Made by a program: the position numbers and the translations under genes | DNA from: Lachnospiraceae bacterium | Lineage (GTDB): Bacteria > Bacillota > Clostridia > Lachnospirales > Lachnospiraceae | Direction: 5' to 3' | NCBI GenBank assembly: GCA_017962825.1 | Contig: JAGCUO010000122.1 | Coordinates: 1-41,705 of the forward strand | Length of the DNA stretch: 41,705 nt | Notes under the pieces: model-generated | Told to the model about the DNA's origin: nothing | What the model saw: the letters and a program-made list of their open reading frames with translations, nothing else | Databases searched by the model: none | Shown: in pieces, positions 1-41,705 of the stretch | Position numbering within the stretch: position 1 is the stretch's first letter | How the letters are laid out: the number at the start of each line of letters is the position of its first letter

Positions 1-729
1 ATCGGAGAATTTCTTGATCTTCGCCCCGAATACCTCTTCTATCACTCCGGATGCGATTATCTCGTCAGGCGTTCCCACGGTAACGATCTTCCTGTCCTTC
101 ATGACGACTATCTCATCGGCTTTTTCCAGCGCCGAGGAAATCTCGTGCAGGACCAGAACTACAGTCTTACCCTCATCCCGAAGCTTCGAATAGATATCCA
201 TGACCGTTCTCTTGCTCGGAATATCAAGGAATGTGGTCGGTTCATCGGCTATAATATACGGGCTGCACTGGGCAAGCTGCATTGCGATGAAAGCTCTTTG
301 CCTAACGCCACCCGATAACGCATCCACGCTCACTCCGGAATAATCGGATATTCCCGTTTTCTCCATGGCTTCTTTTATGATGCGTTTATCCTCATCTCCG
401 GATCTTCTGGAAAATCCCAGATATGGAAATCTGCCGTGGGAGACAAGCGTCCTTACCGAGATCGAGGGTATAACGGAATGCACCTGAGGAAGGAAAGATA
501 ACCTCTTTGCTCTTTCTTTGGGCGGAAGACTGAGATAATCCTCACCGCCTAAAAGTATCTCGCCGGAAGAGACTTTACTGCTTCCGTTTAGCGTCTGAAG
601 AAGCGTTGTCTTACCGCAGGCATTGGGACCGATGAGAACCGTGAGCTTTCCCGGTTTTATTTTCAGATCGATATTTTCAAGAAGGCTGATCCCGTTTTTA
701 CTGACACTTACATTTTTAAACTCAAGCAT
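1..729 (-). CDS. ABC transporter ATP-binding protein, FecE/BtuD type (3' end outside window)
   Basis: This is the ATPase of the FecBCD-type importer encoded just upstream; it would power uptake of an iron chelate, heme or corrinoid across the membrane. I translated it by hand from the ATG at 729. A Walker A motif (GPNACGKTT), the signature LSGGVRQR and a Walker B IIADEPTTFLD are all readable, followed by a switch histidine in LVLHE. The frame stays open to base 1, so about 243 residues are visible and the C-terminus is cut by the window edge. The start overlaps the end of the permease gene by 8 bases, which points to translational coupling. The Cys in Walker A where most members have Gly or Ser is a small oddity and should not prevent nucleotide binding. 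Substrate is not readable from the sequence. Confidence 0.93.
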   Translation of the reverse strand, partial: MLEFKNVSVSKNGISLLENIDLKIKPGKLTVLIGPNACGKTTLLQTLNGSSKVSSGEILLGGEDYLSLPPKERAKRLSFLPQVHSVIPSISVRTLVSHGRFPYLGFSRRSGDEDKRIIKEAMEKTGISDYSGVSVDALSGGVRQRAFIAMQLAQCSPYIIADEPTTFLDIPSKRTVMDIYSKLRDEGKTVVLVLHEISSALEKADEIVVMKDRKIVTVGTPDEIIASGVIEEVFGAKIKKFSD

Positions 730-1735
730 TTAACCTGCGGCCTCCTTTCTTAACTATAAGAAGGTACATGAAGAAAGGTCCCCCGATAAATGACATGAGT
801 ATGCCGGTGGGAAGTTCATATGGTGAAAATAAAACTCTGCTGAGCAGATCACATATGATCACAAAGCTTGCTCCCAGAAGTATACTGCAGGGAATCAAGA
901 TCCTTGCGTCATTTCCGAAGAGTCTTCTGCTGATATGAGGAACGATCAGTCCCACAAAACCGAGAACTCCGGCATAGCTTACTACGCTTCCCGCCAAAAC
1001 GCTGGACACTATCATCAGGATAAATCTGACAACAGGAACCCTCATTCCGAGAGATCCGGCGACTTCATCTCCAAGCCCCAGCATGTTCAAAGGGCCTGAC
1101 AAAAATACCGCACAGATTGCAAAAAGTGCGATGAGAATTCCGGGCACGGTGATGTCCTTGGCAGATACTCCGGATAAAGAACCTATCAGGAATGAATTGA
1201 TGTTAAGCGCAATATCCGTATCCAGGGTTTTGATAAGATTGATACCCGCAGACAGAAAACTTGAAACGGTGATTCCCGCAAGGATTATGGTGATCCTGGA
1301 TGTATCGGCAAAATATGCAAGTGCAAAGATCGCAAGAGTCGCAAAAAGAGCTCCCGCAAAAGCAAACACGGGCTGAAGAAAAACCTTACCCGGAAATAAT
1401 GCCAATGCAAGCATTACGAAAAAACCTGCACCCGATCCCACGCCGATTGTATTGGGGCTTGCCAGGGCATTGTTCATAACTCCCTGTAAGATAACTCCTG
1501 CGGTCGCAAGTCCCGCACCCGCCAAAAGGCCCGCAAGCACTCTTGGAAAGCGTACATCTATGATGATCGTGGTTGAAAGAGGTGATGCATCCGGATTAAA
1601 AAAAGCTCCGAGCACATCTCCTACGGATATCTTTACGCTGCCGAAAGAAAGCCCTGCTATAAAAGATACTGCAAGAAGAATAAGCAGGCCCGATATATAT
1701 ATGATCTTTTTGTCGGCAGTTTTCTTATCCTTCAT
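722..1735 (-). CDS. FecCD-family ABC transporter permease
   Basis: This is a 337-residue polytopic membrane protein of the FecCD/BtuC family, the channel of iron-siderophore, heme or vitamin B12 importers. Seen directly: an N-terminal membrane segment, the family motif DVRFPRVLAGLLAGAGLATAG near residues 60-80, a GVILQGVMNNALASPNTIGV stretch, and a C-terminal GLIVPHISRRLFG coupling-helix region that docks on the ATPase. Length matches the family (about 330-350). It starts 11 bases inside the end of the Met8-like gene and overlaps the ATPase gene at its other end, so the three are read as one transcript. The binding protein at 2338-3369 is its obvious partner. The transported substrate is unknown. 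Confidence 0.93.
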   Translation of the reverse strand: MKDKKTADKKIIYISGLLILLAVSFIAGLSFGSVKISVGDVLGAFFNPDASPLSTTIIIDVRFPRVLAGLLAGAGLATAGVILQGVMNNALASPNTIGVGSGAGFFVMLALALFPGKVFLQPVFAFAGALFATLAIFALAYFADTSRITIILAGITVSSFLSAGINLIKTLDTDIALNINSFLIGSLSGVSAKDITVPGILIALFAICAVFLSGPLNMLGLGDEVAGSLGMRVPVVRFILMIVSSVLAGSVVSYAGVLGFVGLIVPHISRRLFGNDARILIPCSILLGASFVIICDLLSRVLFSPYELPTGILMSFIGGPFFMYLLIVKKGGRRLNA

Positions 1736-2336
1736 AATTTAACAATTCCCAAAATTCATCCTCTGACAAAACTCTGCTTTCATTAAGGCAGATATCCGCA
1801 GCTTTTTTCAAGATCTTATGACGTCTGTGGGGATCCGAAACCTTCTGTCTCACAACAGGTCTGAGTCCGTCCAGATAATCCAGGATATCCTCGATGTTTT
1901 CAGGTATCAGCTCTTCGATCTCCTTCCTCAGTTTTATCGCAACCTGAGGACTCGATCCCGAGCTTGAAACTCCGATCACAAGATTTTTTCTCCTAATAAC
2001 AGAAGGGAATATAAAATCGCATTTATCCTTTTTATCGACAACGTTGACAGGAACTTTCTTTTCCCTGCAAAGATCAAAAACGATCTTATCGACCGTTTCA
2101 TCACCTGTTGCCGATATTACAAAATCTGCGCCGGAAATATCCTCCGGCGCAAATCTTTTGACGATACATTCCACATCTGAAGCTTCGGAAATCTCTTTTT
2201 TGATCTCGGGAGCAATGACCTTGATCTTTCCGCCAAGGCCCGTCAGTCTTTCGATTTTCTCAAGAGCTATATTTCCGCCGCCTATTATAATGATGTTTTT
2301 ATTATCCAGTTCATGGAAGAATGGAAAATATGCCAT
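1725..2336 (-). CDS. Met8/SirC-like precorrin-2 dehydrogenase / sirohydrochlorin ferrochelatase
   Basis: This protein is related to the N-terminal half of CysG and to yeast Met8. That family oxidises precorrin-2 to sirohydrochlorin with NAD and in some members inserts iron to make siroheme. The N-terminal half carries a Rossmann GGGNIALEKIERL motif, the middle has ISATGD, and VIGVSSSGSSPQVAIKLR is the siroheme-synthase central domain. From the ATG at 2336 (MAYFPFF) it is 203 residues, the usual length for a stand-alone enzyme. I prefer this start over a longer open frame because the ATG lies 1 base after the stop of the upstream gene and a GGAGAA sequence precedes it. Siroheme is the cofactor of the sulfite reductase in the same operon (5157-6029), so the role fits. 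No uroporphyrinogen methyltransferase is in the window. Confidence 0.88.
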   Translation of the reverse strand: MAYFPFFHELDNKNIIIIGGGNIALEKIERLTGLGGKIKVIAPEIKKEISEASDVECIVKRFAPEDISGADFVISATGDETVDKIVFDLCREKKVPVNVVDKKDKCDFIFPSVIRRKNLVIGVSSSGSSPQVAIKLRKEIEELIPENIEDILDYLDGLRPVVRQKVSDPHRRHKILKKAADICLNESRVLSEDEFWELLNYEG

Positions 2337-2337
2337 A

Positions 2338-3369
2338 TCATTCTCCGTACAAAATATTTGCCAGTTTTTCGTAAGCCTCGGCCCAGCGGGCATTGGGCTT
2401 GGAATTATAGAGTTCTTTTTCTATCTCGTAATAATGTCCGCTTGTGACTGCAGATAACTGAGACCAGGCGGGATTATTGATAAGCAGATCCTGAACATTT
2501 GCAAGAGCGGCTTCCTTATCCTCACCCTGGGTGGTTACGAATATGAAATCCGGGTCCGCTGCAACTATTGCTTCAAGGCTCAGATCGTCAAGTATTGCAC
2601 CATTGGAATCCGCAATATTAATGCATCCGAGGTCTGCAAGTATCTCGCTGCCGACCGTTCCCTCACTGCCCTTTGCTTTCACAGAGCTTGCTGCTGCCCT
2701 GATGAATAAAACGGTAGGATGAGTATCCGGAACTGATCCTAAGATATCATCTATCTGATCTGCGATCTGAGTTCCGTACTGCTCATAGAGATCTTTTCTG
2801 CCGGTAATGTCAGTGCAGATATCAAGCATAGCCAGATAATCGTCAAAGTTTGATACTTCGAAATATGCTACGTTGAGACCTGCTGCTTCGAAAGTATCAA
2901 GCAGTTCAACCTGTGCATCGGTCCCGGCACTTGCGATCACAAAATCAGGCTGAGCCGCAATAAGAGCTTCCACATTAGGCTCAAGCATTCTTCCGAGATC
3001 AACGGTTCCTTCTGCAATATCGTAAGTTCCGAATGCATCGCTTACAACAGCACTTGCTTCGCCGCCTGCAAGCTGCCATATATCGAAGAAACTTCCGAGA
3101 AGAACCGCTACATTTTCGGTATTGCTGACGGTAACTTCTCTTCCGAGCGCATCGGTAAAAACATATTCATCCAAAGTCTCGCTTTCTGCCTGCTCTGTTT
3201 CGGGTTCTGCAGCGGCAGTAATCTCTACATCCTGAGTTTCAACGTTAGTTTCAACGTTTACATCAGTCTGAACATTCGCACTGGCACATCCCGCGAAAAT
3301 AAAGACGGAAGCAAGTATGGATAAAGTTCTTACAAAATTTCTATTTCTCATAACAAATACAAAATTCAC
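2338..3369 (-). CDS. FecB/BtuF-type ABC substrate-binding lipoprotein
   Basis: This is a periplasmic-binding-protein-fold lipoprotein of the iron-siderophore/heme/B12 class. A hydrophobic signal ends in a lipobox IFAGC; an acidic linker rich in Val, Thr and Glu follows; the domain has FTDALGREVTV, the typical entry strand of this family, then EPNVEALIAAQPDFVIAS and later DFIFVTTQGED. The long single helix between lobes and the length (about 340) fit the family. The start is ambiguous: a GTG at 3369 is 2 bases after the upstream stop, and an ATG at 3351 (MRNRNF) gives a neater signal peptide; neither has a strong ribosome binding site. It precedes the Met8-like gene and its own permease and ATPase. 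It may bring in iron or a tetrapyrrole for siroheme; this is inference. Confidence 0.9.
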   Translation of the reverse strand: MNFVFVMRNRNFVRTLSILASVFIFAGCASANVQTDVNVETNVETQDVEITAAAEPETEQAESETLDEYVFTDALGREVTVSNTENVAVLLGSFFDIWQLAGGEASAVVSDAFGTYDIAEGTVDLGRMLEPNVEALIAAQPDFVIASAGTDAQVELLDTFEAAGLNVAYFEVSNFDDYLAMLDICTDITGRKDLYEQYGTQIADQIDDILGSVPDTHPTVLFIRAAASSVKAKGSEGTVGSEILADLGCINIADSNGAILDDLSLEAIVAADPDFIFVTTQGEDKEAALANVQDLLINNPAWSQLSAVTSGHYYEIEKELYNSKPNARWAEAYEKLANILYGE

Positions 3370-3371
3370 TT

Positions 3372-3803
3372 TCAGTAATAATATTTCTCGGATATGATCC
3401 TGAGGTCTTCTTTGGTCACAACCTTGTCCTCAACATGAAACGAGTTAAGCACAGGATTTTCGGCCATAAGAGACAGGATAAAATAGCTTGCATTCTTATC
3501 ATATGAAAGCCTTATATCCTCTTCGGAAGGTCTGGAAGGAGATTCGGGATGAGAATGCCAATTTCCGAGAGGTTTATAGCCGTTGGCACGCATATCCTTG
3601 ACAGCATCAAGCTGCTCTTTGGGATCCATTGTGAAATGATCATCTGCATGATCGACATTTGTCAGGAAATAAACCTTCTTGACGGTTCTTCCCTCAGGTG
3701 TCTCTTCTCCCGCAATAAGTCCGCAGGCCTCTTCAGGTAAATGTTCCCTGGCATATTTTACGATATCGTCATAGAAACGATAGTCTATTCTTACGATTCC
3801 CAT
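3372..3803 (-). CDS. hcyD: JAMM-family metalloprotease (HcyD/Mec+-like)
   Basis: A 143-residue JAB1/MPN zinc protease. The full JAMM signature is visible: Glu25 in EEACGLI, His83 and His85 in NWHSHP, and Asp96 ten residues after the second His. Relatives (Mec+ of mycobacteria, HcyD of Wolinella) cut residues from the C-terminus of a ThiS-like sulfur carrier to expose its di-glycine tail. The carrier in this operon (4636-4842) ends in GGGC, so one Cys would have to be removed before activation. The gene lies 20 bases downstream of the activating enzyme and runs directly into the binding-protein gene. Function by family and context is well supported; the exact cut site is inferred. Confidence 0.92.
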   Translation of the reverse strand: MGIVRIDYRFYDDIVKYAREHLPEEACGLIAGEETPEGRTVKKVYFLTNVDHADDHFTMDPKEQLDAVKDMRANGYKPLGNWHSHPESPSRPSEEDIRLSYDKNASYFILSLMAENPVLNSFHVEDKVVTKEDLRIISEKYYY

Positions 3804-3823
3804 CTTATCTCCTAAAACTTTTA

Positions 3824-4636
3824 TTAATGTGATTTAAGATCACAAACTGCCTGCTCATAATCAATGGGCTTAAGGATGGTGGGGTGATCACCGCATACAG
3901 GGCAATTATGAGTATCCTTAGGCAATTTGATCTTGTGGAATTCCATGGTGAGTGCATCATATGTAAGGAGGTATCCGGTAAGAAGCTCACCTACTCCCAC
4001 GATATATTTGATAGCTTCCATTGCCTGGAGGCTTCCGATGACACCACCCATTGCACCGATGACGCCTGCCTGCTTACAGGTAGGAACCGCATCCTTCGGA
4101 GGGGGATTCTTGAATACACATCTGTAGCAGGGTCCCTGTCCGGGAACATAGGTCATGAGCTGGCCTTTGAATCTGATGATACCTGCATGTGAGAAAGGTT
4201 TCTTTTCAAGGACACAGGCATCATTGATCAGGAATTTAGCAGGAAAGTTATCCGTTCCGTCTATAATGAAATCATAATCGCGGATCAGTTCCTGAATATT
4301 ATCCGAGTAAACGAATTCCCTGTAGGTATTTACCACTACATCGGGATTCATTGCATTCATGGTCTCCTTGGCAGACTGTACTTTAGCCTTGCCGAGATCT
4401 GCGGTCTGGTGAATGATCTGTCTCTGAAGATTGGAAAGATCAACCTCGTCAGCATCTACGATACCGATGGTACCTACGCCTGCTGCCGCAAGATACATTG
4501 CAGCGGGAGCTCCGAGTCCGCCGGCACCAATGATAAGCACCTTGGCGTTAAGGAGTTTCTTCTGTCCCTTTGCGCCTACTTCTTTGAGAATGATATGTCT
4601 GGAATATCTCTCAAGCTGTTCATCTGTAAGAGCCAT
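3824..4636 (-). CDS. hcyF: ThiF/MoeB-family sulfur-carrier adenylyltransferase (HcyF-like)
   Basis: This E1-like enzyme adenylates the C-terminal glycine of a ThiS/MoaD-type carrier so that sulfur can be added as a thiocarboxylate. Visible are the nucleotide-binding IIGAGGLGAP (about residue 36-45), the aspartate-rich DADEVDLSNLQRQ, the GTDNF loop, two CxxC zinc pairs (Cys170/173 in CYRC, Cys245/248 in CPVC) and the conserved PTCKQAGVIGA loop with Cys187. I place the start at the ATG at 4636 (MALTDEQ, 270 residues), because GGAGGT lies 8 bases upstream at the ideal spacing; the in-frame ATG two codons earlier is only 2 bases from it. This GGAGGT is also the Gly-Gly codon pair of the carrier tail. 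The start overlaps the carrier stop as TAATG. Confidence 0.94.
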   Translation of the reverse strand: MALTDEQLERYSRHIILKEVGAKGQKKLLNAKVLIIGAGGLGAPAAMYLAAAGVGTIGIVDADEVDLSNLQRQIIHQTADLGKAKVQSAKETMNAMNPDVVVNTYREFVYSDNIQELIRDYDFIIDGTDNFPAKFLINDACVLEKKPFSHAGIIRFKGQLMTYVPGQGPCYRCVFKNPPPKDAVPTCKQAGVIGAMGGVIGSLQAMEAIKYIVGVGELLTGYLLTYDALTMEFHKIKLPKDTHNCPVCGDHPTILKPIDYEQAVCDLKSH

Positions 4637-4842
4637 TAGCATCCACCTCCCATGAAGTAAAGGAACTCTACATTGTCTCCGTCCTTAAGAACGGTTGATT
4701 CCTTCTTATCGGACTCAACAAATTCCTCGTTGATGGATACGGTTACATACTCGGGCATCTCTACCTTCTCAGCTTCGAGAAGTTCGGGAAGGGTAAGTCC
4801 GTCTTTGTATTCTTTCTTTTCACCGGCTACTGTAATGGTCAT
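4636..4842 (-). CDS. hcyS: ThiS/MoaD-like sulfur-carrier protein with C-terminal GGGC
   Basis: A 68-residue beta-grasp protein of the ThiS family. The middle has VTVSINEEFVE and LKDGDNVEFLYFMGGGC, which matches the end of ThiS/MoaD except that a Cys follows the glycines. Carriers of this kind hold sulfur as a C-terminal glycine thiocarboxylate. The extra residue explains why a JAMM protease gene lies two genes downstream. With the activating enzyme, sulfite reductase and MetY in the same operon it matches the protein-thiocarboxylate homocysteine pathway described for Wolinella succinogenes, so I use that gene name. A role in thiamine synthesis is possible from sequence alone, but no thi gene is nearby. 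Confidence 0.92.
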   Translation of the reverse strand: MTITVAGEKKEYKDGLTLPELLEAEKVEMPEYVTVSINEEFVESDKKESTVLKDGDNVEFLYFMGGGC

Positions 4843-4875
4843 TTTTTCATTCTCCTATGTGTTGTTTGTTTCGGA

Positions 4876-5121
4876 TCAGTCTCCAACCTTTTTAACATAA
4901 AGGGTATAGGTTCCGTCACCGTTATCTTCAAGCTTTAATATCTGATGTCCTTCATCCTTGATGGAACGGGGTACGTTCTGCACCGGTTCTCCGTCATTCA
5001 TACGAATCGCAAGGATCTGTCCGTCATCAAGCTCATCAAGTGTTACCTTAGCCTTTACAAAAGTAAGAGGGCATACCTTATCGGTTATATCAACCTGCTC
5101 GTCAAAAGCTATATCTGCCAT
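4876..5121 (-). CDS. TusA/SirA-like sulfurtransferase
   Basis: An 81-residue TusA-family protein. The N-terminal motif VCPLTFVKAK puts the active-site cysteine at residue 17; the classical motif is CPxP and here the second Pro is Thr. The C-terminal strand LKLEDNGDGTYTLYVKK closes the small two-layer fold. Members pass persulfide sulfur between proteins. Its place between sulfite reductase and the ThiS-like carrier suggests that it takes part in moving reduced sulfur to the carrier, possibly as the sulfur donor in place of free sulfide. This step is inference; the family assignment is firm. A good GAAGG-type ribosome site precedes the ATG. Confidence 0.9.
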   Translation of the reverse strand: MADIAFDEQVDITDKVCPLTFVKAKVTLDELDDGQILAIRMNDGEPVQNVPRSIKDEGHQILKLEDNGDGTYTLYVKKVGD

Positions 5122-5156
5122 TTAAATCACCTTCTTTCAAAAATTTTTCAGGATTA

Positions 5157-6029
5157 TTATTTTCCTTCGTATGCTGCCTGAATCTCCTTTCTGAATTCGT
5201 CTTCTCCGATCCTCTGAAGAGTCTTTCTGAACCTTTCTCCTGCATTTGCATGCTTGTCAAAGAAGTCTATAGCGGCATCCGCAACTCTGAAGAGTGTCTC
5301 CTTATCCTTGATGATAGGAACTATCTCTTCTCCCTTGTAAATCTGATTTCCGAAAAGTCCGCCGAAAGATACTATGTATCCGGGCTCATAATCCCAGGAA
5401 TCAACAGGGCAGCTCTTTACGCAGCGTCCACAGTTATTACATTTTGAAGCATCGAGAACAACTTTGCCGTTATCATCAAGAGACAGTGCTCCTTCTCTGC
5501 AGGCCTTGATACACACTCCGCAGGAGATACAGCTGTCAGGCTTATAGTCAATGATATATCCGCCTTTAACACCGAGATCGTTCTCCTCACTCTTAAGGCA
5601 ATTGTTCATACAGCCGGTAACGCCGAATTTGAATTTATGAGGAAGCTCTCTTCCGAAATATCTCTCATCAAATTCCTTGGCAAGCTCGTAGCTGTCGATA
5701 CATCCGCTGGGACATATTGCCGAGCCCTGACAGGCCGTAACGGTTCTTACTCTGGGTCCGCACACTCCGGGCTTAACTCCGCCCTCTGCAAGTTTTGCCC
5801 TTACTTCTTCGATATCGTTGAAATTGATGAAAGGGATCTCTACGCCCTGACGGGAGGTCATATGCACATAACCGTGTCCGTATTTCTCGGATACCTCTGC
5901 GATGGTCTTAATATTTTCCGCAGTAAGGTTTCCTCCGACAACCGCAAGTCTTAATGAGAAGTAGCCCTTCTGCTTCTGTCTCATGAAGCCGCCCTTTTTC
6001 AGTGATGAATAATCGATCTGTTCTGCCAT
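5157..6029 (-). CDS. Small siroheme/4Fe-4S sulfite reductase with ferredoxin domain
   Basis: A 290-residue single-chain reductase that would convert sulfite to sulfide in the cytoplasm. The N-terminal half has the sirohaem ferredoxin-like fold with HMTSRQGVEIPFI (about residues 56-68). The siroheme/iron-sulfur ligands Cys100 and Cys106 (C-X5-C) and Cys140 and Cys144 (GCMNNC, C-X3-C) are intact. A two-cluster ferredoxin domain follows, with CISCGVCIKAC (167-177) and CNNCGRCVKSC (197-207). Its size is closer to AsrC and to low-molecular-weight assimilatory reductases than to CysI. The gene sits between metY and the TusA-like gene, with Met8-like siroheme synthesis further along the operon. Nitrite as substrate cannot be excluded by sequence but context argues for sulfite. 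Confidence 0.92.
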   Translation of the reverse strand: MAEQIDYSSLKKGGFMRQKQKGYFSLRLAVVGGNLTAENIKTIAEVSEKYGHGYVHMTSRQGVEIPFINFNDIEEVRAKLAEGGVKPGVCGPRVRTVTACQGSAICPSGCIDSYELAKEFDERYFGRELPHKFKFGVTGCMNNCLKSEENDLGVKGGYIIDYKPDSCISCGVCIKACREGALSLDDNGKVVLDASKCNNCGRCVKSCPVDSWDYEPGYIVSFGGLFGNQIYKGEEIVPIIKDKETLFRVADAAIDFFDKHANAGERFRKTLQRIGEDEFRKEIQAAYEGK

Positions 6030-6038
6030 TTTAACCTC

Positions 6039-7280
6039 CTATGCCCCCAAGCCGATCTTGGAAAGGGCTTTATCAAAATCATCTTTAAGATCTTCTATAT
6101 CTTCAATTCCCACACTGATCCTTATCAGATCGTCGAATACTCCCGCGTCCTCTTTTTGCTTCTCGCTGGAATGAAGACTGATGGTGGAAGCAGGGTGTAA
6201 AACCAATGTCTTGGTATCACCGATATTGGAAAGTCTGTATGCAAGTTCAAGCTCATCCAGAAGCCTAAACGCATTCTCTTTGGAACCCACACGGATCGTA
6301 ATTATCGCTCCGTATCCGCCCTCTAAAAGCTTAGCTCCGATGTCATGCCACTTGCTTGATGCAAGACCGGGATAGTTGACCGTTATCTGCGGGTATCTCT
6401 TCTCAAGATACTCAGCCAGCTTCCCGGCGTTCGTACATTGGCGCTCCATACGCAGTCCCAATGTCTCCAATCCGATCTGATTCAAATAAGCGGTCTGAGG
6501 TGCCATACAGGCTCCCGCATTTCTGAAAAGTCCCGCACGGAGTTTTGCAAGAAAGGCATAAGGTCCGAATTTAATGTAGTCCTTCAGGATGGGGAATTTT
6601 TCTTTGTTCCATTTGAACTTTCCGCTGTCTGTAAGAACTCCGCCTATGGCATTGCTGCTTCCGTTTATGTATTTCGATGTGGAGTTGATGACTATGTCAG
6701 CTCCATGCTCAAATACTTTGATCAGATACGGAGTTGCTACCGTATTGTCGATAATGAGCGGTATTCCGTGGGAGTGAGCTATCTTTGAGAGCTCGTCGAT
6801 ATCCGTTACATCCAGGCACGGATTTCCGATGGTTTCCGCAAAAAGAAGCTTTGTTCTATCGGTTATGGCGCTCTCTATCTGCTCGAAATTATTATTTTCG
6901 ACATAGACGGTTTTAATACCGAAAGACTCCAGATCCCTGAAAAAATCGATCGTTCCTCCGTAAAGGCTGGAGCTTGATACGATCTCATCTCCGCTTTCCA
7001 GAATGTTGGTCAGTGCACAAAATATTGCCGACATTCCTGAGGAAGTAGCCACGCTTCCGACTCCGCCCTCAAGCTTTGTAATCCTGTTTTCAAAGGCGGC
7101 TATGGTAGGATTTGCCACTCTCGTATAGCAATATCCGGGTGTCTTGTTGGAAAATATCCCTTCAAGATCCTCCGCACTTTGCTGGTAGAAAGCACTTGTC
7201 TGATATATCGGAGTCAGGGTCGATCCGTATTTTTCTTTTTTATCCACTCCGCCGTGGAGAAGTGCCGTATTAAAATTCAT
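6039..7280 (-). CDS. metY: O-acetylhomoserine sulfhydrylase
   Basis: A 413-residue PLP enzyme of the Cys/Met metabolism family that makes homocysteine from O-acetylhomoserine and a sulfur donor. Seen: YCYTRVANPTIAAFE (about 50-65), the SSSSLYGGT loop, the cofactor aspartate in LIIDNTVATPYL (Asp178) and the Schiff-base lysine in INSTSKYINGSS (Lys203). The length and the Gly-rich end of the active site fit MetY rather than cystathionine synthase. GGAGGG lies 5-6 bases before the ATG. As first gene of the operon it is followed after 9 bases by sulfite reductase; here the sulfur donor is probably the ThiS-like carrier thiocarboxylate rather than free sulfide, as known for Wolinella MetY. The donor is inference from context. 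Confidence 0.94.
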   Translation of the reverse strand: MNFNTALLHGGVDKKEKYGSTLTPIYQTSAFYQQSAEDLEGIFSNKTPGYCYTRVANPTIAAFENRITKLEGGVGSVATSSGMSAIFCALTNILESGDEIVSSSSLYGGTIDFFRDLESFGIKTVYVENNNFEQIESAITDRTKLLFAETIGNPCLDVTDIDELSKIAHSHGIPLIIDNTVATPYLIKVFEHGADIVINSTSKYINGSSNAIGGVLTDSGKFKWNKEKFPILKDYIKFGPYAFLAKLRAGLFRNAGACMAPQTAYLNQIGLETLGLRMERQCTNAGKLAEYLEKRYPQITVNYPGLASSKWHDIGAKLLEGGYGAIITIRVGSKENAFRLLDELELAYRLSNIGDTKTLVLHPASTISLHSSEKQKEDAGVFDDLIRISVGIEDIEDLKDDFDKALSKIGLGA

Positions 7281-7362
7281 CTCTTCCCTCCGATAAGTTT
7301 TCCCCTGATACTGTTAAGGATACAGAAAAATCCGTTTCTTAGGAAATACTTATTAAATAGAG

Positions 7363-7389
7363 CCGGCTATAGTCTTTGACTATAGCCGG
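7363..7389. terminator. 10-bp hairpin: terminator of the arylsulfotransferase operon or LysR-type operator
   Basis: The arms 7363-7372 and 7380-7389 are perfectly complementary (CCGGCTATAG) around a 7-base loop. A run of T follows on the plus side and a weaker T-rich tract follows on the minus side, just after the stop at 7398. It can end the upstream transcript. The core CTATAGTC-N3-GACTATAG also fits a LysR dyad ahead of metY (see next entry). Confidence 0.6.
7369..7383. promoter_or_regulatory. Putative sulfur-regulon box A (ATAG-N7-CTAT), upstream of metY operon
   Basis: An ATAG-N7-CTAT dyad, which is a T-N11-A LysR-type motif, lies about 90 bases before the metY start on the side where its promoter must be. 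The same half-site spacing recurs before the other three operons of the island. Its similarity to the TATAGTT-AACTATA boxes reported for methionine regulators of streptococci is from memory and approximate. Confidence 0.4.
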
Positions 7390-7397
7390 TTTTTAAT

Positions 7398-8906
7398 TCA
7401 TTTGCTTTCAAGATCACTTTTGTTGACAGACAGAACGCAGAAGTCAAGACGTTTGTCTTCCTGCTTGTCTTCCTTTTTATCGGCTCTGCCCATTCCGGTA
7501 ATGTTGGATGCATTCGGATCAACCCCCTCAACAGTTGTCACCTTGCCTGTTCCGGCTCCCTTTGAAGCGCCCGGCACACGGAATGTTTCTACATTGATGG
7601 GAGCTATAGATACCTCCTCAGGCTTCGGAAGCTGAGGAATCCATTCATAAGGCACTCTGTATGCACGATATATACCATTCATGGTGAATTTACCGCCAAT
7701 GCCTCTGAAATACGGATTGATATATTCCCATACGATCTCGTGCTCCGGTGTAACCTCTATAAGTCTTCCGTCTGAGCCCTCAGTGATAAGGGTGTTTCCG
7801 TTGGGAAGTCTCTGTGCCGAAGAGATATATGAGCTGTAGAACTTGGAAGCATCCGTGAAAAGAAGGAAACCTGCTTCCATGGGAGTGTACTGCCACTTGA
7901 TCTCAAGTGTTATGGGATCAAATTCCAGAACTCTGGAATAGTCTCTGTGTGCGTTGTTGTTACCGGTAACAGATGAAGGATTGGGAGTTCCGTATCCGCC
8001 CTCTCCTCCGTTATCGAATACAAGGAGGTTTCCTTCTCCGGGAAGTCCCTTGGGGATCATATGGAAGTGATGCTGTCCGATGATCCATCCGAGTGCCCTA
8101 AGCTCCTTGGTCTTGGAAAAATCGGGACCAATCTGCCAAACGATCTCTCCGGTGGCCTTACTGATGATCGCTAAGATATTTGCATTTCTCGAATCGAAGA
8201 TCAGGTTATCGGGATGGAATCTCTCATCACCTGCATCGTACCATTTATTGGGGCCGAGGACTGATACACAGTTTACATGTAACCAATCTCCGCCTGCTTC
8301 GCCGTGAAGTCCGGGATTTCTGGCAAGAGTGTTTTTGGCTGCCTCATCAAAATCGAATTCATCGAAATGATCGCTGGCTTTCCAGCTCCAAAGAATATTG
8401 CCTTCCCAGTCAACCTCGATAATCTTGTCATCGATGAGTTCTTTGTCGGAAATAGCAGGATTAGTTACGTTTTCATGCACAAGCAGGATCGTGTTTCCAC
8501 TGTCAACCTTGGGTTCTCCGCCGGGATAATAATATCCTACGGTATTTCCTTCACGCTGAAAATCATGATGCTGTCTTGCCTGCCACTTGGGCTCCTGTCC
8601 TTCATCCTCTATGTACTCGGTATGATCGAACTTCCAGACTATATTTCCGTCCCAGTCAACCTGAACAAGATCAAGCTGATCCTGATAAGCTTTCTTGCTT
8701 TCTCTTACACCGGTGGTTCCGAGCACATATCCGCCGGGAAGGATCTTATTGGGAAATCCGCCGAGTCCGGCCCAAAGATTAACCTCATTACCATTCATGT
8801 CAATGAGCAAGGCTCCTTTTGCAGAAGGGTAAATGGTGTAACCATTCCATGTTTTGTCCTTGTCATACTGTAAAACACCTGTCGCAAATATACTGGGATA
8901 TCCCAT
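7398..8906 (-). CDS. Arylsulfotransferase (ASST) family protein, cytoplasmic
   Basis: A 502-residue protein of the arylsulfotransferase/beta-propeller family. ASST enzymes move a sulfuryl group from an aryl sulfate to a phenol without PAPS, using a histidine that becomes sulfated. Family blocks are visible: HHDFQREGNTV (about 113-123), DWLHVNCVSV (207-216), QHHFHMIPKG (278-287) and AHRDYSRVLEF near 320, with repeated WxGNIVW/GNILWSW propeller blades. There is no signal peptide, unlike secreted enterobacterial AssT. I choose the ATG at 8906 (MGYPS) since GAGGTG lies 6 bases upstream; the GTG at 8915 would lie inside that site. It ends the second importer operon, 23 bases after the binding-protein gene, so it probably acts on the imported compound. 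The last 70 residues are charged and low in complexity. Confidence 0.85.
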   Translation of the reverse strand: MGYPSIFATGVLQYDKDKTWNGYTIYPSAKGALLIDMNGNEVNLWAGLGGFPNKILPGGYVLGTTGVRESKKAYQDQLDLVQVDWDGNIVWKFDHTEYIEDEGQEPKWQARQHHDFQREGNTVGYYYPGGEPKVDSGNTILLVHENVTNPAISDKELIDDKIIEVDWEGNILWSWKASDHFDEFDFDEAAKNTLARNPGLHGEAGGDWLHVNCVSVLGPNKWYDAGDERFHPDNLIFDSRNANILAIISKATGEIVWQIGPDFSKTKELRALGWIIGQHHFHMIPKGLPGEGNLLVFDNGGEGGYGTPNPSSVTGNNNAHRDYSRVLEFDPITLEIKWQYTPMEAGFLLFTDASKFYSSYISSAQRLPNGNTLITEGSDGRLIEVTPEHEIVWEYINPYFRGIGGKFTMNGIYRAYRVPYEWIPQLPKPEEVSIAPINVETFRVPGASKGAGTGKVTTVEGVDPNASNITGMGRADKKEDKQEDKRLDFCVLSVNKSDLESK

Positions 8907-8929
8907 ATCCTTCACCTCACTTTAATATA

Positions 8930-10009
8930 TTAGTTAAGTACTACAGTTACTGCATCGGGAAAAGCGATTTCAGCAGGTCTTACATCATAAAATTCTCTGA
9001 CACTGTAATCAGTTTCGAATCTGCCCGCCTCAAACGCCCACTTCTCTACTTCCTCAAGATGCTGAGCGGAATCTTCATTAAGACCATGCTCGAATACTCT
9101 GTTCTGCCAATTTGCCTTGAAGTTCTCAGGTAATATGGAAAGCTTCTGAGCAAGATATTCAGCGGTTTCATCAAGATTGTTGTTAATGAAATCGATTGCC
9201 TCGTCAACAGCAAGAAGATACTCGGCAAGAAGCTCGGTATTATCACTGATAAATCCTTCGGTCGCAAGAAGATAAGCGGTAGTTGAAACTCCAATCTCCT
9301 GAGCGGTAGCTACTTTCTTCCATCCGATCTCTTCGAAATACGCAACCTGCTCTCCGCTTACAAAATATGCCGATGCATTTCCTGCGGTCGCAACAGCAAG
9401 AGCAGTCTGTGCAGAATCAACTGCGATGATGTTCTGATTATCGAAATCAAATCCGAGGTACTCGATTGCTTTGGCTACATAGTAATCAACAACTGTTCCG
9501 ATGGTGGACATGAATCCTTTGCTTCCGTCAAGTGATGCAAGATCATCTGCATATTCGGGAGCTACATAAAGACCTCCGACCATATCACCGCTGGGAGCCC
9601 CGAGATCCGAGAAAATCTTCAGATCTGTCACACCATAGGTATTTCCAAGACGGTTTACGGTTGCGTAATCAGCCATGTCTCCAATGTCTGCAGTTCCGTT
9701 TACTATGGCATCAATTGTTGCAATTCCATATACATACTCGGTAATCTCAGCATTGATCCCGTGATTGGCAAAAAATCCCTGCCACTGAGCAACCTCATCA
9801 ACATACTGATCCATTCCGCCGGTCATAACTGCAAGACGTATAGTCTGAAGTTCAGCCGGCGCATCGGGATTTCCATTTCCCTCTTCAGTTGCCGCATTTC
9901 CTGCATTTGCATTTCCTGTGTCAACCGATCCGGATGCATTTCCGCACCCTGCAAGTGAAGCTAAAGCAAGCACACCCGCAAACAATAAACTTAAGATCTT
10001 TTTTTTCAT
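8930..10009 (-). CDS. SsuA/TauA-type ABC substrate-binding lipoprotein
   Basis: An NMT1/SsuA-like binding protein for a sulfonate, sulfate ester or similar solute. From the ATG at 10009 it begins MKKKILSLLFAGVLAL and has a lipobox SLAGC, then a Gly/Asn/Ala-rich linker, then the domain starting IRLAVMTGGMDQYVDEVAQWQGFF. NGTADIGDMADYATVNRL is the usual ligand-pocket loop of the family. I reject 18 upstream residues because AGAGGA lies 10 bases before the ATG at 10009 and the signal peptide begins there. It follows the permease gene by 55 bases and precedes the ASST gene. The exact ligand is not readable. Confidence 0.91.
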   Translation of the reverse strand: MKKKILSLLFAGVLALASLAGCGNASGSVDTGNANAGNAATEEGNGNPDAPAELQTIRLAVMTGGMDQYVDEVAQWQGFFANHGINAEITEYVYGIATIDAIVNGTADIGDMADYATVNRLGNTYGVTDLKIFSDLGAPSGDMVGGLYVAPEYADDLASLDGSKGFMSTIGTVVDYYVAKAIEYLGFDFDNQNIIAVDSAQTALAVATAGNASAYFVSGEQVAYFEEIGWKKVATAQEIGVSTTAYLLATEGFISDNTELLAEYLLAVDEAIDFINNNLDETAEYLAQKLSILPENFKANWQNRVFEHGLNEDSAQHLEEVEKWAFEAGRFETDYSVREFYDVRPAEIAFPDAVTVVLN

Positions 10010-10064
10010 AATATAATTCCTCTCTTTCACCTCTTTCAAACCCGCAAGCGGGATATGAACCATA

Positions 10065-10838
10065 TCATTTAACTCCGAAATGTTTTAGGAGTTTTTTACC
10101 GACAAAGCTTAAAAGTCTGTCAGCTATAAATCCGATAAGTGCCAGCGTTATGATTCCCGCAAATGCCCAGGATGTCTTATAATACATTCTCGAACTTTGG
10201 ATCAGATATCCGAGACCATCTCCTCCAACAAGCATCTCAGCTGCTATAACACAGATGATACTTGATGAAAGTCCGAGTCTGACACCGGTAAAGATATTGG
10301 GAACAGACGAGGGTACTATAACGGTAAAAAAAACTCTTATTCTCCCCGCTCCCATACAAGAAGCTGCTTCAACAAGTGATTTGTCAGTTGTCACAACGCC
10401 TGCTATGGTATTGACCAGAATCGGGAAAAATGCTGCGTAAAGGATCAGTGCAACTTTTGATTTATCATCCACACCGAACCAAATGAGAAACATCGATGTA
10501 AGAGCAATGGCGGGAATGAATCTAAGCAGATTCAGAAGGGGTTCAACGAGCCACCTTACACATTTAAAATGTCCCGTGAGCAATCCGATTGGAATAGCAG
10601 TAAGTATTGCCAGTCCCCATCCTTTTCCGATCCTTCCGAGTGATGCAATAATATCAGCCCCCAGAGTTCCATCGGAAATCACTTTGACAAGCGCTTTCCA
10701 CGTTTCTATAGGACTAGGAAGAAATATCTCGTCGTAATTGAAAGCTGCAAATGCCCATAATGTAAAAAATATGATCCATGATATTATTCCGCAGCGAAGT
10801 ATTTTCTCCACTATGCCGGTTTTTTCTTTTGTAGCCAT
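10065..10838 (-). CDS. SsuC/TauC-type ABC permease
   Basis: A 257-residue BPD-type inner-membrane permease. About six hydrophobic segments are visible, with FLPSPIETWKALVKV near the N-terminus (typical of SsuC/TauC) and the coupling motif EAASCMGAGRIRVFFTVIVPSSVPNIFTG in the middle. The ATG at 10838 (MATKEK) is preferred because GGAGGA stands 8 bases upstream; the longer frame would use a TTG inside that site. It overlaps nothing but starts 15 bases after the ATPase stop. It pairs with the ATPase at 10853-11914 and the lipoprotein at 8930-10009. Confidence 0.92.
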   Translation of the reverse strand: MATKEKTGIVEKILRCGIISWIIFFTLWAFAAFNYDEIFLPSPIETWKALVKVISDGTLGADIIASLGRIGKGWGLAILTAIPIGLLTGHFKCVRWLVEPLLNLLRFIPAIALTSMFLIWFGVDDKSKVALILYAAFFPILVNTIAGVVTTDKSLVEAASCMGAGRIRVFFTVIVPSSVPNIFTGVRLGLSSSIICVIAAEMLVGGDGLGYLIQSSRMYYKTSWAFAGIITLALIGFIADRLLSFVGKKLLKHFGVK

Positions 10839-10852
10839 TTTCCTGTTCCTCC

Positions 10853-11914
10853 TCAAATGAAGTACTGACCCGAATCATCACGGGACTTATTCTTGACAAC
10901 TCTGGTTGATTCATTATCAAGGATGTACAACTGATCTACTAAAACCCTTACCTTGTCTCCCGCCTTCAGCGGTCCGTTCACCAGTTGTGAATTGGCTTTT
11001 ATCTTTATTCCGTTAACATCCAATATAACTTCGAAATAATGACCCCTGAAAATACTCTGTTCAACAATTCCATCCTCATATGAAGGATCCTGGCCTTTAA
11101 CAGAATTCAGACTTTCAAGTTCAACAAATTCTGGCCTGATGATAGCCCTGGTGTCATCTCCTTCCTTATCAAAACCTTTAAGCACATCATAATCATCGAT
11201 AATAGTGGACTTTCCGATAAACTGTGCCGCAAACGGCGTCTTGGGATATAGATATATATTGACCGGATCACCGACCTGCTCGACCTTACCGAGATTTGTG
11301 ATAACGATCTCATCCGCAACCTCTATTGCTTCATCTTGGTCGTGTGTAACGAAAATACTGGTAATACCTATCTTATCTATAGTCTCTCTGAGCCATGTTC
11401 TGAGTTCCTGTCTAACCTTGGCATCTATTGCTGCAAACGGTTCATCCAGCAGCAATAGTTCAGGTTCCGGAGCAAGTGCTCTTGCAAGGGCTATTCTTTG
11501 TTTTTGTCCGCCTGACAGCTGATCCGGATATCTCTTTTCAAGACCGGGAAGATTTACAAGTTCCAAAAGTTCGGTGACTCGCTTATTTATGTATTCCTTA
11601 TCCTTTTTCTGAACCTTAAGGCCATACGCAATATTGTCATAAACTGTCAGATACGGAAATAAGGCATAATTCTGAAAAACAAATCCCACACCTCTCTGGC
11701 TCGGTGACAGATCATTCACAAGACTGCCGTTGATATAGATATCACCTGAATCCTGCTTCTCCAAACCGGCTATCATACGAAGTATTGTTGTCTTGCCACT
11801 TCCGCTGGGTCCGAGAAGTCCGATAAGTTTCCCCTTTTCGATTCCGAAACTGACATTATCAGATGCCTGGCAGTCTCCGAATCTTTTATTTACATTTTTA
11901 AGTTCTACATACAT
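10853..11914 (-). CDS. ABC transporter ATP-binding protein with TOBE domain, CysA/PotA type
   Basis: A 353-residue ATPase. Walker A is GPSGSGKTT (about 36-44), the Q-loop FVFQNYALFPYLTVYDNI, the signature LSGGQKQRIALARALA, Walker B LLLLDEPFAAIDAK and the switch FVTHDQDEA. The C-terminal 120 residues form a TOBE-like regulatory domain with IIRPEFVEL and KVRVLVD. A long CysA-type subunit is unusual next to an SsuC-type permease, whose usual ATPase (SsuB) is short and lacks TOBE. It is the first gene of the second importer operon. The preceding GAGGTAAAC site is 4-5 bases from the ATG. Confidence 0.92.
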   Translation of the reverse strand: MYVELKNVNKRFGDCQASDNVSFGIEKGKLIGLLGPSGSGKTTILRMIAGLEKQDSGDIYINGSLVNDLSPSQRGVGFVFQNYALFPYLTVYDNIAYGLKVQKKDKEYINKRVTELLELVNLPGLEKRYPDQLSGGQKQRIALARALAPEPELLLLDEPFAAIDAKVRQELRTWLRETIDKIGITSIFVTHDQDEAIEVADEIVITNLGKVEQVGDPVNIYLYPKTPFAAQFIGKSTIIDDYDVLKGFDKEGDDTRAIIRPEFVELESLNSVKGQDPSYEDGIVEQSIFRGHYFEVILDVNGIKIKANSQLVNGPLKAGDKVRVLVDQLYILDNESTRVVKNKSRDDSGQYFI

Positions 11915-12013
11915 GTGGTTTACCTCTCGGATACATCACTTTGTTATTGTTCATGAATTGCATTCTACTTGTTGAGCAAATATTTGGCTAATACAGGTAA
12001 CTTATAATCTGTT

Positions 12014-12028
12014 ATAGCCTGCACCTAT
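12014..12028. promoter_or_regulatory. Putative sulfur-regulon box B (ATAG-N7-CTAT)
   Basis: The dyad ATAG-N7-CTAT lies 100 bases before the ATPase gene at 11914 and just after the terminator of the preceding operon. A second half-site-like TTATAA follows on the left (12003-12008). On the minus strand ATAGGTGCAGGCTATAAC resembles box C at 14 of 18 positions. Confidence 0.42.
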
Positions 12029-12031
12029 TAC

Positions 12032-12065
12032 AAAAAAAGAAATCCGTGTAAGGATTTCTTTTTTT
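12032..12065 (-). terminator. Rho-independent terminator after the SsuB-type gene
   Basis: The core arms AGAAATCC (12038-12045) and GGATTTCT (12052-12059) enclose a 6-base loop and extend with A/T pairs on both flanks. A T tract follows in both directions. It lies 5 bases after the stop at 12071 and separates the two importer operons. Confidence 0.88.
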
Positions 12066-12070
12066 CCATA

Positions 12071-12835
12071 TCAGATAACATAATCCAATATACTGTGGTT
12101 AAAGTAATTTATAATTAGATTTCTGTAATAAGCAAAGTCCTCACCGCTTCTTAATCTCGGTCTGGGTATCTCTATCTCGATAACCTGATCGACCTCCGCA
12201 GGTCTGGGTCTCATGACCACAACCTTATCTCCGAGGAAGATCGCCTCATCGATATCATGAGTGACCATGATCATCGTGGTCTTCTCTTCTTCCCAGATCT
12301 TACCTATCTCAGTCTGCATGTTCATCTTGGTAAGAGCATCCAGAGCACCGAGAGGCTCATCAAGGAGAAGGATCCTGGGATGTCTCATAAGAGCTCTTGC
12401 TATCGATACACGCTGTGCCATACCTCCGGATAACTGTCCGGGATATACCTTTTCGAAATTCTCAAGGTCTACCTTCTTCAGATAGGTATTAACAAGTTCT
12501 CTGAGTTCTTCCTTAGAGCCGTCAAGTCCCAATGTCAGATTGTCCTCAACAGTAAGCCAGGGAAGAAGTCTGTGATCCTGAAAGATAACTCCTCTGTCAA
12601 GGCCTGCCTTCTCAACTCTCTTACCGTCAAGAAGGATATCTCCGCCGTAGTTTTTCTCCAGTCCGGCGATCAGTCTGAGCAAAGTGGTCTTTCCGCATCC
12701 GCTGGCACCGATTATGGATATGAACTCACCCTCTTTTACGGTTAAGTCCACCTTTTTGATAGCTTCCACATCCTTATCCGGTGTATGAAAGATCTTGGAT
12801 ACATTTTTAATTTCCAAAATATTATTGTCGCTCAT
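12071..12835 (-). CDS. SsuB/TauB-type ABC transporter ATP-binding protein
   Basis: A 254-residue ATPase of the nitrate/sulfonate/taurine importer family. Walker A is GASGCGKTT (about 42-50), VIFQDHRLLPWLTVEDNL is the family-typical Q-loop, LSGGMAQRVSIARALM the signature, LLLDEPLGALDALTK the Walker B and MVTHDIDEAIFLGD the switch region. It lacks a TOBE domain. It ends the operon that begins with the two DszB-like genes, 19 bases after the permease gene. Substrate by family: alkyl or aryl sulfonates, taurine, nitrate or cyanate; the sulfur context favours organosulfur compounds. Confidence 0.93.
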   Translation of the reverse strand: MSDNNILEIKNVSKIFHTPDKDVEAIKKVDLTVKEGEFISIIGASGCGKTTLLRLIAGLEKNYGGDILLDGKRVEKAGLDRGVIFQDHRLLPWLTVEDNLTLGLDGSKEELRELVNTYLKKVDLENFEKVYPGQLSGGMAQRVSIARALMRHPRILLLDEPLGALDALTKMNMQTEIGKIWEEEKTTMIMVTHDIDEAIFLGDKVVVMRPRPAEVDQVIEIEIPRPRLRSGEDFAYYRNLIINYFNHSILDYVI

Positions 12836-12854
12836 AACGTTACCTGTCTTCCGT

Positions 12855-13703
12855 TTACTTGACGGTCTTTCTTTTCCATTTAAGGGATCTTTGTTCGATC
12901 TGATGAAGTATTACATCAATGGCCACACCTATTACGCCGATGACAACCATAAGTGCTATCAGATTATCGGACCAGAGAAATTCTCTGGATTTCATTAGTG
13001 CATATCCGAGTCCGGTAAGACCTCCGAGCATCTCTGCAGCCACAACGGCCATCCAAGCATTTCCGGCTCCGAGTCTGAGTCCGGTAAATATCGAAGATAC
13101 AGCTGAAGGAAGTACGATCTTTCTTAAAAAGATACTTCTTTTAAGTTCAAGCACCTCGGCAAGCTCACAATACTCTACCTGAACACCTTTAATTCCCTGC
13201 AATGTATTTAGGAAGATCGGGATCAGCACGCCTCTTGCAATGATAAGCTCCTTAGATACTTCACCGATTCCGAACCAGAGGATTATGAGAGGCATCCATG
13301 CATAGAGGGGAATCTGTCTGATAACATTGATAATGGGAGAAACCACTCTCTCTACGACCTTATTCAGACCGCTGACTACTCCAAGTATAAGTGCGATACC
13401 GGCTCCCCAAAGGTAACCTATAAGTACTCTTTTTCCGCTTATTGCCAGATCCTTAGCCAGCGTTCCGTCAGAGATAATCTTGACAAGTGCTTTGACAACC
13501 TTGAGCGGTGAAGGAAGGATCACCTCCAGAAGAAGTCCGGATCCGGAAAGTATCTGCCATACGATAAGTAACAGAATGGGAACCGCTAAAGTATTGATAA
13601 GTGCTGCCAGTCTGAGTCCCAGCTTATCACTGCTAAAGTCTCCGGTAAGATTTTTAATTGTCTTTTGCTTAACGGGTAATTCCGCAGTCATCTCTTTTGC
13701 CAT
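12855..13703 (-). CDS. SsuC-type ABC permease
   Basis: A 282-residue permease with about six membrane segments. VILPSPLKVVKALVKIISDGTL and the EAA-like loop CELAEVLELKRSIFLRKIVLPSAVSSIFTGLRLGAG define the SsuC/TauC family. It resembles the permease at 10065-10838 in layout, including the conserved SDGTL stretch, so the two systems look like diverged copies. It lies between the lipoprotein gene and the ATPase gene; a stable hairpin precedes its ribosome site. Confidence 0.92.
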   Translation of the reverse strand: MAKEMTAELPVKQKTIKNLTGDFSSDKLGLRLAALINTLAVPILLLIVWQILSGSGLLLEVILPSPLKVVKALVKIISDGTLAKDLAISGKRVLIGYLWGAGIALILGVVSGLNKVVERVVSPIINVIRQIPLYAWMPLIILWFGIGEVSKELIIARGVLIPIFLNTLQGIKGVQVEYCELAEVLELKRSIFLRKIVLPSAVSSIFTGLRLGAGNAWMAVVAAEMLGGLTGLGYALMKSREFLWSDNLIALMVVIGVIGVAIDVILHQIEQRSLKWKRKTVK

Positions 13704-13718
13704 GATTATTCCAATTCC

Positions 13719-13743
13719 CGGGAGAGCAGGTCGTGCTCTCCCG
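13719..13743 (-). repeat. Stable intergenic hairpin after the binding-protein gene
   Basis: Perfect 10-bp arms (13719-13728 and 13734-13743, CGGGAGAGCA) enclose a 5-base loop between the lipoprotein stop at 13758 and the permease start at 13703. On the transcribed strand no T tract follows. Such hairpins often protect the 3' end of a binding-protein mRNA so that this subunit is made in excess; this role is inference. Confidence 0.65.
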
Positions 13744-13757
13744 TAATATTTTTTTAC

Positions 13758-14912
13758 TTACTCAAAGAAGTTGGGATTAAAGAAGGTTTCCTTATCTACA
13801 CGTCCTTCTGCGGTAAACTCTTCGGTATTTTCGACGAGCCAGTTCTGATAGTTATCGGTATCTTCGATAAGCTGTGAAAGAGGTGCTGAAGCGGAATAGA
13901 AAGTCTCTGCGCTTCTGTTGTTGTACCAGATGGTGTTCTCTGCAGGTTCTCTTGTAATGGTCTCAAGAACAGCTGCGGTCTCTTCGGGATTCTGAATGAT
14001 ATAAGCATTTACAAGCTGACGAAGCTTAAGAACTGCCTTGATCAGATTAACGTGAGTGTTTGCAAATTCGGTAGGTGCAAATGATACGGAAGCTCCGCCG
14101 TAGTTGGTGTAGACACCGTTCTCTTTAGCATTTGCGATCTCGCGGAAGTTACCGGAGATGATCTCGTTGTTGATATTAGCGAAGGGGTGAACTGAGATTG
14201 CATCAACTTCGCCTGCCTGAAGAGCAGTCTTGATATCATCATTTGATACGTTTGCGTAAGTCCAGTCGGTTCCTTCGGTCCATCCGAGGTCATTGGTCTG
14301 CTCGATAAGAGCAACATACTGGCATCCTGCCTTCCAGCTTGCAATGGTGCCGCCCTGAAGATCTGCAAGGGTCTGATAAGGTGAATCCTTAGCAACAAGA
14401 ATAGCTACGATTCCGGGTGCAGGATCTTCAGAAAGCTCTACAGCGGTAATGTCGCCACCCTGTGATCTATAGAGAAGATAGGGATAAAGCATACGGTTCA
14501 TAAGATGAAGCTCGTCTCTTTCCATGAGCTGAACTTCGTTTCCTACAGCGCCTTCTACGATCTTAACAGTGGTGTGGTTGTCACCGAGAAGCTCATTGAA
14601 CCAGCCGTTCTTGTCAGCAAGGTATACCCAGCTTCCCGAACCGATCTTAAGCTCTGCCTGCTCTTCAAAGGAGTATTTCTCCTTGAGCTGAGCGATCGCA
14701 GATTCGATTACACCAACCGTGATAACATCATTTGCGGTTACGTTTCTGTCAAGAAGCTCTTTAGCAAGAGCCTCATCCTCTGCGGTAATGGTCACTTCAG
14801 CTGCTGCAGTTCCCTGATTACCATTTCCACTCTGTCCGCCGCAGCCTGCAAGTCCGAGCGCAGCAGCAAGTCCGAGTGCTGCAAACTTTGTGATCAATCC
14901 ATGTTTTTTCAT
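13758..14912 (-). CDS. SsuA-type ABC substrate-binding lipoprotein
   Basis: A 384-residue lipoprotein that should capture the ligand for the SsuC/SsuB pair downstream. From the ATG at 14912 it starts MKKHGLITKFAALGLAAALGLAGCGG, with an LAGC lipobox. The mature part has ELKIGSGSWVYLADKNGWFNELL, TTVKIVEGAVGNEVQLM and LQAGEVDAISVHPFANINNEI, which are NMT1/SsuA-like pocket segments. The start is set by AGGAG six bases before the ATG; 45 further upstream codons in the same frame have no signal-peptide character. It follows the second DszB-like gene by 55 bases, so binding protein and putative desulfinases are clearly separate gene products here. Confidence 0.91.
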   Translation of the reverse strand: MKKHGLITKFAALGLAAALGLAGCGGQSGNGNQGTAAAEVTITAEDEALAKELLDRNVTANDVITVGVIESAIAQLKEKYSFEEQAELKIGSGSWVYLADKNGWFNELLGDNHTTVKIVEGAVGNEVQLMERDELHLMNRMLYPYLLYRSQGGDITAVELSEDPAPGIVAILVAKDSPYQTLADLQGGTIASWKAGCQYVALIEQTNDLGWTEGTDWTYANVSNDDIKTALQAGEVDAISVHPFANINNEIISGNFREIANAKENGVYTNYGGASVSFAPTEFANTHVNLIKAVLKLRQLVNAYIIQNPEETAAVLETITREPAENTIWYNNRSAETFYSASAPLSQLIEDTDNYQNWLVENTEEFTAEGRVDKETFFNPNFFE

Positions 14913-14967
14913 AATAATCTCCTTATATTTCCTCTTCTCTTCCCCAACACATTTTGCTAAAGAACGA

Positions 14968-15996
14968 TCAAACTGCTTTTCTCGCCTCAAGTTCAAGTTC
15001 AGCGAGTGCTTTTTCAAGGAATGATGAATCAACCCATTCCGATACATTTACAGGCTTATCCAGATATCCGTGCTCAAGAAGGAATTCCGACTGGATCTGT
15101 AATGCCTTAAGAGCCTCGGGATCAAGATTGGGCTCAAGCTTTGTGTAGTGATCCTCAGTATGTGAAGCCCTGTACTCTTCTATCGTAGAGTGAGTCTGCT
15201 CGGCAAGAAGTGCTTCCGCTTCATCTTTATGATCCTTAGCCCATCTTGCTGCGATTATGGCAGCCTTCAGGAAAGCAACGACCACTTCGGGCTCTTCCTT
15301 TGCAAGCTTTTCGCTTACGGTAAGTACATTGGGATAAATATTATTTACTGGCTGTACATCTCCCGACTGTTTCCATACATCGTAGATAACCTTTACTTTA
15401 AGTCCGGGCTCAACCTTTCTGATATCTCCGCCTCTGGTAAAGATGGCATCCACCTCTCCTCTTGCAAGTGCACCGATCTCAGCAGATGCTATGGATTTGG
15501 TAGAAGGAAGTCCTCTGTCCGAATGGTATCCCTCATCGTTGATCACCTCTACCCATTCAACCTCATCCTTGGAGATTCCGTTCAACTCCAGAGCCAGTTC
15601 CAAACCATGCTCTGCCGTAGCCCTGTGGAAATCGATAAGAACATCCGTGTGAACGGGAATGGCGAGTTTCTTGCCTTTAAGATCGGCTACTGAATTGATG
15701 CCTGAATCTTCTCTTACCAAAACAGGCTGATATGCATCTATCGTATTGACTGCAAGAAGCACAACTCCGGTTCCCTTTGACTTGGTCCAGAGGGGAGGAA
15801 TATTTCCACCCTCACGGAAAAGTCTGTCATTATGGAATGTAAAATGTGCTGCCCATTCTTTTTGCTCAAGAGTCTGAAGCTTGATGGGATCGTAACCTAT
15901 CTTTTCAAGTTCTTCTTTTAGGAAGCCGTGGTTTGCTGCGATGTATGAAGCATTTGCAACGGGGCAAATCGTGTAATAGATTTTCTTGTCTGCCAT
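14968..15996 (-). CDS. DszB-like sulfinate desulfinase homologue, copy 2
   Basis: A 342-residue soluble protein that would usually be labelled sulfonate-binding protein. It has no signal peptide or lipobox and matches 2-hydroxybiphenyl sulfinate desulfinase (DszB) as I remember it. TICPVANASYIAANHGFL corresponds to the DszB nucleophile segment with Cys11 for Cys27; AHFTFHNDRLFREGGNIPPL puts His51, Arg61 and Gly64 at the spacing of DszB His60, Arg70 and Gly73; NVLTVSEKLA, AIIAARWAKDH and the end SEFLLEHGYLDKPV also align. DszB cleaves C-S bonds of aryl sulfinates to give sulfite. The start is 2 bases after copy 1, with GGAGG inside its last codons. The substrate here is unknown; a cytosolic binding protein is the alternative. 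Confidence 0.8.
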   Translation of the reverse strand: MADKKIYYTICPVANASYIAANHGFLKEELEKIGYDPIKLQTLEQKEWAAHFTFHNDRLFREGGNIPPLWTKSKGTGVVLLAVNTIDAYQPVLVREDSGINSVADLKGKKLAIPVHTDVLIDFHRATAEHGLELALELNGISKDEVEWVEVINDEGYHSDRGLPSTKSIASAEIGALARGEVDAIFTRGGDIRKVEPGLKVKVIYDVWKQSGDVQPVNNIYPNVLTVSEKLAKEEPEVVVAFLKAAIIAARWAKDHKDEAEALLAEQTHSTIEEYRASHTEDHYTKLEPNLDPEALKALQIQSEFLLEHGYLDKPVNVSEWVDSSFLEKALAELELEARKAV

Positions 15997-15998
15997 CT

Positions 15999-17006
15999 TT
16001 ATACCTCCTCTTCAAGTTCCTTAAGAGCTCTTTCAAGGAAACTCTTATCAGCCCATTCATTTACATCGACTACCTTGTCGGTGAATCCGTGATCGTAAAG
16101 GAACTGAGCTCTGGTCTGAAGTGACTTAAGACCTGCTTCCGAGAAGTTGGGCTCAAGCTGTGCATAGAAGTCTGCGGGATATGCTCTGCGATACTGCTCT
16201 ACGGTACTGAAGGTCTGCTCTGCAAGGAGCTCTTCTGCTTCATCCTTGTGATCCTTAGCCCATCTTGCTGCAACAATTGTAGCCTTAAGATATTCAACAA
16301 CTACTTCCGGCTCTTCTTCTGCAAGCTTACGGCTTACGGTAAGTACGTTGGGCCACTCGTTATTAACGGGATCTACAACGGTCTGATCTTTTACGATGTT
16401 GATTATCTTTCTGTACTTGCCGGACTCAAGAACTCTTTCGGAAGCGGAGAGCTTGATAAATACCGCATCTACCTCACCCTTATCAAGTGCTTCAAAATCA
16501 AGACCGGTTTTGAAAGTCCATCTTGCTCCATTGGGATAATCGGGAGTCTCATCCTTGATGAATACCCACTCTACATCCTCATTCTTTAATCCTGCGGATT
16601 TAAGAGCGTTTTCAAATCCCTCGAGTGCTGCAGTCTTCTGATGATCGATGGTTACATTGATCCTGTCGGGAATACCGACTTTCTTACCTTTAAGATCTGC
16701 AACGGTTTTGATATCGGAATCTTCGCGAACAAGTATTGCCTGCTGTCCGGGGATGAGATTAAGTCCGATAAGAACAGGTTCTGCTCCTCTTGACTTAGCC
16801 CAGATGGGAGGAGTGTTTCCGCCCTCACGGAAAAGTCTGTCATTCTCATAGTTGAAATGCTCTACCCAATGTTCCTGCTCAAGTGTCTGAAGCTTTACGG
16901 GAGTATATCCGATCTTCTCAAGTCTCTCTTTAAGGAATCCGTGATTAGCTGCAATGTATGATGCGTTTGCCACAGGGCAGATAGTGTAATTAAATTCTTT
17001 AGCCAT
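15999..17006 (-). CDS. DszB-like sulfinate desulfinase homologue, copy 1
   Basis: A 335-residue paralogue of the next gene, clearly more than half identical by eye. It begins directly at YTICPVANASYIAANHGFLK with no secretion signal. The candidate catalytic residues are Cys10, His50, Arg60 and Gly63, in the same spacing as in copy 2. The two copies differ most between residues 110 and 190, where substrate contacts of the two-lobed fold would lie, so they may take different sulfinates. It heads the operon that goes on to a full SsuA/C/B importer. Sulfite released here would feed the sulfite reductase at 5157-6029. Family match and residues are read from the sequence; activity is inferred. Confidence 0.8.
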   Translation of the reverse strand: MAKEFNYTICPVANASYIAANHGFLKERLEKIGYTPVKLQTLEQEHWVEHFNYENDRLFREGGNTPPIWAKSRGAEPVLIGLNLIPGQQAILVREDSDIKTVADLKGKKVGIPDRINVTIDHQKTAALEGFENALKSAGLKNEDVEWVFIKDETPDYPNGARWTFKTGLDFEALDKGEVDAVFIKLSASERVLESGKYRKIINIVKDQTVVDPVNNEWPNVLTVSRKLAEEEPEVVVEYLKATIVAARWAKDHKDEAEELLAEQTFSTVEQYRRAYPADFYAQLEPNFSEAGLKSLQTRAQFLYDHGFTDKVVDVNEWADKSFLERALKELEEEV

Positions 17007-17205
17007 TTTAAAGTCCTCCGTTTGTATTGTTTACAAAATGTTTTCTGTTATCTGTTTAAAGCGTTCCGGGCATCAACAGAACGGAGGCCCTCCCGATGAC
17101 TTTTTGTAGTGAATCATTTCAATATCCTTTATCGTCTCATTTGACCTGTCGAAATAATGTTACTTAGCACGTTGATAAGTTATCATGTTGTGAATATGCT
17201 GACCA

Positions 17206-17220
17206 ATACCTCTTGTCTAT
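17206..17220. promoter_or_regulatory. Putative sulfur-regulon box D (ATAC-N7-CTAT)
   Basis: An ATAC-N7-CTAT dyad with T-N11-A spacing lies 200 bases upstream of the first DszB-like gene and 20 bases after the preceding ATPase gene. CTTATAAC next to it on the minus strand resembles flanks of boxes B and C. The remaining leader (17007-17205) has a few weak inverted repeats (for example CGTTC/GAACG around 17062-17083), and I recognise no riboswitch or terminator in it. Confidence 0.35.
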
Positions 17221-17239
17221 TGCTTGTTATAAGTTCTTT

Positions 17240-17899
17240 TTATATCAGTATTCCGCCATCCATTTTCAGGATCTTATCCGCATATTCTTCTGCTTCTCTG
17301 TCATGTGTGACCATCAATACCGTCTTGCCTTCTCCGGCTATATTCTTAAGCGCCGTCAAAACAAGTTTTCTGTTATCCGCATCAAGATCACCTGTTGGTT
17401 CATCCGCGAGGATTATCTCAGGCTTTCCTATCAGTGCCCTTGCTATTGCTACTCTTCGCATCTCGCCGCCTGATAATCCTCCTGCCTTTTCATTTTCAAG
17501 TTTCTTAAGACCGAGGTTTTCTATCAGCTCATTTAACAGATTCGTTGGAGTATCCTCGCGATACATGGAGATAGGGAGAAGAATATTTTCTGTGACCGTA
17601 AGATGTTTAAGAACGGATTGTCCCTGAGGGATGATCCCGATATGTGCATTTCTGAACCTGCTTCTTTCTTCATCGGATAAGCTGTAGAGATCCTTATCTC
17701 CGACAAGAAGATGTCCCGTATCCGGTGTCAGTAAGCCCGCACATATATTTAAAAGAGTGCTTTTACCGCTTCCGGAATGACCAACTATCTCAGTAAGTTT
17801 TCCCTCTTCCGGTTTAAGAACGGTTTCTTTAAGTTCAAACAGCACCTTTTTATTTTTTCTGTAATATTTATATCCGACTTTATCTGCTACAAGTTTCAT
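17240..17899 (-). CDS. LolD/MacB-type ABC transporter ATP-binding protein
   Basis: A 219-residue ATPase. Walker A is GHSGSGKST, the Q-loop GIIPQGQSVLKHLTVTENI, the signature LSGGEMRRVAIARAL, Walker B IILADEPTGDLD and the switch VTHDREAEEYADKI. ADEPTGDLD is typical for the LolD/MacB/FtsE group. It starts 2 bases after the FtsX-type permease stop, so the two form one complex. The transported substrate is unknown; such systems often act mechanically on envelope substrates rather than as channels. Confidence 0.92.
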   Translation of the reverse strand: MKLVADKVGYKYYRKNKKVLFELKETVLKPEEGKLTEIVGHSGSGKSTLLNICAGLLTPDTGHLLVGDKDLYSLSDEERSRFRNAHIGIIPQGQSVLKHLTVTENILLPISMYREDTPTNLLNELIENLGLKKLENEKAGGLSGGEMRRVAIARALIGKPEIILADEPTGDLDADNRKLVLTALKNIAGEGKTVLMVTHDREAEEYADKILKMDGGILI

Positions 17900-17900
17900 A

Positions 17901-19106
17901 TCAGGCTCCGTCTCTGAATATCAATCCGGTATCTTTACCGGTGATCCTGTACCCGCTTACCGTCGATGTAATCGCGCATATAACGATCGATGTCAGAATC
18001 GAAGTTGCGAATATTACGATCACATATGAGAAGTCCGGAATCAGGACCGGAAGGTTCAATGACAATTTAAGTGAATCGGAAAACGGGAAAAATATAAGTG
18101 CCGTAAGTGCATTGCCCGCCAAACCTCCGATAAGGCTGAGAATGATCGATTCGATTATGAGTATCCGGGAGAGCATTTTCTTACTTGCACCCGATATTCT
18201 TAAAACCGCAAGTTCCTTCACTCTTTCATTGACTATCATCCCGAAGGCAACGGTTAAGATCGTAAATGAAAGCAACCATATGATCACCACGAGTACTCCG
18301 ATGATATTGGAGATTGCTCCGAGGCCGCCTGCGATGTTCGATACCATATCCTTGGAGGAGACTGCTCTTACACCCTGAATTCCAAGATTGATATTTCTCT
18401 GAACATCCGTCACGCTGTAGCCGTCTTTTACATTGACCAAAACGGAAGATACCGCATGCTCCGGCTCCACATCTTCGAAATATCCGAATCCGATCTGCGA
18501 GGAGCTTTCCATCATTTGTTTGATTGTGTTCATATTGGCATACACCGCACTGTCCAGACCTGTTCCCGTTTTCTCAAGCTTTGCAACAACATTGCAATCC
18601 ACATTGTAGAATTTATATCTGTTACTGTCGGGAATGTTGATATTGCATCCGACTATGACATCTCCGTCATTAATGTTTCCGTCGTAGCTTTCACTTATCC
18701 AGGGCCTAATGGCAAAATCCGAGTCGGGATCAAAACCCACGATCTGAACCAGGGTATCGCAGCAGCCTGAGGATGCGGAAGCAAGGAAAAACTGAGGAGT
18801 CACGCTTTCGACTCCGTCAATTCCCTCGATCACTTCTATAACCGAATCATCCATGTAGAAGTAACCCGGTACACCCTGTAACAGAATGGATTCATATTTC
18901 CCACTGTCTATGGCTTCTTCGGAAGCTACGATAATATCCGCCCCCAGCCTTTGCTCATAGCTGTGCAATCCGTTTCTTAAGCTTTTGACTATAAGTGAGC
19001 CACCGAATACGGAAGCAGACAAAAGACCTGCCAGGATTATCAGCGCACTGCTTCTTGCAGAATGACCTTTGATATTTTTAATTGCAAGCTTTGTACTGAA
19101 TTTCAT
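17901..19106 (-). CDS. FtsX/MacB-type ABC permease with a CCD motif in the extracellular domain
   Basis: A 401-residue permease with one N-terminal membrane helix (about 22-42), a large external domain (about 50-265) and three C-terminal helices (about 268-385), the MacB/LolC arrangement. The external domain holds SSGCCDTLVQIVGFDPDSDF, a Cys-Cys pair near residue 115 in an otherwise Cys-poor domain. The C-terminal motif VNERVKELAVLRISGASKKMLSRI is the FtsX coupling region. It lies between a DUF4418 gene and its ATPase. I do not know a substrate for this cassette. Confidence 0.88.
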   Translation of the reverse strand: MKFSTKLAIKNIKGHSARSSALIILAGLLSASVFGGSLIVKSLRNGLHSYEQRLGADIIVASEEAIDSGKYESILLQGVPGYFYMDDSVIEVIEGIDGVESVTPQFFLASASSGCCDTLVQIVGFDPDSDFAIRPWISESYDGNINDGDVIVGCNINIPDSNRYKFYNVDCNVVAKLEKTGTGLDSAVYANMNTIKQMMESSSQIGFGYFEDVEPEHAVSSVLVNVKDGYSVTDVQRNINLGIQGVRAVSSKDMVSNIAGGLGAISNIIGVLVVIIWLLSFTILTVAFGMIVNERVKELAVLRISGASKKMLSRILIIESIILSLIGGLAGNALTALIFFPFSDSLKLSLNLPVLIPDFSYVIVIFATSILTSIVICAITSTVSGYRITGKDTGLIFRDGA

Positions 19107-19125
19107 ATCTCAACCGAATAACGGA

Positions 19126-19545
19126 TCAATTATTTTTCTTAACTTTAATTACGCTCAGGAAAATGTCTGCCAAAACAGTGACAAGGATCAGAACGGAGAA
19201 TACATACACACCGCCCTTTGTATGGGTATGGCATCTCATGGTATCCATCATGCAAAGTCCGATTATCTTCTCGGGGATCAGAAGACCGGTTATTGCTATT
19301 CCGACGATTCCTGCAGAAAGTCCGAGCTTTACTTCAGGTCTGTTTGCTATCAGGTGAACCAGGCTCAGGAACAGTAAATTGTACGCCAATGCGACGTTAG
19401 CTCTCCATGCCCACTGACATCTCATAAAGCTTCCGTCCTCCTTGGGTCCGCAAGGGGCAAACGCCGTATACAGAAGGATCAGGAATAAGCCTGAAAGTAA
19501 GAATAAGATCACGTCAGTTGCATTGATTTTGAATTTGTTTTTCAT
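19126..19545 (-). CDS. DUF4418-family four-helix membrane protein
   Basis: A 139-residue protein from the ATG at 19545 (MKNKFKI), chosen because AAGGAG lies 9 bases upstream. Four hydrophobic segments are visible. The family hallmarks are two Cys-rich loops: FAPCGPKEDGSFMRCQWAWRAN after helix 1 and GLCMMDTMRCHT between helices 3 and 4. Paired Cys, Met and His in both loops suggest metal or disulfide chemistry. It precedes a FtsX/LolD-type transporter and is likely part of it. Function unknown. Confidence 0.82.
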   Translation of the reverse strand: MKNKFKINATDVILFLLSGLFLILLYTAFAPCGPKEDGSFMRCQWAWRANVALAYNLLFLSLVHLIANRPEVKLGLSAGIVGIAITGLLIPEKIIGLCMMDTMRCHTHTKGGVYVFSVLILVTVLADIFLSVIKVKKNN

Positions 19546-19617
19546 GGTAAGTACTCCTTTTATATTTGCTTTAACGAAGGTTATCATAACCGTCATATGC
19601 CGTCTAATTCGGACTTA

Positions 19618-19646
19618 CTATAACCTGCTATAGGTTCGGGTTATAG
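19618..19646. promoter_or_regulatory. Putative sulfur-regulon box C, perfect 8-bp inverted repeat
   Basis: CTATAACC (19618-19625) and GGTTATAG (19639-19646) are perfect inverted repeats with 13 bases between them. Inside lies ATAG-N7-TTAT (19630-19644), the same T-N11-A spacing as boxes A, B and D. It stands 70-100 bases before the DUF4418 gene, where its promoter is expected. Confidence 0.5.
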
Positions 19647-19654
19647 CATGCAAA

Positions 19655-19680
19655 AAGCCGGCAGGAAAACCTGCCGGCTT
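19655..19680 (-). terminator. Rho-independent terminator after the GT-C-like gene
   Basis: Perfect 11-bp arms AAGCCGGCAGG (19655-19665 and 19670-19680) enclose a 4-base loop. On the minus strand a T run follows. It lies 20 bases past the stop at 19701 and marks the border of the sulfur island. Confidence 0.93.
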
Positions 19681-19700
19681 GCATATATTTATCAATTAAA

Positions 19701-21437
19701 TCATCCCCACTTTTTGTAATCGGGATCTTTCCATTCAAGATCATTTTGAAGATACCACATATAATCACCGGTTGCTGTTCCGAGACGCAGGGTGTTATCC
19801 AGAAACCTTGAAGGCACTATATAGATGACCACGCCGATGATCAGAGCCAACACGGTAAAACGAAGACTGCGGCTCTTCTTAACCCCGTATTTTGCTATCT
19901 CCGATATGGTATCTGAGTATCCCTTAAGCGCATAGGGTATCATTACTATGAAATACGGTAATACATAATGGCACTTGGCTTCGAAGATCAGATGATAAAT
20001 AAATCCTCCGAGAAATAACACAAAAAGGTCACCCTCTTCAAGGCAATTACGGATCTTCTTATTCTTCCAGATCCAGAACAGCCTGAGCATCATACCGAAA
20101 TAGAGACATGCTTGAGCTATATCCATAACGATATACAGGATCGTATTTACCACTCCGCCGTTATACAGAATATCCTTCCATGTATATGACAGAGTTCCGT
20201 AGAGATTTCTGATACTGGTATTGGTAAAGCACTGCATCGCAGGTTCCGTCCACATCGATGCGATCTTTCTTGCAAAGAATCTAACACCGTATTCATGATC
20301 GGCCGCAAACACACCAAGACGTTCTTCTATGATCTCCTCGTATCTTTCTTCCACTCTCGAAAGATCTTCCGCATTTTCCTTGTACACGGAAGTATTGATA
20401 TCATTGAACCACCCGGGAGCAACGGAGCTTTCTGATATTCCCAGAGCCACATAACCCTTCATACCTATTCCCGCATCCGGACGGGCTCCCGTAGTATGAT
20501 CAAAGTACGCTCTGATCCCGCCAAGGGTCGCATATGTGCATAGGACAAGAAGGATCAAAGCAGTAAGATTTCTAAGCCTTCCTTCTTTTCTGTGTAGCAT
20601 TCTTACGAAAAGCATAAGAGAAGCCGCGATAACGATAAGGACTCCGTTGTATTTAAATACCGGTCCCAGGGCTAGGAAGATTATTCCCGCAGCGGCATCT
20701 GATCTCTTACCCGTCTTTTGAAAGCGGATCATCTTATAGATACCCCAGATACCGAATGCGATCTGCCATAAGAATCCGTAGACAAATGTGATCTGACCCC
20801 ACATGGGAAGACAGAGAGTCGCCGCAATATATGTGGCATATCCCATGGATCTTCCGAAATATTCCTTCACCACTTTGGCAAGTCCCATGTTTACAATGAT
20901 AAGCACAAAGACATTAACATACTGGAATATGAAAACGCCATCATCTCCCATCATTGCAAAGGGGATCATGAGAAGTACCATTCCGTTCTGGAAGGGGAAC
21001 ATATCCATGTACTGTCCGGTCTGCCACTCTATATAATTCCCCTCAAGGAAATCCTTTGCCACAAGGAAGACTTTGTACTGATCGTATACGGGAAGAAGAT
21101 GCGTGGTCTTAACAATGATGCAGCCTATAGCCGCAAAGGCAATAGTCAGAAGAAAGCAGATATTTTTAAGAATGCGCTCACACCTAGCCGTGTTGTCCCA
21201 ATATTTCCTGCGTTTCTTATATATCCCGGAAAACAGAAAAAGAAGGATCAGGATCCCGATGACCATTCCGGGTCCCACATCCTTGATAAAGAAAACATGC
21301 TCGTCCTCATAAGCCATTATCGCAGTAACGGAGGAGCTGAGATAAAACAGCCATACGGAAATGACAGCGGTAAAAACAAACACCACTGCCCCTCCTGCAG
21401 AATATATGAATTTTGCTATCTTTTCTCCGCTTCGCAT
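19701..21437 (-). CDS. Polytopic membrane protein, GT-C-like (family 39) glycosyltransferase
   Basis: A 578-residue protein with about twelve hydrophobic segments. The first long external loop has YDQYKVFLVAKDFLEGNYIEW and, after a gap, MFPFQNG, a pattern of the ArnT/PMT-type GT-C enzymes where an acidic residue in loop 1 is catalytic and the donor is a polyprenyl-linked sugar. Later helices and the soluble C-terminal segment are not diagnostic. I choose the ATG at 21437 (MRSGEK) because AAAGGA stands just upstream; the longer frame would begin with TTG. It follows the uncharacterised Cys-rich gene with a small gap. Sugar and acceptor are unknown. Confidence 0.72.
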   Translation of the reverse strand: MRSGEKIAKFIYSAGGAVVFVFTAVISVWLFYLSSSVTAIMAYEDEHVFFIKDVGPGMVIGILILLFLFSGIYKKRRKYWDNTARCERILKNICFLLTIAFAAIGCIIVKTTHLLPVYDQYKVFLVAKDFLEGNYIEWQTGQYMDMFPFQNGMVLLMIPFAMMGDDGVFIFQYVNVFVLIIVNMGLAKVVKEYFGRSMGYATYIAATLCLPMWGQITFVYGFLWQIAFGIWGIYKMIRFQKTGKRSDAAAGIIFLALGPVFKYNGVLIVIAASLMLFVRMLHRKEGRLRNLTALILLVLCTYATLGGIRAYFDHTTGARPDAGIGMKGYVALGISESSVAPGWFNDINTSVYKENAEDLSRVEERYEEIIEERLGVFAADHEYGVRFFARKIASMWTEPAMQCFTNTSIRNLYGTLSYTWKDILYNGGVVNTILYIVMDIAQACLYFGMMLRLFWIWKNKKIRNCLEEGDLFVLFLGGFIYHLIFEAKCHYVLPYFIVMIPYALKGYSDTISEIAKYGVKKSRSLRFTVLALIIGVVIYIVPSRFLDNTLRLGTATGDYMWYLQNDLEWKDPDYKKWG

Positions 21438-21448
21438 ATTAATCCTTT

Positions 21449-22342
21449 TCAAAACAGATCCAGACTGCTGTCCAGATAAATCTCTTCTCTTACTTTAAGA
21501 CTGTATTCGGGTTTTGTCATGTAATAAATCAGCATCTCCAAAACCACCGCACTTCCAAGGCTCCTGCCTTCTATCTTAAAATGCCTGAAACCGTTCGGGG
21601 CATAAACTTTTCTGATATCATCGGTACCGATAAATGAAGGATTTTCCATCGCATCCGAAAACCGGTATCCTCTCGAAGCTACAGGTGAGGTACAGATATG
21701 ATCCTCACAGTCTTCTCCGAGACTCTTTCTGCTGACGTTTTCATAACAGCTTTTCCTGTCACTGCAGCCGATACTGCAGCATTCATTGCACAGAAATTCA
21801 ACTTTTGATTTCTGTGCATCGCTCAATGCATTCAGCCTGTCCAGCTTCTTATTCAGCCTGAAATCCGGAACAACGTATTTATATTCCGGTCTGTTCAGTT
21901 CATCTTCAAAACGGTCAAAATTTGTTATCACCTTAGTGGTAGACGAGACAAAATAGAAACCCGGGTACTTTTTACGGATGTGATCGAGCAAAAGATCCGA
22001 ATAGATGATCACTCCGTTTTGCACCTTACCGTTTTCTTCAAAAAGAGAACAAAGCCTATTGCACTTTTTATCGCTGAGATGATCCCTGGTGATAAGTGAG
22101 TTGCTGAAGGTCAGGCGCGAGGAGATATCATATTCGCTCATAAGCTCTGCGACCTTAACAGGATCCGCATCACCGAATCCCACTCTTCCGCCTCCCCAGA
22201 TGCAGTCTCCGGGCGCCCCGTAGACAGAGCCTATCTCGCACCACTCATAGAAGTATTCCCTGTGCCCGTTGAAAAGAGGAAGGAATACTTTATAGAATTC
22301 ATAGAATTCGAATAATCCGGGAAGGTGGTAATAAATCTTCAT
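21449..22342 (-). CDS. Uncharacterised protein with C-rich cluster, possibly U32/UbiU-like TIM barrel
   Basis: A 297-residue soluble protein, not firmly recognised. It starts MKIYYHLPGLFEFYEFYKVFLPLF and has GDCIWGGGRVGFGDADPVKV, then a NSLITRDHL stretch and, near residues 188-205, the cluster CNECCSIGCSDRKSC, followed by further Cys residues (DCEDHIC). GVIIYSDLLLDHIRKKYPGFYFVSSTTKV reads like successive beta-alpha units. The spacing of Cys recalls iron-sulfur U32-peptidase/UbiU proteins, but this is only a fold-level guess. The ATG overlaps the stop of the 76-residue gene as TGATG, so the two are translationally coupled. I chose the ATG over a GTG one codon earlier. Confidence 0.75.
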   Translation of the reverse strand: MKIYYHLPGLFEFYEFYKVFLPLFNGHREYFYEWCEIGSVYGAPGDCIWGGGRVGFGDADPVKVAELMSEYDISSRLTFSNSLITRDHLSDKKCNRLCSLFEENGKVQNGVIIYSDLLLDHIRKKYPGFYFVSSTTKVITNFDRFEDELNRPEYKYVVPDFRLNKKLDRLNALSDAQKSKVEFLCNECCSIGCSDRKSCYENVSRKSLGEDCEDHICTSPVASRGYRFSDAMENPSFIGTDDIRKVYAPNGFRHFKIEGRSLGSAVVLEMLIYYMTKPEYSLKVREEIYLDSSLDLF

Positions 22343-22572
22343 CACATGTACCCGCAGCCGTTTCTTTCGGGAGCTTCTATCCCCGATTCATACCTTGCTC
22401 TGAATTCCATGTTTATGTCGCGGATCTCTTTTTTACCATCGATATAATCCTGATACATCTCAGCAAGGCCTGCCATGCATCCGTCACAGCTTCCGTTTAT
22501 ATTACCGATGGACTCTGCAACTATCCGTTCTCTTTCTTCACGTGTGGTGTCTTTGATCAAAATAGAATTCAT
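22342..22572 (-). CDS. Small conserved-looking protein with CDGC motif
   Basis: A 76-residue protein, mostly helical by composition: an N-terminal charged helix (TTREERERIVAES), GSCDGCMAGLAEMYQDYIDG with a CxxC at about residues 29-32, and a Cys near the C-terminus (GCGYM). The redox- or metal-capable CxxC and the coupling to the Cys-rich gene downstream suggest that the two proteins work together. An AAGAGGAAA site precedes the ATG. Function unknown. Confidence 0.78.
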   Translation of the reverse strand: MNSILIKDTTREERERIVAESIGNINGSCDGCMAGLAEMYQDYIDGKKEIRDINMEFRARYESGIEAPERNGCGYM

Positions 22573-22594
22573 GATTTCCTCTTAAAGTGAAAAA

Positions 22595-22618
22595 AAGGCC
22601 CCGAATACACGAGGCCTT
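22595..22618 (-). terminator. Rho-independent terminator after fba
   Basis: Arms AAGGCC (22595-22600) and GGCCTT (22613-22618), with partial extra pairing in the loop, are followed on the minus strand by seven T. It lies 25 bases after the aldolase stop and before the CDGC-protein gene. Confidence 0.85.
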
Positions 22619-22642
22619 AGTTTCATACAGTCATTCAGATCA

Positions 22643-23611
22643 TCAGATCTTGTGATCGGATCCGAGAACGTTAACGATCTTGTGAGCAACCATATCCTTA
22701 ACAGCCTGACGAGCGGGCTTGAGATACTGACGAGGATCGAAGTGATCGGGATGCTCTACGAAGTACTTACGGATGTTAGCAGTCATTGCAAGACGGATAT
22801 CGGAGTCGATATTGATCTTACATACAGCAAGCTTAGCAGCCTCACGAAGCTGATCTTCGGGAATACCGATAGCATCAGGCATGTTTCCGCCGTACTCATT
22901 AACCATCTTAACGAATTCCTGAGGAACTGAAGATGATCCGTGAAGAACGATAGGGAATCCGGGAAGTCTCTTGATGCACTCCTCGAGAACGTCGAAACGA
23001 AGCGGAGGGGGAACAAGAATGCCGTCAGCATTTCTGGTGCACTGAGCAGCGGTGAATTTATAAGCGCCATGGCTGGTTCCGATAGCGATAGCAAGGGAGT
23101 CGCATCCGGTTCTGTCTACGAACTCTTCTACCTCTTCGGGCTTGGTATATGCTTCCTGACCTGCCTCAACCTGAACCTCATCCTCGATACCTGCAAGAGT
23201 TCCGAGCTCAGCCTCAACTACTACGCCGTGATCGTGAGCATACTCAACTACCTGCTTGGTAAGAGCGATGTTATCTTCGAAAGACTTGGAAGAAGCGTCG
23301 ATCATAACGGAGGTGAAACCACCGTCGATACAGGACTTGCAGAGCTCAAAGCTGTCACCGTGATCAAGGTGAAGTGCGATGGGAATCTGGGGATTCTCCT
23401 GAACAGCTGCCTCAACCATCTTTACAAGATAGGTGTGGTTAGCATATGCTCTAGCTCCCTTGGAAACCTGAAGGATAACAGGGCTCTCAAGCTCTCCTGC
23501 AGCCTCGGTGATACCCTGTACGATCTCCATGTTGTTGACGTTGAAAGCACCGATTGCATATCCGCCATCGTAAGCTTTCTTAAACATCTCTTTGGTTGTT
23601 ACCAATGCCAT
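22643..23611 (-). CDS. fba: Class II fructose-1,6-bisphosphate aldolase
   Basis: A 322-residue zinc aldolase of glycolysis/gluconeogenesis that splits fructose-1,6-bisphosphate to DHAP and glyceraldehyde-3-phosphate. The catalytic IALHLDHGD (Asp83, His84), VVEAELGTLAGIEDEV (Glu in the metal site), LAIAIGTSHGAYKF with a zinc His, and VLHGSSSVP with the third His are all present, followed by KINIDSDIRLAMTANIRKYF for phosphate binding. It has its own strong promoter and terminator, so it is monocistronic. AAGGAGG stands upstream of the ATG. The codon choice looks more biased than in neighbours, fitting high expression. Confidence 0.97.
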   Translation of the reverse strand: MALVTTKEMFKKAYDGGYAIGAFNVNNMEIVQGITEAAGELESPVILQVSKGARAYANHTYLVKMVEAAVQENPQIPIALHLDHGDSFELCKSCIDGGFTSVMIDASSKSFEDNIALTKQVVEYAHDHGVVVEAELGTLAGIEDEVQVEAGQEAYTKPEEVEEFVDRTGCDSLAIAIGTSHGAYKFTAAQCTRNADGILVPPPLRFDVLEECIKRLPGFPIVLHGSSSVPQEFVKMVNEYGGNMPDAIGIPEDQLREAAKLAVCKINIDSDIRLAMTANIRKYFVEHPDHFDPRQYLKPARQAVKDMVAHKIVNVLGSDHKI

Positions 23612-23665
23612 AACGAAAAACCTCCTTAAAAATGTATGGGTTTACGAAAAGACTCGCATAAATCA

Positions 23666-23694
23666 ATAATAATTTGTCGGGGGTTTTAAGTCAA
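23666..23694 (-). promoter_or_regulatory. Sigma-70-type promoter of fba
   Basis: On the minus strand TTGACT (23694-23689) is followed after exactly 17 bases by TATTAT (23671-23666); each hexamer differs from consensus at one base. Transcription would begin about 45 bases before the fba ATG. Confidence 0.82.
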
Positions 23695-23751
23695 TAAAAT
23701 AAAGCTTTTTAGGGCGTTAATTAAGCTTGTTTTCGGGCATTATGTAAACGC

Positions 23752-23823
23752 TTATGACAATAAGGACGTACCCCACTGTCAGGAAGATCGTCCTGACAGT
23801 GGGGTACGTCCCTATTGTCATAA
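23752..23823. repeat. Near-perfect 33-bp inverted repeat (MITE/REP-like hairpin)
   Basis: Arms 23752-23784 and 23791-23823 match at 32 of 33 positions around the 6-base loop AGATCG. The arm contains GACGTACCCCACTGTCAGGA. No T tract follows on either side, so it does not look like an ordinary terminator. Its length and perfection suggest a palindromic mobile or regulatory element; no transposase is in the window. Confidence 0.85.
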
Positions 23824-23835
23824 ATGTCACATCTT

Positions 23836-24252
23836 TCAACAGATCAGATTTTCTATTGTTTCATACAGCTCCGGGAAGTCCTGCTTCATCCTTACGGGTC
23901 TGCCCTCTTTATTCAAAAAAGCGTGCAGGGATGTCGCGATAAAGACCACAGTTCCCTCTTCGTTTTTCATTTCATAAGCAAACCTAAGCTTAACTCCGTT
24001 GAATTCTTTAACGTATGCCTTAATGATGATCTTATCCGAAAAAGTGGTGGTACGTTTGAAATCACAGGTAACATTAAGCACCGGGGAAATGATCCCGGAT
24101 TCTTCAAGTTTTGCGTAATCCCATCCTATCTGTGAGAGGAAATCAACTCTTGCTTCCTCCATCCATCTGATATAGTTGGAATGGTGGGTTATCCCCATCC
24201 TGTCGGTCTCATAATACTGGACCGTATGTACATAATCTTTTACTTCAGCCAT
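23836..24252 (-). CDS. Acyl-CoA thioesterase, YbgC/4-hydroxybenzoyl-CoA thioesterase family
   Basis: A 138-residue single hot-dog-fold enzyme. YETDRMGITHHSNYIRWMEEARVDFL is the family motif; the position of the usual catalytic Asp (YxxTDxxGxxHHxxYxxWxExAR) is filled by Asp17. It hydrolyses an acyl-CoA thioester in the cytoplasm; chain or aryl substrate cannot be read. Full length for the family. It lies 16 bases after a LUD gene and could share its transcript. A GGAGAATT site precedes the ATG. Confidence 0.9.
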   Translation of the reverse strand: MAEVKDYVHTVQYYETDRMGITHHSNYIRWMEEARVDFLSQIGWDYAKLEESGIISPVLNVTCDFKRTTTFSDKIIIKAYVKEFNGVKLRFAYEMKNEEGTVVFIATSLHAFLNKEGRPVRMKQDFPELYETIENLIC

Positions 24253-24268
24253 TGTAAATAATTCTCCC

Positions 24269-24898
24269 TCAGAATCCTAAAGAATCATTCACAAGGATAA
24301 CATGAATCCTGCCTTCATGTCTTGAAAATCTGGTGATAAGGAACTGACAGCAGATGGTATCCGGAGATTTGCAGTTCATGCAGGAACCGGTTTTGGCACA
24401 GGGAGTGCTAAGTCCGAAGCGCTGCGCATTTATGGGAGCAGCCACATTTCTGGCCCTCTTCATTGCGGCATCCACATCGGGGCAGATCTTGTTCATCCCG
24501 ACGATGACAAGAACATGCTTGGGCCCCTGGGCTATTGCGGATACTCTGTTGGAGTTGCCGTCGATATTGACCATAACTCCGTCTTCCGTCATGGCATTTG
24601 CGGAGGTTAAAAAGAAATCGGCATCGTAAGCTGCAAGCATTGCAGCTCTCTTATCCTCAGCCTTATCCCTGTCTAAAAACGCATAATTACCTTCTTTGAG
24701 AGCATCCACCAGTCCGATCTCATGGGCGCTCATGGCGCCTCCCATGGTAACTGAAGACTTTTCGGGAATCAGCTCAAGAGCAATTCTTAAAGCATCCTCT
24801 CTGTTATCGGCGTAATATCCCTTCATGTTGCGGGATTCAAGTCCCTTGATAACTCTATCCGCAAGAAGGCGGTTTCTTTTTACAATATTTTCGTTCAT
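24269..24898 (-). CDS. LUD-domain protein (lactate-utilisation family, YkgG/LutC-like)
   Basis: A 209-residue LUD-domain protein. Family motifs include VTMGGAMSAHEIGL, the DADFFLTSANAMTEDGVMVNIDG block and GMNKICPDVDAAMKRARNVAAPINAQRF. A C-terminal Cys cluster (PCAKTGSCMNCKSPDTICC) may bind a metal cluster. I take the ATG at 24898 (MNENIV), since GGAGG lies 5-6 bases upstream; the open frame reaches further but begins inside the previous gene. It follows the hydrogenase-like/GGDEF/EAL gene by 13 bases. The stand-alone LUD family has no firm biochemical role. Confidence 0.87.
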   Translation of the reverse strand: MNENIVKRNRLLADRVIKGLESRNMKGYYADNREDALRIALELIPEKSSVTMGGAMSAHEIGLVDALKEGNYAFLDRDKAEDKRAAMLAAYDADFFLTSANAMTEDGVMVNIDGNSNRVSAIAQGPKHVLVIVGMNKICPDVDAAMKRARNVAAPINAQRFGLSTPCAKTGSCMNCKSPDTICCQFLITRFSRHEGRIHVILVNDSLGF

Positions 24899-24911
24899 GA
24901 ATCCCTCCGTA

Positions 24912-27503
24912 TCAGCTGTCACCGGGTGTAAAGTTTATGGCTTCATCGGCAGGCAAAGGCTTGCTGAAATAGAAGCCCTGAATGGTATCCGCACCAAATT
25001 CCCTGAGACGTGTATATTGCCACTTCTCTTCGACACCTTCGATGGTCATTTCCTTATCCAGATGATGGACAAGTCTGATAACATCATTGATGAATGCGTC
25101 TTTTCCGTCGATCAGATAATTGTCTACCAGAGACTTATCAAGCTTGATGGTATCCACGGGAATGTATGTCAGATAGCCGAGTGACGAATAACCCGTACCG
25201 AAATCATCCATAAGAAGCCTGATCCCCAGTTCCTTAAATCTCTTAAACAGCGCTTCAACCTGTGATGAACGGTCGAGGAAGATTCCCTCAGTGATCTCAA
25301 CTTCGATCAGCTTTGAAGGAATGTCATATTTTCTCAGAAGCTCTTCAAGGAAATCTACATATCCCGTATCGCTGAGCTGGTTACTGGAGAAGTTGACGGA
25401 AACCGGATACAGTTCATATCCTGCTTCTCTCCACTCTGCAAGCTGACGGACCACAAGTTCCGTGGTCATGCGTCCTATGCGCCAGATCCATCCGTGTTTT
25501 TCAGCGATGGGAATAAACTTAGCCGGTCCGAATCCGGGTTCCTTCATTCTGATAAGTGCCTCAAATCCGCACAGTTTGACTGTCTGAGCATCGACCTTGG
25601 GCTGATAAACTATGTAAAAACCGTCATTTTCAAAGGCATCGACAATCTTCTCACGGATGAGTTTTTCTTCCCTTGCCTTCTCCTGAAGTATCTCGCTGTA
25701 GAAAACCGTACGGTCATACCCCATCTTCTTGGCTTCACGCATGGCCTCTTCCGCATGGTTGATATTTTCTTCCGTACTGAGACTGCTGTCGGAATTGGAT
25801 ACACCCAGACATGCGGAAAGCTGCAGTTCAATACTTCCCAGGCGGAAGGGCTGTTCAAATACTCCGCGAATCATATCCAGTGCAGGGTGATCTTCCGTCA
25901 TGGGTTCGGGCAGACAGATAAGGTATTCGTCTCCGCCGTACCTTGCAAGAAGCCAGCCTTTATCTCTTGCCAGCTGCAAGAGGCCTACAGCCGCATTCAT
26001 AAGTATCTGGTCCGCAAGTTCATGTCCGTAAGTGGAATTGATACCCTTAAAGCCGTCAATATCGGCCATTACATAAGATGCATTCTTCCAGTAATCCGAA
26101 TTGATAATGAGAAGATCCATGGCATAGGATCTGTTGTAAATGCCAAGGAGTTCGTCATGCTGGGCATTGTATATGAGACTCTTATGCTCGGCTTCTATCG
26201 CATTCTTCAGATAGTGTACACAGTTATCCCTTCGGTTGAATCCGTTAAAGATGGCGGTCGCCATTTCCTTACAGGTATTGTATCCGCAGGATCCGCAGTT
26301 GATCATACGTGATTCCGGTGTGGCCTTATCCATTGTCAGGAAGATGTTATCAAGTTCATCTTCGGTCGGGATTTTGATGGCACACTTAGATGAAAGATCA
26401 GTGTAACTGCGCATGTAATCCGAAAGGTGAAGATTCGCAAACTGCTCGTTTAATTTTTCAAGACGCTGCTCCGGAAGCAGTGATCTGGACATGGCCGAAT
26501 CACCGTCTTCTTTTTTCAATCCCTCACGGATCTTCAGAAGATTAAAGAGCGCCTTGTCGGTGGATGAAAGCTCGGGCTCCGTTCCTGTACCGCACAAACA
26601 TCCGTCCTTACAGTTAAGCGCATCGATAAACAGGAAAGGATTATCCTTACCTACAAGGTGTGAGGATTGTTTCCTGAGGTATTCGTACATCTGCTTCTCG
26701 CCTTCGATCTGACGGATAAAGGCGCCGTCTCCCAAAAACCACTTAACATGATCCTTAAGCCCTCCGGGCATGGGATAAATGGAGCCGAGACCATATTCGA
26801 TCTCATCCGTAACAGGCTCTCCGTAAATAGAGCGCTCACGGACAACCTTCATCAGATGGCTGAAAGTAACATTATAATCAACTAGTCCGGAATTCTCCGG
26901 ATCGTCTATCTCAAGTTTTTTCGCAATACAGGGACTTATGAAAGCAAAACGGTCATTAATGCCCATTTCTTTTCTCGCATAGATGGCCGCACACATAAGA
27001 GGGCTCTGAACCGGGAAAAGCTTGGGAAGAAGTTCGGGAAGATATTTTTCGATATATGTAACAACGGCCGGACAGGGCTGGGAAATACCGCCGATAAAGC
27101 CGTTTTCCTGAATATATTTGATATAACCCCAGGTGGAGATATCGGCACCGAAGGCAACGTTAATAATGTGCCTTACACCGAGAGCTTTAAGGCCGCCCAG
27201 TATCTTCTCGTATTCATCGGGGTAATTTGCACGAAATGAGGGAGCCACCAGAAGAGAGATTTCCTTGCCTGATGCAAGATCTTCGAAAAAAGCGTCCGTA
27301 TCATCGCAGAATTCTCTGGCTCCATGTTCACAGACATCAAAACAAGCGCCGCATCCCACACATTTTGAGGGATCGACGTTTATTCTGGAATTACCGTTTT
27401 TCTCGGAATTAGCGGAAATGCAGGCTCCCATTGCACTGCAAACGGCAATGCACTTGTTACAGCCTACGCATTTTTCATTTGTATAGACCAAACCATTAGC
27501 CAT
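24912..27503 (-). CDS. Iron-only-hydrogenase-like sensor fused to GGDEF and EAL domains
   Basis: An 863-residue multidomain protein. It starts with two 4Fe-4S motifs (CVGCNKCIAVC, 12-22; CVGCGACFDVC, 48-58). A hydrogenase-like region (about 80-330) keeps the three cysteine loops in altered form: QPCPA (Cys144), SPCIAKK (Cys192) and NCKDGCLCGTG (298-304). A further Fe-S domain has CGSCGYNTC (403-411) and Cys428. A GGDEF domain (about 445-600, RYGGDEY) and an EAL domain (about 615-860) follow; EAL motifs FEALIRM, VNFSSNQL, DDFGTGYSS, KLDKSL and EGVE are complete. It has no membrane helix. It should make or break c-di-GMP in response to hydrogen or redox state; direction of activity is unknown. 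No clear ribosome site precedes the ATG. Confidence 0.88.
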   Translation of the reverse strand: MANGLVYTNEKCVGCNKCIAVCSAMGACISANSEKNGNSRINVDPSKCVGCGACFDVCEHGAREFCDDTDAFFEDLASGKEISLLVAPSFRANYPDEYEKILGGLKALGVRHIINVAFGADISTWGYIKYIQENGFIGGISQPCPAVVTYIEKYLPELLPKLFPVQSPLMCAAIYARKEMGINDRFAFISPCIAKKLEIDDPENSGLVDYNVTFSHLMKVVRERSIYGEPVTDEIEYGLGSIYPMPGGLKDHVKWFLGDGAFIRQIEGEKQMYEYLRKQSSHLVGKDNPFLFIDALNCKDGCLCGTGTEPELSSTDKALFNLLKIREGLKKEDGDSAMSRSLLPEQRLEKLNEQFANLHLSDYMRSYTDLSSKCAIKIPTEDELDNIFLTMDKATPESRMINCGSCGYNTCKEMATAIFNGFNRRDNCVHYLKNAIEAEHKSLIYNAQHDELLGIYNRSYAMDLLIINSDYWKNASYVMADIDGFKGINSTYGHELADQILMNAAVGLLQLARDKGWLLARYGGDEYLICLPEPMTEDHPALDMIRGVFEQPFRLGSIELQLSACLGVSNSDSSLSTEENINHAEEAMREAKKMGYDRTVFYSEILQEKAREEKLIREKIVDAFENDGFYIVYQPKVDAQTVKLCGFEALIRMKEPGFGPAKFIPIAEKHGWIWRIGRMTTELVVRQLAEWREAGYELYPVSVNFSSNQLSDTGYVDFLEELLRKYDIPSKLIEVEITEGIFLDRSSQVEALFKRFKELGIRLLMDDFGTGYSSLGYLTYIPVDTIKLDKSLVDNYLIDGKDAFINDVIRLVHHLDKEMTIEGVEEKWQYTRLREFGADTIQGFYFSKPLPADEAINFTPGDS

Positions 27504-27520
27504 AATTATCTACTGTAAAA

Positions 27521-27544
27521 CCGATTTTTCGGAAAACATTTTCC
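27521..27544. promoter_or_regulatory. Two adjoining palindromes upstream of the hydrogenase-like/GGDEF/EAL gene
   Basis: CCGATTTTTCGG (27521-27532) overlaps GGAAAACATTTTCC (27531-27544), 18-40 bases before the start codon. They may be an operator or an RNA structure; no regulator is identifiable. Confidence 0.3.
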
Positions 27545-27573
27545 ACATCTGATTATAACTCAAATCATTACAT

Positions 27574-27613
27574 AAAAAAATAAGGATAGGAATAACTCTA
27601 CCCTTATTTTTTT
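27574..27613. terminator. Bidirectional-looking terminator after the HAD gene
   Basis: TAAGG-A-TAG and CTA-C-CCTTA pair with one mismatch around an 8-base loop, flanked by seven A on one side and seven T on the other. It ends the 29544-27662 transcription unit on the minus strand, about 50 bases after its last stop. Confidence 0.82.
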
Positions 27614-27661
27614 ATAAAATCAGCCAAACTCGGCCTGTTAAACGCTTTAGAGGGCATAAGT

Positions 27662-28339
27662 CTATATTATATATTTCAAAATATCCAGCTGTTTATCCGC
27701 ACGGTCGAATTCATCAAGTATCTCACAGGGAATGTGCGGTTCGTAAGCCTTTTCCCGGAACCATGTACACTGGACAGGATGCATTCCGGCATCTCTTGTA
27801 GCATACAGTTCCCTCGATCCGCCGTCCCCGACATAGAGACACTCTTCCGGTTTAAGGCCGAGCCTTTCGATCATACGTTTGAATATTTCCGGATTGGGTT
27901 TGCATACACCCTGCTCGTAAGAAATAAGCGCTTCGTCAAAATATGGAAACAGCTTACTTGCTCTGATAAAATCGCGCTCATCGGAAAATGTATTTGTAAT
28001 AAGTCCGATCTTTAAACCACGCTTCTTTAACTCATCGAGCATTTCGAAAGTTGCATCGGGAATTCCGTTAAAAGTGTCATTAAGACTGTCACGCCTTTTT
28101 GATGCCGCAAGCTCTACCTTATCTTCCGAGTAAACACCCAGCCTCTTTAAAACGACCTCAAGTCCTTCTTCTATGGTGTAAGTTCCGATGCTTCTTGCAT
28201 CTTCTATGGAATGCCATTCTTTTCTGAAAGCAGCCGGATCAATGCCGACGTCCGCAGCTATGTGTTCGCCGAAATATGTTCTCCCTTCAAACAAAGAAAC
28301 AAGGGTTTCAAACATATCAAAGATCACAGCTTTAACCAT
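27662..28339 (-). CDS. HAD-superfamily hydrolase
   Basis: A 225-residue HAD protein with a C1-type helical cap. Motif I is FDMFETL, with the nucleophile Asp but Phe in place of the usual second (acid/base) Asp; motif II is GLITNT, motif III lysine in CKPNPE, motif IV LYVGDGGSREL. The substrate is unknown. The ATG at 28339 is preferred since GGAGGA lies 7 bases upstream. It is the last gene of a three-gene unit with a nucleotidase-like HAD protein and a P-loop kinase. Confidence 0.88.
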   Translation of the reverse strand: MVKAVIFDMFETLVSLFEGRTYFGEHIAADVGIDPAAFRKEWHSIEDARSIGTYTIEEGLEVVLKRLGVYSEDKVELAASKRRDSLNDTFNGIPDATFEMLDELKKRGLKIGLITNTFSDERDFIRASKLFPYFDEALISYEQGVCKPNPEIFKRMIERLGLKPEECLYVGDGGSRELYATRDAGMHPVQCTWFREKAYEPHIPCEILDEFDRADKQLDILKYII

Positions 28340-28396
28340 TATCTTCCTCCTGATCATATAAAGCCCGAAAGTATTCCTGACGCAGGTCCCGTTTTC

Positions 28397-28993
28397 TCAT
28401 AATCCGATCTTCCTGATCGTCTCCCAGTCCATGCATCTGGTGTAATTATCTCCCGGAAATTCCGAATTTCGATTCCATGGGCGATCATATACAAGTACTT
28501 TTAAATCCGGAAGATGATCGAAAAACTTAAAAGCATGAGGCGAATCCTCAACGGCAAGATCAAAATGCATCTTGTAATAATCCTCAAGCTTAAGAGAAAA
28601 CTCACTGTCTTTGATAAAGTTATCCCGTCCGTACTTATCAAGACAATAAAGCTTAACCCGGTCAAGCCCGTGTTCGTCCAGCCATTTTCTCGATGGATCA
28701 TATGCGCTGAAAGGCCTGCCCGTGATGATCGACACATCATGTCCCTCATCAAGCCATTTGTTTACCGTCTCCGAAGCTCCCGGTGTTTCCTCATATGAAA
28801 GGAGCACTTCCGGTTTATGGGCCTCAGTCATCATAAATACATACTGATCGTCCGTAAGAGAAAAGGACTTCTGCAGATTAAAGAAATTTATATTTTCGTA
28901 GGGAACTTCCGTCCCGAAAAGCCCGGCTGCAAGTCCGGAGAAATGCCTTGCGGTCTCGCACAGACAATCATCAAAATCCACATATATATTCAT
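28397..28993 (-). CDS. NT5C/5'-nucleotidase-like HAD protein
   Basis: A 198-residue protein with canonical HAD motif I VDFDDCL (both Asp present), motif II SIITGRP and motif IV LAVEDSPHA; the lysine of motif III lies within the KYGRDNFIK stretch. The layout resembles small deoxyribonucleotidase-type HAD proteins (NT5C family). It probably removes phosphate from a nucleotide or related metabolite. The ATG at 28993 (MNIYVDF) is used rather than a TTG further upstream. The start lies 14 bases after the stop of the P-loop kinase. Confidence 0.8.
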   Translation of the reverse strand: MNIYVDFDDCLCETARHFSGLAAGLFGTEVPYENINFFNLQKSFSLTDDQYVFMMTEAHKPEVLLSYEETPGASETVNKWLDEGHDVSIITGRPFSAYDPSRKWLDEHGLDRVKLYCLDKYGRDNFIKDSEFSLKLEDYYKMHFDLAVEDSPHAFKFFDHLPDLKVLVYDRPWNRNSEFPGDNYTRCMDWETIRKIGL

Positions 28994-29007
28994 ACTTTTA
29001 TTTCTTC

Positions 29008-29544
29008 TCAAAAATCTAGTGATTCTCTCAGCAGAGAGTCTATGGTCCCAATGTAATCGGAATTTATCAATGTTATCTTTTCACCGCTTTCGGAAAAGCC
29101 ACTGATAAACTCACCGTTATCAGCCTTAACGCTTTCGGGCGTCATATCCGGATCGATGATCCTCTTTTCAATCTCGGATTCACGTGCCACTATATCGTCA
29201 AAATGTTTCTCTATGTATTCACCAGTCATGGCAAGACATATGAATCTGATATCAGCCAAATATTCATCCGCAAGATCTTCACGCCAGTCAAAGGGAATAT
29301 AGCATCCTTCAACGATCAGGTTCTGCTTATTTTCTATGGCAGTCTTTACCATCTCGCGAACGATGGGCCAAAGATACCCGGTAAGCTTATCATCGTCCAT
29401 GGGAGTAAGATCCGTATTCCCGCTTCGGATAAGCCCCATCTTCAGATGATCGATGGAAAGATACGGATATTTATATTTTTCCAGAAGCTTCTGTGACAGA
29501 AATGTTTTACCCGTATGGGAAGCTCCCGTGATCAGAATTACCAT
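29008..29544 (-). CDS. P-loop kinase-like protein
   Basis: A 178-residue protein with Walker A GASHTGKT (residues 7-14), SIDHLKMGLIRSG after the first strand, and LIVEGCYIPFDW as Walker B-like strand. This matches small kinases of the zeta-toxin/adenylate-kinase-like group, including those that phosphorylate sugars or antibiotics. The substrate is unknown. It heads the three-gene unit; upstream 29545-29619 shows nothing but AT-rich sequence. Confidence 0.78.
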   Translation of the reverse strand: MVILITGASHTGKTFLSQKLLEKYKYPYLSIDHLKMGLIRSGNTDLTPMDDDKLTGYLWPIVREMVKTAIENKQNLIVEGCYIPFDWREDLADEYLADIRFICLAMTGEYIEKHFDDIVARESEIEKRIIDPDMTPESVKADNGEFISGFSESGEKITLINSDYIGTIDSLLRESLDF

Positions 29545-29619
29545 TTATATTCCTTTCATGTTCAGAAAGTGTCCCAAAAACACTATTTCATTCTACCATA
29601 TAGTCGGTAAAAAGTGGGC

Positions 29620-30195
29620 TCAGGTCACCACTCCGTTATCGGGGTCATCCCAGTCGATACCCGTTTCAACTCCCGTCATGCAGGCAATCGATGCCATACC
29701 GTGTACGACAGCCCAGGTTTTAAGCAGATCCAGCTCCTGCTCCTTATAGGATTTTTTCAGATTGTTTTCTTTCAGATGTTTCTTATACATCTCCCGCAAA
29801 AGAAGGAACGGAGGGTAATCCTCTTCATGAATCTTATCCATTGCCAAATGTGCAACGATGTTCTGCCTTCCGAACAGGAAAGTATAATAATCCGGATTTC
29901 GCCTGAAAAAGTCGATATATGCCCTGCCCATCGCGATCAAAGCTTCATCCGCACTTTTGGTACCTGCACAGGCGTTTTTCAGTTCATCGGTAAACTTATC
30001 GTTTACACTGCCTTTGATTGCTTCAAGAAGTTCTTCTTTGTCTTTAAAATGTGAATACGGAGCCGAGCGGGATACACCGCATTCTGCCGCGACACCTCGA
30101 AGTGACAGATTATCCTCACCCTTTTCATTAATGATCCTGATGCCCGTATCGATAAGAGCCTGTCTTAAATTTCCATGATGATAATTATCAGCCAT
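29620..30195 (-). CDS. TetR-family transcriptional regulator
   Basis: A 191-residue repressor. The N-terminal helix-turn-helix (LRGVAAECGVSRSAPYSHFKDKEELLEAI, about 27-56) and the C-terminal WHG-like region (KTWAVVHGMASIACM) are visible. It overlaps the end of the hydrolase gene by 8 bases, so the two are coupled. Two identical-type palindromes at the operon promoter (31290-31337) are the likely operators. It would thus repress its own operon until a small ligand, perhaps the hydrolase substrate, is bound. Confidence 0.92.
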   Translation of the reverse strand: MADNYHHGNLRQALIDTGIRIINEKGEDNLSLRGVAAECGVSRSAPYSHFKDKEELLEAIKGSVNDKFTDELKNACAGTKSADEALIAMGRAYIDFFRRNPDYYTFLFGRQNIVAHLAMDKIHEEDYPPFLLLREMYKKHLKENNLKKSYKEQELDLLKTWAVVHGMASIACMTGVETGIDWDDPDNGVVT

Positions 30196-31273
30196 TTAAT
30201 GTCTTCTCCTTAATCTGTCTGAGCACTTCACAGGTTTCCGAAGGATTTTCCCAAAGCGGACTGTGGGCGGAATCCGGGATCAGATAAAAACCTTTGTCAG
30301 GTGCTTCGATGATATCGCAATACTCCTCTGCCAGCTCCCGGGGACAGTTATAATCCATTTCCCCGCTGATAAAATAAACCGGAATCTCCAAACTCGGTAT
30401 GCTGAGCCTGTAGTCAAATCCGTCGAGTTCATTTGAAAGGGGTGTTCTGCGATACATCTTCATTCCTTTTACATATGCAAGCTTTTCAGAAATCGTATAG
30501 CACCTGCAGGTAAGTATCGGAAGAGTTATTCCCTCAAACTCCGTCTTATTCATGATCGTGCCTCCGCCCGCTTCGTGAAGCAGATACACATAGTCATACC
30601 AATTCTTACAGACCACATTGCCGTTTTCCACGTGCTCTACCGCGTTTTCAAGCTTTTCCAGGGAAGTTTTATCCCCGCGGCTTTCAAACACATCCTTCAT
30701 AAAAGAGTACATCAGCGTATCATTCTCATAAGAATCCGTAACCGTCTGCGCCATGTTTATCAAGGCATGGTAATCTTCGGGATGTTCCGCAGCAGCGCGA
30801 AGCGCTATGTGAGTTCCACCCGAAAAACCCATGATGTATATCTTATCCTGACCGAACCTTTCTTTCAGATACTCGGTAACCTTCTGAGTATCATTAAGGA
30901 GATTCTCCAATGTGATCTGATCCGTATCGATATTTTTATCATATGCAATGCCCATTCCACGGTAGTCCCAGTAGACTACGGTGAAGTCATTTTCAAGCTG
31001 CATATCCTTGTACTTATCCGTAAAAACATAATCATCCGTACCCGGTCCGCTGGATACAAACAGTAAAACAGGATTACTTATATCCCTGCTGTTTATGAAA
31101 AATCCGTTAGGTGCGCCGTTTATATCCATGACAAATTTCTCCGACAAAGAGTTCGGTTCGGAGTAGGTGCGTATCTTACCGGGGCTGATGATCACCCAGA
31201 CGGCAAGGATAAGAAGGACTAAGGCGGCAAAACAAATAAGTATGATTTTCAGCATTTTCAATGTTCTCTTCAT
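30188..31273 (-). CDS. Membrane-anchored alpha/beta hydrolase
   Basis: A 361-residue protein from the ATG at 31273 (MKRTLKML), with AGGAG 9 bases upstream. One N-terminal membrane helix (about 8-28) anchors it outside the cell. The fold is clear: VVYWDYRGMGIAYD (oxyanion segment), nucleophile elbow IMGFSGGTHIAL with Ser, acid and base in VYFISGEMDYNCP and IPDSAHSPLWENP. It resembles proline-iminopeptidase-type or ester hydrolases. The substrate is unknown. First gene of the TetR-controlled operon. Confidence 0.88.
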   Translation of the reverse strand: MKRTLKMLKIILICFAALVLLILAVWVIISPGKIRTYSEPNSLSEKFVMDINGAPNGFFINSRDISNPVLLFVSSGPGTDDYVFTDKYKDMQLENDFTVVYWDYRGMGIAYDKNIDTDQITLENLLNDTQKVTEYLKERFGQDKIYIMGFSGGTHIALRAAAEHPEDYHALINMAQTVTDSYENDTLMYSFMKDVFESRGDKTSLEKLENAVEHVENGNVVCKNWYDYVYLLHEAGGGTIMNKTEFEGITLPILTCRCYTISEKLAYVKGMKMYRRTPLSNELDGFDYRLSIPSLEIPVYFISGEMDYNCPRELAEEYCDIIEAPDKGFYLIPDSAHSPLWENPSETCEVLRQIKEKTLNG

Positions 31274-31289
31274 ATGGAAGGCTCCTAAT

Positions 31290-31337
31290 CTTGACAACGT
31301 CAAGTTTCATTATATCAGCCATCTTGACACTGTCAAG
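31290..31337 (-). promoter_or_regulatory. Near-consensus promoter with twin TetR-type operators
   Basis: Two 15-bp palindromes, CTTGACAACGTCAAG (31290-31304) and CTTGACACTGTCAAG (31323-31337), are centred 33 bp apart, about three helical turns. On the minus strand the right palindrome holds a perfect -35 TTGACA (31336-31331), then 16 bases, then a perfect -10 TATAAT (31314-31309). The left palindrome covers the transcription start. Binding at either site would block the promoter. Confidence 0.85.
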
Positions 31338-31366
31338 TTCGCCACAGGAGCCATAGATTCATACAA

Positions 31367-31395
31367 AAAAGCTCCGGAAATTATCCGAAGCTTTT
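31367..31395 (-). terminator. Rho-independent terminator after the DUF3021 gene
   Basis: Twelve-base arms (31367-31378 and 31384-31395) pair with one G-U wobble around a 5-base loop. A run of six T follows on the minus strand. It lies 13 bases past the stop at 31408 and insulates the TetR operon from upstream transcription. Confidence 0.88.
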
Positions 31396-31407
31396 GAACA
31401 GGCTTTT

Positions 31408-31797
31408 CTATTTTTGCTTACTCCTTATCCTGGAATTAATGTAATCGATATCCCGCTTTGTTTTAAATGCATCTATGAAATATGCCATCACAAGTACGAT
31501 CCCGACATAGATAAAAGCCATCCAGAAATTGGATCTGTAGAACCATCCGACTATAAATCCGAACAGCATTACTACCACGGTAGCTGCAATATACTTGACT
31601 ATGTAACTTCCTATCATCGGAAGAGATGTGTATTCATCCAGGAAGTAATTAGCAAATGCAATCACAAAAGACAGGATGAAAAGCTGAAGCACCAGCTTTA
31701 TCTCATCGGTCATTCCGACCCAGATGATGGACATTGCAAACACGCTTAAGACGGCAAGCGCAAACAATATGCAGGTATCTCTGAATATTCTTTTCAT
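31408..31797 (-). CDS. DUF3021-family membrane protein
   Basis: A 129-residue protein with four hydrophobic helices and a basic C-terminal tail (KTKRDIDYINSRIRSKQK). DUF3021 proteins are regularly encoded beside LytTR regulators and are thought to hold or modulate them at the membrane. It overlaps the LytTR gene by 4 bases, so the two are coupled. Last gene of its operon, just before a terminator. Confidence 0.85.
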   Translation of the reverse strand: MKRIFRDTCILFALAVLSVFAMSIIWVGMTDEIKLVLQLFILSFVIAFANYFLDEYTSLPMIGSYIVKYIAATVVVMLFGFIVGWFYRSNFWMAFIYVGIVLVMAYFIDAFKTKRDIDYINSRIRSKQK

Positions 31798-32237
31798 ACT
31801 CCCTCTTTTCGGAAGACCTTCTTAATGTCCGGAAGATACTTTCTCGATACGATCAGCTTTTCGTCATTATCCAGAACAGCTTCAAGATGACTGTTTCTGA
31901 TCTGCTTTATTTCCCTGAGCTTATCCGTGTTCATGATGCATGTTCTCGATATCCGGACAAGTCCCGTATCAAATATCCTGCTTTCTATGTCGGGCATAGT
32001 GCCGTCCAGCCTGAACACCTCATCCTTGGTATACAGAAAAAGTTTTCTTTCGACATTTTCGATGTAATATATTTCCGAAATGCCGATGCTGACAGCCCTG
32101 TCTTCACTCTTTCCGACAAAAGAAAGATCCATCTTTTCAATTTTACCGATAAGGGACTGAACCGAATTATTCCACTCCGGATATTCGACAATAACCGTTA
32201 AAGGCTGTCCCTCAACCTGTCTTTTCTCTATTTTCAT
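31794..32237 (-). CDS. LytTR-domain DNA-binding regulator
   Basis: A 147-residue single-domain LytTR protein without a receiver domain. The N-terminal 50 residues form a small strand-rich lead; the LytTR domain follows with VSIGISEIYYIENVERKLFLYTKDEVFRL, LVRISRTCIMNTDKLREI and KLIVSRKYLPDIKKVF. It starts inside the end of the serine hydrolase gene. The 21-bp direct repeats at 33632-33667 are candidate binding sites, suggesting self-control. The membrane partner DUF3021 is next. Confidence 0.9.
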   Translation of the reverse strand: MKIEKRQVEGQPLTVIVEYPEWNNSVQSLIGKIEKMDLSFVGKSEDRAVSIGISEIYYIENVERKLFLYTKDEVFRLDGTMPDIESRIFDTGLVRISRTCIMNTDKLREIKQIRNSHLEAVLDNDEKLIVSRKYLPDIKKVFRKEGV

Positions 32238-33564
32238 CTGTTCTTAACTTCCGCAGTTTAACAACTGCAATGATTTCATGGATCACGAGCACTGTCAAAG
32301 ATCCCGTAAGGCTGTATGGTGCCCAGATAAAAAGAATACTTGCAAGTCCCGCGCCAAACACAAGCGGCATCACTATGCATACCGACGCGATCAGGATCAT
32401 TACACAGATTCCCATAATGATAACAGGGAGACGTTTTTTCATCAGCAGGATGAAAAGTATCAGCACGATTCCCGCTCCTGATACAATTGTAAAGATAATA
32501 TCAAAAACAGTCCATACATCCGTTGGAATATCTTCTATTTTAACGCCTGACAGACTGTCATAAATCCCGTTGCATAATCCGTCGGTTGAGGCTGCGACAT
32601 TCATGTTTGTCAGCACACACACGCCTCTTGCAGCAGATTCATTAAAGACTATCCTGGAGGAATAATTTGGAGTTCCGCCCGAGTGTCCTATCACTCCGCC
32701 TTCAAAGCATTCCCATCCGGAATAATAATCCCCGGTATTTAGCAGGCGTCTTTTTACGGATTCGACCGCTGCTCTGTATTCATCCGGAATATCCGCAGTC
32801 CCGTTCCATATAGTTATCCATCTCGCGCAGTCCCTTGCATTTGAATAAAAATATCCCGCAGGGACCTTTGCGCTTACAACAGGTATCTCATATTCAAACG
32901 CATTTCTGTATCCGAGCCTTGAACCGGTAATAACATTTTCATTATCCGGCTTTCCGATATATGTGTTTGAAAGGCCAAGCGGGATAAGTATCTCTTCCTG
33001 CATATATCCGACATAAGATCTTCCCGTAACCTGCTCGATGATAAGTCCCAGAAGATTGTAATTTACATTTGAATATGCATACTCAGAGCCGGGATATGCA
33101 GCAAGTTCCTTTCCGGATATACTCATTGCCCACTCGTAAAGAGTCATATCCTCTTCCGCACTCGGATAATCGGATTCGTTGTTGGTATATCCGCTTGTCT
33201 GCGTAAGAAGTTGAAGAACGGTGATATCTGCAGGCTCAGATCCGAATAAAGCACTGAACCCCGGGATAAGATCGGATACAAGGTCTTCCTCACTAAGTTT
33301 TCCTTCATCCATCAGTTTTTGAACGGCAAGTCCGGTAAATGCCTTTGTCATGGAACCGATCTGATAAAGACCGTCGGGATCACCGTAAAAAGTCACATCA
33401 GTGCCACGGACAACACAGGCACTGACGGATTCACATCCTGTACCTCTGCGAAACTTATCAATGTAGTCCTCAATATTGCCCGCATCCGTTCCCGCATATG
33501 AAACCATGCCACAGACAAGGACCGATATGACCACGCTTACCAACGCTACAGTTTTTCTCCACAT
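32212..33564 (-). CDS. Serine hydrolase, beta-lactamase/class C family, membrane-anchored
   Basis: A 450-residue penicillin-binding-protein-like serine hydrolase. A signal peptide (about 1-24, VSYAG end) exports the domain; the catalytic SMTKAF gives Ser71 and Lys74, YSN follows near residue 165 in SEYAYSNVNYNLLGLI and the third motif is HSGGTPNYSSR. Three C-terminal membrane helices (about 350-435) anchor it. The family includes esterases, D-aminopeptidases and penicillin-sensitive proteins, so it is not a proven beta-lactamase. GGAGGA lies 7 bases before the ATG. It leads the LytTR/DUF3021 operon and may sense or alter the envelope. Confidence 0.88.
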   Translation of the reverse strand: MWRKTVALVSVVISVLVCGMVSYAGTDAGNIEDYIDKFRRGTGCESVSACVVRGTDVTFYGDPDGLYQIGSMTKAFTGLAVQKLMDEGKLSEEDLVSDLIPGFSALFGSEPADITVLQLLTQTSGYTNNESDYPSAEEDMTLYEWAMSISGKELAAYPGSEYAYSNVNYNLLGLIIEQVTGRSYVGYMQEEILIPLGLSNTYIGKPDNENVITGSRLGYRNAFEYEIPVVSAKVPAGYFYSNARDCARWITIWNGTADIPDEYRAAVESVKRRLLNTGDYYSGWECFEGGVIGHSGGTPNYSSRIVFNESAARGVCVLTNMNVAASTDGLCNGIYDSLSGVKIEDIPTDVWTVFDIIFTIVSGAGIVLILFILLMKKRLPVIIMGICVMILIASVCIVMPLVFGAGLASILFIWAPYSLTGSLTVLVIHEIIAVVKLRKLRTDENREKTG

Positions 33565-33631
33565 AAAAATTCCTCCATGATCTTCATACTCCGATCATAG
33601 AGGAATATTTATCCGTGTTCTATACGCTGAA

Positions 33632-33667
33632 GCACTTGTTGCAATTCGGACTGCACTTGTTGCAATT
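33632..33667 (-). promoter_or_regulatory. 21-bp-spaced direct repeats, candidate LytTR sites
   Basis: GCACTTGTTGCAATT occurs perfectly at 33632-33646 and 33653-33667, exactly 21 bp apart, or two helical turns on the same face. This is the usual architecture of LytTR sites (AgrA, ComE). They lie 70-100 bases before the serine hydrolase gene whose operon encodes a LytTR protein. No strong -10/-35 pair was clear. Confidence 0.6.
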
Positions 33668-33702
33668 TATGAAAGTTTGAATGCTTTCCGACTTTACGGT
33701 CA

Positions 33703-34314
33703 CTATAAAAGATCGAGAAGGTCCGTTAGGCAAGATACCTCACAGTCAGGTATTTCCTCTTCGCTCAATTGCCAGAAACGTCCGAACCCCTGCTTGATCC
33801 ATATTGTTTTCATTCCGAGCTTCTTGGCAGGGACAATATCGTTATCTATACGGTCACCTATCATTACTGCTTCTTCAGGCGTGCATCCCGCTCTTTCAAA
33901 TGCGATATCGAAGATCTTTCTGTCAGGCTTCTGGGTGCCCTCTTCCGCGGATGCGACAACCACATCGATAAATTTACGGATACCGAATGCCTCAAGCCTG
34001 TCCTCGGTTCCGTACATCTGATTAGCGATGATACCTATATTGTATTTCTCGTGAAGTGCGGTTAAGACTTCTTCGGTATCCGGATAAAGCCTTTCACGCG
34101 TGGTATCCCATCCAGACATTTCCACACCGAGAAGCGATGCAACTTCCTTATCGCCTTTCTTATTCTGCCTGTAGAATTCCATCGCCTTATCATATATGTA
34201 TTCGGTGCTTTTACCGGACTTTTCGGCAAGTCCGCCGAATCTGTATTCATATACAAGGCTTTCGTCCACAAGCGTCGAACCTATATCAAAAAACAGCCAC
34301 TTAACTCCGTCCAT
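33703..34314 (-). CDS. HAD-superfamily hydrolase with DxGST motif I
   Basis: A 203-residue HAD protein. Motif I reads FFDIGSTL, so the nucleophile Asp is present but the second Asp is Gly; motif II is NIGIIANQ, the lysine lies in GTQKPDRKIF and motif IV is MIGDRIDNDI. The helical cap has a basic, Tyr-rich face. Such proteins often act on phosphorylated metabolites, but the altered motif makes this uncertain. It follows the P-loop kinase gene by 19 bases and may balance it. Confidence 0.87.
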   Translation of the reverse strand: MDGVKWLFFDIGSTLVDESLVYEYRFGGLAEKSGKSTEYIYDKAMEFYRQNKKGDKEVASLLGVEMSGWDTTRERLYPDTEEVLTALHEKYNIGIIANQMYGTEDRLEAFGIRKFIDVVVASAEEGTQKPDRKIFDIAFERAGCTPEEAVMIGDRIDNDIVPAKKLGMKTIWIKQGFGRFWQLSEEEIPDCEVSCLTDLLDLL

Positions 34315-34333
34315 TATTACCTCACTTACGGGA

Positions 34334-34831
34334 TCATCCGTTACTTACCCTTGAATAGATCGCACCAACAATCTCATCCTTACTCATATCTTCCGTGATC
34401 ATGGTTTCCTTGATCGGATCCAGATAATCCTTCTCCTGCCACCACTCACGCATATCCTCAGCTCCGAACTCCGCAGCTTTTGATCTTGTCTGATGACGCC
34501 TCACGGTTTCTTCAAAAGGGATGTCAAAATAATACGCATATATATCGGAACCGTACAGCTCGAGCGCAGCTTCAAACAGCTCCCGATACCACTCAGCGAC
34601 AAATATCCCCTCCATAATGACCACTTCACAGTTCTTACTTCCGTACTCAAGCATCTGCTTTATCAGCGGCAGTGCAGGCGGATCTATCCCGTCTTTTGCC
34701 TTCAGAATGTCTCTTCTGATCACATCCTGTGAAAGGAGCATGGTATTACGTCCGAACAGTTCCTGAAGTGCCTTTGCAACAGTTGTCTTACCGCTCCCGG
34801 AGTTTCCGCGAAGCATGATCAATTTATGCAT
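34334..34831 (-). CDS. P-loop kinase-like protein (zeta-toxin-like fold)
   Basis: A 165-residue protein with Walker A RGNSGSGKTTVAKAL at residues 7-21, LLSQDVIRRDILKAKDG, the strand EVVIMEGIFVAEWYREL and a lid-like RRHQTRSKAAEF. This fits small kinases that phosphorylate sugars, nucleosides or antibiotics; the target is unknown. I take the ATG at 34831 (MHKLIML), where GGGAG lies 8 bases upstream, rather than one seven codons earlier without such a site. Divergent from the DUF3810 gene. Confidence 0.83.
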   Translation of the reverse strand: MHKLIMLRGNSGSGKTTVAKALQELFGRNTMLLSQDVIRRDILKAKDGIDPPALPLIKQMLEYGSKNCEVVIMEGIFVAEWYRELFEAALELYGSDIYAYYFDIPFEETVRRHQTRSKAAEFGAEDMREWWQEKDYLDPIKETMITEDMSKDEIVGAIYSRVSNG

Positions 34832-34884
34832 ATCCGTATCTCCCAAATTCATTTTTCATTCTAACATATAAGCCTTCGAAAAAA

Positions 34885-34914
34885 GAGACAATCGAATAAA
34901 TTCCATAGTATAAT
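34885..34914 (+). promoter_or_regulatory. Promoter placing the transcript start at the DUF3810 ATG
   Basis: GAGACA (34885-34890), an 18-base spacer and a perfect TATAAT (34909-34914) stand directly before the ATG at 34921. Only 6 bases separate the -10 from the ATG, so the mRNA would be leaderless or nearly so, and there is no ribosome site upstream. Confidence 0.55.
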
Positions 34915-34920
34915 ACAGAT

Positions 34921-36081
34921 ATGAAAATCGGGGGGAAAATAAAACAATCACTTAAGCGTAACAGGAAGTTTATCACTACGGTTATTATCATGACCGCTTT
35001 GATCATCTGCGGAATCTTACTGTCCACGATCAGAGCATGGTCAGACTTTTATACAGACCATATCTACACGTTCCTTCGCGATCCCATCACTCACATCACC
35101 GAAAGCATTCCCTTTTCTCTGGGCGAAGTGCTGATGTATCTCGGTGCCATACTGCTCTTCCTTACAATCCCCATCCTCATACTTTTTATCTTCCTGAGAA
35201 AAAAGACTGCCTATAAAGCCTTCGTTTCAGGATACTTCAAAAGCCTAGTCATAATCATCTTATCCTTTCTTCTGATCTATACATACCAGTGGCTTACCCC
35301 ATACCGCAGTTCCGTACTGGGGAACGCTATTCCGGCAGGCAGGGAATACACCGTGGAGGAAATGCGTGCTCTCTATATTTTTGTTGCGGATCATATCAAC
35401 GAAGAATGTCTGATCGTTCCGAGAGATGAAGAAGGAAATGTAATTTATGATGCAAAAGAGGCGGCAGAACAAAAAGTCTCTGTCGCCATGAATAATATTT
35501 CTAATGAGTTTTCAAGATTAAGCGGATATTATCCTACCATAAAGCCCGCCATGTGCTCCGATGTGCTTGACTGGATGTGGATCGGAGGATACACATATCC
35601 GTATACCCTCGAGACAACCTACAACAAGTACATTAACCGGTTTTATTTTCCGTCGTTATATTCACACGAATGCTCTCATCACATGGGATATTACAAAGAA
35701 CATGAAGCCAATTTTCTAAGCTATCTCGCTCTTGCAAACAGTGATGATCCCGTGCTTCGTTACTCAGGATATTACTATGTTTTCCGTTTCGTGGATGACG
35801 CATATCTTCAGTCCTGTATTGCTACGGACAATATGGATATGTACATAAGTGATGCCACGGAGCACCGTTTGTACGATCAAGTATATCTGGATGTCTTAAC
35901 CGCCCAAAATGAAGCACAAGAGCTTTATCTTCAGGATGAGCATTATCTGGAGGATTATGCAGACGAAGCTGAAGAAATTTCCGATGTGGGTTGGAGCACT
36001 CAGGCCGAAATACTTCAGGAATATAACTACGACGGCGTAGTGCTTCTGATGCTCAGATACTATGACGGGAAGCTGTTTTAA
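34921..36081 (+). CDS. DUF3810-family membrane metallopeptidase-like protein
   Basis: A 386-residue protein, the only recognised plus-strand gene. Three membrane helices lie at about 17-37, 68-92 and 105-122, and the rest is extracellular. SHECSHHMGYYKEHEANFL (248-265) provides HExxH (His249, Glu250, His253) and a following Glu (Glu262) as third zinc ligand. The family is predicted to be peptidases with unknown substrates. The start lacks a ribosome binding site; a GGGGGG run inside codons 4-6 has no start codon after it at a useful distance, so I keep the ATG. The 3' end overlaps the NUDIX gene tail to tail. Confidence 0.85.
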   Translation: MKIGGKIKQSLKRNRKFITTVIIMTALIICGILLSTIRAWSDFYTDHIYTFLRDPITHITESIPFSLGEVLMYLGAILLFLTIPILILFIFLRKKTAYKAFVSGYFKSLVIIILSFLLIYTYQWLTPYRSSVLGNAIPAGREYTVEEMRALYIFVADHINEECLIVPRDEEGNVIYDAKEAAEQKVSVAMNNISNEFSRLSGYYPTIKPAMCSDVLDWMWIGGYTYPYTLETTYNKYINRFYFPSLYSHECSHHMGYYKEHEANFLSYLALANSDDPVLRYSGYYYVFRFVDDAYLQSCIATDNMDMYISDATEHRLYDQVYLDVLTAQNEAQELYLQDEHYLEDYADEAEEISDVGWSTQAEILQEYNYDGVVLLMLRYYDGKLF

Positions 36082-36562
36082 CCCTATCAGTCCATTCTAA
36101 AATAATATCGCTGTCGTACCTGTTAAGATTTTCCGGCAGCTCTGAGTATTTAAAGAATCGATGTTCAATGACCTCTTCCGGATCTTCAACAAGATCTCCT
36201 TCGTACTCCCGGGTGATATAGACAATTCCCGGGCCAAAGCAGATATCTCCGTTGGGATATTCTATAATACGGTCCTTACCGGAATACAGATTAAACACTT
36301 CAAGCTTTCCCAGAGTAAGGCCCGACTCTTCCATAACCTCGCGTCTGACTGCCTCTTCAAAGGTTTCACCCATTTCCATAGAACCGCCTATGATCGCCCA
36401 GCAACCGTTATCACGCCTTTTTTGCAGTAAGATCTCACCTTTATCATTTTCGATGATCACTCCGCAGGCGCAGGTCATTATCGGGGCATGGCCGACATAT
36501 TTACGCATTTCCTTTATATATCCGCCATTTTTGTACTTCTCAATATATTCATCAATCTTCAT
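36053..36562 (-). CDS. NUDIX hydrolase
   Basis: A 169-residue protein with a complete NUDIX box, GGSMEMGETFEEAVRREVMEESGL, meeting Gx5Ex7REUxEExGU. It hydrolyses a nucleoside diphosphate linked to another moiety; substrate unknown. I use the ATG at 36562 (MKIDEYIEKYK), which has GGAGG 13 bases upstream; 15 further codons in frame without homology to the family remain possible. Its last 29 bases overlap the DUF3810 gene on the other strand. Confidence 0.88.
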   Translation of the reverse strand: MKIDEYIEKYKNGGYIKEMRKYVGHAPIMTCACGVIIENDKGEILLQKRRDNGCWAIIGGSMEMGETFEEAVRREVMEESGLTLGKLEVFNLYSGKDRIIEYPNGDICFGPGIVYITREYEGDLVEDPEEVIEHRFFKYSELPENLNRYDSDIILEWTDRVKTASRHSI

Positions 36563-36648
36563 AACAGGATCATCGCCTCCGAATATCATAAAGCAATGAT
36601 AAAGCATTCCCTTAGGGCAATGTCAACTCATATACATTCGCCACATCA

Positions 36649-37434
36649 TCACAACTTGGACAATTCTGCTATGGATACGTAATGCTTTACCATAAAATTT
36701 TCCGGGGCATTTTTCTCCAGCATCTCCATGTGCTCTTTATCCCATATTGCAACGGTTTCCGGTGACATGGATGCTCCGACTCCTCTGCAGGCACGCATGC
36801 GGCCGTGCCAGGATTCTCTGCTGAACGGAAGATCAACACGGAATTCATTGATCGAACTGAGTTCAAAGAACTTAAGATACTGATCAGGGACCAAAACGTG
36901 ATGAACCGTATCGCCGCATCCGTTCCAACCGGGGTTATATTTTAGAATTATCTCCTCGCTCTTTCCGGCAATATCATCCTCATAAGGAAGCCATCCCATA
37001 TAAAGAATCAGGAACTTACCGCCGGGTTTAAGCATGGAAGCAAACTTTGGTGCAGTTATATCATGGTCAAAATACCATATACATTGACATGCTGTTATAA
37101 CATCAAAGGTATTGTCGGGAAAAGAAACTTCTTCCGATCTCGATGCAAAAAACTCGATGTCCATTCCGGCTTCCTTAGAAAGTCTCTTTGCCTGCTCGAT
37201 CTGATTCTCTGCAATATCGGTTCCTATCCAGCTTGCCCCATACTTGTACATATTCCTGGGAAGTACGCCGGTTCCGGTACCAAGATCAAGCACCTTCTGA
37301 CCATCCTTACACAATCCAAGATTCAATATGTAATCATAAAATTCTCGGGGATAAATGTCTCTGAACTTCGCATAGTCGGAAGAGGTCTTACCCCAGTCAA
37401 ATTCTTTACCCTCATCGATTCCTTTAATAACCAT
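36649..37434 (-). CDS. SAM-dependent methyltransferase (class I)
   Basis: A 261-residue enzyme. Motif I VLDLGTGTGVLPRNM, acidic IGTDIAENQIEQA, and FDVITACQCIWYFDHD then MLKPGGKFLILYMGWLPYEDD form the standard Rossmann methyltransferase core. It lacks a signal peptide. The substrate is unknown. GAGGTAAGCT precedes the ATG. It is followed in transcription order by 36608-36648, which shows nothing notable, and preceded by the 73-bp repeat array. Confidence 0.9.
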   Translation of the reverse strand: MVIKGIDEGKEFDWGKTSSDYAKFRDIYPREFYDYILNLGLCKDGQKVLDLGTGTGVLPRNMYKYGASWIGTDIAENQIEQAKRLSKEAGMDIEFFASRSEEVSFPDNTFDVITACQCIWYFDHDITAPKFASMLKPGGKFLILYMGWLPYEDDIAGKSEEIILKYNPGWNGCGDTVHHVLVPDQYLKFFELSSINEFRVDLPFSRESWHGRMRACRGVGASMSPETVAIWDKEHMEMLEKNAPENFMVKHYVSIAELSKL

Positions 37435-37540
37435 AGCTTACCTCATTGATGATGTTGTATCCGCACTGTTTTACCACGTGGAAACACGCTTCTCTCACAT
37501 GCTTTTCTAAAACTCTGAATATCTAATGGTATGAAATCAG

Positions 37541-37596
37541 CGATTTTTTCATCGCTCCAGCATCTTCACCGCCTCATCAAATGAAATGCAACTTGC
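37541..37596 (-). pseudogene. Possible C-terminal gene remnant
   Basis: On the minus strand the stretch reads FASCISFDEAVKMLER followed by stop, a protein-like tail with no start or upstream gene because the repeat array begins directly before it. It may be debris of a gene replaced by the array. The rest of 37435-37611 shows no other feature. Confidence 0.2.
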
Positions 37597-37611
37597 AAAT
37601 CTTTTCGGTCA

Positions 37612-37928
37612 CCTCAGTTACTTAATGAGACTATATTCGTGAATTGGGCTGTAAAACTCGAATTTCTGTGGGGTTTTACAGCCTCCTCAGTTACTAAATA
37701 AGACCATAATCGTGAATTTGACTGTAAAACTCTAATTTCTGTGGGCTTTTACAGCCACTTCAGTTACTTAATAAGACCTTATTCGTGAATTGGACTGTAA
37801 AACTCTAATTTCTGTGGGCTTTTACAGCCTCCTCAGTTACTTAATAAGACCTTATTCGTGAATTGGACTGTAAAACTCTAATTTCTGTGGGGTTTTACAG
37901 CCACCTCAGTTACGTAATAAGACCTTAT
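37612..37928. repeat. 73-bp tandem repeat array with internal hairpins (4 full units and a partial)
   Basis: Units start at 37612, 37685, 37758, 37831 and 37904, exactly 73 bp apart. Each has CCTCAGTTACTTAATAAG, then CTGTAAAAC and GTTTTACAG arms around a 15-base loop. The first unit has 11-bp arms (37647-37657, 37673-37683); others have 8-9 bp since one base pair is lost. Units 3 and 4 are nearly identical, units 1 and 2 more diverged. There are no unique spacers, no long open frame and no T tract. The array lies between the methyltransferase gene and the stop of the GNAT gene. Confidence 0.92.
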
Positions 37929-37949
37929 AATTTGCGATTAGTATCATGA

Positions 37950-38429
37950 TCATTTTTTAATAGATATAATGTTGTTTATTCGTTCGTCGTGTGCAATAGC
38001 TAATCTATAAACATTGCAACCATTTCTAAGCCCATCAAAGACAAAACCATTCTTTTCAGCAATGTGCTTAGTAACAGTTTGTTCGGGATCACACTCAATT
38101 ACTACGTTCTTTCCCTCATGCTCAGCCTTATTGATCAAGAGCTCTGTCAACTTTGAAGCATATCCCTTTCCCCACTCTTTCTTATTAAGCAGCCAGCCAA
38201 TCTCTACCGAATCAGCATCATAAGCATGATAGATTACATAGCCTATATAGTTTCCGTCATCATTTTCGGCAGCGTATATTAAAGGGAAATCTGAAAGAGC
38301 AACATTCTCAAGAAAATCTCTAGTCCTATCCAGAGTATATACCGGTTCTATATATTTCATTACATCCGGATCTGACAGTGTTCCATATATGTCCAACAGA
38401 TCCGATTCATCAAATATTCTGATATTCAT
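37950..38429 (-). CDS. GNAT-family N-acetyltransferase
   Basis: A 159-residue acetyltransferase of the RimJ/RimL-like type. It begins NIRIFDESDLLDIYGTLSDPDVMKYI and has EIGWLLNKKEWGKGYASKLTELLINKA with the acetyl-CoA-binding GxGYA, then VVIECDPEQTVTKHIAEKNGF. The acceptor is unknown. Upstream 38430-38577 is AT-rich sequence with no feature recognised. Confidence 0.88.
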   Translation of the reverse strand: MNIRIFDESDLLDIYGTLSDPDVMKYIEPVYTLDRTRDFLENVALSDFPLIYAAENDDGNYIGYVIYHAYDADSVEIGWLLNKKEWGKGYASKLTELLINKAEHEGKNVVIECDPEQTVTKHIAEKNGFVFDGLRNGCNVYRLAIAHDERINNIISIKK

Positions 38430-38577
38430 AAACTCATTCCGATATATAAATCTTAAATAACGCTAAATACTTTTTTCATATTAGTAATCTCTTTAGGGTA
38501 CTTATAGCACCAATATTTATCCAAAAGTTCCCTAAAAATTTTTACTTCTATAGTATGATATATTTCGAAATAACATT

Positions 38578-39366
38578 CTAAACTGAAATTTGTTTTATCA
38601 ACGAATCGGAAATTTCTACTCTCCCTTGTTCACCATAATTCAAAGGCTTATTTTCATAGTCATAAACCATTAACCCTTCAATCTCTTTCGGCATCTCAGC
38701 CAAAATCTTTCCCGATCTGTCAAATAATATGGTCGGCGCTGTCTGAAACACTGAACAAGTATTACAGGCCAGAATCAGGCAAACATTCTCAACCGCCCTT
38801 GTCTGAATATGCCCTTTGATCATATTGTATCTATCAAGATCAGCCTTATCAGAGACATCATAGAACAAGATCAGATTCAGATCAGTTTTTTGAGTATATA
38901 GTTCTCTGAAGTACTCCGGAAAGCGAACTTCAAAACAAATTCTGATTCCGATGCGTAAATTATCTATATTGATTATCCCCGGATTAAGACCCTCGGTAAA
39001 ATTATCTTTGTCCCATCCCCATAACGCACGCTTACTGTAGATTTCCGGCTCACCATCAGGCTTGAATACAATGGCGCGATTGAAATAATTGGAATTGTCT
39101 TCCTCAATCGTTCCCACCACAAGATACATCCGTTTTTTCCGGGCGAGTATCTGAAGATCTTTGTGGATAGAATTTACCCTTTCAAAGTCAACATCCTGTG
39201 AAGACTGAATACAAAGGTGCGGATATCCGGTTACAGCGCATTCCGGAAAAAGAAGAAGGCGAACCCCTGCTTTTTCAGCTTCTTGGATGCCTTTTTCAAT
39301 ATGGGAGAAGTTTTCTTCCGGGTTTCCGGTAACGTTGAATTGATATGCTCCGATTTTCATATTCAT
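38578..39366 (-). CDS. Carbon-nitrogen hydrolase (nitrilase superfamily)
   Basis: A 262-residue amidase/nitrilase-family enzyme. The catalytic triad is visible: Glu42 in FPECAVTGYP, Lys112 in YSKRALWGWD and Cys144 in ICFEVRFPEYF. It cleaves amide or nitrile bonds; the substrate is not readable. The ATG overlaps the stop of the HD-domain gene by 4 bases as ATGA, so the start at 39366 is used although a second ATG is two codons on. The pair with an HD hydrolase is not familiar to me. Confidence 0.9.
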   Translation of the reverse strand: MNMKIGAYQFNVTGNPEENFSHIEKGIQEAEKAGVRLLLFPECAVTGYPHLCIQSSQDVDFERVNSIHKDLQILARKKRMYLVVGTIEEDNSNYFNRAIVFKPDGEPEIYSKRALWGWDKDNFTEGLNPGIINIDNLRIGIRICFEVRFPEYFRELYTQKTDLNLILFYDVSDKADLDRYNMIKGHIQTRAVENVCLILACNTCSVFQTAPTILFDRSGKILAEMPKEIEGLMVYDYENKPLNYGEQGRVEISDSLIKQISV

Positions 39367-39827
39367 CCCATCCCAAATTCCACGCAGAGTTTCTCAAAAC
39401 GCTTCTGTTCTTTTTCCTTGATTGGTTTAGACGTATCATGCAAGCAATGACTAATGACATCCGCATCTTTCAAAGCTTCTTCCATCGGTCCATCTTCAAC
39501 CAGTTTGTCATCATGATGATATATTGCCGAGCAGATCATTTCAGTTTCAGAGTCAGTCGTAAGGTTTAGCCTATTAAGGATTTCTCTTGCAAGTTCCGCG
39601 CCCTTATGAGCATGGTCTTCATATGAACCCGATTTATATGCGTGCAAATCATGCAACATAGCTGCCATGGATAATAGTTCAGGATCAAGGCCACGCTTTT
39701 TAGCTATCATGGTCGAAGCTAACGAAACGCCATACAAATGTATAAACGCCGCAGAGCGCTCATCAAGGTCTTCAATTTTATACAGTTCTTCATTGATATA
39801 ATTGCGAAGTTCTTTTAGTCTGCTCAT
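39363..39827 (-). CDS. HD-domain metal-dependent phosphohydrolase
   Basis: A 154-residue HD protein from the ATG at 39827 (MSRLKELR). HLYGVSLAS, MLHDLHAYKSGSYEDHAHKG, AIYHHDDK and DADVISH give the His...HisAsp...His...Asp ligand series. Substrates of such stand-alone HD proteins are mostly nucleotides. AGGAGG stands 10 bases upstream; the in-frame GTG seven codons earlier would start inside that site. It overlaps the nitrilase gene. Confidence 0.86.
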   Translation of the reverse strand: MSRLKELRNYINEELYKIEDLDERSAAFIHLYGVSLASTMIAKKRGLDPELLSMAAMLHDLHAYKSGSYEDHAHKGAELAREILNRLNLTTDSETEMICSAIYHHDDKLVEDGPMEEALKDADVISHCLHDTSKPIKEKEQKRFEKLCVEFGMG

Positions 39828-39904
39828 ACCGCCATTGCCTCCTGCCACTTGTCGTCCATGATTGTCTTTCTAAGCTATCTTGTGATATCTCTCTATGACC
39901 ATGA

Positions 39905-40519
39905 TTACAGCAACGAATAATGATCATCCTCAATGTAAACTGCTTGGCCATCGGCGAGTAATATATCCTCCAACTTTTCAGGCAAATTATTTATCTTATT
40001 ACCATCCCAGTGCGGTACTATTCTGTTCGGGATAATATGTAATCCATCATCCAAATTTCCTGCCGCGAACATGCTCCCGGCACTTATTCCTATATAAATA
40101 AGCCCTTCGTTTACAGCATCCTTTAATATATGACTGAATCCGGTTCTGCTCATCTCACGGCTTAATACACTCGCATCACCACCTGATACAAATATTGCAT
40201 CATAAGATTTTGTTTCCTCTAGAGTGATCAACCTTGAGATAATAGAAGGATTCGAAACATATGAGGAATATGTTCTTTTATATGTTTTCGAAGGAATCAA
40301 TTCGAGATTGTAAACCAGAATATTCTCATTTCGAATTCCCATTCGTTCAAACTCATCAAGGCAGACTGCAAGGCCTTCCCTTGCCGCATCCGTTTCAATT
40401 CCTGCAGTTGGAACCAATAGGATACGCAGTTCATCAAAGCTCTTGCCGCATTTGTTTAGCAATAGTTCCTTCATTGAGTCTGATAAACCACTTGAGGTTA
40501 AAAACAGTGTTCTCTTCAT
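39905..40519 (-). CDS. Peptidase S51 family (PepE/cyanophycinase-like) protein
   Basis: A 204-residue protein of the S51 class. The nucleophile elbow GISAGSM (Ser146) and FVSGGDASVLSREM are conserved, and a partner His lies in NRIVPHWDG. PepE relatives split aspartyl dipeptides; the exact activity is open. A short AT-rich gap leads to the small gene at 40545. An ATTC-rich start region has only a weak GGGGTAGTT ribosome site. Confidence 0.87.
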   Translation of the reverse strand: MKRTLFLTSSGLSDSMKELLLNKCGKSFDELRILLVPTAGIETDAAREGLAVCLDEFERMGIRNENILVYNLELIPSKTYKRTYSSYVSNPSIISRLITLEETKSYDAIFVSGGDASVLSREMSRTGFSHILKDAVNEGLIYIGISAGSMFAAGNLDDGLHIIPNRIVPHWDGNKINNLPEKLEDILLADGQAVYIEDDHYSLL

Positions 40520-40544
40520 AACTACCCCGGTAAAAAAATAAAAG

Positions 40545-40826
40545 CTATTCTTCAGCTGAAATATCTATTTGATACTGAACTGACGAAATATATTCCTCAA
40601 TAGTTTCACCATCAATCCAACCGCTCTTTTTATTTATCTCATATAACTTTTCATAGCCGTAATAATCTATCAGAAACGTCCACCCTTTTTTAGTAATGTA
40701 TGCCTCAAGAATCTGACAATAGTCAAAGAGTTCTTCTACCGTTTCCGGCTTTATCAAGTCAGACTCAGTGTATTCCCGAATTTTCTCATTTTGAACAAAT
40801 GGATAGTGATAATACGCTAACATCAT
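40545..40826 (-). CDS. Hypothetical small acidic protein
   Basis: A 93-residue protein rich in Tyr, Glu and Ile with no recognised domain: VEELFDYCQILEAYITKKGWTFLIDYYGYEKLYEINKKSGW. It is predicted soluble and helical. Two adjacent ATG codons (40826, 40823) share the AAAGG site, the second at better spacing. The coding look (acid/Tyr use like its neighbours, good ribosome site) supports a real gene. Function unknown. Confidence 0.65.
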   Translation of the reverse strand: MMLAYYHYPFVQNEKIREYTESDLIKPETVEELFDYCQILEAYITKKGWTFLIDYYGYEKLYEINKKSGWIDGETIEEYISSVQYQIDISAEE

Positions 40827-40874
40827 TACACCTTTATGCTTTGATTTTCATAGCAGGGAAAACCAAAAAAAAAT

Positions 40875-41525
40875 CTATTCAGTATATTCATCCAATGATC
40901 TGATGACTCTTACATCGTCCAGCACAACCTTCTCTTTTCTTGCCAGATAGATTGGAGTGATTCCTAAATTCTTCACCGGTTCAACATCGGAAGTAATGGA
41001 GTCTCCAATATGCACTGCCTCTTCCGGTCTTACCCCGGCAATTTCCATCGCTTTTTCGAATATTGATCTATGTGGTTTACATGCTTTTACGGTTTCAGCG
41101 GAAATAATCCCTGCCGGATTAAGTTCCTTTATCCGCATTGACTCATCCAAATACTTCATATCATCGTTAGAAATGATGTAAATAGGTTTCTTAACCCTTT
41201 CAAAAAAAGGCTTAACATCCTCGAATAGTGGCGCATAAACCCATATTTTTTGCCAGACCTCATGCATGTATTGCAAATCTCCTTTAAGGCCATAGTGTTT
41301 GCAGCAAAAAGAAAGGATTCTATCAACCTTTTCATCATTAAGAATAAATTCATCACCAAAACAGGTTGATTCGATTTCTTTGACTTTTCTCCATACAGCA
41401 CCCAATACATCCTCGGGCGTCTTTATATCACTGTGCTCAATAAAGTACTTAACCAATTCTCTTGTATAAGGTTCGTCCTCACGGACCATCGTGCCCGTGT
41501 AATCCATAAAAATCGCTTTTATCAT
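40875..41525 (-). CDS. HAD-superfamily hydrolase with DYTGT motif I
   Basis: A 216-residue HAD protein. Motif I is FMDYTGTM, again lacking the second Asp; motif II is IYIISNDD, lysine in ACKPHRSIF and motif IV HIGDSITSDV. The ATG at 41525 (MIKAIFMDY) has GAGG 9 bases upstream and is preferred to one five codons earlier. Substrate unknown. Upstream, 41541-41705 shows no gene or signal that I can support. Confidence 0.87.
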   Translation of the reverse strand: MIKAIFMDYTGTMVREDEPYTRELVKYFIEHSDIKTPEDVLGAVWRKVKEIESTCFGDEFILNDEKVDRILSFCCKHYGLKGDLQYMHEVWQKIWVYAPLFEDVKPFFERVKKPIYIISNDDMKYLDESMRIKELNPAGIISAETVKACKPHRSIFEKAMEIAGVRPEEAVHIGDSITSDVEPVKNLGITPIYLARKEKVVLDDVRVIRSLDEYTE

Positions 41526-41705
41526 CCTTCTGATCCTCATTTTCCTTGGACCGTTTTACTGAAATATATTGCTACTTTATAAGTGGTAGAAATGGTAACC
41601 TCCAGTTATACATCTACCATCCGGTTATCTAAGCTACAATAATGGTGGGTAATGGACTGACGACGAATTATATTGGACTCCCACGTCCGTCTCGGAAACC
41701 GTCAT

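Follow-up and report, generated by a model that had tools for sequence, protein, structure and literature searches.

The window analyzed here, a stretch of 41,705 nucleotides from a Lachnospiraceae bacterium, carries two adjacent genes on its minus strand that raise a simple question: do they encode binding proteins of the ABC transporter beside them, or enzymes related to the desulfinase DszB? Protein A (15999..17006, 335 aa), encoded by the first gene of the cluster, and protein B (14968..15996, 342 aa) are 56% identical, and their genes are separated by 2 bases. A sequence-only reading had described them as DszB-like desulfinases, and both open reading frames lie where it placed them, with the Cys, His, Arg and Gly residues at the positions that it named. 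On the evidence described below, we think it probable, if by no means certain, that A and B are cytosolic, cofactor-free desulfinases that free sulfite from an imported organosulfur compound, the sulfite then being used by the products of neighboring genes to make homocysteine.

Relationship to DszB and to binding proteins

Searches of the PDB with phmmer gave DszB (2de2) as the top match for both B (E 2.3e-23) and A (E 3e-22), the next match being SsuA (2x26; E 0.006 for B and 4.6e-7 for A). A profile built from 11 family members aligns to residues 22–362 of DszB with E 3.6e-31, followed by SsuA 3uif with E 1.3e-9; this alignment over the whole length rules out a chance motif. The annotated DszB of plasmid pMyong1, whose gene is flanked by an LLM oxidoreductase gene and dszC, shares 29% identity with B across 356 aligned positions (E 2e-29). 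Against the neighboring lipoprotein substrate-binding protein (SBP), only short scraps of B align (E 0.021).

The best NCBIfam model for A and B is SsuA_fam (102.5 and 102.8 bits, E approximately 2e-29). That a binding-protein model should be the best match counts against the desulfinase reading, though both proteins miss its cut-off of 163.5 bits; no desulfinase model is among their NCBIfam matches. Pfam NMT1 exceeds its cut-off in both, and a Pfam scan at E up to 1 reported no other domain, including no cofactor-binding or redox cofactor domain. The suggestion that such proteins are hidden under binding-protein annotation was thus borne out in part: A and B fall within NMT1, and 17 of the 40 plasmid matches listed are annotated as ABC transporter substrate-binding protein, but 22 have no annotation at the matching position, and one is annotated as a monooxygenase.

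According to PMC6100217, the active site of DszB consists of C27, H60, R70 and G73; S25 forms a hydrogen bond with H60, and the RXGG motif that contains R70 is conserved across DszB homologs. The equivalent residues are T9-x-C11, H51 and R61-E-G-G64 in B, and T8-x-C10, H50 and R60-E-G-G63 in A. Cys11 and Cys10 align to DszB Cys27, within the motif [S/T]-x-Cys-Pro, and H51-x9-R61-x-G-G64 (B) and H50-x9-R60-x-G-G63 (A) correspond to His60 and R70-x-G-G73. The spacing had been described as that of DszB throughout, which is exact for His-x9-Arg-x2-Gly but does not extend to the distance from Cys to His, which is 40 residues in A and B and 33 in DszB, a difference that the alignments show as a gap of 7 residues. 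All three elements of the signature, [S/T]-x-Cys-Pro, His and R-x-G-G, occur in 25 of 25 DszB-like sequences (15 from Bacillota found here, 9 from aerobe plasmids and the annotated DszB) and in none of 9 binding proteins. The plasmid rows come from 8 regions picked among the matches listed for their spread of genera, and one misframed row was left out of this comparison.

The same rows were compared for N-terminal hydropathy, taken as the best 15-residue Kyte–Doolittle mean within the first 45 residues. This is 0.05–1.53 in the 25 DszB-like rows and 1.9–2.8 in the 9 binding proteins, in agreement with the earlier statement that A and B lack a signal peptide. They show no signal peptide or lipobox of the kind expected of an SsuA/TauA-type binding protein, and by their N-terminal hydropathy they are predicted to be cytosolic, as expected of the DszB family. 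Annotation by similarity might still be taken to mean that they are binding proteins of the transporter whose export needs no classical signal. We consider this extremely unlikely, given that a hydrophobic N-terminus is found in 0 of the 25 DszB-like rows, that a true SBP adjoins the pair, and that the DszB-like proteins form a separate clade.

This clade was identified from a tree of 34 rows (25 DszB-like and 9 SBPs), in which DszB and several SBPs have long branches. The DszB-like rows split from the transport SBPs at 100/100. Within the DszB-like clade, the annotated DszB sits on a long branch and has no well-supported position. Support is 100/99 for the sequences from the genus of the window (class 1), 98/95 for class 1 together with the pair from genome G789, and 96/91 for class 2. 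The sequences therefore support A and B as members of the DszB family rather than binding proteins. The binding-protein reading was rejected on the lack of a signal, the signature, the tree and the true SBP next door, and the earlier judgment that A and B are unlikely to be the transporter's own binding protein stands.

Their membership of a binding-protein fold family (NMT1) and the adjoining ABC transporter do lend something to a different idea, in which A and B, lacking a leader, stay in the cytosol as ligand-binding proteins or regulators that sense an organosulfur compound. This seems improbable to us: all 25 sequences keep Cys, His and RxGG where a binding site could be expected to vary, the cluster already has a proper lipoprotein SBP, and the Pfam scan reported no other domain. 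Such a DszB subfamily also suggests that database entries named ABC transporter substrate-binding protein that contain C-P…H…R-x-G-G and have no signal are probably enzymes.

Within the tree, the two G789 copies form a group of their own (100/99), the A sequences form another (100/99) and the B sequences a third (100/100). Either there have been two or more tandem duplications, then, or the copies are kept similar by gene conversion. Such repeated or maintained pairing, and the retention of the signature in both copies of both pairs, could be read to mean that B is a non-catalytic partner, or a paralog with another substrate, and that the working unit is a heteromer; but A stands alone in three complete operons (G006, G015 and G029) and B keeps all the signature residues, and we regard this as very improbable. 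The earlier description of a duplicated set is thus correct for the window but does not hold as a rule, B being found in 3 of 7 class 1 genomes of the genus (one of the other four, G005, in fragments). The orthologs are under purifying selection, with dN/dS of 0.02–0.11 across four pairs of A and 0.06–0.07 across two pairs of B, values that are rough since dS exceeds 1 in most pairs.

The gene cluster and its distribution

On the minus strand from position 17006, A and B are followed by the genes of an ABC transporter. A separate lipoprotein had been said to follow the pair, and it is real: an NMT1/SsuA-like SBP with a lipobox (13758..14912; MKKHGLITKFAALGLAAALGLAGCGG, start at about 14912). 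Next come a BPD_transp_1 permease (12855..13703), which by position and reading would be of SsuC type, and an ATPase (12071..12835) whose best NCBIfam models are SaoA, NtrCD, TauB and SsuB, all below cut-off. In the tree, the SBP of this operon groups with that of G789 (100/100), suggesting that transporter and gene pair move as a unit. There is then a four-gene insert consisting of a second ATPase with a TOBE domain (10853..11914), a second permease (10065..10856; SaoP/TauC-like, below cut-off), a second lipoprotein SBP (8930..10009; NMT1-like) and an arylsulfotransferase-like protein (7398..8915; PF05935/PF14269), all on the minus strand. The insert was not seen in any of the five other complete operons read in the genus.

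Downstream of the insert, and on the same strand, are genes for sulfite and homocysteine metabolism: a MetY-type O-acetylhomoserine sulfhydrylase-like PLP enzyme (6039..7280), a siroheme sulfite reductase-like protein (5157..6029; NIR_SIR and 4Fe-4S domains, best NCBIfam model AsrC, below cut-off), a TusA-family sulfur carrier (4876..5121), a ThiS-family sulfur carrier that ends GGGC (4636..4842), a ThiF/MoeB-family adenylyltransferase (3824..4642), a JAMM (Prok-JAB) metalloprotease-like protein (3372..3803), a Peripla_BP_2 SBP, a siroheme synthase N-terminal domain resembling precorrin-2 dehydrogenase (1725..2393) and a FecCD-type permease. The thiocarboxylate pathway to homocysteine is defined by a ThiS-type carrier with one or more residues past Gly-Gly, together with ThiF, JAMM and MetY, and the window has all four of these genes adjacent. 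The earlier reading did not report this sulfite reductase and homocysteine cluster, which strengthens it.

A strong terminator-like hairpin lies at 7359–7393, between the arylsulfotransferase-like gene and MetY, and A/B and the sulfite genes therefore need not form one transcript. The terminator scan gave 16 against 9.8, and the promoter scan, whose 19 sites fell short of the shuffle mean of 22.0, was set aside; no known RNA control element scored above its gathering score in window positions 500–20000. The genome has a completeness of 81% and a contamination of 4.7%. Contamination of the metagenome-assembled genome (MAG) is an unlikely source of the operon, which was also read in five genomes of the genus (G006, G009, G015, G016 and G029).

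DszB homologs were searched for in Firmicutes, as the sequence-only reading had proposed. The profile search of the genus (E 1e-20) found them in 8 of 31 genomes, seven with class 1 and G003 with class 2 only. Five of 397 genomes of the family matched, comprising three with DszB-like proteins (the genome of the window, G1148 and G1149) and two with SBPs. A stricter search of the taxonomic class (E 1e-25) matched only the genome of the window among 391. The search of the phylum (E 1e-15) matched 4 of 398, namely the same genome, G789 with its two copies, one SBP, and G615, where the match starts at profile position 75; G789 is the only positive genome of 10 in its order. The weak matches G735, G983 and G1061 were found on inspection to be lipoprotein SBPs and are excluded from the DszB-like count.

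We compared the neighborhoods of 12 Bacillota loci, all chosen for carrying a DszB-like gene. In 8 of the 12, sulfite reductase, MetY, ThiF and JAMM genes lie within approximately 13 kb of it: G000, G016, G009, G006, G015 and G029 for class 1, and G003 and G1148 for class 2. These 8 cover three arrangements and two DszB-like subfamilies. The order in G003, where MetY, ThiF and JAMM were identified by reading the sequences, is DszB-like, amino-acid-type SBP, amidohydrolase, sulfite reductase. In G1148 there is a 4-base overlap between the class 2 gene and a hemL-like gene, with ThiS (ending GGGAN), ThiF and JAMM coming next; upstream are MetY and sulfite reductase, together with a TusA-like gene and genes for siroheme (the hem gene names, including hemL-like, come partly from sequence reading), and there is no transporter between MetY and JAMM. 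Among the other loci, the class 2 gene on G000 contig C180 has a transporter of oligopeptide type and a gene of the enolase superfamily as neighbors, and the 18 kb read there contain no sulfite reductase. The fragments read from G005 contain DszB-like fragments and an SBP only, and no sulfite reductase; the G1149 locus is a 3-kb contig, and the G789 contig ends approximately 5 kb downstream. The differing class 2 contexts of G000 C180 and G003 imply that the substrates differ or that the function is broader, a point against the desulfinase reading. That two subfamilies with different neighbors both join sulfite-to-homocysteine genes is the best evidence that sulfite would be the product.

Oxygen, sulfur supply and the proposed route

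Among named genomes, the nearest are MAGs of Lachnospiraceae, and the title of one gives roe deer rumen as its source; names beginning RUG we take to denote rumen. A search for PF00296, which covers luciferase-type monooxygenases such as DszA and SsuD, found none in the 11 Bacillota draft genomes that carry DszB-like genes (68–98% complete), while 10 of 14 control genomes were positive. The DszA-type (LLM) partner of a dszABC (4S) system was thus not found in these genomes. From these two observations the setting is very probably anaerobic. In 6 of the 8 aerobe plasmid regions the homolog is adjacent to flavoproteins of the LLM or acyl-CoA-dehydrogenase family or to other monooxygenases, and in the other 2 no monooxygenase adjoins it; we would read these flavoproteins as DszA/DszC-like makers of sulfinate.

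The finding of no luciferase-type monooxygenase that would make sulfinate in the cell (0/11 genomes), the variation in transporter type between loci, and the identity of only about 29% to the annotated DszB, at which its substrate cannot simply be carried over, all favor a substrate other than a sulfinate. A and B might then be C–S cleaving enzymes of the DszB fold that act on an activated sulfonate, a carbonyl-bisulfite adduct or another sulfo compound and release sulfite or sulfate without O2. We think this rather unlikely, since reduction of a sulfonate is, on general chemical grounds, beyond an enzyme that has no cofactor, and since in PMC6100217 and PMC3868597 the assayed relatives DszB and BdsABC (the latter as a whole operon) act in sulfinate-forming pathways.

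PF01507 (CysD/PAPS reductase) occurs in 3 of the 11 genomes that carry DszB-like genes (G000, G1148 and G789), where the sulfite reductase may therefore serve sulfate. In G000 the CysD-like gene lies beside a CysN-like gene, a sulfate-type transporter (all named by reading of the sequences) and a FAD-binding protein that may be an APS reductase. PF01507 was found in none of the 7 other genomes of the genus (72–92% complete), so in these genomes the search revealed no CysD-type route by which sulfate could supply the sulfite reductase.

The preferred reading of A and B as desulfinases can be set out as follows. The SsuABC-type transporter, a class assigned from sequence only, would import an organosulfur compound, most likely an organic sulfinate. 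The sulfinate would be held by the Arg of R-x-G-G and the last Gly of this motif. The Cys would donate a proton to carbon or attack sulfur, its thiolate stabilized by the His, itself hydrogen-bonded to the Thr two residues before the Cys, and SO2/sulfite would leave. The siroheme sulfite reductase of the cluster would reduce sulfite to sulfide, which ThiF, JAMM and ThiS would carry as a protein thiocarboxylate, and MetY would make homocysteine. The proposed chain needs no oxygen. Import, desulfination, sulfite reduction, thiocarboxylate and homocysteine form the simplest reading of the cluster; all its links come from homology and gene neighborhood, from which we infer catalysis by A and B, a sulfinate as substrate, and the flow of sulfite.

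The Cys had been described as the nucleophile of DszB. It is conserved in A and B, but its role as nucleophile is disputed: a DFT study of DszB favors the Cys as proton donor to the aromatic carbon (PMC6100217). Proton transfer from the Cys would suit aromatic sulfinates, and that it was argued for an aromatic sulfinate counts against the desulfinase reading here.

We know of no natural sulfinates of the rumen. Nor, to our knowledge, is the enzyme known for anaerobic desulfonation by a Clostridium. We suggest only tentatively the wider possibility that A and B belong to an oxygen-independent, cofactor-free C–S lyase of gut anaerobes that assimilates organosulfur compounds (sulfinates or activated sulfonates), with the sulfite feeding the thiocarboxylate homocysteine pathway. 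If so, it would be one enzyme behind anaerobic assimilatory desulfonation, among those still missing.

Comparison with known systems

PMC6100217 and PMC3868597 already describe DszB homologs, the RXGG motif and, in an aerobe, a desulfinase gene close to those of an Ssu-type transporter. Our searches of the open-access literature turned up nothing on a part for DszB-type proteins in anaerobic sulfur assimilation, or on sulfinates as an anaerobic sulfur source. The gene content of the cluster suggests an oxygen-free way for a presumed anaerobic, rumen-type bacterium to take sulfur from organic compounds. If this is true, presumed anaerobes would have a way to obtain organic sulfur that relies on neither glycyl radicals nor nitrogenase-like reductases, and these small, readily expressed genes could be used for testing organosulfur assimilation by rumen and gut anaerobes.

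The protein-thiocarboxylate homocysteine pathway of Wolinella succinogenes, reportedly described by Krishnamoorthy and Begley in 2011, is said to have its ThiS, ThiF, JAMM and MetY-type genes together. The window has the same set by gene content, here joined to DszB-like genes. The 2011 work is mentioned in PMC5764234.

DszB (2′-hydroxybiphenyl-2-sulfinate desulfinase, 2de2/2de3) shares with A and B the alignment over the whole length, [S/T]-x-Cys-Pro-Val, the His and R-x-G-G, the lack of a signal peptide, and the lack of a cofactor-binding domain in the Pfam scan. A and B differ from it in having Thr in place of Ser25, a Cys-to-His distance longer by 7 residues, and sulfite reductase and homocysteine genes as neighbors, and in that no DszA-type partner was found; in the papers cited here, DszB is the last step of a pathway with monooxygenases as earlier steps.

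The setting had been put forward as new. It is very probably anaerobic, but a desulfinase beside an Ssu-type transporter already exists in Gordonia terrae C-6, where, according to PMC3868597, the desulfinase gene bdsA and sulfonate/nitrate/taurine-type transporter genes have neighboring gene numbers. BdsA is in this respect like A and B; its operon is unlike theirs in having FMNH2-dependent and alkanesulfonate-type monooxygenases and in serving benzothiophene desulfurization. The nitrogenase-like isethionate reductase (Isr) of Rhodobacter capsulatus, reported in 2024, assimilates isethionate anaerobically (PMC11423573). Like the route proposed for A and B, it leads anaerobically from an organosulfur compound to sulfite near sulfonate/taurine ABC transporter genes; it is an unrelated nitrogenase-like enzyme with a radical SAM partner, whereas A and B have no redox cofactor domain.

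Genes around the DszB-like pair

Immediately upstream of A, the first of the two DszB-like genes, lie ABC export genes, of the FtsX/MacB type as judged by reading, together with a small membrane protein (window 17240–19596); several relatives also keep these close to the operon. An insert (7398–11914) separates the DszB transporter from MetY; it comprises a second set of SBP, permease and ATPase and an arylsulfotransferase-like gene. An arylsulfotransferase-like gene of G983 (L083), 76% identical to that of the insert, adjoins another NMT1-type transporter. The window also encodes a single protein of 863 amino acids (24912–27503), in which 4Fe-4S, iron-only hydrogenase C-terminal, GGDEF and EAL domains are joined.

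In G000, the genome to which the window belongs, a DszB-like gene of the second subfamily (class 2) neighbors a mandelate racemase/enolase-superfamily gene (G000:C180, L045 8401–10667). It also adjoins a transporter assigned as oligopeptide-type by reading the sequence; some rhizobial homologues likewise adjoin annotated oligopeptide-type transporters.

A protein family near ABC transporters

A family of approximately 420–430 amino acids, possibly representing another anaerobic organosulfur system, has two members in G000:C196 (L053 2500–3789 and 11377–12633), one in G003:C5 (L046 12739–14034) and one in G1148 (L082 164–1435). Neither of the two members scanned matched Pfam, nor did either of two scanned small partner proteins. 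Such partners lie alongside the family members, which are close to NMT1 or amino-acid-type ABC transporters. In G000:C196 the family also adjoins BcrAD_BadFG/HGD-D (2-hydroxyglutaryl-CoA dehydratase-like) proteins, and the G1148 member, a copy with 24% identity, is located approximately 6 kb from the metalloprotease-like JAMM gene.

A nitrogenase-like locus

In G1061:C263 (L084 3604–13154), NMT1-type transporter genes occur near NifH-like and nitrogenase component 1-like genes, a grouping that resembles the setting of isethionate reductase in Rhodobacter capsulatus.
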